Part shown: piece after piece, positions 1 to 64,000 of the stretch
Layout of the letters: each line of letters starts with the position of its first letter
How positions within the stretch are numbered: position 1 is the stretch's first letter
Source of the DNA: Paraglaciecola hydrolytica
Lineage (GTDB): Bacteria > Pseudomonadota > Gammaproteobacteria > Enterobacterales > Alteromonadaceae
Length of the DNA: 64,000 nt
Direction of reading: 5' to 3'
Assembly (NCBI RefSeq): GCF_001565895.1
Contig: NZ_LSNE01000011.1
Coordinates: 2,333-66,332 of the forward strand
Program-made: the position numbers and the translations under genes
The notes under the pieces: generated by a model
What the model saw: only the letters and a program-made list of their open reading frames with translations
What the model was told of the DNA's origin: nothing
Databases searched by the model: none

Positions 1-22
1 AATTAGCTAAAGGTGCAACATT

Positions 23-916
23 GTGATTATCTCACTTATTTTAAATTGGATGGACTACAGTTCAACAATCAAATGTGTTGAGTCAGTATTAAAATATACC
101 AACACTGATAAAATATTAATAGTCGATAACGCATCTCCAAATGAGTCTGCAAAGAAAATCGAACAATGGATTAACGAGCAGAATGTACAAGGTAAAGTAA
201 TTCTCATTTCTAATCATGAGAATAATGGTTACGGTGGGGGAAATAACTTTGGCATAGCCTATTGTAATACTCATTTCGAGTATAAAAAGATATGGATCCT
301 AAATAACGACTGCTATCTAGAATCGAATGCACTAGCCCCAATGCTTGAATACATCGACCAAAACAACAAGAGTATCGTTGGCTCAGTTATTTTGCGCAGT
401 TCAGATGGTAAATTAGAGTGTTATGGTGGTGGTATCGTCTATCCATTACTAGGAAAAGCAAAACTCTATTTAAAGGGTGAAGACAAGGATGCCATAATAA
501 GTTATTCAGACCTTTCACCCGATTATATTATGGGCTGCAGTTTACTTTTAACAAAACAATTCATCGATGAAGTAGGCTTAATGGATGAAATGTACTTTAT
601 GTATTCTGAAGAAGTTGATTGGCAAAAAAGAGCTAGAAATTTTGGCTGGAAAATTATAGTCGCACCAACATCTTATGTATTCCATTTAGGCTCTGGTGGT
701 TCCGGTGGCAGAAGTCCAACCTATCATTTCATGAGAAATAAAGCGGCTATTTTATATAATAAAAAATTTTACGGCTTAGGCTTTACTCTTTTATCTGCTT
801 TTTTATTAATGGGAGTTCATATCATAGTAGAAAGAAAGAGTATGAAAAATATATTCTCTGGAATTCATGGGATTTTTGTAGGACTAAAAACCAAGGTTAA
901 AAGATGGAAGAAATAG
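23..916 (+). CDS. Family 2 glycosyltransferase, rhamnosyltransferase-like
   Basis: The 297-residue protein has the GT-A glycosyltransferase layout: a VDNAS motif near residues 34-38, a DXD-like LNND at 93-96, and a late acidic motif (SEEVDW, about 195-200) followed by basic residues. It should transfer a sugar from a nucleotide donor onto a lipid-linked polysaccharide intermediate at the inner membrane. A weak hydrophobic stretch near 255-275 could associate with the membrane. The start is a GTG; an in-frame TAA lies five codons upstream and AAAGG precedes it, so the gene is probably complete. It overlaps the next gene by 13 nt, so the two are co-transcribed. The rml genes nearby make a rhamnosyltransferase role plausible, but the donor is inferred. 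Confidence 0.85.
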   Translation: MIISLILNWMDYSSTIKCVESVLKYTNTDKILIVDNASPNESAKKIEQWINEQNVQGKVILISNHENNGYGGGNNFGIAYCNTHFEYKKIWILNNDCYLESNALAPMLEYIDQNNKSIVGSVILRSSDGKLECYGGGIVYPLLGKAKLYLKGEDKDAIISYSDLSPDYIMGCSLLLTKQFIDEVGLMDEMYFMYSEEVDWQKRARNFGWKIIVAPTSYVFHLGSGGSGGRSPTYHFMRNKAAILYNKKFYGLGFTLLSAFLLMGVHIIVERKSMKNIFSGIHGIFVGLKTKVKRWKK

Positions 917-1632
917 TAATGACACATTTTTTAGGCCTAAACATTTCTGATGTTCCCATTGAAAAAGTAATTGATAAATTATTTTCAGGTGAATTTTCCA
1001 ATAAAATATTAGTAACGCCAAATGTAGACCATATCGTTCGCTATCATAAAGAACCTTCATTTAGAGAGGTTTACGACAAAGCAGATATATATCTAAATGA
1101 CAGTAGAATACTTAAACTTTTATCCAATAATAAAATTCATAATGTGGTACCAGGTAGTGACTTAACGCAATGTATTTTTGAAAGGCTTGATACAGAAAAG
1201 AAAAACGTAGTGATTATTGGTGCAACAGAAAATGATATTTTAGCTGTCAAAGAAAAATATAGAACGCGGACAATCACCCATATCGAACCAAGTTTTGGCT
1301 TTATTAATAGACCCGATGAAATAACCAGCATAGTGACAAAGTGTTTAACATATCCCAATTCATTGTACTTTGTATGTGTTGGCTCACCCCAACAGGAAAA
1401 ACTGGCATTAGCATTACGAGATGCTGGTGTGAAAGGTGAATTTTTATGTGTTGGCGCTTCGATTCTCTTTCTTTCTGGAGCAGAAAAGCGTGCTCCAAAA
1501 ATAATTCAAAAACTAAGTTTAGAGTGGGCATTCAGATTACTTCAATCTCCAAAGCGTTTATGGAAAAGATACTTAATTGATGGCCCTTATATTTTCATTC
1601 TTGTGTTGCGACATTCATTTAGAAGAAAATAA
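904..1632 (+). CDS. WecG/TagA/CpsF family glycosyltransferase (GT26)
   Basis: GT26 hallmarks are present in order: TPNVDH (38-43), NDSRI (65-69), VGSPQQE (159-165), GASILFLSGAEKRAP (184-198), and the C-terminal LEWAFRL...PKRLWKRY region (206-223). Family members transfer a ManNAc-type or hexosyl sugar onto undecaprenyl-linked intermediates at the cytoplasmic face of the inner membrane. Length (242 residues) is normal. The start at 904 overlaps the upstream gene; an alternative ATG five codons later (919) would remove the overlap and begins directly with the conserved MTHFLGLNI segment. It sits between a GT2 enzyme and a flippase, consistent with repeat-unit assembly. The sugar is unknown. Confidence 0.9.
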   Translation: MEEIVMTHFLGLNISDVPIEKVIDKLFSGEFSNKILVTPNVDHIVRYHKEPSFREVYDKADIYLNDSRILKLLSNNKIHNVVPGSDLTQCIFERLDTEKKNVVIIGATENDILAVKEKYRTRTITHIEPSFGFINRPDEITSIVTKCLTYPNSLYFVCVGSPQQEKLALALRDAGVKGEFLCVGASILFLSGAEKRAPKIIQKLSLEWAFRLLQSPKRLWKRYLIDGPYIFILVLRHSFRRK

Positions 1633-2904
1633 ATGCCAAAAATTAACAAATCATTTATTATTGCTGCTTTAGTAAAACTATTTTCAGCAACTTCAGGTTT
1701 TTTCCTGACCTTACTGGTGACTCGGTTTTTATCATCCGATTCAGCTGGCGCTTTTCTCCTTTGTTTAGCCATTGTAACTGTTATCAGTTATATGTTTCGT
1801 ATGGGCTTTGATAACATTATTTTACGAGTTGTATCTTCTGACGTTAGAGAGATAAAATCCCAGGTTATCGTTAAATACGCACTTAAAAAAGTGATTATAT
1901 TTTCTGTAATAGGGACGATAACTTTACTTATTTTTAAAGATTTTTTAGCTACTACCGTTTTTAATAAAATTGAATTATCTAATGTACTTCTAATATTTCT
2001 AATATCCATACCATTTATTTCGATTTCTTTCTTAATTAGCCAAATATCACAAGGTCTAAACAAATTATTTTTAACTGGTTTTTTCCAAAATTTAGGCATA
2101 TCGGTTATCTTTTTATTGGCTTCAACGAGCGCCTATTTCGTATTAGAAGTTGAGATAGACGTTAATCTATTATCAATAATATATCTGTCGTCGGCTTTTC
2201 TAATTTATTTATTTGCTACCTATTTTTTTTATAAAAGCTTTCGAACACTTACAATCGAAAAAAATTACACTCTTAATAAAGAGGAAATATCAAGAGATAG
2301 CACTAAATTGTGGATATCTTCTACTATGGCTTTGTTAATGCAGTGGTCTGGTGTTTTAGTCTCTGGAATATTTTTAGCTTCAACACAAGTAGCTTATTTC
2401 TCAACCGCACAAAGATTATCAATGTTAATCGGCTTTGCACTTATGGTTGTTAATATGGTGAATGCGCGACGTTATTCGAAATTATGGAACAATAAAGATA
2501 TTCAAAGCATGCGAGAACTATCATTTAAGTCCACAATTTACCTATTTCTTCTTGTGACTCCGGCCATTCTTATAATATGTATATATTCCGATCTCATTCT
2601 TCAATTATTTGGTCCTGAATATAGTGAAGCCAGTTTATTATTTGTGATTATGGCGATAGGACAATATATCAATGTGCTAACCGGGTCGGTTGGTTACATT
2701 TTAAATATGTCGGGGCACTACAAAGATTTTATGAAATTATATATTTTTGGCGGCATGTGTACTGTAATACTGTCACTAATTTTAGTTAATTTGTTTTCTG
2801 TGGTAGGTGCAGCAATTGCTACTTCAATTGGACTTATTAGCTTTAACTTGGCAGCCGTTTACGTAGTAAAACGTAGATTGGGATTTTGGACATTTCTTCC
2901 ATAA
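1633..2904 (+). CDS. Polysaccharide flippase, Wzx/MATE-like (oligosaccharide transporter)
   Basis: This 423-residue protein is almost entirely hydrophobic helices, about 12 predicted membrane segments, with the N-terminal pattern of the polysaccharide-biosynthesis/MOP exporter family (AALVKLFSATSGFFLTLLVTRFL). Such proteins flip undecaprenyl-linked repeat units from the cytoplasmic to the periplasmic face. It begins right after the stop codon of the GT26 gene, so the three + strand genes form one operon. Codon use is AT-rich like the two upstream genes, which is usual for EPS variable regions. Family assignment is firm; the transported unit is unknown. Confidence 0.85.
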   Translation: MPKINKSFIIAALVKLFSATSGFFLTLLVTRFLSSDSAGAFLLCLAIVTVISYMFRMGFDNIILRVVSSDVREIKSQVIVKYALKKVIIFSVIGTITLLIFKDFLATTVFNKIELSNVLLIFLISIPFISISFLISQISQGLNKLFLTGFFQNLGISVIFLLASTSAYFVLEVEIDVNLLSIIYLSSAFLIYLFATYFFYKSFRTLTIEKNYTLNKEEISRDSTKLWISSTMALLMQWSGVLVSGIFLASTQVAYFSTAQRLSMLIGFALMVVNMVNARRYSKLWNNKDIQSMRELSFKSTIYLFLLVTPAILIICIYSDLILQLFGPEYSEASLLFVIMAIGQYINVLTGSVGYILNMSGHYKDFMKLYIFGGMCTVILSLILVNLFSVVGAAIATSIGLISFNLAAVYVVKRRLGFWTFLP

Positions 2905-2951
2905 GATATTTTAATCATAAGGACCTACTTTGCACAGACCAAAAAACCTGT

Positions 2952-4013
2952 CTAAATATGTCGTGACGTAAACCGAATAAGTAGGTATTTTTTAATGAGC
3001 TTCAGAACATTCTTAGTACTATCTACAAACAAAAAATAAGTAACTATCTGCTTTATACGTTGTAAAACACTTTTGTCAGATGCAGAAACAAGCATAACTT
3101 GCTTAACAAAAAACCAATTAAAACTATCGAAAAAACCTCCCTTATCACTTGCACTATATTTCGGGTCAAAATTAGTCAACAGGTGAGTTTCAGCACTCAA
3201 TCGCACATATTTAGAAGCTTTGCTTACTCCCCACTCTCTTATAACTTGCTCTACTATTATGGGCTGAAGCGTATTCTTGGCCAACAATTCATGTATATCA
3301 ATAAGATTATAATGATAAAAATTAGTGTCATTAATCATGTGGGTAATGAGATAGGCATAAGTATTTTCATTATCCATTAGTCTGACGTTTTCAGACTGGT
3401 AAGTGGGGTGTTTATAACTTGTTTGCCATAACATATCGTAGTTAACATTAAACAGTAAGGGGTTTGTCAGAGAGGTGTGAACATCAATAAACTGGTTTGC
3501 TCCCGCTAATACAATCCAACTCTGTTCATATAAGCCATCAAATGGATGTTCATTGTCTAACTTTACTGGCTTGGCTAATTCTTTTAACACTAACTCAAAA
3601 TTTTCTTTATCCGCCGGCTTAATCAGTATATCAATATCTGATGTTCCTCTTGGGGCTGCAGTTGGATATAAAACGTCGTTAAATGCCATACCTTTTAACA
3701 GTATTATCGCTATGTTTTTGTGCTCAAGCGCAGCAGCAAGTTGCTGGATAAAAGCACGTTTAGCAGCAATATCTGCCACTATTGAATAGGTCGTTTTTTT
3801 CAATATTGTTTGCGTACTAGCATCAAACCAAGCTAGTTGATTACGCTCAATGGCATTTTGATAAATAAGGGCATGTAAGCGGTCTAGCTTAGGATTAATT
3901 AACAGTTGTTTTTCTATGCGCTTAAGGGCCTGCTGATCCCAAATTACATGCTGGGATTGATGACTACAGGCATACCTAAAAACCTCTAAGGTGTTTATTA
4001 CATCGTCACGCAT
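2952..4013 (-). CDS. Nucleotidyltransferase-family protein (NTP_transf_5-like)
   Basis: The 353-residue soluble protein has the nucleotidyltransferase-fold signature: LLKGMAF near 105-111 and RGTSDIDILI at 122-131, where the two aspartates match the metal-binding DxD of the superfamily. Family members (uncharacterised nucleotidyltransferase, PF14907-type) recur in exosortase-associated EPS loci and in some lasso peptide clusters, so either context in this window is possible. It is convergent with the flippase (47-nt gap) and lies 33 nt downstream of the CpsB-like gene on the same strand, so it is probably the last gene of that operon. Its substrate is unknown. Confidence 0.75.
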   Translation of the reverse strand: MRDDVINTLEVFRYACSHQSQHVIWDQQALKRIEKQLLINPKLDRLHALIYQNAIERNQLAWFDASTQTILKKTTYSIVADIAAKRAFIQQLAAALEHKNIAIILLKGMAFNDVLYPTAAPRGTSDIDILIKPADKENFELVLKELAKPVKLDNEHPFDGLYEQSWIVLAGANQFIDVHTSLTNPLLFNVNYDMLWQTSYKHPTYQSENVRLMDNENTYAYLITHMINDTNFYHYNLIDIHELLAKNTLQPIIVEQVIREWGVSKASKYVRLSAETHLLTNFDPKYSASDKGGFFDSFNWFFVKQVMLVSASDKSVLQRIKQIVTYFLFVDSTKNVLKLIKKYLLIRFTSRHI

Positions 4014-4046
4014 ACTATCTACTTTGATTTCAAAATGGCTAAGGCA

Positions 4047-4766
4047 TTAAACATTTGCGATCAACTGATTGGGTACTGTAGTTACTAGTGTTTCTGCAAC
4101 ACTAGCGCCAATTAATGATTGAGCAGCAAGCACACCTTCATTTAAGTTAGGCTTGCGGCCTTTTAAATTATGACAGTCAGAGGCGATAGCGCTCACTCTG
4201 CCCTCTTGTAACAGTAACTCTGCATTCTGCTGTGCTTCTTCACCGAATAAGCCCGTTAAGCTGCTAGCGGTGATTTGTAAGGGGCAACCCATATCAGTCA
4301 AAATTTTGAGTTTTTGCGGCAAACGTACAAAGGTTTGGTTACGTTCGGGATGCACAATAATAGGTAAATAGTTTTTATTGATTAACCATTTCACTAAGTT
4401 TTCGTAACCTACTGGTACGTCGATACGGGGAAATTCTAATAAGAAGGTTTTTTTACCGTTATACACCCCTAGGGTAGGGATGGCATCTTGCGCTACTAGT
4501 TGCATTATCTCGGTGCCAATGCGTACTTCACTGCCAAGCTGCAGACCTATCTTTATATTGGCGCTGTCTACCTGGTCTTGAAAAACAGCAAAGCGCTGCT
4601 GTAGATCGGCTTTTTGGTTTTCATAGCGGCCATAGTGAATATGGGGTGTAAGTACTTGAATAGTCACACCGGTATCAACGGCCATGCGCAGCATGTCGAG
4701 TGCCTCGTCTAAGGTACGAGCCCCGTCGTCAACCCCAGGTAAAATATGGCTATGAATATCAATCAC
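4047..4766 (-). CDS. CpsB/CapC/YwqE-type tyrosine-protein phosphatase (PHP fold)
   Basis: The N-terminus HSHILPGVDDG (5-15) and TPHIHYG (40-46) are metal-binding motifs of the PHP-type phosphotyrosine phosphatases that pair with bacterial tyrosine kinases. Later IVHPERN and ASDCHN motifs complete the metal site. It is expected to dephosphorylate the tyrosine tail of the Wzc-like kinase encoded at 6387-8618 and so control polymer length and export. The start is a GTG with AAGGA upstream. It is separated from the kinase by about 1.6 kb of repeats and one inserted gene, which is unusual because the pair is normally adjacent. Confidence 0.9.
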   Translation of the reverse strand: MIDIHSHILPGVDDGARTLDEALDMLRMAVDTGVTIQVLTPHIHYGRYENQKADLQQRFAVFQDQVDSANIKIGLQLGSEVRIGTEIMQLVAQDAIPTLGVYNGKKTFLLEFPRIDVPVGYENLVKWLINKNYLPIIVHPERNQTFVRLPQKLKILTDMGCPLQITASSLTGLFGEEAQQNAELLLQEGRVSAIASDCHNLKGRKPNLNEGVLAAQSLIGASVAETLVTTVPNQLIANV

Positions 4767-4799
4767 TGCTTTTCATTCCTTAAAAATACTAAAGACAAT

Positions 4800-5275
4800 T
4801 TACCACAGAGTACACAGAGAAATAAGAAGTTAAGATTAAAAGAAACGGCTAATCACCACAGAGCACACAGAGAGTTGACTGGTTAAGAAAAAGCATAAGG
4901 CAAAAGCAGTTTAACCACAGAGCTCACGGAGTAATAAGAAGTAAAGATTAAAAGACAGAGCTTTCACCACAGAGGGCGCAGAGGGAAAGACAAGACAGGA
5001 TATTGGTTAAGACTTTAAACCTGCATGACATTGGCTGTGCTCAAATTTCGAGCTTGTATTATCCCCAATCGTTTATGCTTTTCTCTGTGTAGCGCAGCGC
5101 TCTGTGGTTCAAATATTTTTGCTTTAGACTTTCGGCACAGCCGCACAAGTTTGTTGTACTCAGTGTACTCTGTGGTGAATATTCTTTTTTTTTGGGATTT
5201 CTACTACTGTGGTGAAATTGCTTTGTCTTTTTAGATGATAAAAGCTAATAAACACAGAGGTCACAGAGGAATTTT
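4800..5275. repeat. Opposed CACAGAG-type repeat array between cpsB-like and GxxExxY genes
   Basis: ACCACAGAG followed by a spacer and CACAGAG occurs near 4802, 4856, 4915 and 4967. The reverse form CTCTGTG...CTCTGTGGT occurs near 5086-5108 and 5155-5176, with one further forward copy near 5250. The opposing orientation lets the transcript or the DNA fold into long imperfect hairpins. No gene is supported here; the 69-codon open frame at 5025 is repeat sequence. Confidence 0.8.
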
Positions 5276-5294
5276 GGGTTATGACATTAATGAA

Positions 5295-5666
5295 TCAGAG
5301 TATTAAACGTTTCACCCCATTTATTAATTTGGTTGAATTAAAATTGATCAGTAAGCCTTTATGTATGCCCGCTAGCTTCATGTAGGTAAGTAATTGAGCA
5401 GTATGAACAGGCATCAATTCATTTACTGCTTTGATTTCTATAACTAATTTATTAGGAATTAACAGGTCGATCCTAAAACCGCCTTCAATCTCCAACTCTT
5501 TGTAGTTGACGGGTAAACATACCTGATTTAGTACATCTAATTCTAATTTTTGTAACTCATAAATGAGGCATTGCTCATAACAAGATTCTAATAAACCAGG
5601 TCCTAAATGCCTATGAACTTCTATCGCAGCACCGATTACTTTTTGGGTTAAAAGGTCCTTTTCCAT
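5295..5666 (-). CDS. GxxExxY protein (PDDEXK_3-like)
   Basis: The 123-residue protein carries GPGLLESCYE (about 22-31), the GxxExxY signature, and later DLLIPNKLVIEIKAV, a D...EXK arrangement typical of PDDEXK nuclease folds. Family members are widespread and of unproven function; nuclease activity is only inferred from the fold. It has repeat arrays on both sides and interrupts the spacing between an EPS phosphatase and its kinase, so it was probably carried in with repeats or by transfer. Length is normal for the family and the frame is intact. Confidence 0.85.
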   Translation of the reverse strand: MEKDLLTQKVIGAAIEVHRHLGPGLLESCYEQCLIYELQKLELDVLNQVCLPVNYKELEIEGGFRIDLLIPNKLVIEIKAVNELMPVHTAQLLTYMKLAGIHKGLLINFNSTKLINGVKRLIL

Positions 5667-5757
5667 GAGTCCATCCTTAGTTGCCAGCCAATAGAAAAAG
5701 AGTATTGGTCAGCGTATGTACTTAGGCAAGAAAACGACAAAGATAAAGAGATTACTT

Positions 5758-6366
5758 CGCCACAGAGGGATAACTAAGCGGTTGCGCCGAAAGACAAAAG
5801 CATTTGAACCACAGAGCTCACAGAGAGTTGACTGGGTAAGAAACTCCAAAAGCTAATAAACACAGAGACTTAGATAAGCAGAAATTTGGTTAAGATCCAA
5901 ACATGTTTTTCTTAGTTCCGTTTCTTAACATCACATTATTTTGCTGTTCTCGGGGAGCGTAGCGCTCTGTGGCAAACCGCTTTTGTTTTGGTCTGTTGAT
6001 TTTACGACTCGAATACTCTGTGTCCTCTGTGGTGAATATTCTTTTTTTTGGGATTTCTACTGCTCTGGTGAAATCGCTCTAAGCCTTAAAAGCTAATTTG
6101 AACCACGGAGTTCGAGGTGGAAATGCTAATAAGGATTATGGTTAAGATCACCTTGATTTTCCTGTTCTCTTTGGCAAACCGCTTTTGTTTTGGTCTGTTG
6201 ATTTTACGACTCGAATACTCTGTGTCCTCTGTGGAGAGATCGCTTTGTCTTTCGCTTTTAACTTTGGATTGTCTCGGTGGGCTCTGTGGTGAATAGCTTT
6301 TTGCTGTGGTTTGTGTCTTTCGGCATAGCCGCACCGAGTTGTTTTACTCGGTGGGCTCTGTGGTGA
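5758..6366. repeat. Second CACAGAG-type repeat array upstream of GxxExxY gene
   Basis: Forward units lie near 5759, 5809 and 5866. Reverse CTCTGTGG units lie near 5968, 6020, 6220, 6283 and 6354. Phrases such as TTTTGGTCTGTTGATTTTACGACTCG occur twice (about 5978 and 6188), showing internal duplication of about 60 bp. The only open frame (6086-6334, - strand) consists of repeat sequence and is rejected. The gap between the kinase gene and the GxxExxY gene thus holds only repeats. Confidence 0.8.
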
Positions 6367-6386
6367 AAAGGCTGTTCGCTGTCGCT

Positions 6387-8618
6387 CTACGCTTGTTTTG
6401 GATCCACTCCGTAATAGCCTTCTTGGTAATAATGGGCGCCGTAGTAGCTCATTTTTTGCGGTGAGGCTTGGGTTAGCACTATGCCGGTGATGTTGGCATT
6501 TACCTTACGTAAACGAGCGATTGTTTCTTTGGCCATGTTGATTTTGGTGCCTTCGGCTTTTACTGCTACTACTGTGCAATCGGCTAGCTTAGACAATACT
6601 GCCGCGTCGCTTACTGGCAGGGTAGGTGGGCTATCTATCACGATATGGCTGTATTGGGTTTTTAAGCTATCTAAGAGCTTGGCAAAGCGTTTAGACGACA
6701 ACAATTCCATTGGGTTTGGTGGTATGGTGCCACAGGTGATTACGTCTAAATTTGCTGCGCCTTCCAGCTGGTTTAATACATCACTGTTTAACTCCGCGCC
6801 GCCTAGTATATCGCTTAAGCCTTTTTTGTTTTTAAAGCCTAAATCTTTAGCGATAGCGGGTTTGCGTAAATCGAGCTCTATCAACAATGTTTTATCTAAT
6901 TGGCTAAAGGCCACTGCCAAGTTAATCGCTAAGGTGGTCTTGCCTTCGCTGCCCACGGTAGAGGTAATCAATACAGTTTGTGGTGGGTTGTCGATATCAC
7001 TAAATAATAAACCGGTACGTATGGTGTTTATGGCCTCGGCAAAGGTAGAGCGTTGATCAGCCAAATATTGTTTTTCAGGTGCGACTGAGGTTTTGGTATT
7101 TTTAACTAAAGGCGTAATACCTAAGGACGGTATTTGTAATTGCTCTTCGATTTGGTCGGGTGTTCTGAAAACATTGCCCAGTGCCTCGCGTAAAAAAGCC
7201 AGCACTACACCAAAAAATAAACCAGCCATTAATGCAGCGGCGACGATTAAACTGACTCGGGGTTTTATCGGGAATACAGGCACGGTCGCTCTGTCGATAA
7301 TACGCACGTTAGATGCATCGTAATCACCCGATACATCGGCCTCCATCAAACGGCCTAAAAACGATTCGTAAACTCGGCGGTTGTTTTCTACTTCACGCTC
7401 TAAACGGGTAATCTCAAAGCTACTGCCCTGGTAACTTTGCAATTCATTTTTGGTTTTTGCTGTCAGTTCTTTTACGTTTTCTAGCTGCACTTGGGCCAGG
7501 CGATATTCTTTGGCGATGTTTTCGACAATTTTATCCACTTCACGATTAATGTTTGCTACTGCACCACTGTAATCTGAACGGGCGGCAATGAGTTTGGGGT
7601 GTTTTTCGCCATAACGTTCGGCCAACTCTTCGACCGCACGTTTTTGGTTAGACTCTTCACGCACTAAATCACGTATGGTTTGGTTTTGTAATACCGGCCC
7701 TAGTGACAAATAATCGCCCTTGCTGCGATCGAGCTTTTGCACTTGGCTGTACATTTCTTGCGCTTGTGATAACAAGGTTTGCGCCCGCACCAACTCGGTA
7801 TTCAGGTTAGATAATTGCGTATTAGCAATACGCGCTTGTTGTTCGCTGTCCATTAACCCCGAGCTATTGCGTACAGCAGCTAGTTTGTCTTCAGAGGCTT
7901 GCAATGTGGCTTTTAATTCATCTAACTGGTTACCTAACCATTTGGCGGTATCTTTTAAGGTACCTAAACGCGATTCGAGACCAAACTCGATATAGGCATC
8001 AGCAATGGCATTAACTACTTCGGCGGCTTCTTCAGGGTCATCTGACTGATAGGCTATATTAATGATTTGGCTTTGCATACCACCTTCTACCGATAACATG
8101 GCTTGTATGCCATAGGCCAGCATAATACGCAGTTGCTCGTCGGTCATTGGCACTTGTTCAGTTTGTGCCTCGTCGTCACTTGCGAGCAAACCTTTGATGC
8201 TATTTTTAAGCTCACTGATTAAACTCGTTTCTTCACCCAACAATTTTAACTGTGCTTGCTCTTGTCTATAACGCTCAACCAAGTTGAGTTTATCGACTAC
8301 GGTTTCGGCAATTTTACGTGATTGAATAATTTCGTATTGAGTTTCGTAAAACAAAAACACCATGGAATTCATGATGTATTGGTCACTGGCGGTAGCATTG
8401 GGTTGCACAGGATCAGCCTGAATTTTAGCGCTAGCCTGGTAAATGGGCGTTGATTTAATCGCTATAAACAAACCCAAAACAAAAAACAACAATGTAACTA
8501 AAGCTATGCTCCATTTACGCCTTAAAACAATGCGCCAATACTGGCTTAAGTCGATGGTATCTTCGTCAGCTGTGTGCAACTGGTTTGCGGGTGTATTACT
8601 TGCTGCCACGTTTTTCAT
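6387..8618 (-). CDS. Wzc-type polysaccharide co-polymerase / BY-kinase
   Basis: The 743-residue protein joins a chain-length determinant to a tyrosine kinase. Membrane segments lie at about 36-54 and 454-476 and enclose a long periplasmic coiled-coil region (about 220-400). The cytoplasmic kinase has Walker A TVGSEGKTT (554-562), Walker A' ELDLRKP (581-587) and Walker B HIVIDSPP (658-665). The C-terminal tail holds a tyrosine cluster (Y725, Y726, Y730, Y731, Y735, Y736), the autophosphorylation sites. It should control chain length and export of the EPS with the Wza-like protein encoded 2 nt upstream. Its partner phosphatase is probably the CpsB-like protein at 4047-4766. Confidence 0.93.
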   Translation of the reverse strand: MKNVAASNTPANQLHTADEDTIDLSQYWRIVLRRKWSIALVTLLFFVLGLFIAIKSTPIYQASAKIQADPVQPNATASDQYIMNSMVFLFYETQYEIIQSRKIAETVVDKLNLVERYRQEQAQLKLLGEETSLISELKNSIKGLLASDDEAQTEQVPMTDEQLRIMLAYGIQAMLSVEGGMQSQIINIAYQSDDPEEAAEVVNAIADAYIEFGLESRLGTLKDTAKWLGNQLDELKATLQASEDKLAAVRNSSGLMDSEQQARIANTQLSNLNTELVRAQTLLSQAQEMYSQVQKLDRSKGDYLSLGPVLQNQTIRDLVREESNQKRAVEELAERYGEKHPKLIAARSDYSGAVANINREVDKIVENIAKEYRLAQVQLENVKELTAKTKNELQSYQGSSFEITRLEREVENNRRVYESFLGRLMEADVSGDYDASNVRIIDRATVPVFPIKPRVSLIVAAALMAGLFFGVVLAFLREALGNVFRTPDQIEEQLQIPSLGITPLVKNTKTSVAPEKQYLADQRSTFAEAINTIRTGLLFSDIDNPPQTVLITSTVGSEGKTTLAINLAVAFSQLDKTLLIELDLRKPAIAKDLGFKNKKGLSDILGGAELNSDVLNQLEGAANLDVITCGTIPPNPMELLSSKRFAKLLDSLKTQYSHIVIDSPPTLPVSDAAVLSKLADCTVVAVKAEGTKINMAKETIARLRKVNANITGIVLTQASPQKMSYYGAHYYQEGYYGVDPKQA

Positions 8619-8620
8619 CC

Positions 8621-9196
8621 TTAAAAAAAGCTTTCTTCAACGGTAATCACATCACCGGGCATTACGGGAGTGTTTAGATCCACGCTGTTTACGTTTTGGC
8701 TATTGTTTTCGCGCATGAGTTTAATTTTGCTGCGAGATGCCCTTTCGGTAAAACCGCCCGCTAGCGACACAGCCCGTTGTATAGTCATGCCCTCACGATA
8801 GCTATAACCACCGGGTTTGTTGACTTCGCCATTTACATAAAACTGGCGGTATTCCACTATGGCCACGGTAATATCAGGTTTTTTAAGGTAATCACCTAAA
8901 TACAATTTAGTGATTTTAAGTTCGACCTCGTCTAGGGTTAAGCCCTTAACCACGATTTGGCCAATGAGCGGCATGGATATACTGCCATTGGCCGATACGC
9001 GGGTTTTAGTTAGGCTTAAGTCAGGCTCGTTAAATACACTGACCGAAATTTCGTCATCGGCCCCCAAGCGATACTGACTAAGGGCTTGGCTATAACTGGG
9101 TGCGGTAATAGCTAACATTAACAAAACCATTATCGTTCTAAAACACCACACAGTCTGCCATAGGCTGGATTGTGGTTTGTTCAACTGCTGTAACAT
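8621..9196 (-). CDS. Wza-like polysaccharide export protein (Poly_export/SLBB)
   Basis: A 191-residue secreted protein with a signal region near 17-37 (ending SYSQA), then the Poly_export domain starting YRLGADDEISVSVF and one SLBB-type segment (FYVNGEVNKPGGYSYREGMT). It is shorter than E. coli Wza (about 380 residues) and lacks an obvious lipobox, as is common for the short export proteins of exosortase-linked EPS loci. It likely forms the outer-membrane or periplasmic conduit with the Wzc-like kinase. A GAGAGGG sequence precedes the ATG. The 17-nt gap to the beta-barrel gene upstream indicates one operon. Confidence 0.88.
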   Translation of the reverse strand: MLQQLNKPQSSLWQTVWCFRTIMVLLMLAITAPSYSQALSQYRLGADDEISVSVFNEPDLSLTKTRVSANGSISMPLIGQIVVKGLTLDEVELKITKLYLGDYLKKPDITVAIVEYRQFYVNGEVNKPGGYSYREGMTIQRAVSLAGGFTERASRSKIKLMRENNSQNVNSVDLNTPVMPGDVITVEESFF

Positions 9197-9213
9197 AGAT
9201 CCCTCTCTATACC

Positions 9214-10386
9214 TTAGTTAAAAGCGACTTTTAGCGTTAGGTTAATACTATTGGATTTATAATCGGCAAGTACGTTAGTCGAGTCACGATCTTCATAACT
9301 ATAATTAACACCAACGTCCACCCAATGTAAGGCGCTATAAATTAGGCCAATTTGAGTACGCAAACGTTTATCTTGGCGTGTGCCACCAAATACCCCATCG
9401 TCTTTGGCGTAATAAACTTGGCCATCTAGTTTTAATAATTCGGTTAAACCATGTTTGCCAGCAATGCTGTAACTGGTACGTAAAAAGCCGCCTGCACCTG
9501 CTAAAGACGAATCTAAACTTTCACGTTTTGCCGCTAAATTAATCGTGGTAAAGGTATTAGGGGTGTAATCAATGCTGGCCTCGTAAGCTAAACCATCAAT
9601 ATCATTTAAGGTATCTAGCTTATAATTACGGTCTTGATAACCGACCTTTACTGTACCTTCTAACTGGTTGGTTAAAGCCCATTCAATACCCGCCTGGTAA
9701 CGCACATATTCATTGTCTAAATCAATAAAACCGGCATCGGGGTTGTAACTATAATCTTGATATACCACCTCGGCCAATACTCGAGTGCGCGGTGCAATAC
9801 GGTAATAAAAAGCTAAAGATGCTAGGTCACGATCATGGCTGCGAAACTCTTGATCGTTATTGTCATATTCTTTGTCGCTGTGGCCTAAACCCAATACAAT
9901 CTGGCCAAAGCTATCGTCACGGCCATAAGCTAAACGTGCGTTAATGTCTGTTTGGGTAAAGTGGTTAAATTCAGTCAGGTTAGTAAAAATATTACTGATG
10001 TCGCCAAAATCTTCATGTTTATCCAGATAGCGTAAATCAAAACGAGAAGTTAAACGGTTGGAGTGATCAAGATCGGCACGCACCAATATATCGTGGTCGG
10101 TATAATCTACGTCGCCATTGTCGGCATATTTAGCGTATTCACCTTTGTAAACCGCTGCAAAACGTTGTTTACCCAGTATGCCGGCTAAGGTAAGTTCTGG
10201 CGCTACCACTAAACTGGTATCACTTTGGGCAAAGTCATCGGCAGTGCGTAATATGTTGTCGTCGTAAGTTAAACGCGAATCTACTGCGGCAGAAAAGCCG
10301 GCTTCTTGTGCCAAAGCCTGATGAGATAACAAGGTGCTGGCACTTACTATGCCGGATACCAAAAGCCATTTTTTTATTTTGATCAT
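9214..10386 (-). CDS. Outer-membrane beta-barrel protein of EPS locus (EpsL-like)
   Basis: The protein has a cleavable signal (KKWLLVSGIVSASTLLSHQALAQ), then repeated amphipathic beta-strands with alternating aromatic residues, ending in a phenylalanine-containing C-terminal strand (LTLKVAFN), the usual barrel-assembly signature. Proteins of this size between export proteins and small membrane proteins in EPS loci belong to the EpsL/beta-barrel group proposed to help export. The second ATG (10386) is preferred because AAAGGG lies 8 nt upstream; the first ATG (10392) overlaps the upstream gene by 10 nt. The family name is inferred from architecture and neighbours. Confidence 0.75.
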   Translation of the reverse strand: MIKIKKWLLVSGIVSASTLLSHQALAQEAGFSAAVDSRLTYDDNILRTADDFAQSDTSLVVAPELTLAGILGKQRFAAVYKGEYAKYADNGDVDYTDHDILVRADLDHSNRLTSRFDLRYLDKHEDFGDISNIFTNLTEFNHFTQTDINARLAYGRDDSFGQIVLGLGHSDKEYDNNDQEFRSHDRDLASLAFYYRIAPRTRVLAEVVYQDYSYNPDAGFIDLDNEYVRYQAGIEWALTNQLEGTVKVGYQDRNYKLDTLNDIDGLAYEASIDYTPNTFTTINLAAKRESLDSSLAGAGGFLRTSYSIAGKHGLTELLKLDGQVYYAKDDGVFGGTRQDKRLRTQIGLIYSALHWVDVGVNYSYEDRDSTNVLADYKSNSINLTLKVAFN

Positions 10387-10799
10387 GTCCATAACCCTTT
10401 AAACCAAGTCCAAATTCCGAAAGAAAACCCTTTAAAAATATCTATGCCCAGTGCGGATTTAAGTAAATACAACACGAGGATGCCAAACAAAACTGAAACG
10501 GTAATAAATAAAGTAACAAACAGCGCTAAGGTTAATGCAGAGATAAGTTGCTCTCTACGAGATAAATCACGATGGTTGCGGCCCATTAAAAATACGTAGT
10601 AAATCTTACTACGTACAAATGGCACAGGAAATGTACCTCTGAAATCGACCTTATGTTTGCCCCATTGCCGGGCACCAATAGCCAATTTCAAATGCATTAA
10701 TTGTGTATCTGTAAAGCTATTTGCTACAGCATCAGGCATGCGACTTAACAGATTTTTAATTGCAACTTCGTCTTTTATCTTTGAATTTTGTGTTTCCAT
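10383..10799 (-). CDS. Small membrane protein of EPS operon, function unknown
   Basis: The 138-residue protein has a soluble N-terminal half (about 1-80, with a conserved-looking MGRNHRDLSRRE segment) and one or two hydrophobic helices near 87-117. It overlaps the beta-barrel gene and is the first gene of the - strand EPS operon, so it probably lies nearest the promoter in 10800-11244. I do not recognise a characterised function. A role in assembly or regulation of EPS export is inferred only from position. Confidence 0.65.
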   Translation of the reverse strand: METQNSKIKDEVAIKNLLSRMPDAVANSFTDTQLMHLKLAIGARQWGKHKVDFRGTFPVPFVRSKIYYVFLMGRNHRDLSRREQLISALTLALFVTLFITVSVLFGILVLYLLKSALGIDIFKGFSFGIWTWFKGLWT

Positions 10800-11244
10800 T
10801 CAACTAACCCTAAGCCGTACTGATAATATTTTATGACTTTAAATTATCAGAATCTTTCCATTCACAGACGTTTTTGCAAGGCCTTTTATACTACCTTACA
10901 TTTATTGTGCCGAAAACGCATTTAGCCAAAATAAGCTTAGTTATGCCCTTAACTTTAAATTACAAACCAGCGTAGTATTGATTTTGCTACATTTGCTTAA
11001 AAATCAATGCACCAAATGAATACTGTATGCGGTAAAATAGTGCAAATTTTGCGCGGCAGGTTATCGCAAAGGGACGATGAAAAGTAGCTTGTCATTAAAA
11101 ATTAATACTAATTTGCCTGTCCTCACTTAATATACGCATAATTATGGATTTTATTGGTTTCAAGTGTTTAGCTTGGCGTGAACTTTGATTAGACTTATGC
11201 GCTGGGTAATTTTTGATAACAATGTTCGTGTGTAGGGAAGTTTC
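10800..11244. promoter_or_regulatory. Divergent intergenic region between EPS operon and rmlB
   Basis: This 445-nt gap separates two divergently read operons and must hold their promoters. It is AT-rich, without the CACAGAG or CTAG repeats that fill neighbouring gaps. I see no clear operator, riboswitch or small gene. The open frame on the - strand (11095-11301) overlaps the rmlB start and is rejected. Confidence 0.5.
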
Positions 11245-12327
11245 ATGAAAATTTTGGTAACAGGTGGCGCTGGTTTTATTGGTAGTGCGGTAGTTAGGCA
11301 TATTTTAGCCTCGTCGAACGACAGTGTTGTTAATGTGGATAAACTGACTTATGCGGGTAATAAAGAGTCTATCCCTAGTGAATTGCAGTCTGAACGTTAT
11401 GTTTTTGAACAAGTCGATATTTGTGATGCCCTAGAAGTGAAACGGGTATTTGAGCAACACCAGCCCGACGCGGTGATGCATTTGGCGGCTGAGTCACATG
11501 TTGATCGCTCGATTGATGGCCCAGGGGAATTTATTCAAACCAACGTGGTGGGTACTTATACTATATTGGATGCGGCCCGAGCCTATTGGCAAAACCTAAC
11601 AGGCGATAAAAAAGCAGGCTTTATTTTTCATCATATTTCGACCGATGAAGTGTATGGTGATTTACCTCACCCCAATGAGCACCCAGCTGGCACAGAATTA
11701 CCTTTATTTACCGAAGAAACGCCTTATGCACCGAGTTCGCCTTATTCATCAAGCAAGGCTAGTTCGGACCATTTAGTGCGCGCATGGCAACGTACTTATG
11801 GTTTGCCCACTGTAATCACCAATTGCTCAAATAATTATGGCCCTTATCATTTTCCTGAAAAACTGGTGCCACATATTATTTTGAATGCCTTAGCGGGCAA
11901 GGCATTACCTGTATATGGTGACGGCAGCCAAATTAGAGATTGGTTGTTTGTAGAAGATCATGCCCGTGCCTTATATGTGGTGGTTAAGTCAGGCAAGATT
12001 GGCGAAACCTATAACATTGGTGGGCACAACGAAAAACGTAATTTGCAGGTAGTAGAAACCATTTGTGATTTGCTCAATGAACTGGCACCTAATAAACCTG
12101 AGGGCATAAATGATTATCGTGAGTTGGTAACGTTTGTGAAAGACCGCCCCGGCCACGACGCACGTTACGCCATTGATGCCAGCAAAATTCAACGTGAATT
12201 AGGTTGGGCACCACTCGAAACCTTTGAGTCGGGTATTCGTAAAACCGTATTGTGGTATTTAAACAATCAAGACTGGTGGCAACGTGTATTAAGCGGTGCG
12301 TATAAGTTAGATAGATTAGGCGCTTGA
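11245..12327 (+). CDS. rmlB: dTDP-glucose 4,6-dehydratase
   Basis: A 360-residue extended short-chain dehydrogenase/reductase. The NAD-binding GGAGFIG motif is at 7-13, the STDEVYG motif at 132-138, and the catalytic YSSSK (Y167, K171) follows. It converts dTDP-glucose to dTDP-4-keto-6-deoxyglucose, step two of dTDP-L-rhamnose synthesis. It heads the rml group, but the other genes follow only after repeat-filled gaps of 0.56-0.7 kb instead of directly. The TGA stop directly abuts an AGCAG/CTAG repeat. Confidence 0.96.
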
Positions 12328-12891
12328 GAGCAGATACTAGTGACTAGATGCTAGAAACTAGTAAAAGCCAGAGCAAGAGCTTTTTACCACAGAGTGCACA
12401 GAGAAAGCTGAGGTTAAGAAAAAGCAAAAGATAAACGGCGTTGAACCACAGAGATCACAGAGTACACGGAGGAAAAGACAAAGCGCTATTGGTTAAGAAT
12501 AAGACCTTAATGTCTTTCACTGCGTCATTCCGGTGGTCTTTTGAGCCGGAATTTGGTTGTTTTATTCATTAATGGATTCCTGCTAAAAGCATGCAGGAAT
12601 GACGATCGATAGAGCAGGGTCAATATTAGTGGCTGCAGTGACGATATATAGACTTGGTTTGATTTTCTTACCACCCAGGTTTTTGCTGTTCTCTGTGTAG
12701 CGTAGCCTCTGTGGTTCAAGTGTCTTTTGATGTGGCTTTCGGCGTAGCCGCTCCAAATTGCTTTTACTCGGTGACCTCTGTGGTGAATAGCTTTATCGTT
12801 TGTTGTTGCTGTAGTTTTTACTAGCCACTAGCCACTAGCCACTAGCATCTAGTCACTATTTACTGATTTTGTAATTTAATAAGGAAGGGAA
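12328..12891. repeat. Nested repeat block between rmlB and rmlA
   Basis: From left to right: CTAG heptads right after the rmlB stop (about 12330-12362), forward ACCACAGAG units (12386, 12444), the 82-bp hairpin element (12523-12604), the reverse CTCTGTG...CTCTGTGG unit (about 12692-12717), another reverse unit near 12774, then CTAGCCA heptads (about 12820-12850). The outer repeats face each other and the 82-bp element sits in their loop. No gene is supported; the 64-codon frame at 12525 is repeat sequence. Confidence 0.85.
12523..12604. repeat. 82-bp hairpin element, copy 1
   Basis: It begins CGTCATTCCGG and ends GCAGGAATGACG, so the termini CGTCATTCC and GGAATGACG are inverted repeats. An internal CCGG...CCGG hairpin surrounds TGGTCTTTTGAG. 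The same element recurs at 14190, 16237, 16832 and 41018. The REP/MITE-like nature is inferred from short size, terminal inversion and lack of coding potential. Confidence 0.85.
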
Positions 12892-13773
12892 ATGGCAAAG
12901 TATAAGGGTATTATTTTAGCTGGTGGATCGGGTTCTCGTTTGCATCCCATCACTCAGGGTACATCAAAGCAGTTGTTACCTATTTACGATAAACCGATGA
13001 TTTATTATCCCTTGTCGGTCTTAATGTTGGCAGGTATTCGCGACGTATTAATTATTACCACACCAGAAGATCAAGCCAACTTTATGAAGTTGTTGGGCGA
13101 TGGTAGTGCCTATGGCATTGCGATTTCATACGCGATTCAGCCGACTCCCGATGGTTTGGCTCAAGCCTTTATCATTGGCGAAGAATTTATCGGTAGTGAC
13201 AATGTGGCCTTGGTTTTGGGCGACAACATTTTTTATGGTCAGCATTTCTCTGACTACCTTAAAGATGCCACTAAAGTTGAAACTGGTGCCACGGTATTTG
13301 GTTATCACGTCAATGATCCAGAGCGTTTTGGGGTAGTTGATTTTGATGAACACGGCAAAGCCATTAGCATTGAAGAAAAACCGGCTAAAGCTAAATCCAA
13401 TTATGCGGTGACTGGCCTGTATTTTTATGACAACCAAGTGGTAGAAATTGCAAAAAATATCAAACCATCACATCGCGGTGAATTAGAAATTACCGACGTT
13501 AACTTGGCTTATATGCAAAAGGGTATGTTAAACGTATCGTTGTTAGGTCGTGGATTTGCCTGGTTAGATACCGGCACTCATGATTCGCTACTAGAAGCGG
13601 GACAATTTGTACAAACCGTTGAACACCGCCAAGGTTTAAAAGTAGCTTGTTTAGAAGAAATCGCTTATCGCCAAAAATGGATCAACACTGAGCAATTAAT
13701 AAAACGCGGCGAAGGTTTGGCCAAAACGGGTTACGGCCAATATTTGCTTAAAGTAGCTGATGGATATAAGTAG
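12892..13773 (+). CDS. rmlA: Glucose-1-phosphate thymidylyltransferase
   Basis: The 293-residue protein opens with the nucleotidyltransferase motif GGSGSRLHP (11-19) followed by [13 protein letters not shown], where K26 is the usual phosphate-binding lysine. The full length and the later GDNIFYG and [12 protein letters not shown] motifs are typical. It makes dTDP-glucose, the first committed step of dTDP-L-rhamnose synthesis. AAGGAAGGG lies just upstream of the ATG. The TAG stop is followed within about 10 nt by AGCAGACAA nonamer repeats. Confidence 0.96.
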
Positions 13774-13778
13774 CTTAA

Positions 13779-13939
13779 GAGCAGACAAAGCAGACAAAGC
13801 AGACAAAGCAGAATAAGCAGACAAAGCAGAATAAGCAGACAAAGCAGAATAAGCAGACAAAGCAGAATAAGCAGAATAAGCAGAATAAGCAGATAAGAGC
13901 AGACAAAGCAGAATAAGCAGAATAAGCAGATAAGAGCAG
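13779..13939. repeat. Tandem nonamer array AGCAGACAA/AGCAGAATA
   Basis: About 17 imperfect 9-bp units of two alternating types run head to tail directly after the rmlA stop, ending in AGATAAGAGCAG. The same nonamer appears at 26215-26280, after rmlD, and as coding sequence inside the gene at 49446-49799. Purine bias and short period suggest expansion by slippage. Confidence 0.9.
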
Positions 13940-14027
13940 TGACTAGAAACTAGTTAAGCGCAAAAGACAAAAGTGGTTTTACCACAGAGTTCACAGAGAA
14001 AAAAGTATAGATGGGTAAGACAACAAA

Positions 14028-14090
14028 GTAGGAGCTGCTTTAGCTGCGAATCTTTTAAAAAAGAGCTTCGGGACTAAAGTCCCTCCTACA
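14028..14090. repeat. REP-like double hairpin element
   Basis: It starts GTAGGAGCTGCTTTAGCTGCG and ends GGGACTAAAGTCCCTCCTAC. GGGACT/AGTCCC form a stem at about 14070-14083, and TAGGAG/CTCCTA are terminal inverted repeats. Degenerate relatives appear near 16970-16990 and 26336-26362. The layout resembles REP-type intergenic palindromes of gammaproteobacteria. Confidence 0.7.
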
Positions 14091-14189
14091 GTCTGGAAGA
14101 TCCATTTGAACCACTAAGGTCACAGAGAACACGGAGGAAAAGACAAAGAATGGTGTTGGTTAAGAATAAGACCTTAGTGTCTTTCACTG

Positions 14190-14271
14190 CGTCATTCCGG
14201 TGGTCTTTTTAGCCGGAATCGGGTTGTTTTAGTCACTAGTGGATTCCTGCTAAAAACATGCAGGAATGACG
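14190..14271. repeat. 82-bp hairpin element, copy 2
   Basis: Starts CGTCATTCCGG, contains the TAGCCGGAATC arm, ends GCAGGAATGACG. It matches copy 1 throughout with a few substitutions (TTTTTAG for TTTTGAG; AAAAACATG for AAAAGCATG). Confidence 0.85.
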
Positions 14272-14482
14272 TTAGGTAGAACAGGGATGATGATATTAGT
14301 GGCTGCAGTGACGATATGTAGACTTGGTTTGAAAGCAGCAAAGTCTGTTTTCTTAACACCCTGTTTTTTGCTGTTCTCTGTGCCGCACAGCCTCTATGGT
14401 AAGATGCTTTTACTGCTATTATCTGCTTATTCTGCATTGTCTGATTAATCTGTCTTTACTGTTTTTAAAATAAAGGTAAACA

Positions 14483-15031
14483 ATGAACGTTATTAAAACC
14501 AAGTTAAACGATGTATTGATATTTGAGCCCAAGGTATTTGGTGATGAGCGCGGGTTTTTTATGGAAACCTACCGCAGTGATTTTTTTACAGAGCAAACGG
14601 GTTCATTGCCTTTAGTGCAGGATAATCACAGCAAATCGGCTCAAGGTATTTTGCGTGGTTTGCATTATCAACTTGAACATACTCAAGGTAAATTAGTGCG
14701 AGTAGTGCAGGGCTCTGTCTTTGACGTAGCGGTTGATTTACGCCAATCATCAACAACCTTTGGTCAGTGGTTTGGCATTGAATTATCAGCACAAAACAAT
14801 CGTCAATTATGGGTGCCACCCGGTTTTGCTCATGGATTTTATGTCACTAGTGAAACGGCTGAGTTTGTTTATAAATGCAGCGATTATTATCATCCACAAT
14901 CTGAAGTGGCAATTAAGTGGGATGACCCAAGTTTAAGTATTGAGTGGCCCTTAGTTGATGGAAAACAACCCAATTTGTCGGCTAAAGATATCGCGGGCAC
15001 GGCGTTTGCCGATGCGCCTAAGTTTAAGTAG
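14483..15031 (+). CDS. rmlC: dTDP-4-dehydrorhamnose 3,5-epimerase
   Basis: The 182-residue cupin has the family motifs DERGFFMETY (21-30), RGLHYQ (58-63, with catalytic H61) and DVAVDLRQSS (81-90). It epimerises dTDP-4-keto-6-deoxyglucose at C3 and C5, step three of rhamnose nucleotide synthesis. Length is normal. AAAGG precedes the ATG. rmlD follows 11 nt later, so these two are co-transcribed, while rmlA is about 0.7 kb away behind repeats. Confidence 0.96.
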   Translation: MNVIKTKLNDVLIFEPKVFGDERGFFMETYRSDFFTEQTGSLPLVQDNHSKSAQGILRGLHYQLEHTQGKLVRVVQGSVFDVAVDLRQSSTTFGQWFGIELSAQNNRQLWVPPGFAHGFYVTSETAEFVYKCSDYYHPQSEVAIKWDDPSLSIEWPLVDGKQPNLSAKDIAGTAFADAPKFK

Positions 15032-15042
15032 AGACTCATTTA

Positions 15043-15918
15043 ATGAAAGTATTAGTTACGGGTAAAGGTGGGCAACTTGCCTGGGAATTAGCTCAACATT
15101 GCCCTGCAAATATTGAGCTTGTGCTGTTGGGCCGGGCTGAGCTAGATATAAGTGATGCTACTGCGGTCAAGCAAATTATTGCCCTGCATAAGCCTGATGT
15201 TGTGATCAACGCCGCCGCTTACACTGCGGTGGATAAAGCCGAAACCGATCAAACGACTGCCTATGCAGTTAACGAAAAAGGCGCTACTTACATTGCACAA
15301 GCTTGCAAAACCAACAATTGCCGATTGTTACATGTTTCCACAGATTTTGTATTTGATGGCAGCAAAACCACTCCCTATCAGACCGATGACCTAACCAATC
15401 CACTGAGTGTTTATGGGGCCTCAAAACTGGCGGGTGATCTGGCTGTACAAACAATTTTGCCAGATTCAGTGATAGTAAGGACTGCCTGGGTTTATTCGGT
15501 TCATGGTAATAATTTTGTCAAAACTATGCTGCGTTTTATGGCCGAAAAACCCCAACTGGGCATTGTTTACGATCAAGTTGGTACACCGACTTGGGCGGCA
15601 GGTTTAGCTCGTTGGTTATGGGCTGTTGCAGCTCAACCCGCAGTAAGTGGAGTTTTTCACTGGACCGATGCAGGTGTAGCGTCGTGGTATGACTTTGCGA
15701 TGGCGATTCAGGAGCTTGGTTTAGAAAAAGGCTTGCTGACCGAGAAGATCCCGGTTCGCCCAATACCTTGCAGTGCTTATCCTACACCGGCAAAACGTCC
15801 CAGTTTTTCAGTTATTGATAAAACTACTGCAGAGGCATCAGTGAATATGCAAACGATCCATTGGCGTACTCAGCTTGCAAATATGTTGGATGAGCTTAAG
15901 AGCAGACAAGAGCAGTAA
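15043..15918 (+). CDS. rmlD: dTDP-4-dehydrorhamnose reductase
   Basis: The 291-residue reductase shows GKGGQLA (7-13, NADPH-binding), NAAAYTAVDKAE (56-67), STDFVFDG (99-106) and catalytic YGASK (Y124, K128). It reduces the 4-keto group to give dTDP-L-rhamnose. Its last residues (KSRQEQ) are written by AGCAG-type repeat sequence, so the native C-terminus was probably replaced or extended when repeats inserted at the 3' end. CTAG heptads follow the stop immediately. Confidence 0.95.
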   Translation: MKVLVTGKGGQLAWELAQHCPANIELVLLGRAELDISDATAVKQIIALHKPDVVINAAAYTAVDKAETDQTTAYAVNEKGATYIAQACKTNNCRLLHVSTDFVFDGSKTTPYQTDDLTNPLSVYGASKLAGDLAVQTILPDSVIVRTAWVYSVHGNNFVKTMLRFMAEKPQLGIVYDQVGTPTWAAGLARWLWAVAAQPAVSGVFHWTDAGVASWYDFAMAIQELGLEKGLLTEKIPVRPIPCSAYPTPAKRPSFSVIDKTTAEASVNMQTIHWRTQLANMLDELKSRQEQ

Positions 15919-16236
15919 ATAGATACTAGCGACTAGATACTAGTTAAAAGCAAAAGATAAGGGCTTTTCACCACAGAGTTCACGGAGAAATCTGAGGAAA
16001 AGCGGGATATTGGTTAAGATGTACAGCAGAAACTAGAATCTAGCGAAAGCAAAGTATTATATTGGGTAAGATAATATATTGTGTTTTTTAAACTATTTTC
16101 TTAAAACCAAGTCTTTTGCTGTTCTCTGTGTTGCGCAGCCTCTGTGGTGAGATGCCTTTAGATCTTTTGCTGTTCTATGTGTTGCGCAGCCTCTGCGGTT
16201 AGATGTCTTTAGATCTTTTGCTGTGGTTTGGCCCTT

Positions 16237-16318
16237 CGTCATTCCGGTGGTCTTTTTAGCCGGAATCGGATTGATTTAGTTGCTAGTGGATTCCAGCTAA
16301 AAGCATGCAGGAATGACG
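16237..16318. repeat. 82-bp hairpin element, copy 3
   Basis: CGTCATTCCGG start and GCAGGAATGACG end. It differs from copy 1 mainly in ATTCCAGC for ATTCCTGC. It lies in the loop between opposed CACAGAG units. Confidence 0.85.
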
Positions 16319-16831
16319 ATAGATAGAGCAGGGTCGATTTTAGTGGCTGGAGTGACGATATATAGACTTGGTTTGAAATCAGCAGTAGGGGTAGTTAAAA
16401 ATCTATTTTCTTAACACCCAGGTTTTTGCTGTTCTCTGTGTTGCGTAGCCTCTGTGGTTAGATGCCTTTAGATTTGTTGCTGTGGTTTTGCCCTTAGTCA
16501 TTCCGGTGGTCTTTTGAGCCGGAATCGGTTTGATTTACTTGCTGACCTCTGTGTTGAATAGTAACTAGATAAAAGCAAAAGATAAGGGCTTTTCACCACA
16601 GAGTTCACGGAGAAATCTGAGGAAAAGCGGGATATTGGTTAAGATGTACAGCAGAAATTAGATGCTAGAAACTAGAAACTAGAATCTAGCCAAAGCAACG
16701 TATTATATTGGGTAAGATAATATATTGTGTTTTTTAAACTATTTTCTTAACACCCAGGTTTTTGCTGTTCTCTGTGTTGCGTAGCCTCTTTGGTTAGATG
16801 CCTTTCGATCTTTTGCTGTGGTTTGGCCCTT

Positions 16832-16913
16832 CGTCATTCCGGTGGTCTTTTGAGCCGGAATCGGTTTGATTTAGTTGCTAGTGGATTCCTGCTAAAAGCA
16901 TGCAGGAATGACG
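16832..16913. repeat. 82-bp hairpin element, copy 4
   Basis: Full-length copy with the same termini. A truncated relative, retaining only the left hairpin, starts near 16497. Confidence 0.85.
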
Positions 16914-17113
16914 AACGATAGAGCAGACTTCAGCCGGGAAGCTTTGCTTTATGTTTTATAGTTGTTCTGCCCTAAAGGACCTCCTACAGTGTTGTTTTTG
17001 GCATCGACGGGCTTTTTTTGGTGACCTCTGTGGTAAATAGCTTTATCTCTTGCTGTGGCCTTGGCTTTACACTATTTACTAGCATCTAGCATCTAGCATC
17101 TAGCATCTGCTTT

Positions 17114-17584
17114 TTAAACTAAATTTTTAACTATGTCAGCATCTTGATTTTCGCCTGCTTGAAGGCGTTTGAGTTCAACGTAGCGACTGGTCTCTTCTGC
17201 TGAATCATTAATTATATGGTTGTTGACCACCAGCCAGCAGTGGGCGGCGAATTTACCTTGTTCTTTTTTCACTCCAATACTCAGTTGGCTATTGATATGG
17301 TGAAGATGCAAGAGCTGTTTTTGCACCATGCAGCGGCGTAAACAGTTTATTTTAACAAAATGATGGCGTGCTGCTTTTTCGATGAGATTGACTATTTGCA
17401 TCGCGGGTAAATGAATATTGGGCTGTGTTTGAATATCAGCGTGGGAGCTCAGCGACTTGCTCCACCAACGATAAGGCAAATAAGAGATTTTTACATGCCA
17501 CACTATAAACAGCAGCCAAGCCAAACACACCAACATTTGCTGTTTAAGGCTCAACTTAAATAGCTGTTTAAGTGGCGAGTTCAT
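17114..17584 (-). CDS. Lasso peptide maturation protease (B2, transglutaminase-like)
   Basis: The 156-residue protein matches the lasso B2 family: a papain/transglutaminase fold with NCLRRCMVQKQLL giving Cys81, then LSIGVKK, FAAHCWL giving His115, and IIND giving Asp127, a full Cys-His-Asp triad in normal order. An N-terminal hydrophobic stretch (about 17-30) may anchor it. It should remove the leader peptide of the precursor encoded at 22621-22776. It lies 5 nt after the B1-like gene, last in a - strand operon. CTAG repeats follow its stop codon directly. Confidence 0.88.
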   Translation of the reverse strand: MNSPLKQLFKLSLKQQMLVCLAWLLFIVWHVKISYLPYRWWSKSLSSHADIQTQPNIHLPAMQIVNLIEKAARHHFVKINCLRRCMVQKQLLHLHHINSQLSIGVKKEQGKFAAHCWLVVNNHIINDSAEETSRYVELKRLQAGENQDADIVKNLV

Positions 17585-17589
17585 TATCT

Positions 17590-17844
17590 TTATTTCGCTA
17601 AGCCTACTTGTGCTAGTTGGGTAAGTAGGGCGTTTAGATCTTGCTCTACTACCGCTGTATCCACCGCATATTCTGCGCTAATGTGTGTCGCGATCTGTTG
17701 ATGAGACTGGCCGGCTTGCAATTTTTCTAACATCAAGGCTCCCATGTTATTTAAAGTAAAATAGTCACCTGATTGGGGTTCTAAGATCACCAGTTCATCA
17801 ACCACTTTTTGGATCAATAATCCCTCTTTTAGTACCAGTTGCAT
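17590..17844 (-). CDS. Lasso peptide leader-recognition protein (B1, PqqD-like RRE)
   Basis: The 84-residue protein is a stand-alone RiPP recognition element. It has the PqqD-like pattern of three N-terminal beta-strands (LVLKEGLLIQKVVDELVILEPQSGDYFTLN) followed by helices (GALMLEKLQ, IATHISAEYAVD, DLNALLTQLAQVGL). B1 proteins bind the leader of the precursor and present it to the B2 protease. A GGAAGAG sequence lies upstream. It sits between the exporter (34-nt gap) and B2 (5-nt gap), the usual split B1/B2 arrangement. Confidence 0.88.
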   Translation of the reverse strand: MQLVLKEGLLIQKVVDELVILEPQSGDYFTLNNMGALMLEKLQAGQSHQQIATHISAEYAVDTAVVEQDLNALLTQLAQVGLAK

Positions 17845-17878
17845 CTCTTCCTCCTTGGTTTGTAGTTGAATATTATGT

Positions 17879-19546
17879 TTAGTTTTCAGCGATAAGTCGC
17901 CCCAACTCTAGCTTGTAAACCTTGTCGGCCACATCGCTTAAAGTGGGATCATGGGAAATCAAAATCACGCTGTAGCGGCTAAACAAGCCACTGAATTCTT
18001 CTTTAAAAGATTGTCTGGAAAAATCATCTAACATCGAAGTGGGCTCATCGAGTAGCAATATTTTAGGCTCTAACAATAAGGCTCGGGCAAGAGAAATACG
18101 TTGTTTTTGGCCACCGGATAACAATACGCCGCCTTCTCCTACCTGAGTATTGTAACCGTGAGGCAAGTGCTGGATAAACCGGTCCGCCCCTGAGGCTTTA
18201 CAAGCTTCGCGCATTTTTTCGCTACTTGGATTAACGACACCATAAGTAATGTTGTCAGCAATGGTGCCATTACATAACAGTACATCTTGTGATACCAAGC
18301 CGATAGCGCTACGTACCGAAGAATTGCTGGCTTGTGCGATGTCTATACCATCCAGCAAAATTCTGCCTGATGTAGGCTCGTTAAAACGCATTAATAAATG
18401 CAATAAGGTGGTTTTGCCCCCGCCGTTTTCGCCGTACAACAATAGGGTTTGTTTATCGGGTAAGTGAAAATTCACTTCTTTTAGTACTTCAGCTCGATTG
18501 CGATATGAAAACGAGACATTTTCAAAACGAACATCGCCTGATTGGATCTTGGCATCGATTTTGTGGCTGTGATTAGGTTCGGACTCTAAATGATAAAACT
18601 TAAGTAAACGTTCTGAGGCACCAATCACTTGCTGAGTTTGGCCATATAAACTGGCTAATGATCCTAATGGCCGAGTAAATACCAAGCCGTACAACATTAA
18701 ACTGACCATATCCGGAATACTGATCGAGCCATTTTGAAAGCGTATAAAACTTGCTACTACCACAACTAAAATGCCAGTCGAGGCTAAAAACTGCACCAAA
18801 GGCGACAATAAAGCCTGTAATTTAAGTTGCTGGCTACGTAATTCGAGTAACTCGCTGGTTTTACGTTTAAAACGAATAGACTCCGAGGATTCTTTGTTAA
18901 ACGCTTTAATTAGGGAAATAGCGCCGATGTTTTCGCTGGCAAGTGCTAACGAATCTGCCTGAGTTTGCACCAACGCTCGTGAAATAGGTTGCATGCCGCG
19001 GCTGACTATCTTGAGTACGATAAAAATCAGCGGCACAAATATGCAGATTAATATCGCGATACTTGGCTCAATGTTAAACATCAAAATCGATGCGCCCACT
19101 AAAACCAGTACATTAGGAACTAAATTGGTTAATACGCTAGAGGCAAAAAAGCTGATAACGGCCAAATCATTGCTCAGCATGGAGAGCACGTCGCCTCGTT
19201 TGTTTTCTTTAAAATATTGCATGGGCAGTACTTGGATGTGATCGTACAAACGGCTGCTAAGCTCTGCCATTAAACGTGCACCAATGAGACTGACATTATA
19301 AGTTGATAAAAAACGGAGTAGTGCGTGTACGCCGAATAAGGCAAACCAAAGTAGCAATATCAAGGTGTGGTTGTTAGAGATGCCATGATTTTCGGCAATA
19401 AAATAGGCTGAATATTTACCTGCAAAAAATGGCACACTCAGACTCACAGCGGTTTCGCACAACATCAAAAACACGACAAAAATAAAGGCTAACTGATGCT
19501 CTTTAAATACCTTTAGGCCGTACTCTACTCTCAGACTATTTAACAT
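17879..19546 (-). CDS. ABC exporter, probable lasso peptide transporter (D)
   Basis: This 555-residue half-transporter has about six membrane helices (residues 20-290) fused to an ATPase domain. Walker A GENGGGKTT is at 372-380, the signature LSGGQKQ at 476-482, Walker B ILLLDEP at 496-502 and the H-loop SHD at 531-533. It lacks an N-terminal C39 peptidase domain, in keeping with leader removal by a separate B2 protein. Position between cyclase and B1 makes export of, and immunity to, the lasso peptide the likely role. A general lipid or multidrug exporter cannot be excluded from sequence alone. Confidence 0.87.
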   Translation of the reverse strand: MLNSLRVEYGLKVFKEHQLAFIFVVFLMLCETAVSLSVPFFAGKYSAYFIAENHGISNNHTLILLLWFALFGVHALLRFLSTYNVSLIGARLMAELSSRLYDHIQVLPMQYFKENKRGDVLSMLSNDLAVISFFASSVLTNLVPNVLVLVGASILMFNIEPSIAILICIFVPLIFIVLKIVSRGMQPISRALVQTQADSLALASENIGAISLIKAFNKESSESIRFKRKTSELLELRSQQLKLQALLSPLVQFLASTGILVVVVASFIRFQNGSISIPDMVSLMLYGLVFTRPLGSLASLYGQTQQVIGASERLLKFYHLESEPNHSHKIDAKIQSGDVRFENVSFSYRNRAEVLKEVNFHLPDKQTLLLYGENGGGKTTLLHLLMRFNEPTSGRILLDGIDIAQASNSSVRSAIGLVSQDVLLCNGTIADNITYGVVNPSSEKMREACKASGADRFIQHLPHGYNTQVGEGGVLLSGGQKQRISLARALLLEPKILLLDEPTSMLDDFSRQSFKEEFSGLFSRYSVILISHDPTLSDVADKVYKLELGRLIAEN

Positions 19547-19688
19547 GCTCGGTCTATCAATCCATTTAACGGCGGTCAGGTATTGGTCAAGGTTTAAAGG
19601 TTATCACGCACTTTTTGCAAACAGCCAGTTTTATTAAAAATTTAATTACCTAACACTACCGTGGCTTGCATTGGCTTTAAATTCTTTG

Positions 19689-19786
19689 CTAGTTGCTAGT
19701 TGCTAGTTTCTAGTTTCTAGTTTCTAGTTTCTAGTTTCTAGTTTCTAGTTTCTAGTTTCTAGTTTCTAGTTTCTAGTTTCTGCTCT
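19689..19786. repeat. Tandem CTAG heptad array (14 units)
   Basis: Two CTAGTTG units are followed by twelve CTAGTTT units in perfect 7-bp register. The distal three units overlap the 3' end of the cyclase gene and supply its TAG stop codon and last residues. Similar but shorter heptads with varied last three bases lie at 12330, 12820, 15920, 16655 and 17075. Confidence 0.95.
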
Positions 19787-21670
19787 TATCTGCTTTTCAG
19801 GAAAATGTGTATTCAGCCAGGTGTAGGTTAAAATTGCGTAGAGCAAATCAACGTGTAATGGGTAACTCCTATCATTCACTACCCGCTCAAATTCGGCGAG
19901 TAATATATCGCGATCAACCAGCTCTAATTCAGTCAATGTATCGTGTTGAAAAAGTTGGCGAATTTCATCGGCATTTTCGCGCACCAAATTGCCAAAGTGT
20001 TGATCAAAGGTAATTTTTTTAATATTCCAACATACACTTTCGGGCAAATGGGTCGTCATGCTCTGGCGTAACAACCATTTAGGATAAGCACCTTGGATTA
20101 ACTGTTTGGCTGGCACAGCAAAGGTAAACTCCGCCAATGCCGTATTAAAAAAGGGATGTCTTACCGCAACATCAAAATTTTGACTTAATTGCTGGTAAGA
20201 TTTCATTGCATTATAAGTTGCGGTGGTTTTTAGACTTTGATAACGATTGAATCCCATTGGATCAATCTTTTGATTAAACGGATTAACAATTTGGGTTTCT
20301 TCAAGTGCTAAAGCTTTGGCTTTTACACTTAACCACGATGGCAAAGCGGTGGTCATATCGGATGCGGGTTTTGCACCTAGTATGCGCAATAACATATCGG
20401 GTAAAAAGGGCTTCACAAATAAATTAGTCAGCGTTTTTTTACGTGACATGCCTAACAATTTACTCGCCTGCAATACCTCTTTAATAACGCTAAAGTCACC
20501 CTCTCGCAAACGTTGGGTGTAGGCCACACTATGGCCCCAACACATTTCATCACCACCATTGCCAGATAACAAAACATCAGCACCGGCAGCCTTAACCGCA
20601 GCAAGTTCATGTTTATAGCGAGGTGACAATACTGTGCCTGGGCTTTCTAATGCAGTGGGATAAAGGTCTAAAAAATTTCTGTCGTCTGCACCATCAACGG
20701 TGAGTTGCAAACTGTCTTCTATTTTTAAGAATTCGAGCATGTGTTTGATCAACAGTGATTCATCACAACGTTCAGCTTGAGAATATAAGTGGGACAAGGG
20801 CAGCACCCGTTTGCCATGCGATTGCAATAAGTTGTTAGCCAGTGAGGTAATGCTGGTTGAATCTAAACCCCCACTCATTTGTGAAGCAACAATAGGTTTA
20901 TCTGTGTTGCAGGCTGTGTTAACACTATCAGTTAATAACGCGCGAAATTGCTCAGCATAATCTGCTGGATTGGTATAAATGATTTTGTTACTTGGTTCGA
21001 TATCCCAAAACTTATGTTGAGTAAGCCTAAGAGCACTATCTATCTCAAGGCGATATCCACTGTCTAATACATGGATTTCATTAAACAGCGAAATCGCAGG
21101 GTTAGGAAATCCGCCTAACCAACTGGCAAGCCCTTGTTCGGATAAGGTAAGTGGCTTATCTGCAATTAAAGACAAAAACCGCAGATCCGTTGAAAGTAAT
21201 ACGCCACCTTGTGTATGCATCCAATACAAGGCTGTTGCATTTAGAGGATCTTTACCTACGTGTAGTTGCCGCTTTTGCTGATCCCAAGCAAAATAAACTG
21301 CACTCCCATTGAGACCACGAATAAAGTTACCACCCTGTTTCGTCAACCTTTGCACCAATGTGGTGGCACTTTGCACCTTGCTTAGTCCCTTATGGTCCGT
21401 TAGTGATCCTAAGGGTTGTGGATTGCTCAAATTGGTGTGGCATAACATGCAATCGCCATCTTCAGATGCATAAAAATTGCTTGTATTTGAATTGCTTACA
21501 TTTGATCTATCACCAATAAAAAACGATCCCATTGTTAACTCTGGGTTTTTAGTTGCAAAAATTTCAGATACAATTCCTGCGTTATTGTTATCAATACGCT
21601 CCGTTAACCACTGTTGGCTATGAGTTTGGTTTGATGACAGGGATGTTATATAGGCAAACAAATGCTTCAT
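19766..21670 (-). CDS. Lasso cyclase (C, asparagine synthetase-like)
   Basis: The 634-residue protein resembles asparagine synthetase B: an N-terminal glutaminase-like half without Cys2 (it starts MKH), then the PP-loop ATP-binding motif SGGLDST (266-272) and SGNGGDE (369-375). Lasso C proteins adenylate the ring Asp/Glu side chain and close the macrolactam on Gly1. The start at 21670 fits the family; upstream in-frame starts would add a hydrophobic stub. The C-terminal AETRN and stop come from the CTAG heptad array, so the native end has been modified. It is divergent from the PEP-CTERM/precursor operon and 219 nt upstream of the exporter gene. Confidence 0.9.
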   Translation of the reverse strand: MKHLFAYITSLSSNQTHSQQWLTERIDNNNAGIVSEIFATKNPELTMGSFFIGDRSNVSNSNTSNFYASEDGDCMLCHTNLSNPQPLGSLTDHKGLSKVQSATTLVQRLTKQGGNFIRGLNGSAVYFAWDQQKRQLHVGKDPLNATALYWMHTQGGVLLSTDLRFLSLIADKPLTLSEQGLASWLGGFPNPAISLFNEIHVLDSGYRLEIDSALRLTQHKFWDIEPSNKIIYTNPADYAEQFRALLTDSVNTACNTDKPIVASQMSGGLDSTSITSLANNLLQSHGKRVLPLSHLYSQAERCDESLLIKHMLEFLKIEDSLQLTVDGADDRNFLDLYPTALESPGTVLSPRYKHELAAVKAAGADVLLSGNGGDEMCWGHSVAYTQRLREGDFSVIKEVLQASKLLGMSRKKTLTNLFVKPFLPDMLLRILGAKPASDMTTALPSWLSVKAKALALEETQIVNPFNQKIDPMGFNRYQSLKTTATYNAMKSYQQLSQNFDVAVRHPFFNTALAEFTFAVPAKQLIQGAYPKWLLRQSMTTHLPESVCWNIKKITFDQHFGNLVRENADEIRQLFQHDTLTELELVDRDILLAEFERVVNDRSYPLHVDLLYAILTYTWLNTHFPEKQIRAETRN

Positions 21671-22028
21671 TTGATTATAAATTGAGTATTTGACGGTTAT
21701 GAATAGCATGCATCAATGCACTGCAAAAATTAACCTAAAATTGCAATTTTCCTGTCGATTTTGTAAAAATACAAAATGCTTTTGTGCAGTTTTCGTCAGT
21801 ATTTTTTACATTTTTCATTCGACAAAGTAAAAAAGAGCATATATTTGACCGTTAACATTAAGTTAACAATTGTATCTATTTGAAATATAAGGATATATAT
21901 TAGTTGGAATAATAATTGCTTTAATGAATTTAGTTGTATAACGCCAAGTGATTAAGCGGTGTTGCAGGGATAATAAGCAGTTAGCCGTTACCGCATACCA
22001 GAGTCAACTTTTTTGATAGGGGATAGAT
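21671..22028. promoter_or_regulatory. Divergent control region of the lasso cluster
   Basis: This 358-nt AT-rich gap separates the - strand processing operon from the + strand PEP-CTERM/precursor operon, so both promoters should be here. Visible signals are a GG-N10-GC sigma-54-type candidate (21904-21920) and GTTAAC-type inverted words near 21850-21870 (GTTAACATTAAGTTAAC). No repeat of the families that fill the other gaps is present. Confidence 0.55.
21904..21920 (+). promoter_or_regulatory. Candidate sigma-54 promoter for PEP-CTERM/lasso precursor operon
   Basis: TTGG-AATAATAATT-GCT has the -24 GG and -12 GC with the required 10-nt spacing and a good TTGCT right half. The CAC of the left half is not conserved, so the match is partial. 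PEP-CTERM genes in several proteobacteria are under RpoN with the PrsK/PrsR system, which makes the match worth noting. The transcript would start near 21931, about 98 nt before the first ATG. Confidence 0.4.
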
Positions 22029-22610
22029 ATGAAAAAACTTTTAGGATTAGGCTTAGCTGTCGCAATGTTTGCTAGCCAGGCGCAAGCTGCATTTATTTGG
22101 GATGTAACTGGTGCTGACATGGCTGGTATTGAAGTCACCGCAACTTATAGCGATCAAACACCAAGTCAAACCCTTACATGGGAAGATTTAGGTGGTGATG
22201 CTGGTGGCGTTAGTGGTGTTGATTGGTCGTTGATGGTTGATGGCGATACTATGATGAATGATGGAAGTTCTTTGGTTGGTGCTTGGATATTATCTAACAG
22301 TAATCAAGCTCTTGTATCACTATTCATCAATTTAGGCTCCGCTTTTGTATTCGATACGCTAGAAGGTTTTGGTCCTAATAATGGCTCAGGTCCTGGTCGT
22401 GACTTCATTGCATTTCCGGCTATAGGATGGTCATTTTCAGGCCAATTTCAAGATGAATTGTATACAGGCTTAACGCTAAATGACATCGGCTTTGGTCAAA
22501 CCATGTTTACAATGGATACTGACGCGGTGGTTCCAGCTCCAGCAGCTTTATCTTTAATGGGTTTAGCATTATTAGGTTTAGCAGTACGTTCACGTCGTAA
22601 ACAAGCTTAA
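22029..22610 (+). CDS. PEP-CTERM sorting-domain protein
   Basis: The 193-residue protein has a clean signal peptide (MKKLLGLGLAVAMFASQAQA) and a C-terminal sorting signal at 168-193: VPAP motif, a hydrophobic helix (LSLMGLALLGLAV) and a basic tail (RSRRKQA). Such proteins are processed by an exosortase and released to or held at the cell surface. The mature domain is acidic, Gly/Asp-rich and probably beta-rich; I recognise no named domain. GATAGGGG lies before the ATG. It ends 10 nt before the lasso precursor and its last codons overlap that gene's AAGGAGA ribosome site, so translation is coupled. No exosortase gene lies in the window. Confidence 0.88.
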   Translation: MKKLLGLGLAVAMFASQAQAAFIWDVTGADMAGIEVTATYSDQTPSQTLTWEDLGGDAGGVSGVDWSLMVDGDTMMNDGSSLVGAWILSNSNQALVSLFINLGSAFVFDTLEGFGPNNGSGPGRDFIAFPAIGWSFSGQFQDELYTGLTLNDIGFGQTMFTMDTDAVVPAPAALSLMGLALLGLAVRSRRKQA

Positions 22611-22620
22611 GGAGATAATT

Positions 22621-22776
22621 ATGAATACATTGGAAAATAACATGTCTGAAAAGCTTGCATATACAAAGCCTGAATTAACTAAAGTAGGCAGTTTAGCTGA
22701 GTTAACTCAAGGTTTCGCTGGTAGCATACCAGACGAACAAGGTGGCAATACCAAACGTAACCCATTCCAAGGTTAA
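22621..22776 (+). CDS. Lasso peptide precursor (A)
   Basis: This 51-residue gene is too short for standard ORF cut-offs. The leader (1-30) holds the Y14-x-x-P17-x-L19 recognition motif, G23, and Thr29 at position -2 of the cleavage site (ELTQ then G). The predicted core is residues 31-51: it begins GFAGSIPDEQ and ends RNPFQG. Gly1 with Asp8 or Glu9 allows an 8- or 9-residue macrolactam ring. AAGGAGA is 5 nt before the ATG; a second in-frame ATG is codon 8. A terminator follows. Processing genes B1, B2, C and an exporter are divergent next door, which makes the assignment strong although the core is not proven. Confidence 0.9.
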   Translation: MNTLENNMSEKLAYTKPELTKVGSLAELTQGFAGSIPDEQGGNTKRNPFQG

Positions 22777-22790
22777 TCGTTAGTCATTTT

Positions 22791-22816
22791 AAAACCCGCT
22801 TAGGCGGGTTTTTTTA
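22791..22816 (+). terminator. Intrinsic terminator of precursor operon
   Basis: AACCCGC (22793-22799), a TTAG loop, GCGGGTT (22804-22810) and a T tract form a canonical rho-independent terminator 16 nt after the precursor stop codon. Confidence 0.93.
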
Positions 22817-22945
22817 TATCTGTAAAAATAACTGACAGGCTATGTATATATATTTTAGTTATTAAAATTGTTCATTTTAGCGAGTGCTAATTGAACACCT
22901 ATGAACACTCTGCATCGAATCTTGCTGTTATTTAACAACCTACTG

Positions 22946-24091
22946 CTATCCGCTGCTTTTACTCACCAATATACCTGACAGCCATGTCCAAGATACGAGT
23001 AGATGAAAGCTCAGCAAACTAATGCCAATAGTTGCCACGCAGCTCACCACAAATTTAATAAGCATGTGCCAGTCTTGATCCAGTAGTAAAAAACCGATAA
23101 AAAATAACAGGGGTAAATGCACGATATACACCCAGTAGCTTACCTTTGAGATGTAAGCCATAACAGCATGGTTACTGTTTAAAAACCGTTTGGCGTAAAG
23201 TACAGCACAAATCGTTAGTAACACGGAGACAGCAGATTCAAGCAAAGTAAGGCCTAATTTTAATAAACCTGTGGGCTGGTTGTCAGGCAATAAACTAGCG
23301 GGTAATAAATAGTAACAGAGTGCGTAACACAGCAAACCGGTTAGCAGGTAGTAGGCTAATTGATTTTCAAACTGTTCGATTAGTTTTGGCTTGGTAAAAT
23401 AGCCAAAACCTAAAGCAAAAAACAATCCATAAAACCACAGCGCCCAAAGCGCAGGGAAGATCCACTCTGGCGCAGGGAAGGGTACTGGCACCACGTATAG
23501 CGCTGGCATAATGGCTAATATCAATAATGTTAATAAGTGTTTGGGCTTAAGAGTTACAAACCAATTTGCAAATTTTGCTCCCACTAAAATATGGCAAATA
23601 TAGGTAAGTAAATATAAAAATAATAAGTGGTATAAAAACCATAAGTGCATGGTGCTTAATGGCATTGTGGGTGTTTCAGGCATGGTCATCAGTGTTTTGA
23701 CAAAAGCTAAAAAGGGCGACGGGTTTTGCACTTGTTCTAAGCCAAATTCTATTATGTAGCCCATGGCGATACTCAGTAGAGGGAGAAATAATACCAGGGG
23801 TAAAGCAATGCGTAACAAGCGGTTTTTAAAAAACGCTTTGCCGCCTTGTTTGTGCAATAATAAGGCACAAAAAAAGCCGGCCATCACAAAAAACACTGGC
23901 ATTCTAAACAGGTGGCTGCCCCACGCGAAGACATCAAAAAACCAATGATTTTGTTGATCGGCGCTGGGCCACATCGAATGTAACATTGGGCTATAGGCTA
24001 AAGCTGCATGGAAAAATACACCAGTTAACATGGCTAAGGCGCGTAAATTGTCCATATAAAACAGACGCACTGATCCCTGACCAATATTCAT
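22946..24091 (-). CDS. Acyltransferase 3 family membrane protein (OpgC-like)
   Basis: The protein has about ten membrane helices and the N-terminal acyltransferase-3 pattern: FYMDNLRALAMLTGVFFHAALAY with His in the first helix, and RMPVFFVMAGFF followed by FFKNRLLRIALP. Family members move acyl groups onto sugars or glucans across the inner membrane. The ATG at 24091 is chosen because AGGAG lies 9 nt upstream. It is convergent with the lasso precursor operon and 33 nt downstream of an ABC-2 permease gene, so it may be the last gene of the GntR-regulated operon. Substrate unknown. Confidence 0.8.
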   Translation of the reverse strand: MNIGQGSVRLFYMDNLRALAMLTGVFFHAALAYSPMLHSMWPSADQQNHWFFDVFAWGSHLFRMPVFFVMAGFFCALLLHKQGGKAFFKNRLLRIALPLVLFLPLLSIAMGYIIEFGLEQVQNPSPFLAFVKTLMTMPETPTMPLSTMHLWFLYHLLFLYLLTYICHILVGAKFANWFVTLKPKHLLTLLILAIMPALYVVPVPFPAPEWIFPALWALWFYGLFFALGFGYFTKPKLIEQFENQLAYYLLTGLLCYALCYYLLPASLLPDNQPTGLLKLGLTLLESAVSVLLTICAVLYAKRFLNSNHAVMAYISKVSYWVYIVHLPLLFFIGFLLLDQDWHMLIKFVVSCVATIGISLLSFHLLVSWTWLSGILVSKSSG

Positions 24092-24123
24092 AGTCAAAAC
24101 TCCTGTGGTGGTTTGTTAATGCT

Positions 24124-24810
24124 TTATAAAAAGTTGGTTTTACGTTGTTGCAGATAGGCGGTTAATACTAGGATAACGCAAGTAAAACCAAGTTCTGCGG
24201 CTAAAATAGTCAGTGAGGTACTATTCCAGCTGGCGGTGGCGGCCTTAAAGGTTTGATTAATTTCTGGCATCCGCATTATGCCAATAATAAAAGCATTGAT
24301 AAGTAAGTTTGTTACGATCATGACAGCAATGGTAAAACCCTCAGAGTAAGTCAAAAGTGCTGTGGCAAGATAACAACAATAGGCCGCTAAAATATAGACA
24401 CTGACTAACACGACCAAGGGTATGACACCATTGTAAATGGGGGTACTGATGATAACCGCCAACATACCTAGTACCAAGATCAACCAAGGCACTATATATA
24501 AGACTAAGTTCGACAATAACTTAGCCAAAGCATAGTGCTGGGGACTGATTGGTAAACTCAAAATAAAGGGCATGGTTTGGTCTTTTTTTTCATTTACTAT
24601 GGATTCGACAGCAGAGCGAGCGCCTATCACGATCAATAAAGTGATCATTAAAATGGCCCCTACATTAAAAGTGATTTCGGTGGCCATGCCCATGATGCCA
24701 ATGGTTACAATACCTGCGGCCATGTAACCTGCGATGCCTTTTTTCATCAATTCCCAATCTTTAATAATCAGGCGTTTTATCATGTTGGTATTTTTAAATA
24801 AGGTTGTCAT
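24124..24810 (-). CDS. ABC-2 type permease of YtrA-regulated exporter
   Basis: About six membrane helices in roughly 228 residues, with no catalytic motif. The ATG at 24810 has AGGAG 8 nt upstream; the GTG nine bases earlier is too close to it. It follows the ATPase gene immediately, so the two form one ABC transporter. The N-terminal cytoplasmic segment MIKRLIIKDWELMKKG is typical of ABC-2 permeases in GntR/YtrA operons. Such transporters respond to cell-envelope stress or peptides; a link to the adjacent lasso cluster is possible but unsupported. Confidence 0.82.
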   Translation of the reverse strand: MTTLFKNTNMIKRLIIKDWELMKKGIAGYMAAGIVTIGIMGMATEITFNVGAILMITLLIVIGARSAVESIVNEKKDQTMPFILSLPISPQHYALAKLLSNLVLYIVPWLILVLGMLAVIISTPIYNGVIPLVVLVSVYILAAYCCYLATALLTYSEGFTIAVMIVTNLLINAFIIGIMRMPEINQTFKAATASWNSTSLTILAAELGFTCVILVLTAYLQQRKTNFL

Positions 24811-24821
24811 AAAGTGCACTC

Positions 24822-25700
24822 CTAGCGACTGCGTTTTATATTGGCGACAAAAATCTCTTCGAGGGACATACGGTGCTGTTCTAACACACTAAAACCGGCT
24901 TGTTGGAGTTGCGCAACGTAATGTGGTGAATACTGAGCAGTCACAATTTCTGCTATCTGGCCATTACGTTTAATGCTGACTGCACCAAGTACAGACTCAC
25001 TCGACGTATTGTTTATTTGGCATCTAAAACGTGCCCAACTTTCTAAGTAACTTTCTTTATCTTGTAGGGCTAATAATTTTCCTCTGTCTAAAAAGGCAAT
25101 TTGGTCCGAGAGTTTTTCGATGTCATGGGTATTGTGGGATGAAAACAATACACTGCGCTCGTCGTCGAGTAGGATATCAGCCAGCTCACAAATCACTTCT
25201 TCGCGGGCGACGGGATCAAGACCGGTTGTAGGTTCGTCCAATATTAGTAACTTAGGACGGCGAGCCAGAACTAACAGCAAACAGGCTTTAACTCGTTGAC
25301 CGTGGGAAATACCTTTGATTTGTTGATCGGCAATTAAATCAAAACGTTTTAACAGATCGGCGGCATAGGCGGAGTCAAATTTAGGATAAATACTTTTGAT
25401 AAAATCCATGTGCCATTGCAAGGTTTGACTTTTATATAAACGCATATCGTCTGAGGCAAAACCAATATCGTATTTGGCTTGGACTTGATGCTCAGGCAAG
25501 TTGTAGCCTAATGCTTTAACTTGCCCACTATCGGCTTTAACCAAACCCATCAGGATGCGGATAGTGGTCGATTTGCCAGCCCCGTTGACGCCAACCAAAC
25601 CCATTACCTGACCTTGAGGTAAGGAGAGGTTAAGCCCTTCCATCTTAAAATGTGGGTAGCGAATCGATACATCGTTCATTTCAAATGCATAGTTTTGCAT
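24822..25700 (-). CDS. ABC transporter ATP-binding protein (YtrB-like)
   Basis: The 292-residue ATPase has Walker A GVNGAGKST (37-45), a slightly unusual signature ISHGQ (131-135) in place of LSGGQ, Walker B LLILDEP (151-157) and an H-loop SSHNTHD. It energises the permease encoded just downstream. Its start abuts the end of the GntR gene (one shared base), consistent with a translationally coupled operon regulated by that repressor. Confidence 0.9.
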   Translation of the reverse strand: MQNYAFEMNDVSIRYPHFKMEGLNLSLPQGQVMGLVGVNGAGKSTTIRILMGLVKADSGQVKALGYNLPEHQVQAKYDIGFASDDMRLYKSQTLQWHMDFIKSIYPKFDSAYAADLLKRFDLIADQQIKGISHGQRVKACLLLVLARRPKLLILDEPTTGLDPVAREEVICELADILLDDERSVLFSSHNTHDIEKLSDQIAFLDRGKLLALQDKESYLESWARFRCQINNTSSESVLGAVSIKRNGQIAEIVTAQYSPHYVAQLQQAGFSVLEQHRMSLEEIFVANIKRSR

Positions 25701-26113
25701 TATTGTTCTCCAGCTTTCACGCCCGATTTAAGCGAGGTTTGCATAAGCAGTTGTTGTGCTACACAGTCGATAATTTGTTCATCACTTAACTGTAATTGTT
25801 TGCCAAGGTTAATGGTGTCAGCCAGTTGTTGCTCAAACTCTTGCCGTCTAAGCTGCTGATTTAAATCGGTATTAGCTGATACATAAGAGCCTTTACCTGC
25901 CTGAGTGACGATGACGCCAGCACGCTCCAATTCCAAATAAGCACGTTTAACCGTAATAACACTGACTTGAGTACTGGCGGCTAACTCACGAATAGAAGGT
26001 AATGGCATATCAGCAGGCCAATCGCCAATCAGCACCTTGCTGGTGATCTGTTCGACAATTTGCAAATACATGGGTTTTTTATCTGTGTTGGATAAAAACA
26101 GTCCAAATGTCAT
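25700..26113 (-). CDS. GntR family regulator, YtrA subfamily
   Basis: The 137-residue protein has the GntR winged helix at residues 13-75 (SIRELAASTQVSVITVKRAYLELERAG then GKGSYVS) and only a short helical tail, the size of the YtrA group. It should repress its own operon, and a 12-bp perfect inverted repeat lies just upstream. Translation starts at an ATG at 26113. Confidence 0.9.
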   Translation of the reverse strand: MTFGLFLSNTDKKPMYLQIVEQITSKVLIGDWPADMPLPSIRELAASTQVSVITVKRAYLELERAGVIVTQAGKGSYVSANTDLNQQLRRQEFEQQLADTINLGKQLQLSDEQIIDCVAQQLLMQTSLKSGVKAGEQ

Positions 26114-26137
26114 TAAGTTTCCCGGTTCCGTGCACTA

Positions 26138-26171
26138 CTGTGTATATACAATATACTCAGTATATACACAG
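26138..26171. promoter_or_regulatory. Probable operator of the YtrA-type GntR repressor
   Basis: CTGTGTATATAC (26138-26149) and GTATATACACAG (26160-26171) are perfect inverted repeats with a 10-nt AT-rich spacer. They lie 25 nt before the gntR start, where the promoter should be. Outer words TGCACT and AGTGCA extend the dyad. This fits the long GTRTAYAC-like dyads of the YtrA group. Confidence 0.75.
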
Positions 26172-26211
26172 ATATGCACAGTGCAAGAAAAAGATTAAAT
26201 TTTAAGCGGAT

Positions 26212-26386
26212 GAAAGCAGAGAAAGCAGAGAAAGCAGAATAATCAGAATAATCAGAATAATCAGACAAAGCAGTAAGAGCAGTAAATAGAGGCTAGTGAA
26301 TAGTTGATAACAACGGCAAAAGAAAAGGCAAAAGCTTCGGCGCTGAAGGCCCTCTTACGAGGGCAATCAGTTATTTTTAGCTTGGT
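26212..26386. repeat. Nonamer repeats and REP-like remnant
   Basis: GAAAGCAGA and AATAATCAGAATAATCAG units run from about 26214 to 26280, followed by a short CTAG-type tract (26285-26305) and a decayed REP-like hairpin (GGCGCTGAAGGCC... near 26340-26360). Nothing else is seen between the GntR operator and the end of the next - strand gene. Confidence 0.75.
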
Positions 26387-27799
26387 TTAGCCTCTAAAAC
26401 CAAAGAGTTTATTATTGATAATTTCTTCAACGACGGGTTGTGGCAGGCTCTTTTCCCATTCACCACGGCCACTGGCTATTTGTTTAAGTACTTCCCGTGA
26501 ATAGATTTTAAATAAATTTACGTCGCTACTTTCTATGCCAGCTAAGAAACCATTTTCCAATAAGTGGCGATATAAGAAGCGCAAATGATCTTGGACTTTA
26601 ACCGCGGTAAAATCGCTTATCTCGCCATTGTCAGTCAGTTCTGGATAAATAAATAAGCGGGTATTGTCAGGGAATAATTTACCAAAACCTTCAAGAATGC
26701 CACCTTCGACGCCACGATAGCTATCTTCATCAAAAATTTGTTTAATATTGACCATGCCCACCACAATACCTATTTGCATTTTGGTGTATTGGCGGAAGTA
26801 AGCACGCAACGAAAAGTAACGGGTATAGTCCGATACCATAACGTTGTAACCCAGTAAGTTGAGTAATCGTACCCTCTGAATAATATCTCCTTCTGGCACT
26901 TTGGCATCGTGGCCTTTGGCATCATTCAGTGATATTTCAGCGATTGCCACAGTGTTTTTGGCGTTGACATCGACTTGGGTAAAAAAGGATTTTTTACCTT
27001 GCTCAATCATATCGACATTTAAATTTGTTACTGGGCGAAATGAACCACGTATCGTTAATACGTTCTTTTTATAAAGAATTTCGGCAGGAACCACAACACT
27101 GCCATCTGGACGAAACATGATCGCTCGCGTTTTCCAACTTCTGATCAAATGCAAATTAATGGCGCGATTATCTAAATCTTCAAAATAGGGCCCTTTAAAA
27201 TCAATTGAATCAATTTCAATGCGACCTGGTTTCATTTGATCCGTGAGTGAATCGATGATCATTTTTGGATTTTCGAAATAATAATAGGCGGCATAGATCA
27301 AGTTAACACCGAGTACCCCTAAAGCATGTTGCTGTGCTTCGGCGTTGTCATCGAGCATGCGTACATGGATAGTAATATCGGAAGGCTCCGCACCAGGATA
27401 CATTTGTATACGCACACCACACCAAGCATGGCATTCGTTGTCTTGGTTAAAACGCTTGGCCGCCACCGTAGCCGCATAAGAAAAATAACGCGATGATTTT
27501 GAACGAATGTCGCCAACACGCTCAACCACTAAGTCAAACTCTTGCTCCATCATGGCGTTAACTCGTGCTTTACTGACGTAACGGCCATCTTCTTGTACAC
27601 CATAAATCGCATCTGAAAACTTCATGTCATAGGCTGACATGGTTTTAGCTATGGTGCCGGCGGCAGCGCCGGCAATAAAAAACTGTCTGGCAACTTCTTG
27701 TCCTGCACCAATCTCAACTATCGTACCGTATTTTTTTTCATCTAAATTCAAGCGTAAGGCTTTTTGCGTAGTAGTACGCGAGCTGACATTTTTGTCCAT
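26387..27799 (-). CDS. Conserved-looking protein of unknown function, 470 residues
   Basis: I do not recognise a characterised family. The protein has no signal peptide or membrane segment and looks globular and cytosolic. An N-terminal glycine-rich stretch (TIVEIGAGQEVARQFFIAGAAAGTIAKTM, about 26-54) could bind a nucleotide. CTGGAG lies before the ATG. Automatic annotations of similar proteins as receptors or adenylyltransferases would not be supported: there is no barrel, plug domain or HxGH motif. Codon use is like the neighbours. It is transcribed alone or with nothing closely spaced on either side. Confidence 0.7.
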   Translation of the reverse strand: MDKNVSSRTTTQKALRLNLDEKKYGTIVEIGAGQEVARQFFIAGAAAGTIAKTMSAYDMKFSDAIYGVQEDGRYVSKARVNAMMEQEFDLVVERVGDIRSKSSRYFSYAATVAAKRFNQDNECHAWCGVRIQMYPGAEPSDITIHVRMLDDNAEAQQHALGVLGVNLIYAAYYYFENPKMIIDSLTDQMKPGRIEIDSIDFKGPYFEDLDNRAINLHLIRSWKTRAIMFRPDGSVVVPAEILYKKNVLTIRGSFRPVTNLNVDMIEQGKKSFFTQVDVNAKNTVAIAEISLNDAKGHDAKVPEGDIIQRVRLLNLLGYNVMVSDYTRYFSLRAYFRQYTKMQIGIVVGMVNIKQIFDEDSYRGVEGGILEGFGKLFPDNTRLFIYPELTDNGEISDFTAVKVQDHLRFLYRHLLENGFLAGIESSDVNLFKIYSREVLKQIASGRGEWEKSLPQPVVEEIINNKLFGFRG

Positions 27800-27952
27800 G
27801 TTGACTCCAGGTGCGAAAGTAGTGGCGTTAAGGTGGTTATTGTAGCCTTTTTTTTAGGGTTCAATAAATCTAAATGTTGTCACTTTATTTACTAATTTGT
27901 TGAATATGAAAGATAAAAGTAGCAATGCCAAGCGAGTTACAAGCCACTACAC

Positions 27953-29227
27953 TTACAAAAACCACTTCCACACAATAAATAAAATTAAAAAGCCAAATAA
28001 ATAAACCAGTCCCATATAACTGAGAATTTTTAAGGCGACACCGCCTTGCACTTCTTCTTGCATCTGAGTGTTGTAGACCAGTTTATGGTTTAACCAAGCG
28101 AACATGGGAGTGGTGATAAACGCTAAGGTCATGGCAAACCCTAACATAGCTAACAGTGCTGAGTTAAAAAACAGCACTATGCTAAAACTGGCTATGGCGA
28201 CAAACAGTAACCAGCGCACAAATTGGCGGTTATCGGCTTTGTCTTGGCCTTTTAATATTGAAAACCCTTCAGCTAGTGCACGTGAATAACCGTCATATAC
28301 GGTGATGCAAGAACCAAAAATGCATAAAAACGCAATCAGTGCGATTAAATAACGTGACCATTCACCTATGGTACTGGCATATAAGTTAACCAGTTGATGT
28401 GAAAAGCCTACTCCGCTAGTGGCCATTTCTTGTTCGCTGCCATGCAGCACTAATGCGCCTAAGGCTAAAAACACGATGGCTAAAAGCAAGGTGATTATAT
28501 ATCCCAAGTTAAAATCAAATAGCGCGGAGCGCGGAGTCACTTGTTGATCACTGCATTGCTGTTTTAACCATAACGAGGTGATCAGTGATATTTCGATGGG
28601 AGCCGGCATCCAACCCATAGTCACAACTAAAAATCCTATGGTGGCTAAAGTCCAAGGTGAGGGTGAGATAAAATCGTTAGGAGCCACCGGGCCTTGATAC
28701 CAAGCCATGGCCGCCGCGCTTAAAGTCGCAATCACAAGGGTGAACATGATCAGTTTGGCGACTTTATTTAACGCGGCAAAATGACCAGCAATCAATATGA
28801 CTAAACTAGCGATTAAGACAATGGCGGACAACCACGTTAGCGGCAGGCTGAGAGGTAAAAAGTAACCCAACAAACTGGCCGAAAACAGCAATAAGGCCGC
28901 TGAGTTAACCACTGCAGCGATAATATTTAAGCCAAAACTCGTGAGTAAATAGCCTTTGCCCATCTGGTAATAACCTTGTTGTAAGGTTTGTTTGGTGCTG
29001 ATGGTGTAACTGACTCCCGCACGAAAAAAGGGATATTTGAAGACATTAACCAACAAAATCAATATGGCCAGTTGCCAGCCAAATTTAGCACCGGCCTGAG
29101 TCGATGCCACTAAATGACTGCCCCCAATCGCAGCCGTTGCCATTAAAATTCCCGGGCCCAATAGGCGGATAATGTTACGTAAGGATTGTGATGTTTCAGT
29201 AGTTACTGGATTAGTAGTTGGCTCCAC
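27953..29227 (-). CDS. Nramp-related divalent metal transporter
   Basis: About eleven membrane helices over 424 residues, with LLGPGILMATAAIGGSHLVASTQAGAKFGW at the position of Nramp helix 1. Canonical Nramp proteins carry DPGN there; this protein has GGSH instead, so metal choice may differ from Mn2+/Fe2+. Start is GTG with an AGGA about 10 nt upstream. It stands alone, 358 nt divergent from the PadR operon. Transport of a divalent cation is inferred from fold only. Confidence 0.75.
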   Translation of the reverse strand: MEPTTNPVTTETSQSLRNIIRLLGPGILMATAAIGGSHLVASTQAGAKFGWQLAILILLVNVFKYPFFRAGVSYTISTKQTLQQGYYQMGKGYLLTSFGLNIIAAVVNSAALLLFSASLLGYFLPLSLPLTWLSAIVLIASLVILIAGHFAALNKVAKLIMFTLVIATLSAAAMAWYQGPVAPNDFISPSPWTLATIGFLVVTMGWMPAPIEISLITSLWLKQQCSDQQVTPRSALFDFNLGYIITLLLAIVFLALGALVLHGSEQEMATSGVGFSHQLVNLYASTIGEWSRYLIALIAFLCIFGSCITVYDGYSRALAEGFSILKGQDKADNRQFVRWLLFVAIASFSIVLFFNSALLAMLGFAMTLAFITTPMFAWLNHKLVYNTQMQEEVQGGVALKILSYMGLVYLFGFLILFIVWKWFL

Positions 29228-29585
29228 GACTGGGTTCCTGTAGTTGATATTCCTTTTATCCTTGAAACTGCACGTTTGTTGGCTTCACTCATTCGCCATG
29301 ATGTGTAAATTACTTTGCACTTAGAGAACTAAGCTCATGGTGTCTTATTCATTTGCGGCCGACGTGCAATTCCAATGATAAGGCGTATTAGAATGTGGTA
29401 AACCATGAGTGTAAACCAAAGTCGCTATGCGCAGCTAGATAGCTATTTTAATTTCCTTATAAATCAAAAAATTAAATGATTTTAGGAGATTTGTTTAAAC
29501 AAGCTCTTGCAATGTTACTGTGTGACACCTAGTATATTGCTGTGCGGTATACAGTATGTGACGCACAGTATGGGAGTTTATCACT
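29228..29585. promoter_or_regulatory. Divergent region, Nramp-like gene / padR operon
   Basis: The gap holds a dyad CTGTGCG (29540-29546) and CGCACAG (29562-29568) around GTATACAGTATG, 17 nt before the padR start, suitable as an autoregulatory PadR operator. Elsewhere the region shows no gene, riboswitch or repeat that I can recognise. Confidence 0.55.
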
Positions 29586-29933
29586 ATGACAACAGCACAA
29601 TTAGACAAAATGCGTTTGGAATTACGCCGCGGGGTATTGGTATTAGCGGTGCTTGCCTCGCTTAAACAGCCTCATTACGGCTATTCGTTGCGTAAACAAT
29701 TGCAAGATGGCGGCATTGATATTGACGAAGGGACTTTGTATCCCCTGATCAGGCGTTTAGCTGATCAAGAGTTGCTCGACAGCGAATGGCGTCAGGCAGA
29801 AGGGCGGGAGCGCCGTTATTACCAGCTATCTGAGCTGGGCACTAGCTTACTCGGTCAGTTAACTGACGAATGGCAACATCTTAATACTTCGCTGGCTTCG
29901 TTGTTGGCGACTAAGACACAGGAGACACCATAA
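29586..29933 (+). CDS. PadR family transcriptional regulator
   Basis: The 115-residue protein has the PadR winged helix: RRGVLVLAVLASLKQPHYGYSLRKQL, then DEGTLYPLIRRL with recognition residues, and the RRYYQLSELG wing. It is short, with little C-terminal helix. The TAA stop and the next ATG share a base (ATAATGG), so the downstream membrane protein is co-translated. It probably represses its own operon through the dyad upstream. Confidence 0.93.
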   Translation: MTTAQLDKMRLELRRGVLVLAVLASLKQPHYGYSLRKQLQDGGIDIDEGTLYPLIRRLADQELLDSEWRQAEGRERRYYQLSELGTSLLGQLTDEWQHLNTSLASLLATKTQETP

Positions 29934-30877
29934 TGGAACTCGTTAAACGTTATATCGCGGCAGTGCAACGTGAACTGCCACAAGCTAAACAGCAGGAAAT
30001 TGGTCGTGAACTCAAGGCCAACATCATGGATCAAATAGACGCATTGACCGAACAAAAAGGTCAATTGAATGAAGATGATATCTCAACTCTGTTAGTAAAC
30101 ATGGGGCATCCTCGCCAAGTTGCATGGCAATTTGTACCGCCACAACCTTTGATCCAAACGAGTTCAATGCCACTGTATAAAAACACCTTGTTTATGGTGC
30201 TAGGCATTTTGTTTTTATTACAAACAGTTGAAACTACAACGGCATGGCTCAGTAGTTTCGATATGGGACTTATTGGTTTTTTACATGGTTTGGCAAGTGG
30301 TTTTATTGAAAGTGCCTGTTTTGGTTTTACCGCTATCACCTTGGCTTTTGTTTTTACGGGGTCCACTAGACTCGATGAACAAGCAAGTCGCTGTAATAAT
30401 TGGCAACCAAAAGACTTACCTAAAGCCGAGCCAGGTTGGCAATATATTGATATGAGCGATATTTTTACTGATTTAGCGACTTACTTATTTTTGTTGTTGG
30501 TGATCTGGTATCCACTGTGGTTTATCGCAGAGTCGCAGGCAGCAAGCAGCTCGTTGTTAAGTGACAATGCCCGCCTGATTTTACAGTGGGCCAGCCCAGT
30601 GATTGTGCTGGGATTGGTCAACAGTTTATGGCAACTCAGGGTTAGGATTTGGAGCAAGGCTTTATTGATCGCCAATATTTTGCTGAATCTGACAGCAATG
30701 CTGATTGTATTGTATCTGGCTAACAGTTCACCTTTGTTAGGTGTAACACCAGAGCAGTGGCAGGGAGTATTTAGTCATGCACAAGTGGAACATAGCGCGA
30801 TGGTATCGTTATTTATTATCGCCTTGTTTCCTGCTTGGGAAGTACTGAGGGATAGTTTACGTCTTAGAAAACTTTGA
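29933..30877 (+). CDS. HAAS-domain membrane protein partnered with PadR
   Basis: Residues 1-65 (ELVKRYIAAVQRELPQAKQQEIGRELKANIMDQID...) form the HAAS signalling domain typical of proteins encoded with PadR regulators. About six to seven membrane helices follow. The family is thought to sense envelope state; the ligand is unknown. It overlaps padR by one base and ends at a strong bidirectional terminator. Confidence 0.85.
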   Translation: MELVKRYIAAVQRELPQAKQQEIGRELKANIMDQIDALTEQKGQLNEDDISTLLVNMGHPRQVAWQFVPPQPLIQTSSMPLYKNTLFMVLGILFLLQTVETTTAWLSSFDMGLIGFLHGLASGFIESACFGFTAITLAFVFTGSTRLDEQASRCNNWQPKDLPKAEPGWQYIDMSDIFTDLATYLFLLLVIWYPLWFIAESQAASSSLLSDNARLILQWASPVIVLGLVNSLWQLRVRIWSKALLIANILLNLTAMLIVLYLANSSPLLGVTPEQWQGVFSHAQVEHSAMVSLFIIALFPAWEVLRDSLRLRKL

Positions 30878-30883
30878 AAAACT

Positions 30884-30913
30884 AAGCCAGTCCGTGGTGG
30901 ACTGGCTTTACTT
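30884..30913. terminator. Bidirectional terminator
   Basis: AAGCCAGTCC (30884-30893), loop GTGGT, GGACTGGCTT (30899-30908) form a 10-bp perfect stem between convergent genes, with a T-rich run on the + side and A-rich flank on the other. Confidence 0.9.
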
Positions 30914-30916
30914 TAT

Positions 30917-31414
30917 TTATTCAAATTGGATACGCGTCACATAATAGGGCGCGCTTTTTTCTGCCTGAGTCTGAAACCAGATACCATCGATTTGACTGCC
31001 ATTGGCACCCAAGTCACTCAATAGGACTTCTGCCACGGCCCAGCTTTTCATTTTTGGTTGGATCAGATAGTTTGAGTCTAAAGGTTTGCCATCAACAATG
31101 AGTTTGATCGCAAGAGTTTGCCCACCTTCTAGCCCACCATTAATAAAAAAAGTGAGTTTGCTGAAACCTTCGATAGAAAATGGCTCATGGTGCAGAGCTA
31201 AAGCTGACCAGGGTTCACCTTCTACTTTAATAGGTTTAGCGCTACCCGCCGGATGAGACATGCTTATTTTGCCCCAACTCCAGTTAACCCAGCCATTTTT
31301 AAGTTCATCATCGTAGACTACAAAAGGGCTGTTTTCTTGGGCACTGACAGCGGGTGATAAAACACCACAGACAAGCAAAGTGAAGACAAGCTTTTTGAAT
31401 ATTTTTGTGAACAT
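30917..31414 (-). CDS. Secreted beta-sandwich protein, carbohydrate-binding-like
   Basis: The start at 31414 gives a proper signal peptide (MFTKIFKKLVFTLLVCGVLSPAVSAQ). The mature part (about 140 residues) has a pattern of strands such as VVYDDELKNGWVNWSWG, LTFFINGG and LKLIVDGKPL-type segments and ends near IDGIWFQTQ...YYVTRIQFE, the layout of galactose-binding-like CBM domains seen in polysaccharide-degrading marine bacteria. No catalytic domain is present. Sugar binding is inferred. Confidence 0.65.
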   Translation of the reverse strand: MFTKIFKKLVFTLLVCGVLSPAVSAQENSPFVVYDDELKNGWVNWSWGKISMSHPAGSAKPIKVEGEPWSALALHHEPFSIEGFSKLTFFINGGLEGGQTLAIKLIVDGKPLDSNYLIQPKMKSWAVAEVLLSDLGANGSQIDGIWFQTQAEKSAPYYVTRIQFE

Positions 31415-31861
31415 TTTGTATCTTAATTGTTGATTGTTTTTAAATATGATTGTGTATTTTATATTTAATTTCAACAGTTAAGTTGGCCTAGAGTTTGACT
31501 TAAGCAGCAAGAATTATACGTGGTTTTTTGCTAACTCTAGAGTGAGCCCTACATACAAGCTGGTAGATATTGCTGTTAACTTGGCAAGCAGCAAGTGGCC
31601 TACTTACCTAATTATGCCGACGCATTAGAACAATTAGGCTGATTTGGCGTCGCAGAGTCACTGATACTCAGTGTTTTAGTCCTCGCCACTGAAGACAGTA
31701 ATGTACTGGATACTCAAGAGTAAGTTCAACAAGATCGCCAGCAATAAGGTGTACAACTGTGTCAAAAGCATTAACTTATTGTGGTTTTCACACTAGCTCA
31801 AAACTGGATTTTATCGCCTACTAAGCTTATTCTTTTTGTATAAAAATCAAGCGGTTTACTT
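31415..31861. other. 447-nt stretch without a supported gene
   Basis: The region holds the promoter of the - strand secreted protein and, at its right end, that of the regulator gene at 31862. Between about 31560 and 31760 short frames are broken by several stops, which may be a decayed gene, but I cannot name it. Confidence 0.4.
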
Positions 31862-32707
31862 ATGATCTATCAGTTTGCATCCATTAGTCTGAACAGCGAA
31901 AGTATGTGCTTGCATATTAACGGTCAGCTTATTGAGGCGGAAGATCGTTTGGTTAGTCTACTAATTGAACTTGTAGAGCATTATCCACAACACTGCGACA
32001 AAGATTTTATTCTCGAAAAACTGTGGCCGGAGACTGTGGTATCTGATTGGTCAGTCTCCAAGTTAGTGTCTGATACCCGTCATTTGTTTAAAAAACATGG
32101 TTATGAACATGAAATTATTCAAACTGTGCGTGGCAGGGGCTATCGTCTTAATGCTGAATTGGGTGAGCAAATAACAGTAAGTGAACAAACAGATTTACCG
32201 CAGCCGCTATCGGTTTTACCGACACAGCCTAAAAGTAATTCTGGTCTGCTGCTAATTGCGGTGGCCTTAGTCATGGTGTTGGCGGGAGTTTGGTTATGGT
32301 CAGATTCAAGTCAGCAAGGCTTGGTGGTGAGTGAGCCAGCTAACTCGGTTGGACGATTGTTGTGGGTTGATGATAATCCCGACAATAATACCGTCGAAAG
32401 GCAATATCTTGAGCAGCATAATGTCACGGTTTATCAAGTGCGTTCCACTGAAGAAGCCTTGATCAGTCTGGAGCTTTATGAATATAAGGCTGTGATCTCT
32501 GATATGGGCAGAGACGGCGAAGTATTGGCAGGTTTGAACTTGCTCAAAACCATGCGCGCTAAACACAATGCCACCCCGTTTTTTTTATACACCATAGTAT
32601 TAACCGATGCCCAACATGAGCTCATGGAGCAATACCATGGTCAGGGAGTGGCGGTAAATCCTGAACAACTTTATCAACTTATTTTGCCTTTATATCCTCA
32701 TCAATGA
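31862..32707 (+). CDS. Membrane-anchored winged-helix regulator with degenerate receiver domain
   Basis: Residues about 15-97 form an OmpR/CadC-type winged helix ending in the VRGRGYRL wing. A single membrane helix lies at 128-146, preceded by a lysine (positive-inside). Residues 165-275 look like a response-regulator receiver: LLWVDD (D170, D171), ISDMGR with D214 at the phosphoacceptor site and YT244. The conserved lysine is replaced (VNP, N266). If the DNA-binding part is cytoplasmic, the receiver is periplasmic, where phosphotransfer is not expected, so it probably serves as a sensor or binding module. The caspase-like lipoprotein gene follows 135 nt downstream. Confidence 0.8.
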   Translation: MIYQFASISLNSESMCLHINGQLIEAEDRLVSLLIELVEHYPQHCDKDFILEKLWPETVVSDWSVSKLVSDTRHLFKKHGYEHEIIQTVRGRGYRLNAELGEQITVSEQTDLPQPLSVLPTQPKSNSGLLLIAVALVMVLAGVWLWSDSSQQGLVVSEPANSVGRLLWVDDNPDNNTVERQYLEQHNVTVYQVRSTEEALISLELYEYKAVISDMGRDGEVLAGLNLLKTMRAKHNATPFFLYTIVLTDAQHELMEQYHGQGVAVNPEQLYQLILPLYPHQ

Positions 32708-32740
32708 GGTTAATTTATGCTAAACCATTGAAATAAAAGA

Positions 32741-32768
32741 CTTTCAAAATCTTTCAAAAAACTTTCAA
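32741..32768 (+). promoter_or_regulatory. Three phased CTTTCAA direct repeats
   Basis: CTTTCAA occurs at 32741, 32751 and 32762, spaced 10 and 11 bp, one helical turn apart. Such direct repeats are typical binding sites for OmpR-type winged-helix proteins. They lie between the regulator and the lipoprotein gene, about 75 nt before its start. Confidence 0.55.
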
Positions 32769-32842
32769 GATCGGCGCACTCCTTTTGTTTATACCTAAAT
32801 CACAACCTGTCTAAAAACCGTTTGTTATTTAGGGAAATCAAC

Positions 32843-35800
32843 ATGAACGTTAATACACCTGCTGGTATATCAAGAACTTATTATTCAATTTTACGCCCTC
32901 TGTTATTGGTTTTTATTATCTTTTGCCTAAATGCCTGTGGTGGCAGTAATAATGATGGTGATGGAGGAGGGGGAACTCCCACTAATCAAGCTCCGACGGC
33001 CAATGCAGGCGTCGATCAAACAGTAAATGAACAAAGCAGCGTCACCTTAACTGCCAGTGGTAGTAGTGATAGTGATGGCAGTATTGCTAGCTATGTTTGG
33101 AGTCAAACCTCAGGTGAGGCTGTTACGCTAAGTAATGCAGCCGTTGCTAGCCCGACTTTTACCAGCCCCACTTTAATCGCTGCAGCCACTTTGACCTTCC
33201 AATTAGCGGTGACAGATAACGATGGGGCAACGGCCAGTGATTCTGTGAGTATCAGTGTACAACCAGTAAATGCCCCTCCAATCGCCAGCGCAGGCAACGA
33301 ACAAACCATTGATGAGCAAACAACAGTAACACTGAGTGCTGCTGCCAGTAGCGATAATGATGGCAACATTGCCAGTTATATGTGGATGCAAACCGCAGGC
33401 ACGGCTGTAACTCTGAGTGATGCGGCCACGGTCAGCCCGAGTTTTACTGCACCAGATATTGATGCAGTGACTACCCTGAGTTTTGATGTGACAGTGACGG
33501 ATAACGAAGGAGGCACGGCTAGCGCAACGGTGAATATATTTGTTAATCCGCTCGCTGATAATTTTGTGCCTCTGTCCCAATTAGAACCCGCGATGTTGCT
33601 CAATGAGCTGTATTTTGAATATGCAGATATGCTTGGGCAAAAAGTCTGGGTGCTGGGCTATTACGGTAATGAACTAGACAATGCGGATGGTAAGGGCTAC
33701 CTGGTGGATAACATGCTTATTCTTAGCTCCAACGAGGCCTTACCTCATCATTCTTTTGCCCGTATTGATGGCACCTTACCGCCAGCAGACTGGCAAGGTA
33801 ATTTGATCTTAGCTTATGGTGAAATTAAGGATTACAGCACGGTCACTGGTTTTCCTGCCATCCAACCCACACCCTTAATCAGTGTAGAAAAATACGAGCT
33901 GGTGAGTGAGTTTGTGCAAAATAATGATGTCAACGCCAATCTGTTAACGCCTGATATAGCACCAGAAAATGCCGCAGAGGCTGATAGCCCCCAGTCACAT
34001 ACTTTCGATTATCAAGCTAATTACGCGGCCAAATCATTTAGCTCGCTTGCGGCAAAAGCGCCTGGAGTTCAGGCACAGGCATGTGATCGCGCAGTGATTA
34101 TCAGTGGTGGTGTGGATGAAAGTAATAACCACGATCGTTACAGACAAAATACTTATGCCAATTTTAATAAGTTGCGGCAGTTGGGTTTTAGTGAAAATCA
34201 GATCGAAGTGTTTTACAACAATGGTACTGCCATTGATGGTGGTGCTGGTGTGACGATCGTGGATAAAAGCGCCAGCAAAGCCGAAATACTGGCACATTTT
34301 GCCAAGCTGGCAGAAGAGATGCCGGGCAGTTGTACTTTGACTATTTTTATCGGTGACCATGGTACCGGTTTTAATCCGGCAAAAAGTTATGCAGGAGCAC
34401 GACCAGCCTTAAGTGGAGATGAAGCGAGCAATGGTTTATCCCATGATGAAAGCACTTTTAAGTTTGATGCGAGAGCAAAAACCTACCGTACCTCAGCTTC
34501 ATTTGTTTATCGAGGTGCGCAATGGTTTGTGGCAAAAGAGGAGGAGGGTAAATTAAATGTGTACAAACGTGTAGGTGAAAATTGGCAATTAAAAGGCAGT
34601 GACACTGATAACGACGGTATCATTAGTGAAACTGAACTGGGTGGCGAAGATATAAACGGTGATGGTGATACGTTGGATGCAGATTACGGATTGTCTGTTA
34701 GTAGACTAGGACAGCGACTTACAGGTAGAAACTACCGAGCAAACGAGTGGGATAGCGACCATGACGGCACTATGGATATACGTGTTCGCTGGGATGGTGA
34801 GCGTTTTGTGGTGGAAAGACTGGATAATAATCAATGGAAAGAAATGGGAAGGGATACTAATAGTGACTATGTAATTGACTCAAATGATGGCGGTGTAGAT
34901 TGGGATCTCGATGGCGACAAAGCCGATCAGGTTGCCTTTCATGAAGGCATTAATCTGTGGGGCAGTGAGGTTCTGTGGGATGACGAATTTGCCAACATAT
35001 TGCAACCACTAGCCGCAAAAGGCGTGCATATTATGATGCAGATGGTGTCTTGTTATAGTGGTGGTTTTGTACCTAATCTTAAGGATATGGTCGAAAATAT
35101 TTATGTTGGTTCTGCTGAAGACACCGTCAACTATAGTCGTCGTAATGATGACGGTGGCGTTACTATGTTTGACTCTCAGGCATTTTTCGACAACCTGCAC
35201 GGTATCGACACAGATAGCTGGAACTTTGCTGCTAATGCAAGTACTGAAGTGGATGACGCCAAAGCCGAAGCATTTAATCAGATTAAGAATATTTATATTC
35301 ATGAGCAAACTCAACGCTATTCTACCGGAACTTTGTTTGATCCGATTGCAGATAATGAATATGAAATTTTCTTAGATTTACCCGATGATTTGGTTGGCCA
35401 AATTTATGATTTCGAATTTATTTTGGGGCTGCAAAATCCGCGCTGGAGTGATGTGAGTTTTCCACTTGGTTTGCCTGCTGGTTTACAGGTTGAAGACGCA
35501 CCAGGGGGGATACGAGTGTTCAGCGACGATCCCATTGAGGATGAAATTAATTTCAGGATCTTAGTTGATGGCGCCGTGTTGGATGAGCAGGTTCGGATCG
35601 AATTTACTGACGTCAATCACCAACGATTGGGTTATACCATGGGCGAAGAAGGGGATTTTGAGCGGGCACCCCAACAAATTAGTTTTGTAGGTACGCCAAA
35701 AACCTGTGTAAACCACACTGATCACGGGCAAAGCTCACCGAGTATAATGGAGTGGTTATGGGCCGCTAATAAACTCGACAATTCACCTTTTACAGATATT

Positions 35801-36037
35801 GAACTGACTCTGGAAATTACTACCCCAGCGGGAGTGATAACGCAAACTGTGCAACTGAATCTGGCTGGGGAACTGTATATTTTGCTGCAAATTTTTAGCT
35901 TTGGAAATTATCAAATGGAAGTGGTAGGAGCCAGGTTAGTACCAACTAATGAGATATTGCAGTTGGTGGGTGATGTTTTATTCTTTCCCTTTACGGTCAC
36001 TGCCACAGAAACCAATAAAGGCCAGTGTACACCTTGA
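32843..36037 (+). CDS. PKD-repeat lipoprotein with caspase-fold (C13/C14-like) peptidase domain
   Basis: The start ATG 32843 follows AGGGA; an upstream TTG is poorer. The 1064-residue protein has a lipobox (LNAC, Cys32), two PKD/Ig-like domains of about 90 residues (NQAPTANAGVDQTVNEQ..., NAPPIASAGNEQTIDEQ...), then a caspase-like domain: CDRAVIISGG, FIGDHGTGF with H506, and QMVSCYSGGF with C737. Between His and Cys lies an insert rich in calcium-loop motifs (DTDNDGIISETE, DINGDGD, DSDHDGTMD, DTNSDYVIDSNDGG). A C-terminal region of about 250 residues has beta-sandwich character. It should be an outer-membrane-anchored cysteine peptidase, perhaps Ca2+-controlled; substrate unknown. Confidence 0.8.
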   Translation: MNVNTPAGISRTYYSILRPLLLVFIIFCLNACGGSNNDGDGGGGTPTNQAPTANAGVDQTVNEQSSVTLTASGSSDSDGSIASYVWSQTSGEAVTLSNAAVASPTFTSPTLIAAATLTFQLAVTDNDGATASDSVSISVQPVNAPPIASAGNEQTIDEQTTVTLSAAASSDNDGNIASYMWMQTAGTAVTLSDAATVSPSFTAPDIDAVTTLSFDVTVTDNEGGTASATVNIFVNPLADNFVPLSQLEPAMLLNELYFEYADMLGQKVWVLGYYGNELDNADGKGYLVDNMLILSSNEALPHHSFARIDGTLPPADWQGNLILAYGEIKDYSTVTGFPAIQPTPLISVEKYELVSEFVQNNDVNANLLTPDIAPENAAEADSPQSHTFDYQANYAAKSFSSLAAKAPGVQAQACDRAVIISGGVDESNNHDRYRQNTYANFNKLRQLGFSENQIEVFYNNGTAIDGGAGVTIVDKSASKAEILAHFAKLAEEMPGSCTLTIFIGDHGTGFNPAKSYAGARPALSGDEASNGLSHDESTFKFDARAKTYRTSASFVYRGAQWFVAKEEEGKLNVYKRVGENWQLKGSDTDNDGIISETELGGEDINGDGDTLDADYGLSVSRLGQRLTGRNYRANEWDSDHDGTMDIRVRWDGERFVVERLDNNQWKEMGRDTNSDYVIDSNDGGVDWDLDGDKADQVAFHEGINLWGSEVLWDDEFANILQPLAAKGVHIMMQMVSCYSGGFVPNLKDMVENIYVGSAEDTVNYSRRNDDGGVTMFDSQAFFDNLHGIDTDSWNFAANASTEVDDAKAEAFNQIKNIYIHEQTQRYSTGTLFDPIADNEYEIFLDLPDDLVGQIYDFEFILGLQNPRWSDVSFPLGLPAGLQVEDAPGGIRVFSDDPIEDEINFRILVDGAVLDEQVRIEFTDVNHQRLGYTMGEEGDFERAPQQISFVGTPKTCVNHTDHGQSSPSIMEWLWAANKLDNSPFTDIELTLEITTPAGVITQTVQLNLAGELYILLQIFSFGNYQMEVVGARLVPTNEILQLVGDVLFFPFTVTATETNKGQCTP

Positions 36038-36054
36038 AATATTACGATTAAGCT

Positions 36055-36076
36055 CAGACCGCTACTCAGCGGTCTG
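36055..36076. terminator. Hairpin between convergent genes
   Basis: CAGACCGCT (36055-36063) and AGCGGTCTG (36068-36076) form a perfect 9-bp stem overlapping the stop codon of the GH12-like gene. It lacks a strong T run, so it is a weak terminator or a shared 3' hairpin. Confidence 0.6.
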
Positions 36077-36949
36077 ATTGTTAATGTTTACCTGATAATG
36101 TTGTATCCAAGCCTGACCAGTACCACTCATCACTTCATTGCCTAGCTGGATGTCAGCAATATACAGCTTGGGATCGATAAACTGTTGCTCAACGCTGTAA
36201 CCTAATAGTCCGGCAACATCAATAGTGGCAGTCAGTGTTGGTTCAAGGGCGCGAAAGGCTAAATACGTCCAGTGATTGTCGTTTACGCCGGACGTGTCGT
36301 GCCAGTTTTTATTCAGCCACACTTCCCAGTTTATGCCATTGCTGCGTAGTTCTCCCACCTTCTCGCCGGCTGGATTAGGGTAAAACCCTTTTGTGGCATA
36401 AGTCCAAATCATCATCTCTACCGCAATAGTGGATTTATCTATCTTGGTTTGAATAGTCGGTGAAGTAGTAAGCCATAATGTTGAAGCCACATTGAGCGCA
36501 CTATCGCTTTTAAGCTCAAGCGCATAATCAATGTTCAGTGATTCAAGGGTTTTGATTGAGATAGGATAATTCGACTTGTTGCTAGTGTGGTCGAGCCAAG
36601 GACTGTTGCCCAAGGTAATTTGTGGTTGGGCGTAAACCTGCGTGCCATTTGCAGGCCATTGCCAGTACCAACCATATTGAGTCTGTTTTCCATGGATAGA
36701 GTCTTCAACACTGCGGCTAGCCACACATTGCGTCCACTTATAATCACCTGCCGAATGGGCATTCCACACATTATTTTGTAAGTCGCCAATAGGCGTCGTT
36801 ACGCTGGCAAAATGATCGCAGCTAAGTGGAGTGATAGTTTTATCTTGTTCAATCAGCGCCAGTTTTTGCCCATTGTTTTGGCTAGGGTTGCAGGCCAGCA
36901 ATAGCGCACATAGAGTCAGTAATAATAGGTATTTTGACTGGCTAATCAT
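36062..36949 (-). CDS. GH12-like endoglucanase lipoprotein
   Basis: The lipobox LLAC gives Cys20. The 295-residue protein follows the GH12 pattern: NNVWNA near 59-64, a W-rich strand region (YGWYWQWP), VEMMIW with E178 as likely nucleophile, and GNEVMSG with E272 as likely acid/base. GH12 enzymes cut beta-1,4-glucans or xyloglucan. It would act on the cell surface. The esterase gene lies 3 nt upstream on the same strand, so the two probably deacetylate and cut the same plant or algal glycan. Substrate is inferred. Confidence 0.75.
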   Translation of the reverse strand: MISQSKYLLLLTLCALLLACNPSQNNGQKLALIEQDKTITPLSCDHFASVTTPIGDLQNNVWNAHSAGDYKWTQCVASRSVEDSIHGKQTQYGWYWQWPANGTQVYAQPQITLGNSPWLDHTSNKSNYPISIKTLESLNIDYALELKSDSALNVASTLWLTTSPTIQTKIDKSTIAVEMMIWTYATKGFYPNPAGEKVGELRSNGINWEVWLNKNWHDTSGVNDNHWTYLAFRALEPTLTATIDVAGLLGYSVEQQFIDPKLYIADIQLGNEVMSGTGQAWIQHYQVNINNQTAE

Positions 36950-36952
36950 GGC

Positions 36953-37912
36953 TTAAGGCTTTTTAGTCAGCAGTGCCATATTGTCCAGCCAACGGCCTAA
37001 ATCGTTAAACCAATCAAACTGATTACGCATGCCAAAACCATGACCACCGCTGGGTACGATCAATAATTGGGCTGGCACTTTATGTTGATGTAAGGCTTGA
37101 TAATAAACCAGTGAGTTTTCTACCGGCACTGATTGATCATCACCTGCGTGCAGCAAAAATGCTGGGGGAGTGCGACTGTTAACTTGTAGTTCATTGGAAA
37201 AATACCTGAGTTGCGCTGGGTCTAATCCTGGGCCAATCAAATTATCCCGCGAACCCTGATGGGTGATCTGTGGCATAAAACTAATCACTGGATAAATCAA
37301 AATTTGAAAGTCTGGGCGTAGATTGTATTGTGCTAATTCGTCATTAACGGCATGGTCAAAATGCACCGCCGCCGATGCCGCTAAATGCCCACCCGCCGAA
37401 AAACCCATAATGCCGATTTTGTTAGGATCAAGTTGCCACTTTTGGCTGTTACTACGCACTAGGCGTATTGCTTGCTGGGCATCCTGTAAAGGCCCCGTAC
37501 TTTTATCTGTCATGCTCTGACTAAGAGGCATACGGTATTTAAGTACGAAGGCCGTTACCCCAAGTTGATTCAAACGCTCGGCAACCTGATAACCTTCTTT
37601 GACGATAGATACACCCGAATAACCCCCACCGGGTAAAATAATTACGGCGGTGCCATTGGCGATGGTCGGATCAGGAAAATAGGCGGTAATACTAGGATGA
37701 GTGATATCCATGATAAAAGTATCGGGGTGATTAACATCGCGGATATTTTCTAAATCTGTGGTCTGAATTGCACCGGGAATAGCGCCTTGATATAACGAGA
37801 TGACTTCCACTGTGCTATTCCTCTGAACTGAAGTTGTTTGTCGAAGCGCCTGAGATACACAGCCCGTGGTCATAAACATAAGTAATAAAACACATAAAAT
37901 TCTAGCTGGCAT
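36953..37912 (-). CDS. Alpha/beta hydrolase lipoprotein, carbohydrate esterase-like
   Basis: The signal peptide ends in a lipobox (TTGC, Cys18). The hydrolase domain shows PGGGYSG (94-100, oxyanion region), GFSAGGH with nucleophile Ser172, HAGDDQSVP (acid) and SGGHGFG (histidine). The pattern matches acetyl-xylan or related carbohydrate esterases (BD-FAE group). It is first in a two-gene operon with the GH12-like enzyme. Confidence 0.82.
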   Translation of the reverse strand: MPARILCVLLLMFMTTGCVSQALRQTTSVQRNSTVEVISLYQGAIPGAIQTTDLENIRDVNHPDTFIMDITHPSITAYFPDPTIANGTAVIILPGGGYSGVSIVKEGYQVAERLNQLGVTAFVLKYRMPLSQSMTDKSTGPLQDAQQAIRLVRSNSQKWQLDPNKIGIMGFSAGGHLAASAAVHFDHAVNDELAQYNLRPDFQILIYPVISFMPQITHQGSRDNLIGPGLDPAQLRYFSNELQVNSRTPPAFLLHAGDDQSVPVENSLVYYQALHQHKVPAQLLIVPSGGHGFGMRNQFDWFNDLGRWLDNMALLTKKP

Positions 37913-38058
37913 CTATTTTTATTCCTGTCCATATCATTATGGTTTGGGACTGTAACATAAGCTTAGTTTTGCTGGCTCTTGTTTAGTTATGGAAAATAAT
38001 AGCTATATGGTTTTTAATAATCGCCATGTTGAATTTCGCGCAAGCTCAGGTGATTTCT

Positions 38059-38427
38059 ATGTTTAAAGTGGCTAGAACCCAACACGTCTTAGCAGTTAAT
38101 GATTTTAATGACGCTATAAAATTTTTTACCGACAAACTCGGTTTCACTTTAGAACATATCATCGACGGCTGGGCCTTTTTACACTTAGATACTTTTTTTC
38201 TGATGGTGGGTGATTGCAGGGGCGAAGTGCCAGCCAAAGATACTCATAATCACTCGCTGTTTGCCTACATAAACTGTACAGGAATCGATGAGTTGTATAT
38301 TCAATATCAACAACGTGGTGTGCAATTTAAGCAAAAAATTGCCGATAAACCTTGGGGTTTGAGAGAATTTGAAGTCGAAACCCCCGAAGGGCACAGAATG
38401 TTATTTGGGCAGGCAATTGATGGATAA
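38059..38427 (+). CDS. VOC (glyoxalase/bleomycin-resistance fold) protein
   Basis: A small protein with two beta-alpha-beta-beta-beta modules: ARTQHVLAVNDFNDAIKFFTDKLGFTLEH at the start and a second LYIQYQQRGVQFKQKIADKPWG module ending DPEGH-like ETPEGHRMLFGQ. It fits single-domain VOC proteins that act as dimers. The ATG at 38059 places the first strand in the family position; the longer frame upstream begins in noncoding sequence. Substrate unknown. Confidence 0.82.
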   Translation: MFKVARTQHVLAVNDFNDAIKFFTDKLGFTLEHIIDGWAFLHLDTFFLMVGDCRGEVPAKDTHNHSLFAYINCTGIDELYIQYQQRGVQFKQKIADKPWGLREFEVETPEGHRMLFGQAIDG

Positions 38428-38514
38428 GATTTATTTGAAATCCTTAACGTTTAGCCATGCAACCTTAGATTCACTGGTTATCACGGGTTGGTGTTAAATG
38501 ATGTTTAAAAAATA

Positions 38515-38688
38515 ATGGATAGTATGTACTCTCGGATTTTTGGTAAAACGGATGTGTGGGATGAATTAGCAGCAGGTAGCACAGCATCGGCAGCGTTATT
38601 TGATCCTTATAACGCGAAAGTGATGGGCTTTAAAAATGAATCAGCGGTTAGTTATCCGGCGAACTGGATGGCGAAAAAACAAGGATAG
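38515..38688 (+). CDS. Small ORF, 57 residues, possible gene remnant
   Basis: An ATG frame encodes MDSMYSRIFGKTDVWDELAAG..., ends NWMAKKQG and has no recognised domain. There is no good ribosome site. It may be the decayed end of a larger gene. It lies in the otherwise empty gap 38428-38837. Confidence 0.3.
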   Translation: MDSMYSRIFGKTDVWDELAAGSTASAALFDPYNAKVMGFKNESAVSYPANWMAKKQG

Positions 38689-38837
38689 TTAAATTAACGT
38701 TATACTGACCCTAGTTATCCAAAAATTGTCTGAAAACTGACATAAGCTTTTGTTGATTTTCAGCGTACATGCTTAAAAAACAGCGTCAACGAAACATAGA
38801 GTGATGTTACGGTGGATGTCAATTTAATTACTGACAA

Positions 38838-40394
38838 CTATTTTTCCAGTTCTATTAGTTCAATCAATCCATTGTCATATCCAATGGCAATTTTATTACC
38901 ATTATTTGAAATGCTTAAAGGGTACCCGTTGATCTCCTCATTTTTTGATAATTTCAATGTAACTCGTCCCGTTAAACTATCTAAAATTATAAATTCTCCA
39001 TTAATGAGTGATAGAGCCACTTTATCAGGACAACTTTCTATTTTCGTCATTCCAGATGCTTGCGCTGAAATGTTTTTTGTCCACAGTTTCTCACCATTGC
39101 AATTGAAGGCCATGACTACATGAGCATTAATTCTAGGATTAGGATTATATACTTTAGCCTCAATCACATACCTGCCCCCAACTTTTATCGCGTTTAAATT
39201 ATTATAATGTTCAGGTTGCAATTCTAAGGTTATTTCCGAGAGTGGCCGCATATCAGTTGAGGAAAGTTCAATCAGTTTTTTATTTTGATGTTGGCTATTT
39301 GGTGTTCCAAGTAAGGCGCAAAAATGCTCTTCGCCATCTATTCTTATGTAATGATTAAATAAATCGTAATGCCCCAAGCGGCATTCAGTGATCTTGTTAA
39401 AGAATTCATCAAAAAGAATATCATTTCTCTTTTTATCCTTCCAATCAGCTTGCCTGGCTAAAAAGTGACCATTAAGCGATTGAGAAAGACTAAATATGCC
39501 CGCAGTCACTTTCTCCCATTTTGTCAAGGTATTATCAATTTTGAAAACGGTATTGTATTCATCATTATCAACTTTATAGGTGAATAGATTAACGTACAGA
39601 GACTCTTGATTTACACCCTTGAATATTTGTGAAAAATCACCACTCGCGACAATTTTTTTTGTAATTAACTCATCTGTTGCAAGTTTTAAAATCCCAACTG
39701 TTCCATTTGCGAACCCAATAAATAGAGATCCATCATCAATAAATTTGAGATCCCATGCCATTGAACAAGGCTCATATTCAAAGCCATTTTTGTTTGCTAA
39801 GGAGCTTAATCGTAAAGATAAGACTTTTAATTTTTCTTGTGAAGATTCAAAGTTGAATTCACCTTCTGGGTAAGATGTGATCTCAATAGGCTCAAAATCC
39901 TGAAGTTTTTGACGAACATTAAGTAGTAATTTTATTAAATAAGTTTTTAGATATAATTTTTCGTCGGTGTCATCAGGTGGAAGTACTTTAATTTCAATTT
40001 GATTTCCTTCAAAACGACAAAAGGTGAACTCTCGATTGTCATCAAGCAATTTGATAAGTCGCTTCGTTATGAAGTCATAAGCGTAAAGCTCTCCTTCGTA
40101 AGACCAACCGCCATCATATGATCCAGTAGCTATGAGAAGTAATTGCTTTTTTTCATCATAATCTACGTCATTTATGGGGAATCTTAGAAAATCTATATGT
40201 GCAATTAATTCCAATGAACTAGAATTGTAAATACTTAAGTTCTCTTTACATAGTCCTAAATGGCGGCCAGACCATTGAGCATTATAAGAATGCGACACAC
40301 AGAGAATTCCTGCGGACTCAAATTCAAATAATTGTTTGGGATTTGTGATTTCGTCGAAACAATTTCTCCCTAATATTTCTCTGTTCTTCAGCAA
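38838..40394 (-). CDS. Cytosolic beta-propeller-like protein, function unknown
   Basis: The protein repeats a strand pattern with WD/PQQ-like units (DEKKQLLLIATGSYDGGWSYEGELYAYDFITKRL; DGSLFIGFANGTVGILKL; NNGNKIAIGYDNGLIELIELEK), so it should be a propeller. No signal peptide is seen. I chose the TTG start at 40394 because AAGGAGGA lies 6 nt upstream; the longer frame would start at a TTG with no ribosome site. AT-rich codon use differs from neighbours and could mark transfer. Similar solitary propellers occur near contact-dependent or phage-defence genes, but nothing here shows that. Confidence 0.65.
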   Translation of the reverse strand: MLKNREILGRNCFDEITNPKQLFEFESAGILCVSHSYNAQWSGRHLGLCKENLSIYNSSSLELIAHIDFLRFPINDVDYDEKKQLLLIATGSYDGGWSYEGELYAYDFITKRLIKLLDDNREFTFCRFEGNQIEIKVLPPDDTDEKLYLKTYLIKLLLNVRQKLQDFEPIEITSYPEGEFNFESSQEKLKVLSLRLSSLANKNGFEYEPCSMAWDLKFIDDGSLFIGFANGTVGILKLATDELITKKIVASGDFSQIFKGVNQESLYVNLFTYKVDNDEYNTVFKIDNTLTKWEKVTAGIFSLSQSLNGHFLARQADWKDKKRNDILFDEFFNKITECRLGHYDLFNHYIRIDGEEHFCALLGTPNSQHQNKKLIELSSTDMRPLSEITLELQPEHYNNLNAIKVGGRYVIEAKVYNPNPRINAHVVMAFNCNGEKLWTKNISAQASGMTKIESCPDKVALSLINGEFIILDSLTGRVTLKLSKNEEINGYPLSISNNGNKIAIGYDNGLIELIELEK

Positions 40395-40439
40395 ATTAGA
40401 TCCTCCTTGAAACGCTAATAATGACAACCTGAGCTTACC

Positions 40440-41213
40440 CTAAATCCGTAAACATTTTTCATTCAAAATTTAAATGGGTCTAAAGAGATTGTAGTTAATA
40501 TTTAACAATAGTTTTTTACCAATCTGTTTTTTTAGGCTTGAAAATCGACATCGCTTAGGTCAGCTATGTCGCACCTGCTGGCATAGAAATAATGACACGA
40601 CCGACCGCAATGGTTGTGCTGTGTTAATACTCAAATCCCTAGCTGTCAGCAGTGGTGGCAAACCAGAGCGTTAACACCAGTTTTATCGAGCAGACGCTAT
40701 GACCGCTCCTGGCACTTTAGAGCCTGTCAGTCCTAGCTTTTTAACCTAATAACAACTCTCTTTTTCACCTGATTTTCCTCTGTGATCTCTTGGGTGAAAA
40801 TGCATTGCGCTTTTAACTTTCCCAGTTAAAAGGTGCGATTCCGGCTTAAAGGACGACCGGAATGACGATTATTGCCACAGTTAAGTCTGTCAGTCTTAGC
40901 CATTCAACGGCAGTTGTATCTCTAGTACCAAACCGCTATCGGCATGGTTTGTTAGGCTTAAGAATCTGCGGGGTGCATTGAAAGTTATAAACCTAATATT
41001 GTCTCGATATTCCCTCTCGTCATTCCGGTAGTGTTTTGAGCCGGAATCCATTGTTGTTTTATCACTGGTGGCTTCCTGCTAGCAGCATGCAGGAATGACG
41101 TTAATTGGCGCTCGGCAGTCTGACAGACTCAACCCTACAATGATAAGGGGTATAGAGGTTTGATAATAAACAGATCCCACACGTTATAAATCTGGGCCGA
41201 AAACATGGCTGAC
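40440..41213. other. 774-nt gap with repeat remnants
   Basis: It has no supported gene. It contains a decayed CTCTGTGATCTC unit near 40780, a short GATTCCGG...CCGGAATGACG hairpin (about 40847-40867), a full 82-bp element (41018-41100) and the segment TTCAACGGCAGTTGTATCTC near 40905, which resembles the end of the histidine kinase gene (TTCAAGGGCAGTTGAATCTC at 41221) and may be a broken duplicate. Confidence 0.6.
41018..41100. repeat. 82-bp hairpin element, copy 5
   Basis: Starts CGTCATTCCGG and ends GCAGGAATGACG, with more substitutions (AGTGTTTTGAG, TAGCAGCATGC) than the four copies near the rml genes, so it is an older or independent insertion. Confidence 0.8.
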
Positions 41214-42572
41214 TTAACCATTCAAGGGCAGTTGAATCTCCACAAGTAAACCACCCTCTGGATGATTAGCTAGGGTTAATATGCCGCCGTGTGACTTTAC
41301 GATGTTTTCAGCAATGCTCAGGCCTAACCCTATGCCTCCGGTATCGTCATTGCGGGATTGTTCAAGACGGTTAAAAGGTCGTAATACGTAGTGCAATTGG
41401 TTTTCTGGAATGCCAGCGCCTGTGTCTTTTATAAGAATTTTAGCGACACTTTTATCACGATAAATACTGAGTTGCGCGTTACCGGCATACTTGATGGCGT
41501 TATCGATAATATTTTGTAAACAGCGGCGAATTTCAGTAGGGCGGCAGGTTAGATTTATCGAGTTATCATCGTGTTGAAAACTAACTGGCAAACCTTCGTC
41601 GGCCATGTCGCTGCATAAACTTTCGACTAGGGCGTTGATGTTAACGTTGCGCATGGGTTCATCGGGATTTTGTCCGCGCAAAAAGTCCAAAACTGATTGG
41701 ATCATCTGGCGCATGTCGGTGACTACTTTCAGCATGCCGCTGCGCTCATGTTCGTTTTCTAATAAATCAGCCCGCAATTGCAAACGGGTCACCGCCGAAC
41801 GTAAATCATGAGAAATGGCCGACAACATTTCACTTTGACTATGCAGTAAATTGGCGAGGCGTGCTTGCATGGTATTAAAGGCTTTGGCGGCCATGGCTAT
41901 CTCTTTGGCACCACTTTCATCCAACGGTGGATTGTTAATATCCAAACCGAGGTGGTTGGCCGCATCGGCGAGCTTTTCAATGGGTGCCACGGTTTTTTGG
42001 ATCAAATACCATGCGAGCAATAAGGCGATAGTACCTTCCAGCAAGATATAGAAAATGACAGAATCCTGTAATAAAGATTGGCTTTCGGGTAGTTCCGAAT
42101 GAAACGTTATTTGCTGCTCATTGGCAAAGTTAATCAAGATAAGGACATCAAAGCCCTGACGTAAAGTGGTGCGCCTGTCCAATAGTGGGGTATTTTCAAA
42201 GCGCCGCACACAAACTTGAGCATCAATCCCTGGAAGTTTTGCAAAGGCCAGATTGAGTTTGTCGGAAATATGGGTAGAAAAGTCGTTTTGTTGGCAGGCA
42301 ACTTCATCGGTCGAAATGACGTCGGGGAACAATGCCAAAAATTGTGTTTCTGCGGCGGCTAATATTTTTCGACGATCTTGCTGTGGAAAGCTATAAGCTA
42401 AATCCACTATGCCGATTATCCTATCAGCCAAATCAGTGGCTTCGGTGGATAACACCACGTTATCACGGTTATGTTCGAAAATAATCAGGGTGATCAACTG
42501 TGACAGAATAAACACCACACCCAAAATCACAATAGTTCGGACCTTAAGTGTCATGGATTGCCAGATTTTCAC
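41214..42572 (-). CDS. Sensor histidine kinase (EnvZ/QseC-like)
   Basis: The GTG start at 42572 overlaps the regulator's TGA stop as GTGA. The 452-residue kinase has membrane helices at about 11-32 and 172-192 around a periplasmic sensor of about 140 residues, a HAMP-like linker, and HisKA with phospho-accepting H255 (AISHDLRSAVTRL). The ATPase has N-box (IIDNAIKYA), G1 (DTGAGIPE) and G2 (GGIGLGLSIA) motifs. It should phosphorylate the OmpR-type regulator encoded just upstream. Signal unknown. Confidence 0.93.
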   Translation of the reverse strand: MKIWQSMTLKVRTIVILGVVFILSQLITLIIFEHNRDNVVLSTEATDLADRIIGIVDLAYSFPQQDRRKILAAAETQFLALFPDVISTDEVACQQNDFSTHISDKLNLAFAKLPGIDAQVCVRRFENTPLLDRRTTLRQGFDVLILINFANEQQITFHSELPESQSLLQDSVIFYILLEGTIALLLAWYLIQKTVAPIEKLADAANHLGLDINNPPLDESGAKEIAMAAKAFNTMQARLANLLHSQSEMLSAISHDLRSAVTRLQLRADLLENEHERSGMLKVVTDMRQMIQSVLDFLRGQNPDEPMRNVNINALVESLCSDMADEGLPVSFQHDDNSINLTCRPTEIRRCLQNIIDNAIKYAGNAQLSIYRDKSVAKILIKDTGAGIPENQLHYVLRPFNRLEQSRNDDTGGIGLGLSIAENIVKSHGGILTLANHPEGGLLVEIQLPLNG

Positions 42573-43300
42573 TGAGTTTCTACCTGACAAGTGAAGATGT
42601 AACCTGTGCCCCAAGATGTTTTGATGATCTCGGGTTTTTTGCTGTCATCGCCTAATTTACGGCGCAGGCGGCTGACATGGGAGTCGATACTGCGATCAAA
42701 AGGTGTGCTGTTGCGGCCTTTGGTTAAATCTAATAAGCGGTCGCGAGACAAGGGAATACGTGGGTGTTGCACAAAAGTGAGTAAGAGTTGTGTCTCACTA
42801 GTAGATAGAGGAATAATGGTTCCGGCGGCATTACACATTTCCATTTGGCTGGGTTTAAAACTCATACCAGCGAAACTATATAAACCTTTAATTGCTTGGC
42901 CACTGCCAGCTCTTACTCGGCGTAATACGGCCTTGATCCGCGCGATGAGTTCACGTCGCCCAAAGGGTTTCACAATATAATCATCTGCGCCAAGTTCTAG
43001 TCCAACAACACGGTCTATTTCTTCATCTTTGGCGGTTAACATGATCACCGGCGGCATATTGGGATCTGCACAAAGTTGCCGACACAGTTCAAAACCATCG
43101 GTGCCGGGTAACATCACATCCAATAAAATGATATCGGCTTGTTCTGCACTTAATTTTTGCCACATGTCATCGCCATCCACCGCTTCGGCGGCCATATATC
43201 CTTCGGCTTCCAATAAGCGGCAAACCAGTTCGCGAATATCCTTATTGTCGTCAACCACTAAGACTTTTGTGGCTGTCGATGGATTTGTGGTGTTAAGCAT
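42569..43300 (-). CDS. OmpR-family response regulator
   Basis: A 243-residue regulator: receiver domain with VVDDN (D17/D18), phosphoacceptor D61, T89 and K111 (IVKPFGRREL), then an OmpR-type winged helix ending in WGTGYIF. Translationally coupled to the kinase through GTGA. The Mrp antiporter operon and a Rap1a-like gene are divergent from it, so they could be targets, though this is inference. Confidence 0.94.
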   Translation of the reverse strand: MLNTTNPSTATKVLVVDDNKDIRELVCRLLEAEGYMAAEAVDGDDMWQKLSAEQADIILLDVMLPGTDGFELCRQLCADPNMPPVIMLTAKDEEIDRVVGLELGADDYIVKPFGRRELIARIKAVLRRVRAGSGQAIKGLYSFAGMSFKPSQMEMCNAAGTIIPLSTSETQLLLTFVQHPRIPLSRDRLLDLTKGRNSTPFDRSIDSHVSRLRRKLGDDSKKPEIIKTSWGTGYIFTCQVETQ

Positions 43301-43504
43301 TATGCTGTTGTGATCCTATTTGTTGTAAGTGTGAGCGGCTATGTGCTGCTAAAAATACCTTGATCTTTAACATACATCACCCGCACCTAAAAAAATATGC
43401 ACTCTGTGCGTTGCCACACTTTTTTACACTTTTGACAATCTTTTCCAATAGTCACAATGCAAGAATCAATGTAGCGCTTAGTTTTGAAAATTAAGGAGAA
43501 TGCC

Positions 43505-43942
43505 ATGTTGAAACACGTAATATTGCAAATTTCAGTGCTTGTTGTGTTGTTGGCGGCTTTTAATGCCAAAGCAGTTGAGAAAATGAATGCCGCTGAATTA
43601 CAAGCGGTTTGCCAAGCCTTTGCTAGTAAAAAAGAGACGTCGGAGCTTAACAATAACAAATCACTTTGTAGCATGTACTTAAAAGGTTTTTTGGCCGGTG
43701 AAAACCTCTATCGTGCTGAAACATTACCACCTGCGACCTTTCGAGAAAAAGCTTTAGCGTCAAGGGCTGGTGGCTTGTTAGAAAAATATCAACTAGGCGA
43801 TGACATCAGTTATTGCATCCCAAAATCCACCAATATTGAAGATATTGCCATACTCATTAATAAGCAGCGTCCAGCGGCAGATGATTCGGCTGAGAGTTTA
43901 ATTAAAAGCGTTCTACAACAGAATTTTCAATGCGCCAAATAA
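43505..43942 (+). CDS. Rap1a/Tai-like secreted protein
   Basis: AAGGAG at 43493-43498 selects the ATG at 43505. The protein has a signal peptide (LQISVLVVLLAAFNAKA) and a mature domain of about 120 residues with four cysteines (CQAF, SLCSMYLKGFLAG, YCIP, FQCAK), the pattern of the Rap1a/Tai family that includes type VI immunity proteins. No cognate effector is nearby, so an immunity role is not claimed. It is divergent from the two-component system. Confidence 0.7.
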   Translation: MLKHVILQISVLVVLLAAFNAKAVEKMNAAELQAVCQAFASKKETSELNNNKSLCSMYLKGFLAGENLYRAETLPPATFREKALASRAGGLLEKYQLGDDISYCIPKSTNIEDIAILINKQRPAADDSAESLIKSVLQQNFQCAK

Positions 43943-43999
43943 ACTTAAGATATGCATTGAATATGGGTATCAATGCTCGGCAATGGGGGGGATTGCTCG

Positions 44000-44473
44000 A
44001 TGAATAAACACACAGTGAGTTTGTTTTTCATTCTAGCCGCCTTATGGCTGCTTAACTCTGGGATTTATACACCCTTGTTACTGTCATTGGGTGTAGTGTC
44101 GGTGCTGTTTGTTCTTTGGTTGTCTGCGCGAATGGGTATTATCGATGATGAATCTCAACCTATACATCTTAGCCGTAACTTACCGGCTTATTACTTTTGG
44201 TTGGCTAAAAAAATAGTCCAAAGCAACATCGATGTGGTGATCCTTATTTGGCGTGGTAATAAAGCCATCAGCCCTTGTATAGCGAGTTTACCGATTGGTC
44301 AACAAAGTGAAATAGGCAAGGTTATTTATGCCAATTCCATCACGCTTACACCGGGTACTGTGGCGATGAATATCGAAAACAATACCGTGCTCATTCATTC
44401 CTTAACTGTGCAAAGTATGCAAGAGCTGCAACAAAATGACATGGCGCGCGCAGTTGATCGCTTGGAGATGTAA
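44000..44473 (+). CDS. mnhE: Na+/H+ antiporter subunit E (MnhE/MrpE)
   Basis: The protein has MrpE features: two or three N-terminal helices (FFILAALWLLNSGIYTPLLLSLGVV), then a soluble part with SNIDVVILIW and ANSITLTPGTVAMNIENNTVLIHSL. It belongs to the multi-subunit Mrp complex that exports Na+ in exchange for H+. The start at 44000 is preferred over an ATG 27 nt earlier because it begins at the hydrophobic helix and a G-rich tract precedes it. It directly abuts mnhF and heads the operon. Confidence 0.9.
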   Translation: MNKHTVSLFFILAALWLLNSGIYTPLLLSLGVVSVLFVLWLSARMGIIDDESQPIHLSRNLPAYYFWLAKKIVQSNIDVVILIWRGNKAISPCIASLPIGQQSEIGKVIYANSITLTPGTVAMNIENNTVLIHSLTVQSMQELQQNDMARAVDRLEM

Positions 44474-44746
44474 ATGTTAATCATGTTGGCCTTGGTGTTG
44501 TTAACCGTCATGGTAATGGCCTTAGTTAGAGCCTTACTCGGCCCCAGTATTTACGACCGAATTTTAGCGGTTAATTTGTTTGGTACCAAAACCGTGTTGT
44601 TGATTGCCGTCATGGGATTTTTATTTGGTCGCCCGGATTTTCTCGATATTGCACTGGTTTATGCACTGATTAATTTTATTAGTGTGATTGGTGTACTGCG
44701 TTATTTTGAATACAGCGATAACAAACAGATCGAAGGAGAGTCGTGA
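44474..44746 (+). CDS. mnhF: Na+/H+ antiporter subunit F (MnhF)
   Basis: A 90-residue protein with three membrane helices and the MrpF motif RALLGPSIYDRILAVNLFGTK. It overlaps mnhG by 4 nt (ATGA). Confidence 0.92.
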   Translation: MLIMLALVLLTVMVMALVRALLGPSIYDRILAVNLFGTKTVLLIAVMGFLFGRPDFLDIALVYALINFISVIGVLRYFEYSDNKQIEGES

Positions 44747-45063
44747 TGGAACTGGCAATTCAGTTGATAAGTGGTGTTTGTTTTCTTCTTGGTGCTTTTC
44801 TTATCTTGTCGGGCGGCGTGGGCATTTTGCGATTTCCAGACTTTTTTACGCGCATGCATGCTGCTGGTATCACCGAAACCCTCGCCACAAGTTTGATCTT
44901 GGCTGGGTTGATGATGCTCGCAGGGTGGGGTTTGGTCATGTTCAAACTAGCCCTGATATTTCTATTTATTATGCTTACTAGCCCCACCGCTAGCCATGCG
45001 TTGGCTAAAGCAGCCCTGCACGGAAAACTCAAACCTATCACCTATGATCAGCCAGCAAAATAG
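44743..45063 (+). CDS. mnhG: Na+/H+ antiporter subunit G (MnhG)
   Basis: A 106-residue protein with three membrane helices and the MrpG signature GILRFPDFFTRMHAAGITETLA, then LTSPTASHALAKAA. The last gene of the E-F-G block, followed by 45 nt before the next subunit gene. Confidence 0.93.
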   Translation: MMELAIQLISGVCFLLGAFLILSGGVGILRFPDFFTRMHAAGITETLATSLILAGLMMLAGWGLVMFKLALIFLFIMLTSPTASHALAKAALHGKLKPITYDQPAK

Positions 45064-45108
45064 CTGGCAGGGGATTAATGCTGTTTATGGTTAAGAAGGA
45101 GAATTCAT

Positions 45109-46125
45109 ATTTTACAGATATTTGATATCACATTACTGCTGTTATTGGTTGTCACTGCTCTTGCCATAGTGCGGGTGAGCGATCTCTTTGCGGCGGTAAT
45201 GTTAAGTGGCATTTATGGTTTGCTGTCGGCGAGTTTTTTTGTGGCGCTCGATGCAGTTGACGTGGCATTTACCGAAGCCGCAGTAGGCGCGGGCATTTTT
45301 CCCTTATTAATGATGTTGGTATTGGGCGTTACTGGGCGTTATGAAAAAACCAAATTAGTACCAATAAAAGCCGATGTTGTGAAAAAGCTCGCCCTTGTGT
45401 TGGCGTTACTGGTCACAGGGGCTTTATTAGTGTTTGGCACGCTGGATATGCCGATTTTTGGTGCCGCCGATGCGCCAGCCCAGCAACATGTCAATATTCG
45501 TTATATTCAACAATCGCCCACTGAAATTGGTATTCCCAACATGGTGACCTCAGTGTTAGCCAGCTATCGTGGCTATGATACTTTTGGTGAAGTACTGGTC
45601 ATTTTTACTGCCGCCATGGGCGTGTTGGCCTTGTTTTCAAGCCAACTTTTTAGCCAAGTAACAGCCAGCAAAAACAAAGCAAAAAACGAAATGCACGAAC
45701 ACAATGTATTACGCATAGTCAGCAAGATGTTGATCCCCTTTATTCTATTGTTCGCTTTTTATGTGCAATTTCACGGCGAATACGGGCCTGGCGGTGGCTT
45801 TCAAGCAGGTGTAATTTTTGCTGCGGGCATCATTCTTTACACCATGCTGTATGGCTTGGATAAGGCGCGCCAAGTGATTAAACCCACAGTGTTGCGTGTA
45901 TTGTGTGCCTTAGGCGTGTTCATCTATGGCACAACGGGTGTGGTGAGTATGTTAGCCGGCGGCAACTTTTTGGATTATTCGGTATTAGCCAATGATCCCG
46001 TTATCGGCCAACACCTTGGCATATTAGTCATCGAACTGGGGGTAGGTATCACCATCGCCGCTGGCATGATTTTGATATTTTTTGCTTTTTCCCAGCAGGC
46101 TGAAACTCAGCTAGGAGAGCAATAA
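45109..46125 (+). CDS. mnhB: Na+/H+ antiporter subunit with DUF4040 and MnhB domains
   Basis: The first part (about 1-85) matches the DUF4040/MbhD segment (AVMLSGIYGLLSASFFVALDAVDVAFTEAAVGAGI), and the last 150 residues match MrpB (FYVQFHGEYGPGGGFQAGV and a GVGITIAAGMI helix). No ATG, and only a distant TTG (45145), is available. AAGGAG at 45096-45101 sits 7 nt before an ATT (45109) whose frame restores the first helix (LQIFDITLLLLLVV). I therefore place the start at ATT, a rare initiation codon. Confidence 0.85.
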   Translation: MLQIFDITLLLLLVVTALAIVRVSDLFAAVMLSGIYGLLSASFFVALDAVDVAFTEAAVGAGIFPLLMMLVLGVTGRYEKTKLVPIKADVVKKLALVLALLVTGALLVFGTLDMPIFGAADAPAQQHVNIRYIQQSPTEIGIPNMVTSVLASYRGYDTFGEVLVIFTAAMGVLALFSSQLFSQVTASKNKAKNEMHEHNVLRIVSKMLIPFILLFAFYVQFHGEYGPGGGFQAGVIFAAGIILYTMLYGLDKARQVIKPTVLRVLCALGVFIYGTTGVVSMLAGGNFLDYSVLANDPVIGQHLGILVIELGVGITIAAGMILIFFAFSQQAETQLGEQ

Positions 46126-46469
46126 TGTACTACGACTTATACAACTATTGGATGGTCATCATTTTGATGATGATAGGTTTATATATCGTTATCAAACCCA
46201 GCAATCTAATTAAAAAACTCATTGGCCTGAATATCTTCCAAACCTCGGTATTTATCTTTTATATCAGTGTGGGCAAGGTCAGTGAGGGCACCGCGCCAAT
46301 TTTTTCCAGCACCCACAGTGTTTATTCTAATCCCTTACCCCATGTGTTGATCCTCACTGCCATTGTGGTAGGCATTGCCACTATGGCGCTGGCGCTGGCT
46401 TTGGTTGTTAGGATTAAAAGTGCCTACGGTACGGTAGAAGATGACGAATTGCAGGAGCAAGATCACTAG
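46125..46469 (+). CDS. mnhC: Na+/H+ antiporter subunit C (MnhC, NuoK-like)
   Basis: 114 residues with three helices, the NuoK-like pattern GLYIVIKPSNLIKKLIGLNIFQTSVFIFYIS and PHVLILTAIVVGIATMALALAL. ATG shares a base with the upstream TAA. Confidence 0.93.
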   Translation: MYYDLYNYWMVIILMMIGLYIVIKPSNLIKKLIGLNIFQTSVFIFYISVGKVSEGTAPIFSSTHSVYSNPLPHVLILTAIVVGIATMALALALVVRIKSAYGTVEDDELQEQDH

Positions 46470-47950
46470 TGTTAGATCATTTACCCATATTACAGGTGAT
46501 AGTGCCCTTATTGGCTGCACCGGCCTGTTTGCTGTTAAATAATGCCAGATTAGCTTGGTTATTTGCTTGTTTGGCGGGACTGATATCGCTGGTTATTAGT
46601 GTGGCGTTGTTAGTTCAAGTCCAACAAAGCGGTGTAATTTCTTACATGCTCGGCAGTTGGGAAGCGCCTTGGGGCATTGAGTATCGTATTGATTTACTCT
46701 CGGCCTATGTATTACTGATCATTAGTAGTTTAGGCACTATTGTTTTGCTGGCGGCCAATACCGGTATTCGTCAGGAGATCGCGGCAGACAAACAAAGCCT
46801 ATTTTATGTATTGTACTTGCTGTGTATGGCCGGTTTGTTAGGCATTGTAGCAACGGGCGATATCTTTAATGTCTTTGTCTTTTTAGAAATATCCTCGCTG
46901 GCTACCTATGCACTGGTTGCTTTTGGCCGCGATCGCCGCGCTTTGCTGGCGGCTTATCAATACCTCATTGTGGGCACTATAGGTGCGACCTTTTTACTCA
47001 TAGGTATTGGTTTGCTGTATAGCATGACGGGTACCTTAAACATCGAGGACATGGCGAATCGTCTGCCTGTGGATACTAACTCCGGCACGGTTTACACGGC
47101 TTTTATCTTTATGATTGTGGGCATAGGTTTAAAGCTGGCGTTGTTCCCTCTGCATCTATGGTTACCCAATACTTATACTTATGCACCGTCCATCGTCACT
47201 GCGTTTTTGGCCGCTACTGCCACTAAAGTCGCGATTTATTTGTTGATCCGTGTGCAATTTTCGATTTTTGGCGCTGACTTTGGCGGGGAACTTATCCAGC
47301 CTATATTTATCGTTCTTGGTTTATTAGGTGTGTTTGTTGCCTCAACGGTGGCAATTAAACAAAGCAATATAAAACGTTTATTTGCTTACTCCAGTGTTGC
47401 GCAAATTGGTTACATGATCATCGGCATAGGCATAGGGACTAGTCTAAGTTTACAGGGGACGTTGCTGCATTTGTTTAATCATGCCTTGATGAAAGGGGCG
47501 CTATTTTTAGCGCTGGCGGCTGTGGTTTACCGCATAGGTAGCACCGACCGCACTTGTTTTAATGGCTTGGCAAAACACATGCCGTGGACCATGGCGGCCA
47601 TAGTGATTGCTGGTTTGAGCTTAATTGGTGTGCCACTTACCGTGGGTTTTATTAGTAAATGGTATTTAGTCTTGGCCAGTATAGACAGTGGCATGTGGCC
47701 AGTGGCCTTGCTTATCGTACTTGGCTCACTGCTTGCGGTGTACTACGTGTGGGCCTTGGTCGAGAGTGCCTATTTTGGTAAAGCAGATGCCTCTGCTACC
47801 TCATCTGCTCCGATAAAAGAAGCGCCTCTAGGCCTGCTTATCCCCTTGTGGTTATTGGTTATCGCTAATGTGTATTTTGGCATTGATACCCGCCTGCCCT
47901 TAGAAGCTAGCGCTAGCGCGGCGAGCTTTTTAATGGGAGGCGGACAATGA
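46469..47950 (+). CDS. mnhD: Na+/H+ antiporter subunit D (MnhD, proton-conducting)
   Basis: A 493-residue NuoN/MrpD-type channel with about 14 helices. It shows a charged glutamate in helix 5 (NVFVFLEISSLATYAL), lysine in LKLALFPLHLWLPNTYTYAPS and the SSVAQIGYMIIGIG pattern. It starts at GTG, one base overlapping the upstream TAG, with GCAGGAGCAAG upstream. Confidence 0.92.
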   Translation: MLDHLPILQVIVPLLAAPACLLLNNARLAWLFACLAGLISLVISVALLVQVQQSGVISYMLGSWEAPWGIEYRIDLLSAYVLLIISSLGTIVLLAANTGIRQEIAADKQSLFYVLYLLCMAGLLGIVATGDIFNVFVFLEISSLATYALVAFGRDRRALLAAYQYLIVGTIGATFLLIGIGLLYSMTGTLNIEDMANRLPVDTNSGTVYTAFIFMIVGIGLKLALFPLHLWLPNTYTYAPSIVTAFLAATATKVAIYLLIRVQFSIFGADFGGELIQPIFIVLGLLGVFVASTVAIKQSNIKRLFAYSSVAQIGYMIIGIGIGTSLSLQGTLLHLFNHALMKGALFLALAAVVYRIGSTDRTCFNGLAKHMPWTMAAIVIAGLSLIGVPLTVGFISKWYLVLASIDSGMWPVALLIVLGSLLAVYYVWALVESAYFGKADASATSSAPIKEAPLGLLIPLWLLVIANVYFGIDTRLPLEASASAASFLMGGGQ

Positions 47951-49449
47951 ATTTATCCCCCGAATTGCTGATCCAGCTGATTATTCTCTTGCCCTTAGTG
48001 GCGGCTGCTGGCGTGGTGTTAAGCCATCGTCATCCTAATATTAGAGAGGCGATTTCTCTCACTATTGCTAGCAGCGTTTTTATTTTAGTTTTTCTGTTAT
48101 ATCGCCAAATCATCAACGGTGAAACAGCTTTGGTCCATTGGATAAGCATCCTGCCTGGGCTGAACGTGAGTTTTAAAACCGAAGCCTTAAGCGTATTGTT
48201 TGCCCTTATCGCCAGTTTTTTATGGATAGTCACTACGCTGTACGCCATTGGTTATATGCGCAGCCACCATGAACAAAATCAAACGCGTTTTTATAGCTTT
48301 TTTGCCATCTCGATTGCGGCGGTAATGGCCATCGCATTCTCTGAAAACCTCTTCACCCTGTTTATCTTTTATGAAGTATTAACCCTAGCCACTTACCCAT
48401 TAGTGACTCACGCAGGCACCGAAAAAGCCCAAAAAGGTGGCAGAACTTATCTAAGAATATTACTTGGCACTTCTATTGTGTTTTTCTTACCCGCACTAAT
48501 CGCCACTTGGGCCATTGCCGGAAATTTATCTTTTACTGTCGGCGGTGTCTTTGCCGATGATACCCCCTCATTGTGGTTGGCCATTTTGCTGGTATTTTTT
48601 GTTTTTGGTATTGGCAAAGCCGCGATGATGCCTTTTCATCGTTGGTTGCCCTCAGCCATGGTGGCACCCACACCAGTGAGCGCCTTGTTACATGCGGTAG
48701 CCGTGGTTAAAGCAGGGGTGTTTACCTTAATGAAAACCGTGGTATTTATCTTTGGTATGGATACCGTCGGTGAGCTCATCACCACAGATTTCCTCTTATA
48801 TTTGGCTGCCTTTACGATACTAGCCTCGTCGTTAATAGCGATGAAACAAGACAATCTTAAAGCCCGTTTAGCTTATTCAACTATTAGCCAGTTAGCCTAT
48901 GTGAGTTTGGGCGTATTACTGGCAAGCGAAGCGGGTTTATTAGGTAGCAGCATGCATATTGCCATGCACGCCTTTGGCAAAATCACTTTGTTCTTTTGTG
49001 CAGGCGCCATTTTAGTGGTGAGTCATAAAACCGAGATCAGCCAAATGGGTGGGCTAGGGCGTAAAATGCCCATCACCATGATTGCGTTTTTTATTGCCTC
49101 ACTGAGTATCATTGGTTTGCCACCCACGGGCGGCAGTTGGAGCAAATACTATTTATTACTCGGCAGTTTAGAAACCCAGCATTGGGTGCTAATGGCGGTC
49201 TTGATGATCAGCTCCTTACTTAATATTGCCTATTTATTGCCTATTCCAATTCGCGGGTTCTTCCCTGCTAAATCAACAGTATCGCAAGCAAGTGATGGTA
49301 GCGAAGCGATTCAAGGCAGCGAAACTATCCAAGAAGCGCCGCTGCCAGCACTGATTGCCATCATCATTACGACCTTGGCTTGTGTTTTGTTGTTCTTTTT
49401 CCCGCAGCCTCTGTTTGAGTTGGCGAAGATGGTTGGAGTCGCACCATGA
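47947..49449 (+). CDS. Second NuoL/MrpA-like proton-conducting subunit
   Basis: 500 residues, about 14 helices. LFTLFIFYEVLTLATYPLVTHAG is the antiporter helix 5 with catalytic Glu; LKARLAYSTISQLAYVSLG and GKAAMMPFHRWLPSAMVAPTPVSALLHAVAVVKAG follow. It overlaps the upstream gene by 4 nt (ATGA). It is shorter than full MrpA, which fits complexes where the MrpA C-terminus is split off into the DUF4040/MnhB gene. Confidence 0.88.
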   Translation: MNLSPELLIQLIILLPLVAAAGVVLSHRHPNIREAISLTIASSVFILVFLLYRQIINGETALVHWISILPGLNVSFKTEALSVLFALIASFLWIVTTLYAIGYMRSHHEQNQTRFYSFFAISIAAVMAIAFSENLFTLFIFYEVLTLATYPLVTHAGTEKAQKGGRTYLRILLGTSIVFFLPALIATWAIAGNLSFTVGGVFADDTPSLWLAILLVFFVFGIGKAAMMPFHRWLPSAMVAPTPVSALLHAVAVVKAGVFTLMKTVVFIFGMDTVGELITTDFLLYLAAFTILASSLIAMKQDNLKARLAYSTISQLAYVSLGVLLASEAGLLGSSMHIAMHAFGKITLFFCAGAILVVSHKTEISQMGGLGRKMPITMIAFFIASLSIIGLPPTGGSWSKYYLLLGSLETQHWVLMAVLMISSLLNIAYLLPIPIRGFFPAKSTVSQASDGSEAIQGSETIQEAPLPALIAIIITTLACVLLFFFPQPLFELAKMVGVAP

Positions 49450-49799
49450 ACATAGAAAAAACGCATTTATTTGATAATCCCAAAAACGTCAAACGTTTGC
49501 TCTACGCCTTGTACTTTTGTTGTGGATTGCTGGTGGTGCTTGATTTTGTAATCAAGCGTAAGGTTTACCATAGCTGGGAAAACCTTTGGGCCTTTTATCC
49601 CATTTACGGTTTTGTTGGCTGTGTGGTATTGGTATTTGTCGCGAGTTGGATGCGACTTATTTTGATGCGTGACGAAGATTATTACGACTCACCAGAGACC
49701 GCTGATAAGGCAGACTTAGCAGAGAAAGCAGAAATAGCAGGAAAAGCAGAAAATACAGCGGCAGTATTACACGCGGGAGATAAACATGTTCGGGATTGA
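49446..49799 (+). CDS. Small two-helix membrane protein with repeat-derived tail
   Basis: 117 residues. Helices lie at about 14-34 and 49-71, followed by an acidic loop and a tail of three-residue repeats (ADLAEKAEIAGKAEN). The tail is written by AGCAGANNA nonamers of the kind found between other genes of the window. It overlaps both neighbours, by 4 nt and 14 nt, so it is part of the antiporter operon. Function unknown; small membrane subunits at this place recur in Mrp-like operons. Confidence 0.75.
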   Translation: MNIEKTHLFDNPKNVKRLLYALYFCCGLLVVLDFVIKRKVYHSWENLWAFYPIYGFVGCVVLVFVASWMRLILMRDEDYYDSPETADKADLAEKAEIAGKAENTAAVLHAGDKHVRD

Positions 49800-51480
49800 A
49801 ATGGCTCCCTTTGTAATATTTTTTATCGCTGCTGTATTGGCTGCCCTTACTCAGGGCTGGTTACGTGGGGCGATTATGTTGGCTGCCCCCATATTAGGTG
49901 CAATCAATTTATGGATGACCCCAGAAGGCAGTTATTGGGCGGTATCCTTTTTAGACTTTGAACTGAACCTGTTACGAGTTGATCGTTTGGCCATTTTGTT
50001 TGGTTACTTATTTCATCTGGCCGCCTTTATCGCCATTGTCTATTCATTGCACGTGAAGGATCGCATGCAACAAACCGCCAGTATGTTGTATGCAGGTAGT
50101 GCCTTGGGCGCCGTGTTTGCTGGCGACTTATTAACTCTGTTTGTATTTTGGGAATTACTGGCACTGACCTCGGTATTTTTGATTTGGGCACGGCGTACTG
50201 AGCAGTCTTATCATGCGGGTATGCGTTATTTGTTGTTTCAGGTGATCTCGGGTTTGTTATTGCTCGGTGGCATTATTGCTTACGCCAATGTACATGGCTC
50301 GCTCGCTTTTGAGGATATTGGTTTATCCGGCATCCATGGCTGGTTAATTTTCCTTGCCTTTGGCATTAAGTGTGGATTTCCGTTTTTACATAATTGGCTA
50401 ACCGATGGTTATCCCGAAGCCACCCCTACCGGCACGGTTTTTCTCAGTGCGTTTACTACTAAAGTGGCTGTTTATGCCTTGGCCCGCGGTTATCCGGGCA
50501 CGGAGTTATTGGTATATATCGGCGCGGCGATGACCTGTTTCCCCATTTTTTTTGCGGTTATCGAAAACGACTTACGCCGAGTCTTGGCTTACAGCCTAAT
50601 TAACCAGCTTGGTTTTATGGTGGTAGGTATTGGTATCGGCACAGCTCTTGCCATTAATGGTGCTGTGGCCCACGCCTTTAACGATGTTATTTTTAAAGGT
50701 TTGTTGTTTATGTCCATGGGCGCGGTATTACATGTTACCGGCAAGATAAACGGCTCCGAGTTAGGCGGGCTGTACAAAACCATGCCCAAAACCACCATCT
50801 TGTGCATTATCGGCGCGGCATCGATTTCGGCCTTCCCGCTGTTTAGTGGTTTTGTCAGTAAATCCATGATCATGAGCGCGGCCTTAAATAACGATCATAC
50901 TTGGGTATGGTTAATGTTGCTGTTTGCGTCGGCTGGTGTGTTCCACCATGCAGGAATTAAGATCCCATATTTTGCCTTTTTCGCCCATGACTCTGGCATA
51001 CGCGCCAAAGAGCCACCGCTTAATATGTTATTGGCCATGACCATTGCCGCAACACTGTGTATCACCATAGGTATTTTCCCAGAGTTGCTTTACCAATTGC
51101 TACCTTATGATTTGGATTACAACCCTTACGACGCGACCCATGTATTGGCACAAACTCAGTTGTTGTTCTTCTCGGCACTGGCTTTTGTGTGGCTCAATTT
51201 ATACAAAATGTATCCGCCAGAATTAAAGTCAGTGAATTTAGAAGTAGATTGGATCTACCGCCGCTTGTTACCTAAAACATGGCAAGGTTTAGGGCAGTTT
51301 AAACAAACTAGTATGCAAAGCTTAAATGCTTTTGGTGGGCAACACTTAGCACGATTGAGTGACTATGTATCGAAAAACTATGCCGTGCAGGGCTTGTTGG
51401 CAAAATCCACCTCTACTGGCGTTGCCGCTTTGTGGATAGTGTTGATGTTGTTAGCTTATTTGGTAATTGGCCTGTTTTAA
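49786..51480 (+). CDS. Third proton-conducting antiporter subunit (NuoM/MnhD-like)
   Basis: 564 residues with about 14-15 helices, VFWELLALTSVFLIWARR carrying the key Glu, GIKCGFPFLHNWLTDGYPEATPTGTVFLSAFTTKVAVYAL, and RRVLAYSLINQLGFMVVGIG. GGAGA precedes the ATG. Last gene of the operon; three antiporter-type subunits suggest a large ion-pumping complex for a marine Na+ cycle. Confidence 0.9.
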   Translation: MFGIEMAPFVIFFIAAVLAALTQGWLRGAIMLAAPILGAINLWMTPEGSYWAVSFLDFELNLLRVDRLAILFGYLFHLAAFIAIVYSLHVKDRMQQTASMLYAGSALGAVFAGDLLTLFVFWELLALTSVFLIWARRTEQSYHAGMRYLLFQVISGLLLLGGIIAYANVHGSLAFEDIGLSGIHGWLIFLAFGIKCGFPFLHNWLTDGYPEATPTGTVFLSAFTTKVAVYALARGYPGTELLVYIGAAMTCFPIFFAVIENDLRRVLAYSLINQLGFMVVGIGIGTALAINGAVAHAFNDVIFKGLLFMSMGAVLHVTGKINGSELGGLYKTMPKTTILCIIGAASISAFPLFSGFVSKSMIMSAALNNDHTWVWLMLLFASAGVFHHAGIKIPYFAFFAHDSGIRAKEPPLNMLLAMTIAATLCITIGIFPELLYQLLPYDLDYNPYDATHVLAQTQLLFFSALAFVWLNLYKMYPPELKSVNLEVDWIYRRLLPKTWQGLGQFKQTSMQSLNAFGGQHLARLSDYVSKNYAVQGLLAKSTSTGVAALWIVLMLLAYLVIGLF

Positions 51481-51492
51481 GCGAAGTGTTTT

Positions 51493-52098
51493 TTAAGCCT
51501 CGACGAATTTTAATAAGGCACTGAAGTTGTGCCCGTCGGCGGCTCGAAGCGCCGAAATATAATGATGACGGCGCTCATTCATGGCTTCCAGTCTGTATCC
51601 ACCAGCCCAGTCAATGGCTGGCTCATTTAATAGTTTGGTCAAAACAGCATCCGCCATTATTCGCGCGTGCCTGCCGTTACCATTTGGAAACGGATGGATA
51701 TAGACCAACTTGTGATGGAAACGTGCAGCCAGTTCTTTTGGCGGATACGTCTCATGCTCTAGCCAATATTTGGCATCGTCCAGTAACTGCCTTAGTTGAA
51801 TAGCAATTTGTGCAGGGTCTACACCGATATTCTTTTCAGTACGCCTGAATGTACCAGCCCATTTCCACACACTGCCAAACAAACGTTTATGAAGCTCTAA
51901 AACAAAACCTTCCGACAATACGTCTGGATGTTTTTGTTTAGCCAGCCATTTTAAACCATCTGTTAGACCTGCTTGTTCAAGCTGGTCTAATTCACCCCTA
52001 GTTGATAGGTGCTTAAATTTAAGCCCTGCCAATTCATCAGGATCAAGCGGTGTTGCGCCATCAGGACTCTCGACAAGATTTGCATACTCATCTGTCAT
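51493..52098 (-). CDS. Fic-domain 'mobile mystery protein B'
   Basis: 201 residues with the Fic active-site motif HPFPNGNGRH (about residues 136-145 of the Fic core) and the preceding WAGTFRRTEKNIGV segment. Fic proteins transfer AMP or other nucleotide groups to proteins. The pairing with an HTH gene overlapping by 4 nt matches the mobile mystery A/B pair, thought to behave as a toxin-antitoxin or mobile cassette. No inhibitory (S/T)xxxE(G/N) helix is obvious. Confidence 0.87.
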   Translation of the reverse strand: MTDEYANLVESPDGATPLDPDELAGLKFKHLSTRGELDQLEQAGLTDGLKWLAKQKHPDVLSEGFVLELHKRLFGSVWKWAGTFRRTEKNIGVDPAQIAIQLRQLLDDAKYWLEHETYPPKELAARFHHKLVYIHPFPNGNGRHARIMADAVLTKLLNEPAIDWAGGYRLEAMNERRHHYISALRAADGHNFSALLKFVEA

Positions 52099-52577
52099 TC
52101 ATCATTCCAAAAGTCTGATGGCAACTTATCCACGATTTGTGAGGCTATGCGCTCAATCTCATATTCAAGCTGCTCTTTATTTAATGCTTGTGCTTCAAGC
52201 GCCATATGAGTGGATGCGCTTTTGACTTGAGCCCGCGCCTTCTCTATGGCACGTTCCTTAATCACATTTTCAATGTTTTGTTTTGGCACAATCGCATAAA
52301 TAAACTTGCAGTCCATCGCCTCAGCCATGGTCTGCATGGTTTTTAAAGTAACACTACCATGAGGCTCATCTTGTTCAACTTTAGATATTCTGGCTTTCGT
52401 AACGCCTAGTTTTTTAGCCAATTGCGTACCAGACATACCAAGCGCTGTTCTCACGGTGCGCAGCCAACCTTCTTGTGGAAGCCCGTAGTTAGGGAGCATC
52501 GATAAACTACCAAACTGACTCACAGCTCGGTTAACTTTGTCTCGATATTGTTTGGCAACTATCTTTTTTATGCTCAT
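52095..52577 (-). CDS. HTH 'mobile mystery protein A'
   Basis: 160 residues with a Cro/C1-type helix-turn-helix (LGMSGTQLAKKLGVTKARISKVEQDE) and a basic N-terminus. ATG at 52577 is preferred over a TTG two codons earlier. It likely represses the pair, and the long palindrome 25 nt upstream is a natural operator candidate. Confidence 0.87.
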   Translation of the reverse strand: MSIKKIVAKQYRDKVNRAVSQFGSLSMLPNYGLPQEGWLRTVRTALGMSGTQLAKKLGVTKARISKVEQDEPHGSVTLKTMQTMAEAMDCKFIYAIVPKQNIENVIKERAIEKARAQVKSASTHMALEAQALNKEQLEYEIERIASQIVDKLPSDFWNDE

Positions 52578-52601
52578 GATCAATATTTATGTGTATGTAA
52601 A

Positions 52602-52641
52602 CATCACTTTAGGTATACATATATGTATACCTAAAGTGATG
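52602..52641. promoter_or_regulatory. 40-bp perfect palindrome upstream of mobile mystery A
   Basis: The left half CATCACTTTAGGTATACATA is repeated as its exact complement through 52641. It lies 25 nt from the HTH gene start, with a TATACAT-like core that could be its -10 box. Candidate operator or recombination site. Confidence 0.8.
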
Positions 52642-52658
52642 ATTGGTCAATAAATTAG

Positions 52659-52716
52659 TTTACTTTACTTGGATTTAGGTCAACCTATTTGTTGACTTAA
52701 ATCCAAGTAAAGTCAA
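52659..52716. repeat. 26-bp inverted repeat next to the palindrome
   Basis: Arms 52659-52684 and 52691-52716 match at 24 of 26 positions (core ACTTTACTTGGATTTA) around a 6-nt loop CTATTT. It lies 18 nt beyond the 40-bp palindrome. Nothing else is seen in the 52717-53001 gap except a decayed CACAGAG unit near 52790. Confidence 0.8.
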
Positions 52717-53001
52717 TATAATTGAATGCTAAAAGTGCCTTGCGACCTTCTATAACCTAGATAAAGCACCCACCACCAACTGGCAGAGCGAGGGGCTTCG
52801 CCACAAAGGGCACATAGTCCTCGGAGGCTTATAAAAACACTAAGTAATTAATTTATCTATGGAAAATATATTGCTCATGGTTTTTAATAGGAAAAATACA
52901 AAGTCTCGTTAAAGGCAGGCGACCCCGACAGGATCCTTTTGGAACTGTATCAACCTAGGTCGATTTAGATCGTCAAATACGTAATAAAATATCGGAGTTT
53001 T

Positions 53002-53373
53002 ATGTTCAAATTATTTCATGCCTTATCTACTTTATTGTTTTTTACCATGGCGGCTATACAGCTGAATGACCCAGACCCGCTGTATTGGATGGTGGTATAC
53101 ATGGCTGGGGCACTGGTTGCCGCTGGTTTATGTTTTGGGTCAAGGCTGGAAACACTATCTAAAGTCACTATTGGTATGGTCGTGGCGGGCTTGCTTATCT
53201 CTGGTCCTGGGGTAATCGATTACTTTACAGCCGAAGACTACTCATCTATTTACGGCAGTATGTCGGGCGCTAAACCATATGTTGAATCAGCGCGAGAATT
53301 CGGTGGTTTATTTATTGTTGCTATCTACCTTGCGTTGTTCGAAGGTAAGGTTGCTGGTTTTAAAAAGGCCTAA
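53002..53373 (+). CDS. TMEM220-like membrane protein
   Basis: 123 residues, about four membrane helices, starting MFKLFHALSTLLFFTMAAIQLNDPDPLYWM, which is typical of the TMEM220 family shared by bacteria and animals. CGGAG precedes the ATG. It overlaps the next gene (- strand) by 4 nt at their 3' ends. Function unknown in all kingdoms. Confidence 0.82.
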   Translation: MFKLFHALSTLLFFTMAAIQLNDPDPLYWMVVYMAGALVAAGLCFGSRLETLSKVTIGMVVAGLLISGPGVIDYFTAEDYSSIYGSMSGAKPYVESAREFGGLFIVAIYLALFEGKVAGFKKA

Positions 53374-54680
53374 CAAGGTTTCATCTGCAGCTCGTCTTGT
53401 GCGGCTTTAATCACTAATTCGGCCATATCTGCGATGCGTATTTTTTGATCCATAGCACGTTTTTGTAAGGTGCGATAAGCGAGAGCTTCACTATGACCAA
53501 GTTGCTGCATCAATAGGAGTTTAGCCCTGTCGATTTGTTTTTGTTCAGCGATAGTGCGTTTGGCATTATTGAGTTCTTCACTCATTTTACGAATGTGTTC
53601 GGATTGGTCGCGCAGTAAATCATAAAACGAGTGGTGCACAGCCAGCGAGTCGGTATGTGATTTTTTGTGCTCGGTATTGCTTTCTGAGCCATGCAAACCG
53701 GGCAGGGAAGCGTCGAATAACATGCTCAAGGGTGAGTCTTGGCTTGCAGTCATCGTTGCGAGTTTTTGCAAACGTTTTTTATGGGAATGCAGTTCTTCGT
53801 TGGCGATTTTAACTCTTTGTTTGGCCACCTTAAGCAGGCGAATTGCAAGTTGCTGTTCGATCAAGTGCATTTGGTCGATGCGTTCTGTGGCCAGCTCGTA
53901 CCATATTTCACTGATCCCAGAATCGATGGGCGAACCGTCAGCCAGTTGTTGGATCATAGAGCGCATTTGATTCAAGGCGATGGTGGATGAATGCTTCTCT
54001 AAGTCTAACCATAACTGTCGCTCGTTTTGATTAGCAAATTCAATAAAGGTATCAAAACTGTGTAATTGAGAGTGTTGTAACTGCTCTAAACGTTCACACA
54101 GAGAATGGTCAAAATGGCTCTTGGCAAAACCCATGGCGCCCCAAGCACGTTCTTGTCCGGCGTATTCTTTGGCTTGAATAAAGTTAAAAAGAGCGACCAG
54201 CAATCGGGTAATAGTAGGGTCACTGGCGACATCAGCGGCTTCAAAAACCACCGCCAATAAACCTGCGACTAAACGGCAATAAGCTTGGGTGGATTCGAGC
54301 GCAGATATGGCCTGATGTTCCACTTTGTAACGTAATACACCCACATGATCCATACCTTGCAGTGCCAAGGTGACGCTATTAAGCAAACGCATATTGCCAG
54401 TTATTTCATCGCCAACTAGATATTTGGCAAGTAATTGACTGCGTAATAAGTCCTCGGCATCACGACTTTCTACAATTTGCACTCTGCGCTGTTGGGCAAA
54501 TCGTTCGCAACCTGAGCTCAGGAAGATATTGCTGATCCCGCGTTCTTTTTGAAACTGATGAATTAATTCACAGATAGAACTTACCACTTGGCAGTTTGAG
54601 GCCAAGTGTTGTAAGGCAGAAATTTCTGCATGTTTAGCCGCCAGTAAAAAACGTTTGGTGGTGTCGCTGTGTCCGCTCAT
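53370..54680 (-). CDS. NIT-domain ANTAR antiterminator (nitrate/nitrite sensor-like)
   Basis: The N-terminal part (about 20-270) resembles the NIT sensor fold (HQFQKERGISNIFLSSG). The C-terminal ANTAR RNA-binding domain (AKRTIAEQKQIDRAKLLLMQQLGHSEALAYRTLQKRAM) binds tandem hexaloop hairpins and prevents termination. The ATG at 54680 follows GGAG. NIT-ANTAR proteins (NasR-like) usually sit by nitrate assimilation genes; none is seen in this window. Confidence 0.85.
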   Translation of the reverse strand: MSGHSDTTKRFLLAAKHAEISALQHLASNCQVVSSICELIHQFQKERGISNIFLSSGCERFAQQRRVQIVESRDAEDLLRSQLLAKYLVGDEITGNMRLLNSVTLALQGMDHVGVLRYKVEHQAISALESTQAYCRLVAGLLAVVFEAADVASDPTITRLLVALFNFIQAKEYAGQERAWGAMGFAKSHFDHSLCERLEQLQHSQLHSFDTFIEFANQNERQLWLDLEKHSSTIALNQMRSMIQQLADGSPIDSGISEIWYELATERIDQMHLIEQQLAIRLLKVAKQRVKIANEELHSHKKRLQKLATMTASQDSPLSMLFDASLPGLHGSESNTEHKKSHTDSLAVHHSFYDLLRDQSEHIRKMSEELNNAKRTIAEQKQIDRAKLLLMQQLGHSEALAYRTLQKRAMDQKIRIADMAELVIKAAQDELQMKPC

Positions 54681-55006
54681 GGTTGGTGCTCCGGCTGATA
54701 GTGCGTTAGCGGGTTTGATGCGACCTAATAAGTAAGTTAAGCAATGCTTGTTCCAAACAAGAGGCATTAGTGGTTTTGATATTGATGTGAGTGTTAACTA
54801 TCGTTTAATGTCGGTTAAATTTATATGTGTAAGCATGGGCACAATAATTAAAGAAAGTAGGAAGAGCTTGGACAATGCTCAGATTAAAGCTGTTGTGTGT
54901 GATGTTTGGTGCGCTGACTGCACCAGTTTTAGGCAAGTTAATTTGCTTAACAGCAGCTAAAAAAGACACCAGCTAAGTTAGTAACTGGTGCCAAGACACA
55001 ATTAAA
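54681..55006. other. Gap with promoter region and terminator
   Basis: 326 nt between two - strand genes. It holds the NIT-ANTAR promoter and the terminator of the phosphatase gene (54959-54992). I looked for paired ANTAR hairpins and see none that are convincing. Confidence 0.45.
54959..54992 (-). terminator. Intrinsic terminator after phosphatase gene
   Basis: Read on the - strand, GGCACCAG, an AT-rich loop, CTGGTGTC and six T follow the stop of the gene at 55007. Confidence 0.85.
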
Positions 55007-56293
55007 TCAGTTTAAATATTTTTGACGTAACACCAACAAATCTTCATCACTAACATCCAATTCTTGTTTGATGTAATCCAAGATAGTGCCGTGTTCTGCT
55101 TCCATTTTAGCAATGGCGGCTTCAATCAAGGGTTGTGTTACACCTACTAGAGGTTGAGCAACGTCGGGTGGCAGGCTGGCAAACATTTTCATCATGGCTG
55201 CCATTTTGGGATCCATATCAGCATTGTTTTTTGGCATTAAGGCTTTGGGATCAAGATAGTGGTTGGTCGCTAAATAATCCTCAATAGCCGTTTGTTTATC
55301 TACGCCCAGAGCGCTTAAGACTAAGACTGCGCTAACACCAGTGCGATCTTTACCTGCGGTGCAGTGGAACAATAAACCATCATCACTTTTTACTAAGCTA
55401 CTAAACATCTCAGTATAATTTTGTTTTTGGTCGTCCAGAATTTTGGGGTAAAACTGCGCCATCATGCCTTCGAGCATTTCTTTAGACAAATCTGGGCGTC
55501 TGAGCAAGGTGCCAATTTCACTAAAATCAAAGTCCATTTCATAATCTTTTTGGATAACTTTAACTTCAGAGTCATGCCATTTGGTCACTTCGCTACTGCG
55601 CTCGGAGTTAGCGCGAAAATCCACTATGGTTTTAATGTCGAGTTCGTCAATGAACTGATAGTCCTGCTCAGTTAAACCGGCTAATACACCTGAACGGTAT
55701 ATTTTGCCCCATTTAACGGTTCTGCCGTCTGTGGTTGCATAACCGCCTAAGTCGCGAAAGTTACGCCCGCCTTCAAGGGGTAATAAACGGGCGGCGATTT
55801 CTAGTTTATCGCTAAAATAGGCTTGAGTTAAACTAAGGTTACGCGTGTCTTTGCGGAACCAAAATACTTGGTAATTACCAAAATCCATCAACAACTGATA
55901 ATACTCAGCAAAACCAGGTACCAAACCGTTTAAGGCGTTTTCACGGCTCCAGATCAGATCATAGTTTTCGTTGATCACTTCATCGGGAGACAACAACCAG
56001 CGTGGTTTCCATGAAATCGTCACTCCAGAATAATATTGTGCCACCAAAGGGGATTGGCACAAGCGCTCGGCGATGGTATCGGCATACAAAGATGACACGG
56101 CTAAAAAACGAAAACGCGGCAATGTAGGGTTAGATTGCGGCTGCATATCACAGCGATAATGGTAATAATCACTTAAGGTAAGAGGTTCAATACGCTGAGT
56201 TGAAAAATACAACATGGTCGCGAGGCTTGTTACGCTGAGCAATAATAAGCTAACAATGTAACCAAGTTTGGAGGTGCACAGTCGCCACAACAT
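55007..56293 (-). CDS. Tyrosine phosphatase with N-terminal periplasmic-binding-like region
   Basis: The N-terminus has one membrane helix (about 10-30). The C-terminal part is a Y_phosphatase3-type domain: GGRNFRDLGGY (175-185), KIYRSG, VDFR (224-227) and the P-loop HCTAGKDRTG (310-319) with nucleophile C311. Residues 40-160 look like part of a periplasmic binding fold (RFLAVSSLYADTIAERL; YQVFWFRKD), so this may be a fusion that works outside the inner membrane. Substrate unknown; an extracytoplasmic tyrosine or lipid phosphatase is plausible. Confidence 0.82.
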   Translation of the reverse strand: MLWRLCTSKLGYIVSLLLLSVTSLATMLYFSTQRIEPLTLSDYYHYRCDMQPQSNPTLPRFRFLAVSSLYADTIAERLCQSPLVAQYYSGVTISWKPRWLLSPDEVINENYDLIWSRENALNGLVPGFAEYYQLLMDFGNYQVFWFRKDTRNLSLTQAYFSDKLEIAARLLPLEGGRNFRDLGGYATTDGRTVKWGKIYRSGVLAGLTEQDYQFIDELDIKTIVDFRANSERSSEVTKWHDSEVKVIQKDYEMDFDFSEIGTLLRRPDLSKEMLEGMMAQFYPKILDDQKQNYTEMFSSLVKSDDGLLFHCTAGKDRTGVSAVLVLSALGVDKQTAIEDYLATNHYLDPKALMPKNNADMDPKMAAMMKMFASLPPDVAQPLVGVTQPLIEAAIAKMEAEHGTILDYIKQELDVSDEDLLVLRQKYLN

Positions 56294-56485
56294 CGAATAA
56301 ACCGCTTACTTAAATAATCCGCTGCAGTATATGGCATTTTTGTGGCAGAAATATTAAAGGCCATAAGTGCAGAAAATAGTCGCTAGCAAATAGTAACTAG
56401 CCACAAACCAATTATCTTTTGTAGCAACAGACTTGTACAATCGGCGCAAATCTAAAACCATCACTATTTTAAAAGGATGTTGCCT

Positions 56486-56977
56486 GTGTCACAGATTATT
56501 AGCCATACCCCAACTTGGGTTTTTGTGGTGTTTTTTGCCTTACTGACCTTGGGTTTTATGCAAAGCAAACAACGTAAAGTAAGAGTTAAGACCATTTTTA
56601 TTCTGCCACTGGCTATGGTGCTATTTTCTTTGTTTGGAGTTTACTCGGTTTTTGGTCTTTCCCTGGTAACTCTGGCACTTTGGGTTTTAGGCTTGGTACT
56701 CGCTTTAATGCTGGGACTAAAACTTGCCTACCCTAAGGTAGTTAGCTACTCACTAAAGAATAATAAATTAACTATTCCTGGCAGTTGGACTCCTCTTGCC
56801 TTGATGATGGCCATTTTTTTCACAAAGTATTTTATGGGTTTTGCCGTTGCTCGAAGTCTGCCCATAATTAACGACATGGTATTTATTGCGTTAATTTGTA
56901 TGTTATATGGTGTTTTTAGCGGTACCTTTTTAGCACGTTGTTTGGTGATGTTTAAGGCAAGTAAAAGCAGTGAATAG
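56486..56977 (+). CDS. Membrane protein, DUF6622-like
   Basis: About five helices in roughly 163 residues (WVFVVFFALLTLGFMQSK; FILPLAMVLFSLFGVYSV; LGLVLALMLGLKLAY). The GTG at 56486 has AAAAGGA 8 nt upstream; the ATG at 56477 overlaps that site. Its C-terminal KSSE and the stop region run into TAG-type repeats. A broken second copy of an internal segment lies at 57162. Function unknown. Confidence 0.7.
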   Translation: MSQIISHTPTWVFVVFFALLTLGFMQSKQRKVRVKTIFILPLAMVLFSLFGVYSVFGLSLVTLALWVLGLVLALMLGLKLAYPKVVSYSLKNNKLTIPGSWTPLALMMAIFFTKYFMGFAVARSLPIINDMVFIALICMLYGVFSGTFLARCLVMFKASKSSE

Positions 56978-57161
56978 TAGATAGTGACTAGAGGATAGTT
57001 AAAATCCTAAGCCATTTACCCTCTATAAACACAGGGAGTAGGTAGGACACAAATAACAAAGAGCAAAGAGTACTATTTTAATCCTGAGTGTGTCTTTATT
57101 ACTGTGGTAATAGTGTCAGGTTTAAAATTGTCTAACCAAATGGCTAAGTTATTCAGTGCAG

Positions 57162-57212
57162 GATAAACAATTAACTATTCCAGGTAGTTGGGTGCCGCTC
57201 ATGTTAAGTTAA
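57162..57212 (+). pseudogene. Remnant of a second DUF6622-like gene
   Basis: The frame DKQLTIPGSWVPLMLS-stop matches NKLTIPGSWTPLAL in the gene at 56486 (nucleotides near 56761-56800), so this is a fragment of a duplicated paralogue. No longer coding matches are seen on either side. Confidence 0.6.
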
Positions 57213-58066
57213 CGACTATCTAACAACTCTGTTTTATAAACGTGGCGAATAAGTTCAATCTCACGGGGATAAACGTACCAACGTTCATTGGCTGCGCGGT
57301 ACTCAGGTGTTGGACGGATTTTTAACAACATTTGATTAACTGAATCAATAACGTTTTTACCCCAATCTGTTTTAGGGCAGGCTACATAAGTTAAGTAATA
57401 GGGCGGAATTTCGTCTATGCCAATACTGCCAAATTGTTGAGTCTGTTTGGTATATTGAGAGCGCAAATAGTCTGCTATGTAAGGGTACTCAATAATATAC
57501 TCGATGCGTCCTAACTCTAACATTTGGATCAACTGCCTAGCGCTATTTACTCCTCGAATTAAATTAGAGGATGCTTGATGCTCATTTAGCAAAACATCAA
57601 TTTGTTGAGAGTATGATCGTCCGCTTTCTAAGATCCCTATAAATTGTTTATCGACCATAAGTTTTGCTAAGGAATATGACTTAGGATTGCCCAACTTAGC
57701 GATATTTTCTTGCTTCATGATAATACTGTTAGGCAAGGTCATCGCTGCTGGAATAGAGAAGTGCATATAGTCTTCACGCCCTTGATTTTTTAAAGTAAGT
57801 AGGTTGCAAATAGGTTCGCCATTTTTGGCTCCATGCCAATATCTTGCAAAATTCATCATCATATTATGGTGTTTATATTGGGGGAGATTTTGTTGATAAA
57901 GTGTTAGAAATACATCGGCAAGCCCCTTGCCTTTATCGTCCCCTTCTAAAATCATCAGCGGAGGCCAGTCTACTACCATCCAATTAATGGTTTCTTTAGC
58001 CGTTACCCTAACTGCAATGAGAGTCAAAAGCATAATGCAAATTAGGCTGGTTATTTTCTTTTTCAT
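57209..58066 (-). CDS. Periplasmic solute-binding-like protein (SBP_bac_3 type)
   Basis: 285 residues with a signal peptide (MKKKITSLICIMLLTLIAVRVTAKE) and the type-3 binding fold: NWMVVDWPPLMILEGDDKGKGLADVFL at the start and IDEIPPYYLTYVACPKTDWGKNVIDSVNQML near the end. No ABC permease is adjacent, so it may be a sensor-type or orphan binding protein (TIGR02285-like). Stand-alone gene. Confidence 0.78.
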   Translation of the reverse strand: MKKKITSLICIMLLTLIAVRVTAKETINWMVVDWPPLMILEGDDKGKGLADVFLTLYQQNLPQYKHHNMMMNFARYWHGAKNGEPICNLLTLKNQGREDYMHFSIPAAMTLPNSIIMKQENIAKLGNPKSYSLAKLMVDKQFIGILESGRSYSQQIDVLLNEHQASSNLIRGVNSARQLIQMLELGRIEYIIEYPYIADYLRSQYTKQTQQFGSIGIDEIPPYYLTYVACPKTDWGKNVIDSVNQMLLKIRPTPEYRAANERWYVYPREIELIRHVYKTELLDSR

Positions 58067-58220
58067 TTTTTAAGTGAGGGAAATAAACATATTATTTAAC
58101 AATAGCTTAATCCTAAGTTAAATGTATTAATAAATAAGTAGGTACAACTCTGCGGCCTTTCAATATCAACTCAATTTTTATTGTTTGACTCAGCAACACG
58201 AGGCTCAAAACTAATATCTC

Positions 58221-58586
58221 TTATCTCGACAACAACCATTTGATTGCATCTTGTTCAGTGTGAAACTGTTCGACAATATGGCCACATTGTTGTGCATGTT
58301 TCATGGCGGTTTTATTAATTTCTATATTAGAGTTGTAGATAACAGCGACTGTGGCATTTTTTAGTTCTTCTCGCGATGCTACAAATTTACCCCAAATTTT
58401 TTGTTCGGTTTCACTCATACTGCTCAACAAGCTTCTAGCATCTATCAATAATTTAGGCTTGTCACAATGGATATGATCAAGGGCAAGCTCAGTAATAATA
58501 GCCATTCGTTGATCTAAGGATACTTCACCTAAATAAACTATTTGAATGATGCCTAGTTCTTCAAGTTTCTTTATTTTATAAGGCAT
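58221..58586 (-). CDS. SpoIIAA-like/STAS-fold protein
   Basis: About 121 residues: IIQIVYLGEVSLDQRMAII, KLLIDARSLL, NATVAVIYNSNIEINKTAM and a last helix HTEQDAIKWLLSR fit the SpoIIAA-like fold. The ATG at 58586 is preferred over an upstream TTG. No conserved phosphoserine is certain. Function unknown. Confidence 0.65.
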   Translation of the reverse strand: MPYKIKKLEELGIIQIVYLGEVSLDQRMAIITELALDHIHCDKPKLLIDARSLLSSMSETEQKIWGKFVASREELKNATVAVIYNSNIEINKTAMKHAQQCGHIVEQFHTEQDAIKWLLSR

Positions 58587-58743
58587 AGTGATATTTTCCA
58601 AAACTGATCATAGGCATCTTGATCATACTTAATTTTTGCTGAGTAAATGTTATGTTATACAGAAAAATTTGATTTATTAACAATTGCTTAGCTCTCAATT
58701 CTAACTTGAAATTTAGCGAGCTGTTGGAATTTTGTAAACACAT

Positions 58744-59118
58744 TTATGGTGAGTTGGCTGATCCATTACAATCGTGAATGATACGTTTGTTTAAATATTC
58801 ACCGTTTACCACATTGATGCAACTCACTGCCCAATGACCGTCATTTTTTACCACTTCAACCACACCTACTGCTTCTGCTTGGTCAGCGTATAGATGAAAC
58901 TCAAATTCTTGCACCGCGCCATAACGTAAAGCTCTAAATACCCCAAACCACCAATCGTAAGTTACTTCATAATGACCTAGGGATTGCACTAATTCAGTTC
59001 TATCCTGTATCGCCATTTTGGCGTGGTGATAGGCCTGTGTAGTATTAAAAATTTTGTAAGCCCAAAAACTCATGCCAGCGATGATAACAATTAACCAAAG
59101 CATATTTTTATTCATCAT
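58744..59118 (-). CDS. Small membrane-anchored protein, function unknown
   Basis: 124 residues with an N-terminal helix (MLWLIVIIAGMSFWAYKIF) and a mixed domain of about 95 residues (YEVTYDWWFGVFRALRYGAVQEFEFHLY) with a beta-strand pattern seen in cystatin/cytochrome-c-oxidase-assembly-like folds. I cannot name a family. Confidence 0.6.
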   Translation of the reverse strand: MMNKNMLWLIVIIAGMSFWAYKIFNTTQAYHHAKMAIQDRTELVQSLGHYEVTYDWWFGVFRALRYGAVQEFEFHLYADQAEAVGVVEVVKNDGHWAVSCINVVNGEYLNKRIIHDCNGSANSP

Positions 59119-59386
59119 AAGGTCTCTATTTGTGTCAAAGTGGCTTGTTAAAGCATAAAGTGAACCAAGGATAAAGTACTTTAAAATCAGGTGCTTAATA
59201 AATTGTAATACGAGCGATATACCGGAAAATGATGAAAAAAATCATTATTTGGTGAATTGTACTACTGCAAGCTCTTAAAAAGAGCCATGATGTATTTTGG
59301 GTTAATTGAGCTTGAATAAGAGTGAGCTTGAATAAGAGCATGCACACAAACAACAATGATAAATGGCACATTAAGAGGCTGAGTAA

Positions 59387-61444
59387 ATGAAAAACGGGAT
59401 AAATATTGGTTTTGCGTTAATATTTTTATTAACTAGCAGCAATAGTTTGGCGGCACAAAATACTAAACGTGCACTGAAAGTAGATGATCTTTTTGCGATC
59501 AATAAAATAGCAGAACCACAAATAAGCCCTGATGAAAAATGGGTTGCTTATACCATTACGAGCAGTGACTTAACCAAGGATAAATCTGAGACCCGTGTGT
59601 GGATGAGCCCCGCTAAGGGTGGCGATGCTTTACCTATGACAGCCAAAGGCTATTCTGCCTCTGAGCCGCGTTTTAGTCCTGATGGTAAATACCTCAGTTT
59701 TATTGCCAAACGCAGTGAAAGTGGCGACGACAAAAAAGACAGTGAAGACAAACCCCAGGTTTGGGCCTTAAATCGATTGGGTGGTGAAGCACAGCAATTG
59801 ACCTCGGTAAAACAAGGTGTGTCAGGCTACGAATGGTCGCCCGATGGCAAACAATTGTTACTCTTGATTAAAGATCCACAGCCTTTTGAGTTAACGGAAG
59901 ACAAGGAAGATGATAAAAAACCCAGACCTCATGTAATTGATCGACTGCAATTTAAACTCGATTATGAAGGTTATCTTGACCGTTACCGCAGCCATTTATA
60001 CGTGTATACACCCCACTCTGACATAGCACCACGGCAAATTACCTCAGGTGATTTTGATGATTCCCAACCTGCTTGGAGCCCAGATGGTAAGTCGATTGCT
60101 TTTGTGAGTAATCGTACCAACGAGCCAGACAGCAATGCCAATACTGATATTTGGATAGTATCTGCGGATAACACCGATAAGGGCGCTACCTTATTTCAGT
60201 TAACCACTAACCCACGTGAAGATGATTCACCGGTGTGGAGCCCCGATGGCAAAAGTATCGCTTACAGCACTATTACCGCCTCACAAAAACTAATGTGGTA
60301 CGCCACCAATGAGTTAGCGTTGGTATCGGCTAAAGGTGGAGAAGCAAGCTTACTCACACCAGAGCTTGATCGTAACATTATCCAGCCCACATTCTCTGCC
60401 GATGGGCGTCAGGTGTTTTTTGTGCTCGAAGACAGTGGTGAGCAAAATCTTGCGTCGGTTTCGGTTAAAGGCGGCAGTATTAAACAACATGTAAAAGGTG
60501 AAATGGAAATCGAAGCCTATGCCATGCACGGAAAAACCACAGTGGTGTTAAGTAGCAAGCGCGAGCAAATGGCTGAGTTGTATACTGTGGACTCGGCTAA
60601 GTTAGTGCCACTGACCACGACAAACCAAGCATTAATGGCGCAATTAAATTTAGCCACAACCGAAAATATTCATTATAAAAGTGCTGATGGCACAGAAATA
60701 GAAGCCTTTGTGACCAAACCCCTAGGTTTTAATCCGGCTATGCAATATCCCTTGATTTTACATCCCCATGGCGGACCGGTGGCACAATACTCCTTTGCCT
60801 TTAATTTTCAGGCACAATTATTAGCGGCCAATGGTTATGTGGTATTGCAACCTAATCCTCGAGGTTCGTCTGGATATGGGCAGGATTTTTCACAGGCAAT
60901 TTTTGCCGATTGGGGCAATCTCGATTTTCAAGATGTGATGGCGGGAGTGGATTATCTAGTAGCACAGGGCTACGTTGACGCTGACAAGCTTGGGGTAGGT
61001 GGTTGGTCTTACGGTGGCATACTGACCAACTACGTTATTACTAAATCGACACGTTTTAAAGCCGCAATTTCAGGTGCCAGTGAAGCTTTGATGCGCTCTA
61101 ACTATGGCCATGATCAATATCAGCAAGGCTGGGAGATTGAGTTAGGTTTACCTTGGGAAAACGCCGCAGCCTGGGAAAAAATATCGTCCTTTAACGATGT
61201 GGCTAAGATCACCACGCCAACCTTATGGATGGGCGGCGGTAGCGATTGGAATGTACCTATTCTTAACTCCGAACAAATGTATCAGGCCATGAAACGTTTG
61301 GGGCGTCAAACTCAATTAGTGGTTTATCCGGGGGAGTTTCACGGCATCAATCGGCCGACTTTTCAAAAAGACCGTTTTGAGCGTTATTTGAGTTGGTACA
61401 ATCAATATATTAAAGGCATTGCGCCTGACTCAACGCTTCACTAA
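59387..61444 (+). CDS. S9 family peptidase (prolyl oligopeptidase/DPP-like)
   Basis: 685 residues: signal peptide (ending NSLAAQ), a WD-type propeller (FSPDGKYLSF, WSPDGKQLLL, WSPDGKSIAFVSN, WSPDGKSIAYS) and an alpha/beta hydrolase domain with GGWSYGG (nucleophile Ser541), GSDWNVP (Asp620) and GEFHG (His652). It should cleave short peptides, often after proline, in the periplasm or outside. The next gene follows at 42 nt and is probably co-transcribed. Confidence 0.93.
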   Translation: MKNGINIGFALIFLLTSSNSLAAQNTKRALKVDDLFAINKIAEPQISPDEKWVAYTITSSDLTKDKSETRVWMSPAKGGDALPMTAKGYSASEPRFSPDGKYLSFIAKRSESGDDKKDSEDKPQVWALNRLGGEAQQLTSVKQGVSGYEWSPDGKQLLLLIKDPQPFELTEDKEDDKKPRPHVIDRLQFKLDYEGYLDRYRSHLYVYTPHSDIAPRQITSGDFDDSQPAWSPDGKSIAFVSNRTNEPDSNANTDIWIVSADNTDKGATLFQLTTNPREDDSPVWSPDGKSIAYSTITASQKLMWYATNELALVSAKGGEASLLTPELDRNIIQPTFSADGRQVFFVLEDSGEQNLASVSVKGGSIKQHVKGEMEIEAYAMHGKTTVVLSSKREQMAELYTVDSAKLVPLTTTNQALMAQLNLATTENIHYKSADGTEIEAFVTKPLGFNPAMQYPLILHPHGGPVAQYSFAFNFQAQLLAANGYVVLQPNPRGSSGYGQDFSQAIFADWGNLDFQDVMAGVDYLVAQGYVDADKLGVGGWSYGGILTNYVITKSTRFKAAISGASEALMRSNYGHDQYQQGWEIELGLPWENAAAWEKISSFNDVAKITTPTLWMGGGSDWNVPILNSEQMYQAMKRLGRQTQLVVYPGEFHGINRPTFQKDRFERYLSWYNQYIKGIAPDSTLH

Positions 61445-61486
61445 CTCAATGTTTTATAGAAAAAACTACTTTTTTTAGGAGTCATA

Positions 61487-62104
61487 ATGTTACAAAAATT
61501 AACCTGCTGGGGTCTAGCCAGCTTTGTATTATTGAGCCCAATAGCACTTAGTGCTAAACAGCTAATAAGCCCAGCACCGCTGGTATCTATTCCTAGTCAT
61601 GATGCTTTTTTCGACAGTATTAAGACTTTGTGTGGTAAAGCTTTTGCGGGCAAGGTGACCTTGGATAACCAAGGCCCAAGTAGTATGGATGAGCAGCCTT
61701 TAGTCATGCATGTTAGAAAATGTAACGAGCAACAGTTACAGATCCCTTTTCATGTTGGCGATGATGCCTCGCGCACTTGGATCATCACTAAAACGGGTTC
61801 GGGATTATCGCTAAAACACGATCATCGCCACGCTGATGGTAGCCATGATGAATCCACTATGTATGGTGGCCATACTCAAGATGCAGGTTGGGCACAGGTA
61901 CAATCTTTCCCTGTCGACCAGTATTCAAAGGAAATGTTTGTGAAACAGGGCATCCCCCAATCAAGTAGCAATATTTGGCAGATGTATATCTACCCAGAGG
62001 TGTTTACCTATCGTTTGATCCGCGAAGGTCGAGAATTTAGAGTTGATTTTGATTTAAGCAAAGAAATAGCTAAACCTGCTGCGCCTTGGGGTTATCAGGA
62101 CTAA
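61487..62104 (+). CDS. Secreted protein of unknown function
   Basis: 205 residues with a signal peptide (LTCWGLASFVLLSPIALSAKQ). The mature part has HDAFFDSIKTLCGKAFAGKVTLD, LSLKHDHRHADGSHDESTMYGGHT and YIYPEVFTYRLIREGREFRVDFD. Histidine-rich HDHRHADGSHDE suggests metal contact, not proven. AGGAGT precedes the ATG. It follows the S9 peptidase gene. Confidence 0.75.
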   Translation: MLQKLTCWGLASFVLLSPIALSAKQLISPAPLVSIPSHDAFFDSIKTLCGKAFAGKVTLDNQGPSSMDEQPLVMHVRKCNEQQLQIPFHVGDDASRTWIITKTGSGLSLKHDHRHADGSHDESTMYGGHTQDAGWAQVQSFPVDQYSKEMFVKQGIPQSSSNIWQMYIYPEVFTYRLIREGREFRVDFDLSKEIAKPAAPWGYQD

Positions 62105-62176
62105 CAAGGTTATACCACCATTCTTTTAGGCTCTGTTTACTGATTTTGACTGCATAAATCAGTCTGCAGGGCTTTA

Positions 62177-62405
62177 ATACCAACTCCATTAAATAAATGT
62201 ACACTCAGCGAGAATTTAAAAGCACATAATCAAGGCGCTTGAATGAAGTAGTAGTGGCGCTCTTTCGAGTTCGAGTAACGCTGAGTATGTGCTTTTAAAA
62301 CTCGCCCTAAGGGAACGCCCCAGCGGATAAGGCTCTGCGTTCTCGCTATTTGAAAGGGTAAGGGCCGTGCGTTCTACGTGCCTATTTATTTAATGGAATT
62401 CGTAT
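62177..62405. mobile_element. MITE-like element, about 229 bp
   Basis: The ends ATACCAACTCCATTAAATAAATG and, inverted, ATACGAATTCCATTAAATAAATAGG match at most positions. The inside contains AAAAGCACATA...TATGTGCTTTTAAA words in inverted arrangement and no open frame. It lies between the secreted protein and the sensor gene. The structure is that of a non-autonomous IS derivative. Confidence 0.7.
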
Positions 62406-62632
62406 AACGCTTGCCCCTAAAACAAACCATGTTTAACCCAAATTGGATCAGCTGCTTATTGAATACCCAATCTAGGCTGGTTACAGGTGTTAAACCGCTC
62501 TTAGTTTATAGCTGCATTAAGTATCGCTATTACTAAATGTGTTAATTTATTGTAAATAAACTTCGTTAAATGCGACGATGATGGTAGTTTCAAGGTATAA
62601 AAAATAAGATAGTAAATATAGTGAAGATCCGC
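62406..62632. other. Upstream region of the sensor gene
   Basis: No gene is seen; the promoter of the sensor gene should be in this stretch. An in-frame GTG at 62621 lies 12 nt before the chosen ATG. Confidence 0.4.
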
Positions 62633-64000
62633 ATGAACAGAAGAGCATCCGAGTGGTATATAACGGTTCTTCTTACATTATTTTTTACTCATTTCAATCT
62701 CAGTGCTGCTCCAAGTACTAAAACTTCTGCTTCAGTCATACAAACGGCTAAGAGTAGCAATTTCGTAAATAACGCTTTAAATGTGCATGACTTGTATTTA
62801 CAGGACGGCTTATTGGATGACGCTGCCTACTCATCTGTCGTTGATAAACAAGGTTTTTTATGGATTGGTTCGGATAACGGTTTACGTCGTTATGATGGCT
62901 ATAAATTAAAAACTTTTACCCATAATCCCGATGATCCCTCTAGCCTTGGCAGTAGTTTAGCCAGAAAACTATTAATTACCCAAGATGATGTGTTGTGGGT
63001 CGCGGGCAAACATTTGAGTCGATACCATCCCTCAAATGAATCTTTTACAGTTTTTAAAATAAGCGACGCTAAAACCATCCATGCGCTTTATCAAGATGTG
63101 GAGGGGCTCATTTGGTTGGGGGGCGATGGATTTGGCCTTAGATCATTCAATCCCAAAACCGGTGAAGTAGTTCACCATTTGTTTGACGGTGAGGATGAAA
63201 CCGGCGACCGCAAAGTGATTGAAACCATCGCCCAGGCCAGTGATCCAGATTATTTTTGGATTGGTTCGGGCGAAGGCTTATTCAAAATAAACCGTTTAAG
63301 CCTGGATTATGAAAAGTATGAGTTACCTGGTGATATGGAAGCGGGTGGTAGCAGCATACGAGACCTCTTGGTTGATGATGAGGGAACCCTATGGATTGCC
63401 ACCCACGAAGGCATTATGGCAATGGAGCCGACATCAAAAACGGTGCGCCATTATCGCGCAGGTGATGTTGGACTTGGGCAACTCAGTTCAGATTCTTTCT
63501 GGTCAATCTTTCAGGATTCTAAAGGCCAGTTATGGTTTGGTACCGATAAAACCGGCTTGCATCGTTATAATCCTTCCGGTGACAACTTCATCCATTACCC
63601 AGCATCTAACTCAGATAAACGAGCTTTACCTGCGGTGTCTATTTTTGATATTTATGAAGATAGGCAAGGTACCTTGTGGTTAGCCTTTAATAACTTTGGG
63701 ATGCGCAGAATATCACCCAGTACTGAAAAATTTTCCGTCCTGCAACATAAGAGTGCTAACCCTAATAGCCTTGCATTAAATAATGTTATGGACTTACACG
63801 AAGACGAAGATGGTAGTATTTACATCGCGACAGATGGTGAGGGTCTAGATAGATATGATCCCATTACTAAGCAATTTAGCCATTTTACCTATGATGCAAA
63901 TGATCCCACTAGTCTAAGCAGTAATTCCGTGTTGGCCTTAGCCGATGACAATAAAGGTAAATTATGGATTGGTACTTGGAATGGTGGCATTAGTATTTTT
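62633..64000 (+). CDS. Reg_prop beta-propeller sensor, 5' part (runs off window)
   Basis: The frame is open for 456 codons to the window end without a stop. A signal or signal-anchor (WYITVLLTLFFTHFNLSAA) is followed by repeats of the two-component regulator propeller type: VVDKQGFLWIGSDNGLRRYDGYKL, FQDSKGQLWFGTDKTGLHRYNP, YEDRQGTLWLAFNNFGMRRI, HEDEDGSIYIATDGEGLDRYDP. Such N-termini normally lead to a Y_Y_Y domain, a membrane helix and a kinase, diguanylate cyclase or AraC output beyond 64000. The ligand is likely a glycan fragment or other periplasmic signal. Confidence 0.87.
   Translation, partial: MNRRASEWYITVLLTLFFTHFNLSAAPSTKTSASVIQTAKSSNFVNNALNVHDLYLQDGLLDDAAYSSVVDKQGFLWIGSDNGLRRYDGYKLKTFTHNPDDPSSLGSSLARKLLITQDDVLWVAGKHLSRYHPSNESFTVFKISDAKTIHALYQDVEGLIWLGGDGFGLRSFNPKTGEVVHHLFDGEDETGDRKVIETIAQASDPDYFWIGSGEGLFKINRLSLDYEKYELPGDMEAGGSSIRDLLVDDEGTLWIATHEGIMAMEPTSKTVRHYRAGDVGLGQLSSDSFWSIFQDSKGQLWFGTDKTGLHRYNPSGDNFIHYPASNSDKRALPAVSIFDIYEDRQGTLWLAFNNFGMRRISPSTEKFSVLQHKSANPNSLALNNVMDLHEDEDGSIYIATDGEGLDRYDPITKQFSHFTYDANDPTSLSSNSVLALADDNKGKLWIGTWNGGISIF

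What the first reader, a model, noticed from the sequence alone, without database searches (positions are those of the whole stretch)
17114..22776. Complete lasso peptide cluster with divergent precursor
B2 protease (C81, H115, D127), B1 RRE protein, ABC exporter and Asn-synthetase-like cyclase lie in one - strand run. A 51-residue precursor, missed by ORF cut-offs, is on the opposite strand. The precursor being in a separate divergent operon lets peptide supply be regulated apart from processing enzymes; most described lasso clusters have A first in the same operon.
Basis: partly seen in the sequence, partly recalled or inferred. Interest (0 to 1): 0.88.

Follow-up and report, generated by a model that had tools for sequence, protein, structure and literature searches.

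The report
Lasso peptide in slime-matrix protein operon
A marine bacterium carries genes for a knotted (lasso) peptide whose sequence barely changes among its relatives and whose gene sits just behind that of a surface-matrix protein, which suggests that the peptide works with the cell's sugary coat rather than as a fast-changing antibiotic.

Summary
The lasso cluster is real: B1, B2, cyclase, exporter and a 51-aa precursor lie at the stated coordinates. A divergent precursor is not new; microcin J25 has it. In 21 of 21 cyclase loci of the family with sequence on that side this gene directly precedes the precursor. The 21-residue core is nearly invariant (28 DNA versions, pN/pS 0.09). Both published PEP-CTERM regulatory motifs (PrsR-type box, sigma-54 promoter) stand upstream of 24 of 26 pairs. 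An HprK-like kinase is strong in exactly the 17 of 246 family genomes with cyclase and precursor; it usually lies between precursor and the exopolysaccharide transferase WcaJ, but here both sit on another contig. Best reading: a conserved, probably phosphorylated lasso peptide made with the exopolysaccharide/PEP-CTERM matrix. That role is inferred, not shown. My searches found no paper on the link.

The parts
17114..17584 (-). B2: lasso leader peptidase (Cys81-His115-Asp127)
   Evidence: NF033537 64.2 bits over cut-off 33; triad located, invariant in the 20 proteins aligned, this one included
17590..17844 (-). B1: RiPP recognition element (PqqD-like), presents the leader
   Evidence: PF05402, NF033530 below cut-off; PDB relatives TfuB1 2.2e-9 and TbiB1 3.2e-9
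17879..19546 (-). ABC exporter (putative peptide exporter / immunity)
   Evidence: ABC_membrane and ABC_tran; found beside B1 in 17 of the 19 cyclase loci that show B1, not found in L078 and L079
19766..21709 (-). C: lasso macrolactam cyclase (Asn-synthetase-like)
   Evidence: PF00733 124.4 bits; NF033535 160.8 bits, below its cut-off of 525; 17 of 246 family genomes, this one included, at E<1e-90
21795..21810 (+). motif 1 (GTC-N7-TTTACA), predicted PrsR-type activator box
   Evidence: 26 of 26 pairs on this strand, 1 of 26 on the other; fits the description of motif 1 in PMC1569441 (passages)
21906..21919 (+). motif 2, sigma-54 type promoter GG-N10-GC
   Evidence: the only motif1+motif2 site on either strand of the 64-kb window
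22029..22610 (+). PEP-CTERM (exosortase-type) secreted surface protein, first gene of the precursor operon
   Evidence: PF07589 21.8 bits over 20.7, TIGR02595 17.7 over 16, both narrow; N-terminal hydrophobic segment and C-terminal VPAP-helix-RRK; homologue directly upstream of the precursor in 21 of 21 family loci with sequence there
22621..22710 (+). precursor leader (MNTLENNMSEKLAYTKPELTKVGSLAELTQ), YxxP...G...T motif, Thr at -2
   Evidence: NF033521 28.4 bits over 19; alignment of 26
22711..22776 (+). core GFAGSIPDEQGGNTKRNPFQG plus stop; Gly1 to Asp8 (or Glu9) ring predicted
   Evidence: Gly1, Ser5, Asp8 and Glu9 in 28 of 28 known cores; pN/pS 0.089
22794..22816 (+). hairpin plus T-run right after the precursor, likely intrinsic terminator
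   Evidence: read directly (acccgc-ttag-gcgggt-tttttt); not scored by a tool

Best explanation
A complete lasso peptide pathway whose precursor is tied into the PEP-CTERM/exopolysaccharide system. Steps supported by sequence: a PrsR/sigma-54-type promoter stands before a two-gene operon, PEP-CTERM protein then precursor A; B1 (RRE), B2 (peptidase), C (cyclase) and an ABC exporter are there to mature and export the peptide; an HprK-like kinase accompanies the system in every family genome that has it in my sample and usually lies between A and the exopolysaccharide-starting transferase WcaJ. Inferred: the kinase phosphorylates the linear precursor, most likely at the invariant Ser5 of the core; B2 cuts after Thr-Gln; the cyclase joins Gly1 to Asp8 (less likely Glu9) around the tail; the phospho-lasso is exported while the PEP-CTERM protein is sorted to the surface by exosortase; the two then act together in the extracellular matrix (as ligand and scaffold, or as an aggregation signal). 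Because the peptide hardly varies across genera, it probably meets a fixed partner and is not an arms-race antibiotic.
For: Lasso identity. PEP-A pairing: 21 of 21 family cyclase loci with sequence on that side (the 22nd, L057, is a contig that ends there); gap 1-30 nt in 26 of 26 pairs; duplicated pairs in L058 and L059 and a pair away from the cyclase in G244 (L083); the same order PEP-A-kinase in two genomes of another family, G732 and G971. Core constraint: 28 DNA versions, 13 protein versions, pS 0.743, pN 0.066. Regulation: both motifs in 24 of 26 pairs (25 of 26 if the spacer may reach 97 nt), 0 of 26 on the other strand, 3 of 10,400 shuffles; three PEP genes without precursor also match, 3 of 3; spacers mostly at 73-76, 84-88 and 94-97 nt, about a helix turn apart. 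Co-occurrence: strong precursor, cyclase and kinase hits in the same 17 of 246 genomes, 7 of 52 genera. HprK/PEPCK fold for the P. arctica kinase. Exosortase in 16 of the 17. EPS context: WcaJ family in 18 of the 22 sequences compared; the window has wzc-, EpsE-, EpsL- and rml-like genes 1-11 kb beyond B2.
Against: No product, transcript or phenotype was observed. Ser5 as phosphosite is a guess: known lasso kinases act on a C-terminal Ser or, for BsfK, on Ser3 (passages of PMC8498205 and PMC10368454); all 28 cores end in Gly and only 9 of 28 have Ser3. G142 has the whole set but no exosortase hit, and exosortase is also present in 5 of 5 Paraglaciecola without the cluster that I checked, so it does not track the cluster. 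Outside the family, the cyclase loci of G732 and G908 have no PEP-A pair beside them, and G908 no precursor or PEP relative at all (draft of 180 contigs, 91% complete). PEP relatives occur in 15 family genomes without the lasso set, mostly weak C-terminal matches but E 2e-21 in G196, so the PEP protein can act without the peptide. In the window's own genome the kinase is unlinked. Cyclase and B1 score below the curated cut-offs of the lasso-specific NCBIfam models. The motif pattern was drawn up after looking at these upstream regions. The PEP protein's predicted fold has no PDB match at E<=0.001, so its role is unknown.
Confidence: 0.6

Rival explanations
1. A microcin-J25-like antimicrobial: the lasso peptide kills related bacteria, the ABC exporter gives immunity, and the PEP-CTERM protein is an immunity or decoy surface protein or merely a convenient promoter donor.
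For: The divergent A versus B/C/D layout is that of microcin J25; several described lasso peptides are antibiotics (recalled); a dedicated exporter is present.
Against: The core is almost invariant over at least nine genera (seven of the family, two of another) while the PEP partner diverges to 30-57% identity. The operon carries PEP-CTERM regulation motifs and an EPS-initiating gene follows in most relatives. A conserved core does not exclude a conserved target, so this is weakened, not excluded.
Confidence: 0.2
2. The peptide is a regulator of exopolysaccharide synthesis (for example of WcaJ or Wzc) or a secreted signal read by the producer; the HprK-like kinase belongs to EPS control rather than being a peptide-tailoring enzyme, and the PEP protein is only co-regulated.
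For: Kinase and WcaJ stay together even where they are unlinked from the precursor (G000 and G019); in G019 the kinase-WcaJ operon carries the same two-motif promoter, in G000 it does not; A and kinase are absent together in G196, whose PEP and WcaJ remain.
Against: Strong kinase hits (E<=1.4e-45) occur in the 17 genomes with precursor and cyclase and in none of the other 229, whose best is 1.8e-12, as expected of a tailoring enzyme; published HprK-like kinases in RiPP clusters phosphorylate precursors (passages).
Confidence: 0.15
3. An ordinary lasso cluster; the PEP and EPS neighbours reflect a shared genomic island without functional meaning.
For: Lasso clusters sit in varied contexts (recalled); in G732 and G908 the cyclase stands without the pair.
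Against: Pairs persist over genera and in another family, a pair and the kinase are kept even away from the cyclase, and order and short gaps are constant.
Confidence: 0.05

Closest known systems
Microcin J25 cluster (mcjA / mcjBCD, E. coli)
   Same: Precursor transcribed divergently from the processing genes; processing proteins and ABC exporter present (passage of PMC13361873)
   Different: B is split into B1 and B2 here; the precursor follows a PEP-CTERM gene; sigma-54/PrsR-type promoter; kinase partner; different core (the last recalled)
Kinase-bearing lasso clusters (paeninodin PadeK, ThcoK, SyanK, pseudomycoidin; BsfK of Bradymonas)
   Same: HprK-like kinase accompanying split B1/B2, C and ABC genes; His, Gly-Lys-Ser and Asp-Asp of the BsfK motif have counterparts (residues matched by eye)
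   Different: No C-terminal Ser in the core; two glycines of the BsfK motif are Ala and mostly Arg here (by eye); PEP-CTERM pairing; a nucleotidyltransferase partner was not specifically looked for
PEP-CTERM/exosortase system with PrsK-PrsR-sigma-54 control (Haft 2006, PMC1569441)
   Same: PEP-CTERM protein, motif 1 ending in TTTACA, motif 2 GG/GC, EPS genes nearby (passages)
   Different: There most PEP-CTERM genes are described as single-gene operons; here a RiPP precursor is the second gene; spacer mostly 73-97 nt against a published mean of 62.8 (motif ends may be drawn differently)
RpoN-dependent pepA of Aquincola tertiaricarbonis (PMC9850573)
   Same: Sigma-54-driven PEP-CTERM gene tied to exopolysaccharide binding and floc formation (passages); the window's PEP protein has a weak match to the flocculation PepA model, 27.3 bits of a cut-off of 80
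   Different: The next gene there is prsT; no RiPP is mentioned in the passages seen
lpp / pba RiPP and lasso clusters of Paenibacillus alginolyticus (PMC13381572)
   Same: HprK-like kinase in RiPP maturation; a lasso cluster and an exopolysaccharide gene up-regulated together (passages)
   Different: Bacillota; no PEP-CTERM in the passages seen; different precursor

Membership tests
Lasso peptide biosynthetic cluster | Cys-His-Asp transglutaminase-like leader peptidase (B/B2) | tested here: met
   NF033537 over cut-off; triad invariant in the 20 aligned
Lasso peptide biosynthetic cluster | PqqD-like RRE (B1) | tested here: met
   PF05402 over cut-off; best PDB relatives TfuB1 and TbiB1; lasso-specific NCBIfam model just below cut-off
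Lasso peptide biosynthetic cluster | Asn-synthetase-like cyclase (C) | tested here: met
   PF00733 over cut-off; SGGLDS loop in the translation; lasso model hit 160.8 bits but below cut-off 525
Lasso peptide biosynthetic cluster | Precursor with YxxP leader motif, Thr at -2, core beginning Gly with Asp/Glu at 7-9 | tested here: met
   NF033521 over cut-off; alignment of 26 precursors found by a leader pattern; 28 cores
Lasso peptide biosynthetic cluster | Mature threaded macrolactam | not testable with these tools
   needs mass spectrometry or NMR
Kinase-bearing (phosphorylated) lasso peptides | HprK-like kinase partner | tested here: met
   HprK/PEPCK fold for the P. arctica protein, HprK_rel_A 34.1 bits, below cut-off 200; relative in G000 on contig 20
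Kinase-bearing (phosphorylated) lasso peptides | C-terminal Ser (paeninodin type) as phosphosite | tested here: not met
   28 of 28 cores end in Gly, so it is not filed as paeninodin-type. The BsfK-type Ser3 is present in 9 of 28 and Ala in 19, this window's core included
PEP-CTERM / exosortase substrate (22029-22610) | C-terminal P-x-P, hydrophobic helix, basic tail | tested here: met
   PF07589 and TIGR02595 over cut-off, both narrowly; helix 173-192 in the model; in some relatives the first Pro is Ser, Asn or Ala
PEP-CTERM / exosortase substrate (22029-22610) | Exosortase in the genome | tested here: met
   G000 contig 6, E 1.4e-64; 16 of 17 lasso genomes
PrsR/sigma-54 PEP-CTERM regulon | Motif 1 plus sigma-54 motif 2 upstream | tested here: met
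   position in the window 21795-21919
PrsR/sigma-54 PEP-CTERM regulon | PrsK, PrsR, PrsT genes present | tested here: inconclusive
   only the window and parts of contigs 6 and 20 were scanned for the GAFTG activator motif, nothing found; the whole genome was not searched with the PrsR model

The most novel reading that the evidence does not exclude
A RiPP that belongs to the extracellular matrix: the lasso peptide is a fixed, phosphorylated component or signal of the PEP-CTERM/exopolysaccharide coat, made one-for-one with its surface-protein partner from a PrsR/sigma-54 promoter, so that a knotted peptide serves cell aggregation or matrix building rather than warfare.
Probability: 0.35. Interest if true: 0.87.

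Novelty: new variant of a known kind. Interest (0 to 1): 0.7.

Why it matters
Native roles of most lasso peptides are unknown (recalled). Here an almost invariant core, a fixed surface-protein partner, a named promoter type and a dedicated kinase make the role directly testable: delete the precursor alone and watch matrix, flocculation and PEP-protein placement. If true it would link RiPPs to the exosortase system, whose substrates' functions are themselves mostly unknown, and would give a lasso peptide a role in building a bacterial coat.

Tried and rejected
Rejected: 'divergent precursor' as the novelty (microcin J25 has it). Rejected: chance precursor ORF (leader model over cut-off; 28 conserved cores). 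Weak precursor hits in G598 and G205 were dropped as chance because they lie inside open frames of 407 and 814 aa. Weak cyclase-like hits of genus g28 (E about 1e-21, five genomes) were dropped before the 17-of-246 count as other Asn-synthetase-like proteins; they were not studied further. Thirteen genomes with only weak kinase-like hits (best 1.8e-12) were likewise left out of the kinase count.

Led nowhere: genome-collection scan with the PEP protein (16 stretches matched a pattern, 0 confirmed); precursor against plasmids and phages (no match); PDB fold search with the PEP model (425 matches at E<=10, none at E<=0.001); search for a PrsR-like activator in the stretches held; core strings in papers (0 papers). 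Wider samples gave little: precursor in own genome and G100 only (plus one chance hit) of 394 genomes of the order, cyclase relatives in 3 of 369 of the class, this genome included, precursor in 2 of 11 of G732's order. A stretch between two precursors in L058 reads N, so whether a further PEP gene lies there is unknown.

Limits: relatives are not independent, so the counts and the p-values overstate certainty. The sigma-54 weights were set by hand from a recalled consensus; the two-motif pattern was written after reading PMC1569441 passages and the upstream regions. Of the three PEP genes without precursor that match it, two had shown their sigma-54 part; their motif 1 had not been looked at. 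One search found cores with a pattern that fixes several residues; it recovered all 28 known from other searches, and the 26 were found by a leader pattern instead. Starts of PEP and precursor genes were trimmed by eye in several loci. In one search the phase test used 25 spacers, one of them (L058b) entered as 49 although a better site lies at 85. Papers: of every paper cited only passages were seen; the library lacks most subscription journals. 'Not in print' rests on (15 of 55 listed; 20 of 1,678 listed); the six papers there with both kinds of term that I opened mention them separately or only in reference lists.
Full report
What is there. On the minus strand the window carries B2 (17114-17584), B1 (17590-17844), an ABC exporter (17879-19546) and an Asn-synthetase-like cyclase (19766-21709); on the plus strand a 51-aa precursor (22621-22776). 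Profile searches support each: B2 and the precursor pass lasso-specific NCBIfam cut-offs; B1 and the cyclase pass Pfam cut-offs but fall below the lasso-specific NCBIfam ones. B2 has Cys81, His115 and Asp127, invariant in the 20 proteins aligned. B1's best solved relatives are the lasso RREs TfuB1 and TbiB1.

Between cyclase and precursor, on the precursor's strand and only 10 nt before it, lies a 193-aa gene (22029-22610) with an N-terminal hydrophobic segment and a C-terminal VPAP-helix-basic tail, over the Pfam and TIGRFAM cut-offs for PEP-CTERM, both narrowly. PEP-CTERM proteins are proposed to be sorted towards the surface by exosortase (PMC1569441, passages). The window's genome has an exosortase. 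A hairpin with a T-run follows the precursor directly, so the operon here is probably just these two genes.

Relatives. The genome is a Paraglaciecola or close kin, judged from the nearest named relatives. I gathered 22 cyclase loci of the family: the window, 15 named loci and six unnamed. In 21 of 21 with sequence on that side a PEP homologue stands divergent from the cyclase with the precursor right behind it; the 22nd, L057, is a contig that ends there. Two cyclase relatives outside the family, G732 and G908 (of 369 genomes of the class), do not have the pair beside the cyclase. G732 has PEP, precursor and kinase in order about 35 kb away; G971 of the same order has PEP, precursor and kinase too, its cyclase not having been looked for; in G908 neither precursor nor PEP relative was found. 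The gap from PEP stop to precursor start is 1-30 nt in the 26 pairs examined. Two further precursors, in L058 and L060, follow a pair without a PEP gene seen before them. Pairs are duplicated in L058 and L059, and one lies elsewhere in G244 (L083).

The core. The 28 known cores, all different as DNA, give 13 protein versions of G[FY][AS]GS[IV]PDE[QN]GGx[TA]KRNPF[QTL]G; 14 of the 21 positions never vary. Mean pS is 0.743 (near saturation) and pN 0.066. The PEP proteins are 30-57% identical to the window's and the cyclases 35-58%. A peptide this fixed next to enzymes and a partner this variable points to a constant target.

The kinase. A family of about 330 aa follows the precursor in most relatives: it is found in 19 of the 22 sequences compared, and a WcaJ-type undecaprenyl-phosphate glucose phosphotransferase in 18 of 22; neither is next to the precursor in this window. 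The P. arctica kinase model has the HprK/PEPCK fold, with conserved His, Gly-Lys-Ser and Asp-Asp residues like those reported for the lasso kinase BsfK (PMC10368454 passages; matched by eye). In the 246 family genomes strong kinase hits (E<=1.4e-45; best of the others 1.8e-12), strong cyclase hits (E<1e-90) and strong precursor hits (E<1e-27) fall in the same 17 genomes. In the window's genome kinase and WcaJ lie side by side on contig 20, and in G019 about 18 kb from the precursor. That they are kept when unlinked argues for function rather than mere neighbourhood.

A natural contrast. G196, a genome of the same genus without cyclase, precursor or kinase hits, keeps a PEP gene followed about 0.55 kb later by a WcaJ 77% identical to that of P. 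arctica. Precursor and kinase are thus absent together while PEP and WcaJ stay. PEP relatives in general are wider than the cluster: 31 of 246 genomes, 15 of them without the lasso set, mostly weak matches to the C-terminal part.

Regulation. PMC1569441 describes two motifs upstream of proteobacterial PEP-CTERM genes: a 17-nt motif ending in TTTACA and, downstream, a sigma-54 GG/GC motif. Both occur in order upstream of the PEP gene in 24 of 26 pairs, not on the other strand (0 of 26), and in 3 of 10,400 shuffles; with the spacer opened to 97 nt it is 25 of 26, L067 being the exception. Three PEP genes without precursor also match, 3 of 3. Spacers group at 73-76, 84-88 and 94-97 nt, near-multiples of a helical turn. 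In the window the boxes are at 21795-21810 and 21906-21919, the only such site in 64 kb. The pattern was written after seeing the 26 regions, and relatives are not independent, so the numbers are descriptive. The unlinked kinase-WcaJ operon of G019 has the same two boxes; that of the window's genome has only a sigma-54-like box.

How it probably works. A signal through the PrsK-PrsR pair and sigma-54 (inferred; the genes were not located) switches on PEP protein and precursor together. B1 holds the leader, the kinase phosphorylates the linear precursor (site inferred as Ser5), B2 cuts after Thr-Gln, the cyclase closes Gly1 to Asp8 (or Glu9), the ABC protein exports. The PEP protein goes through Sec and exosortase to the surface; in Aquincola an RpoN-dependent PEP-CTERM protein, when overexpressed, lowers released and raises bound polysaccharide (PMC9850573 passages). 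I think the peptide acts there; that last step is a proposal.

What it is called. It is a lasso peptide cluster (the testable defining features are met) with a kinase partner. It is not filed as a paeninodin-type phosphorylated lasso because the C-terminal Ser is absent in 28 of 28 cores. Divergent A is known from microcin J25. For the PEP-CTERM pairing, the shared regulation and the invariant core I found no paper: each listed the same two papers holding both terms, one search listed four more among its first 20, and the passages of all six make no such link; one search found no paper with the core strings. A fair description is a new variant of a known kind with an open, testable role.

Noticed in passing
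window 12337-12361, 12821-12852, 15926-15943, 16665-16689, 17079-17103, 19689-19776: Arrays of CTAG-N3 heptamers: 21 overlapping matches to CTAGN3CTAGN3CTAG against 0 expected. The cyclase's last codons run into the 19689-19776 array, and a CTAGTTT array also stands upstream of the kinase on contig 20.
   Followed up: partly
window 17114-19546: The ABC-B1-B2 block is on the cyclase's strand here but convergent with it in the 18 relatives where B1/B2 are visible; CTAG arrays flank it on both sides, which suggests an inversion between repeats.
   Followed up: partly
window 6387-15918: Exopolysaccharide-like genes (wzc-, EpsE-, EpsL-like, mostly below curated cut-offs for the specific models) and rmlB, rmlA, rmlC, rmlD lie just beyond the cluster.
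   Followed up: no
window 24124-26113: GntR-type regulator plus two-part ABC transporter resembling PmtR/PmtA of phenol-soluble modulin export, below cut-offs; could be a peptide-responsive exporter.
   Followed up: no
window 26387-27799: A 470-aa minus-strand ORF with no Pfam (E<=0.01) or NCBIfam (E<=1e-10) match.
   Followed up: no
L080 (G142): Full PEP-precursor-kinase-cyclase set in a 99% complete genome without an exosortase hit.
   Followed up: no
L115 (G908): Cyclase and B2 relatives beside translation genes, with no precursor or PEP relative found in the draft genome; may have a different precursor.
   Followed up: no
L140 5971 + and 14322 -: Two more two-motif sites on contig 6 of the window's genome, possibly other PEP-CTERM promoters.
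   Followed up: no
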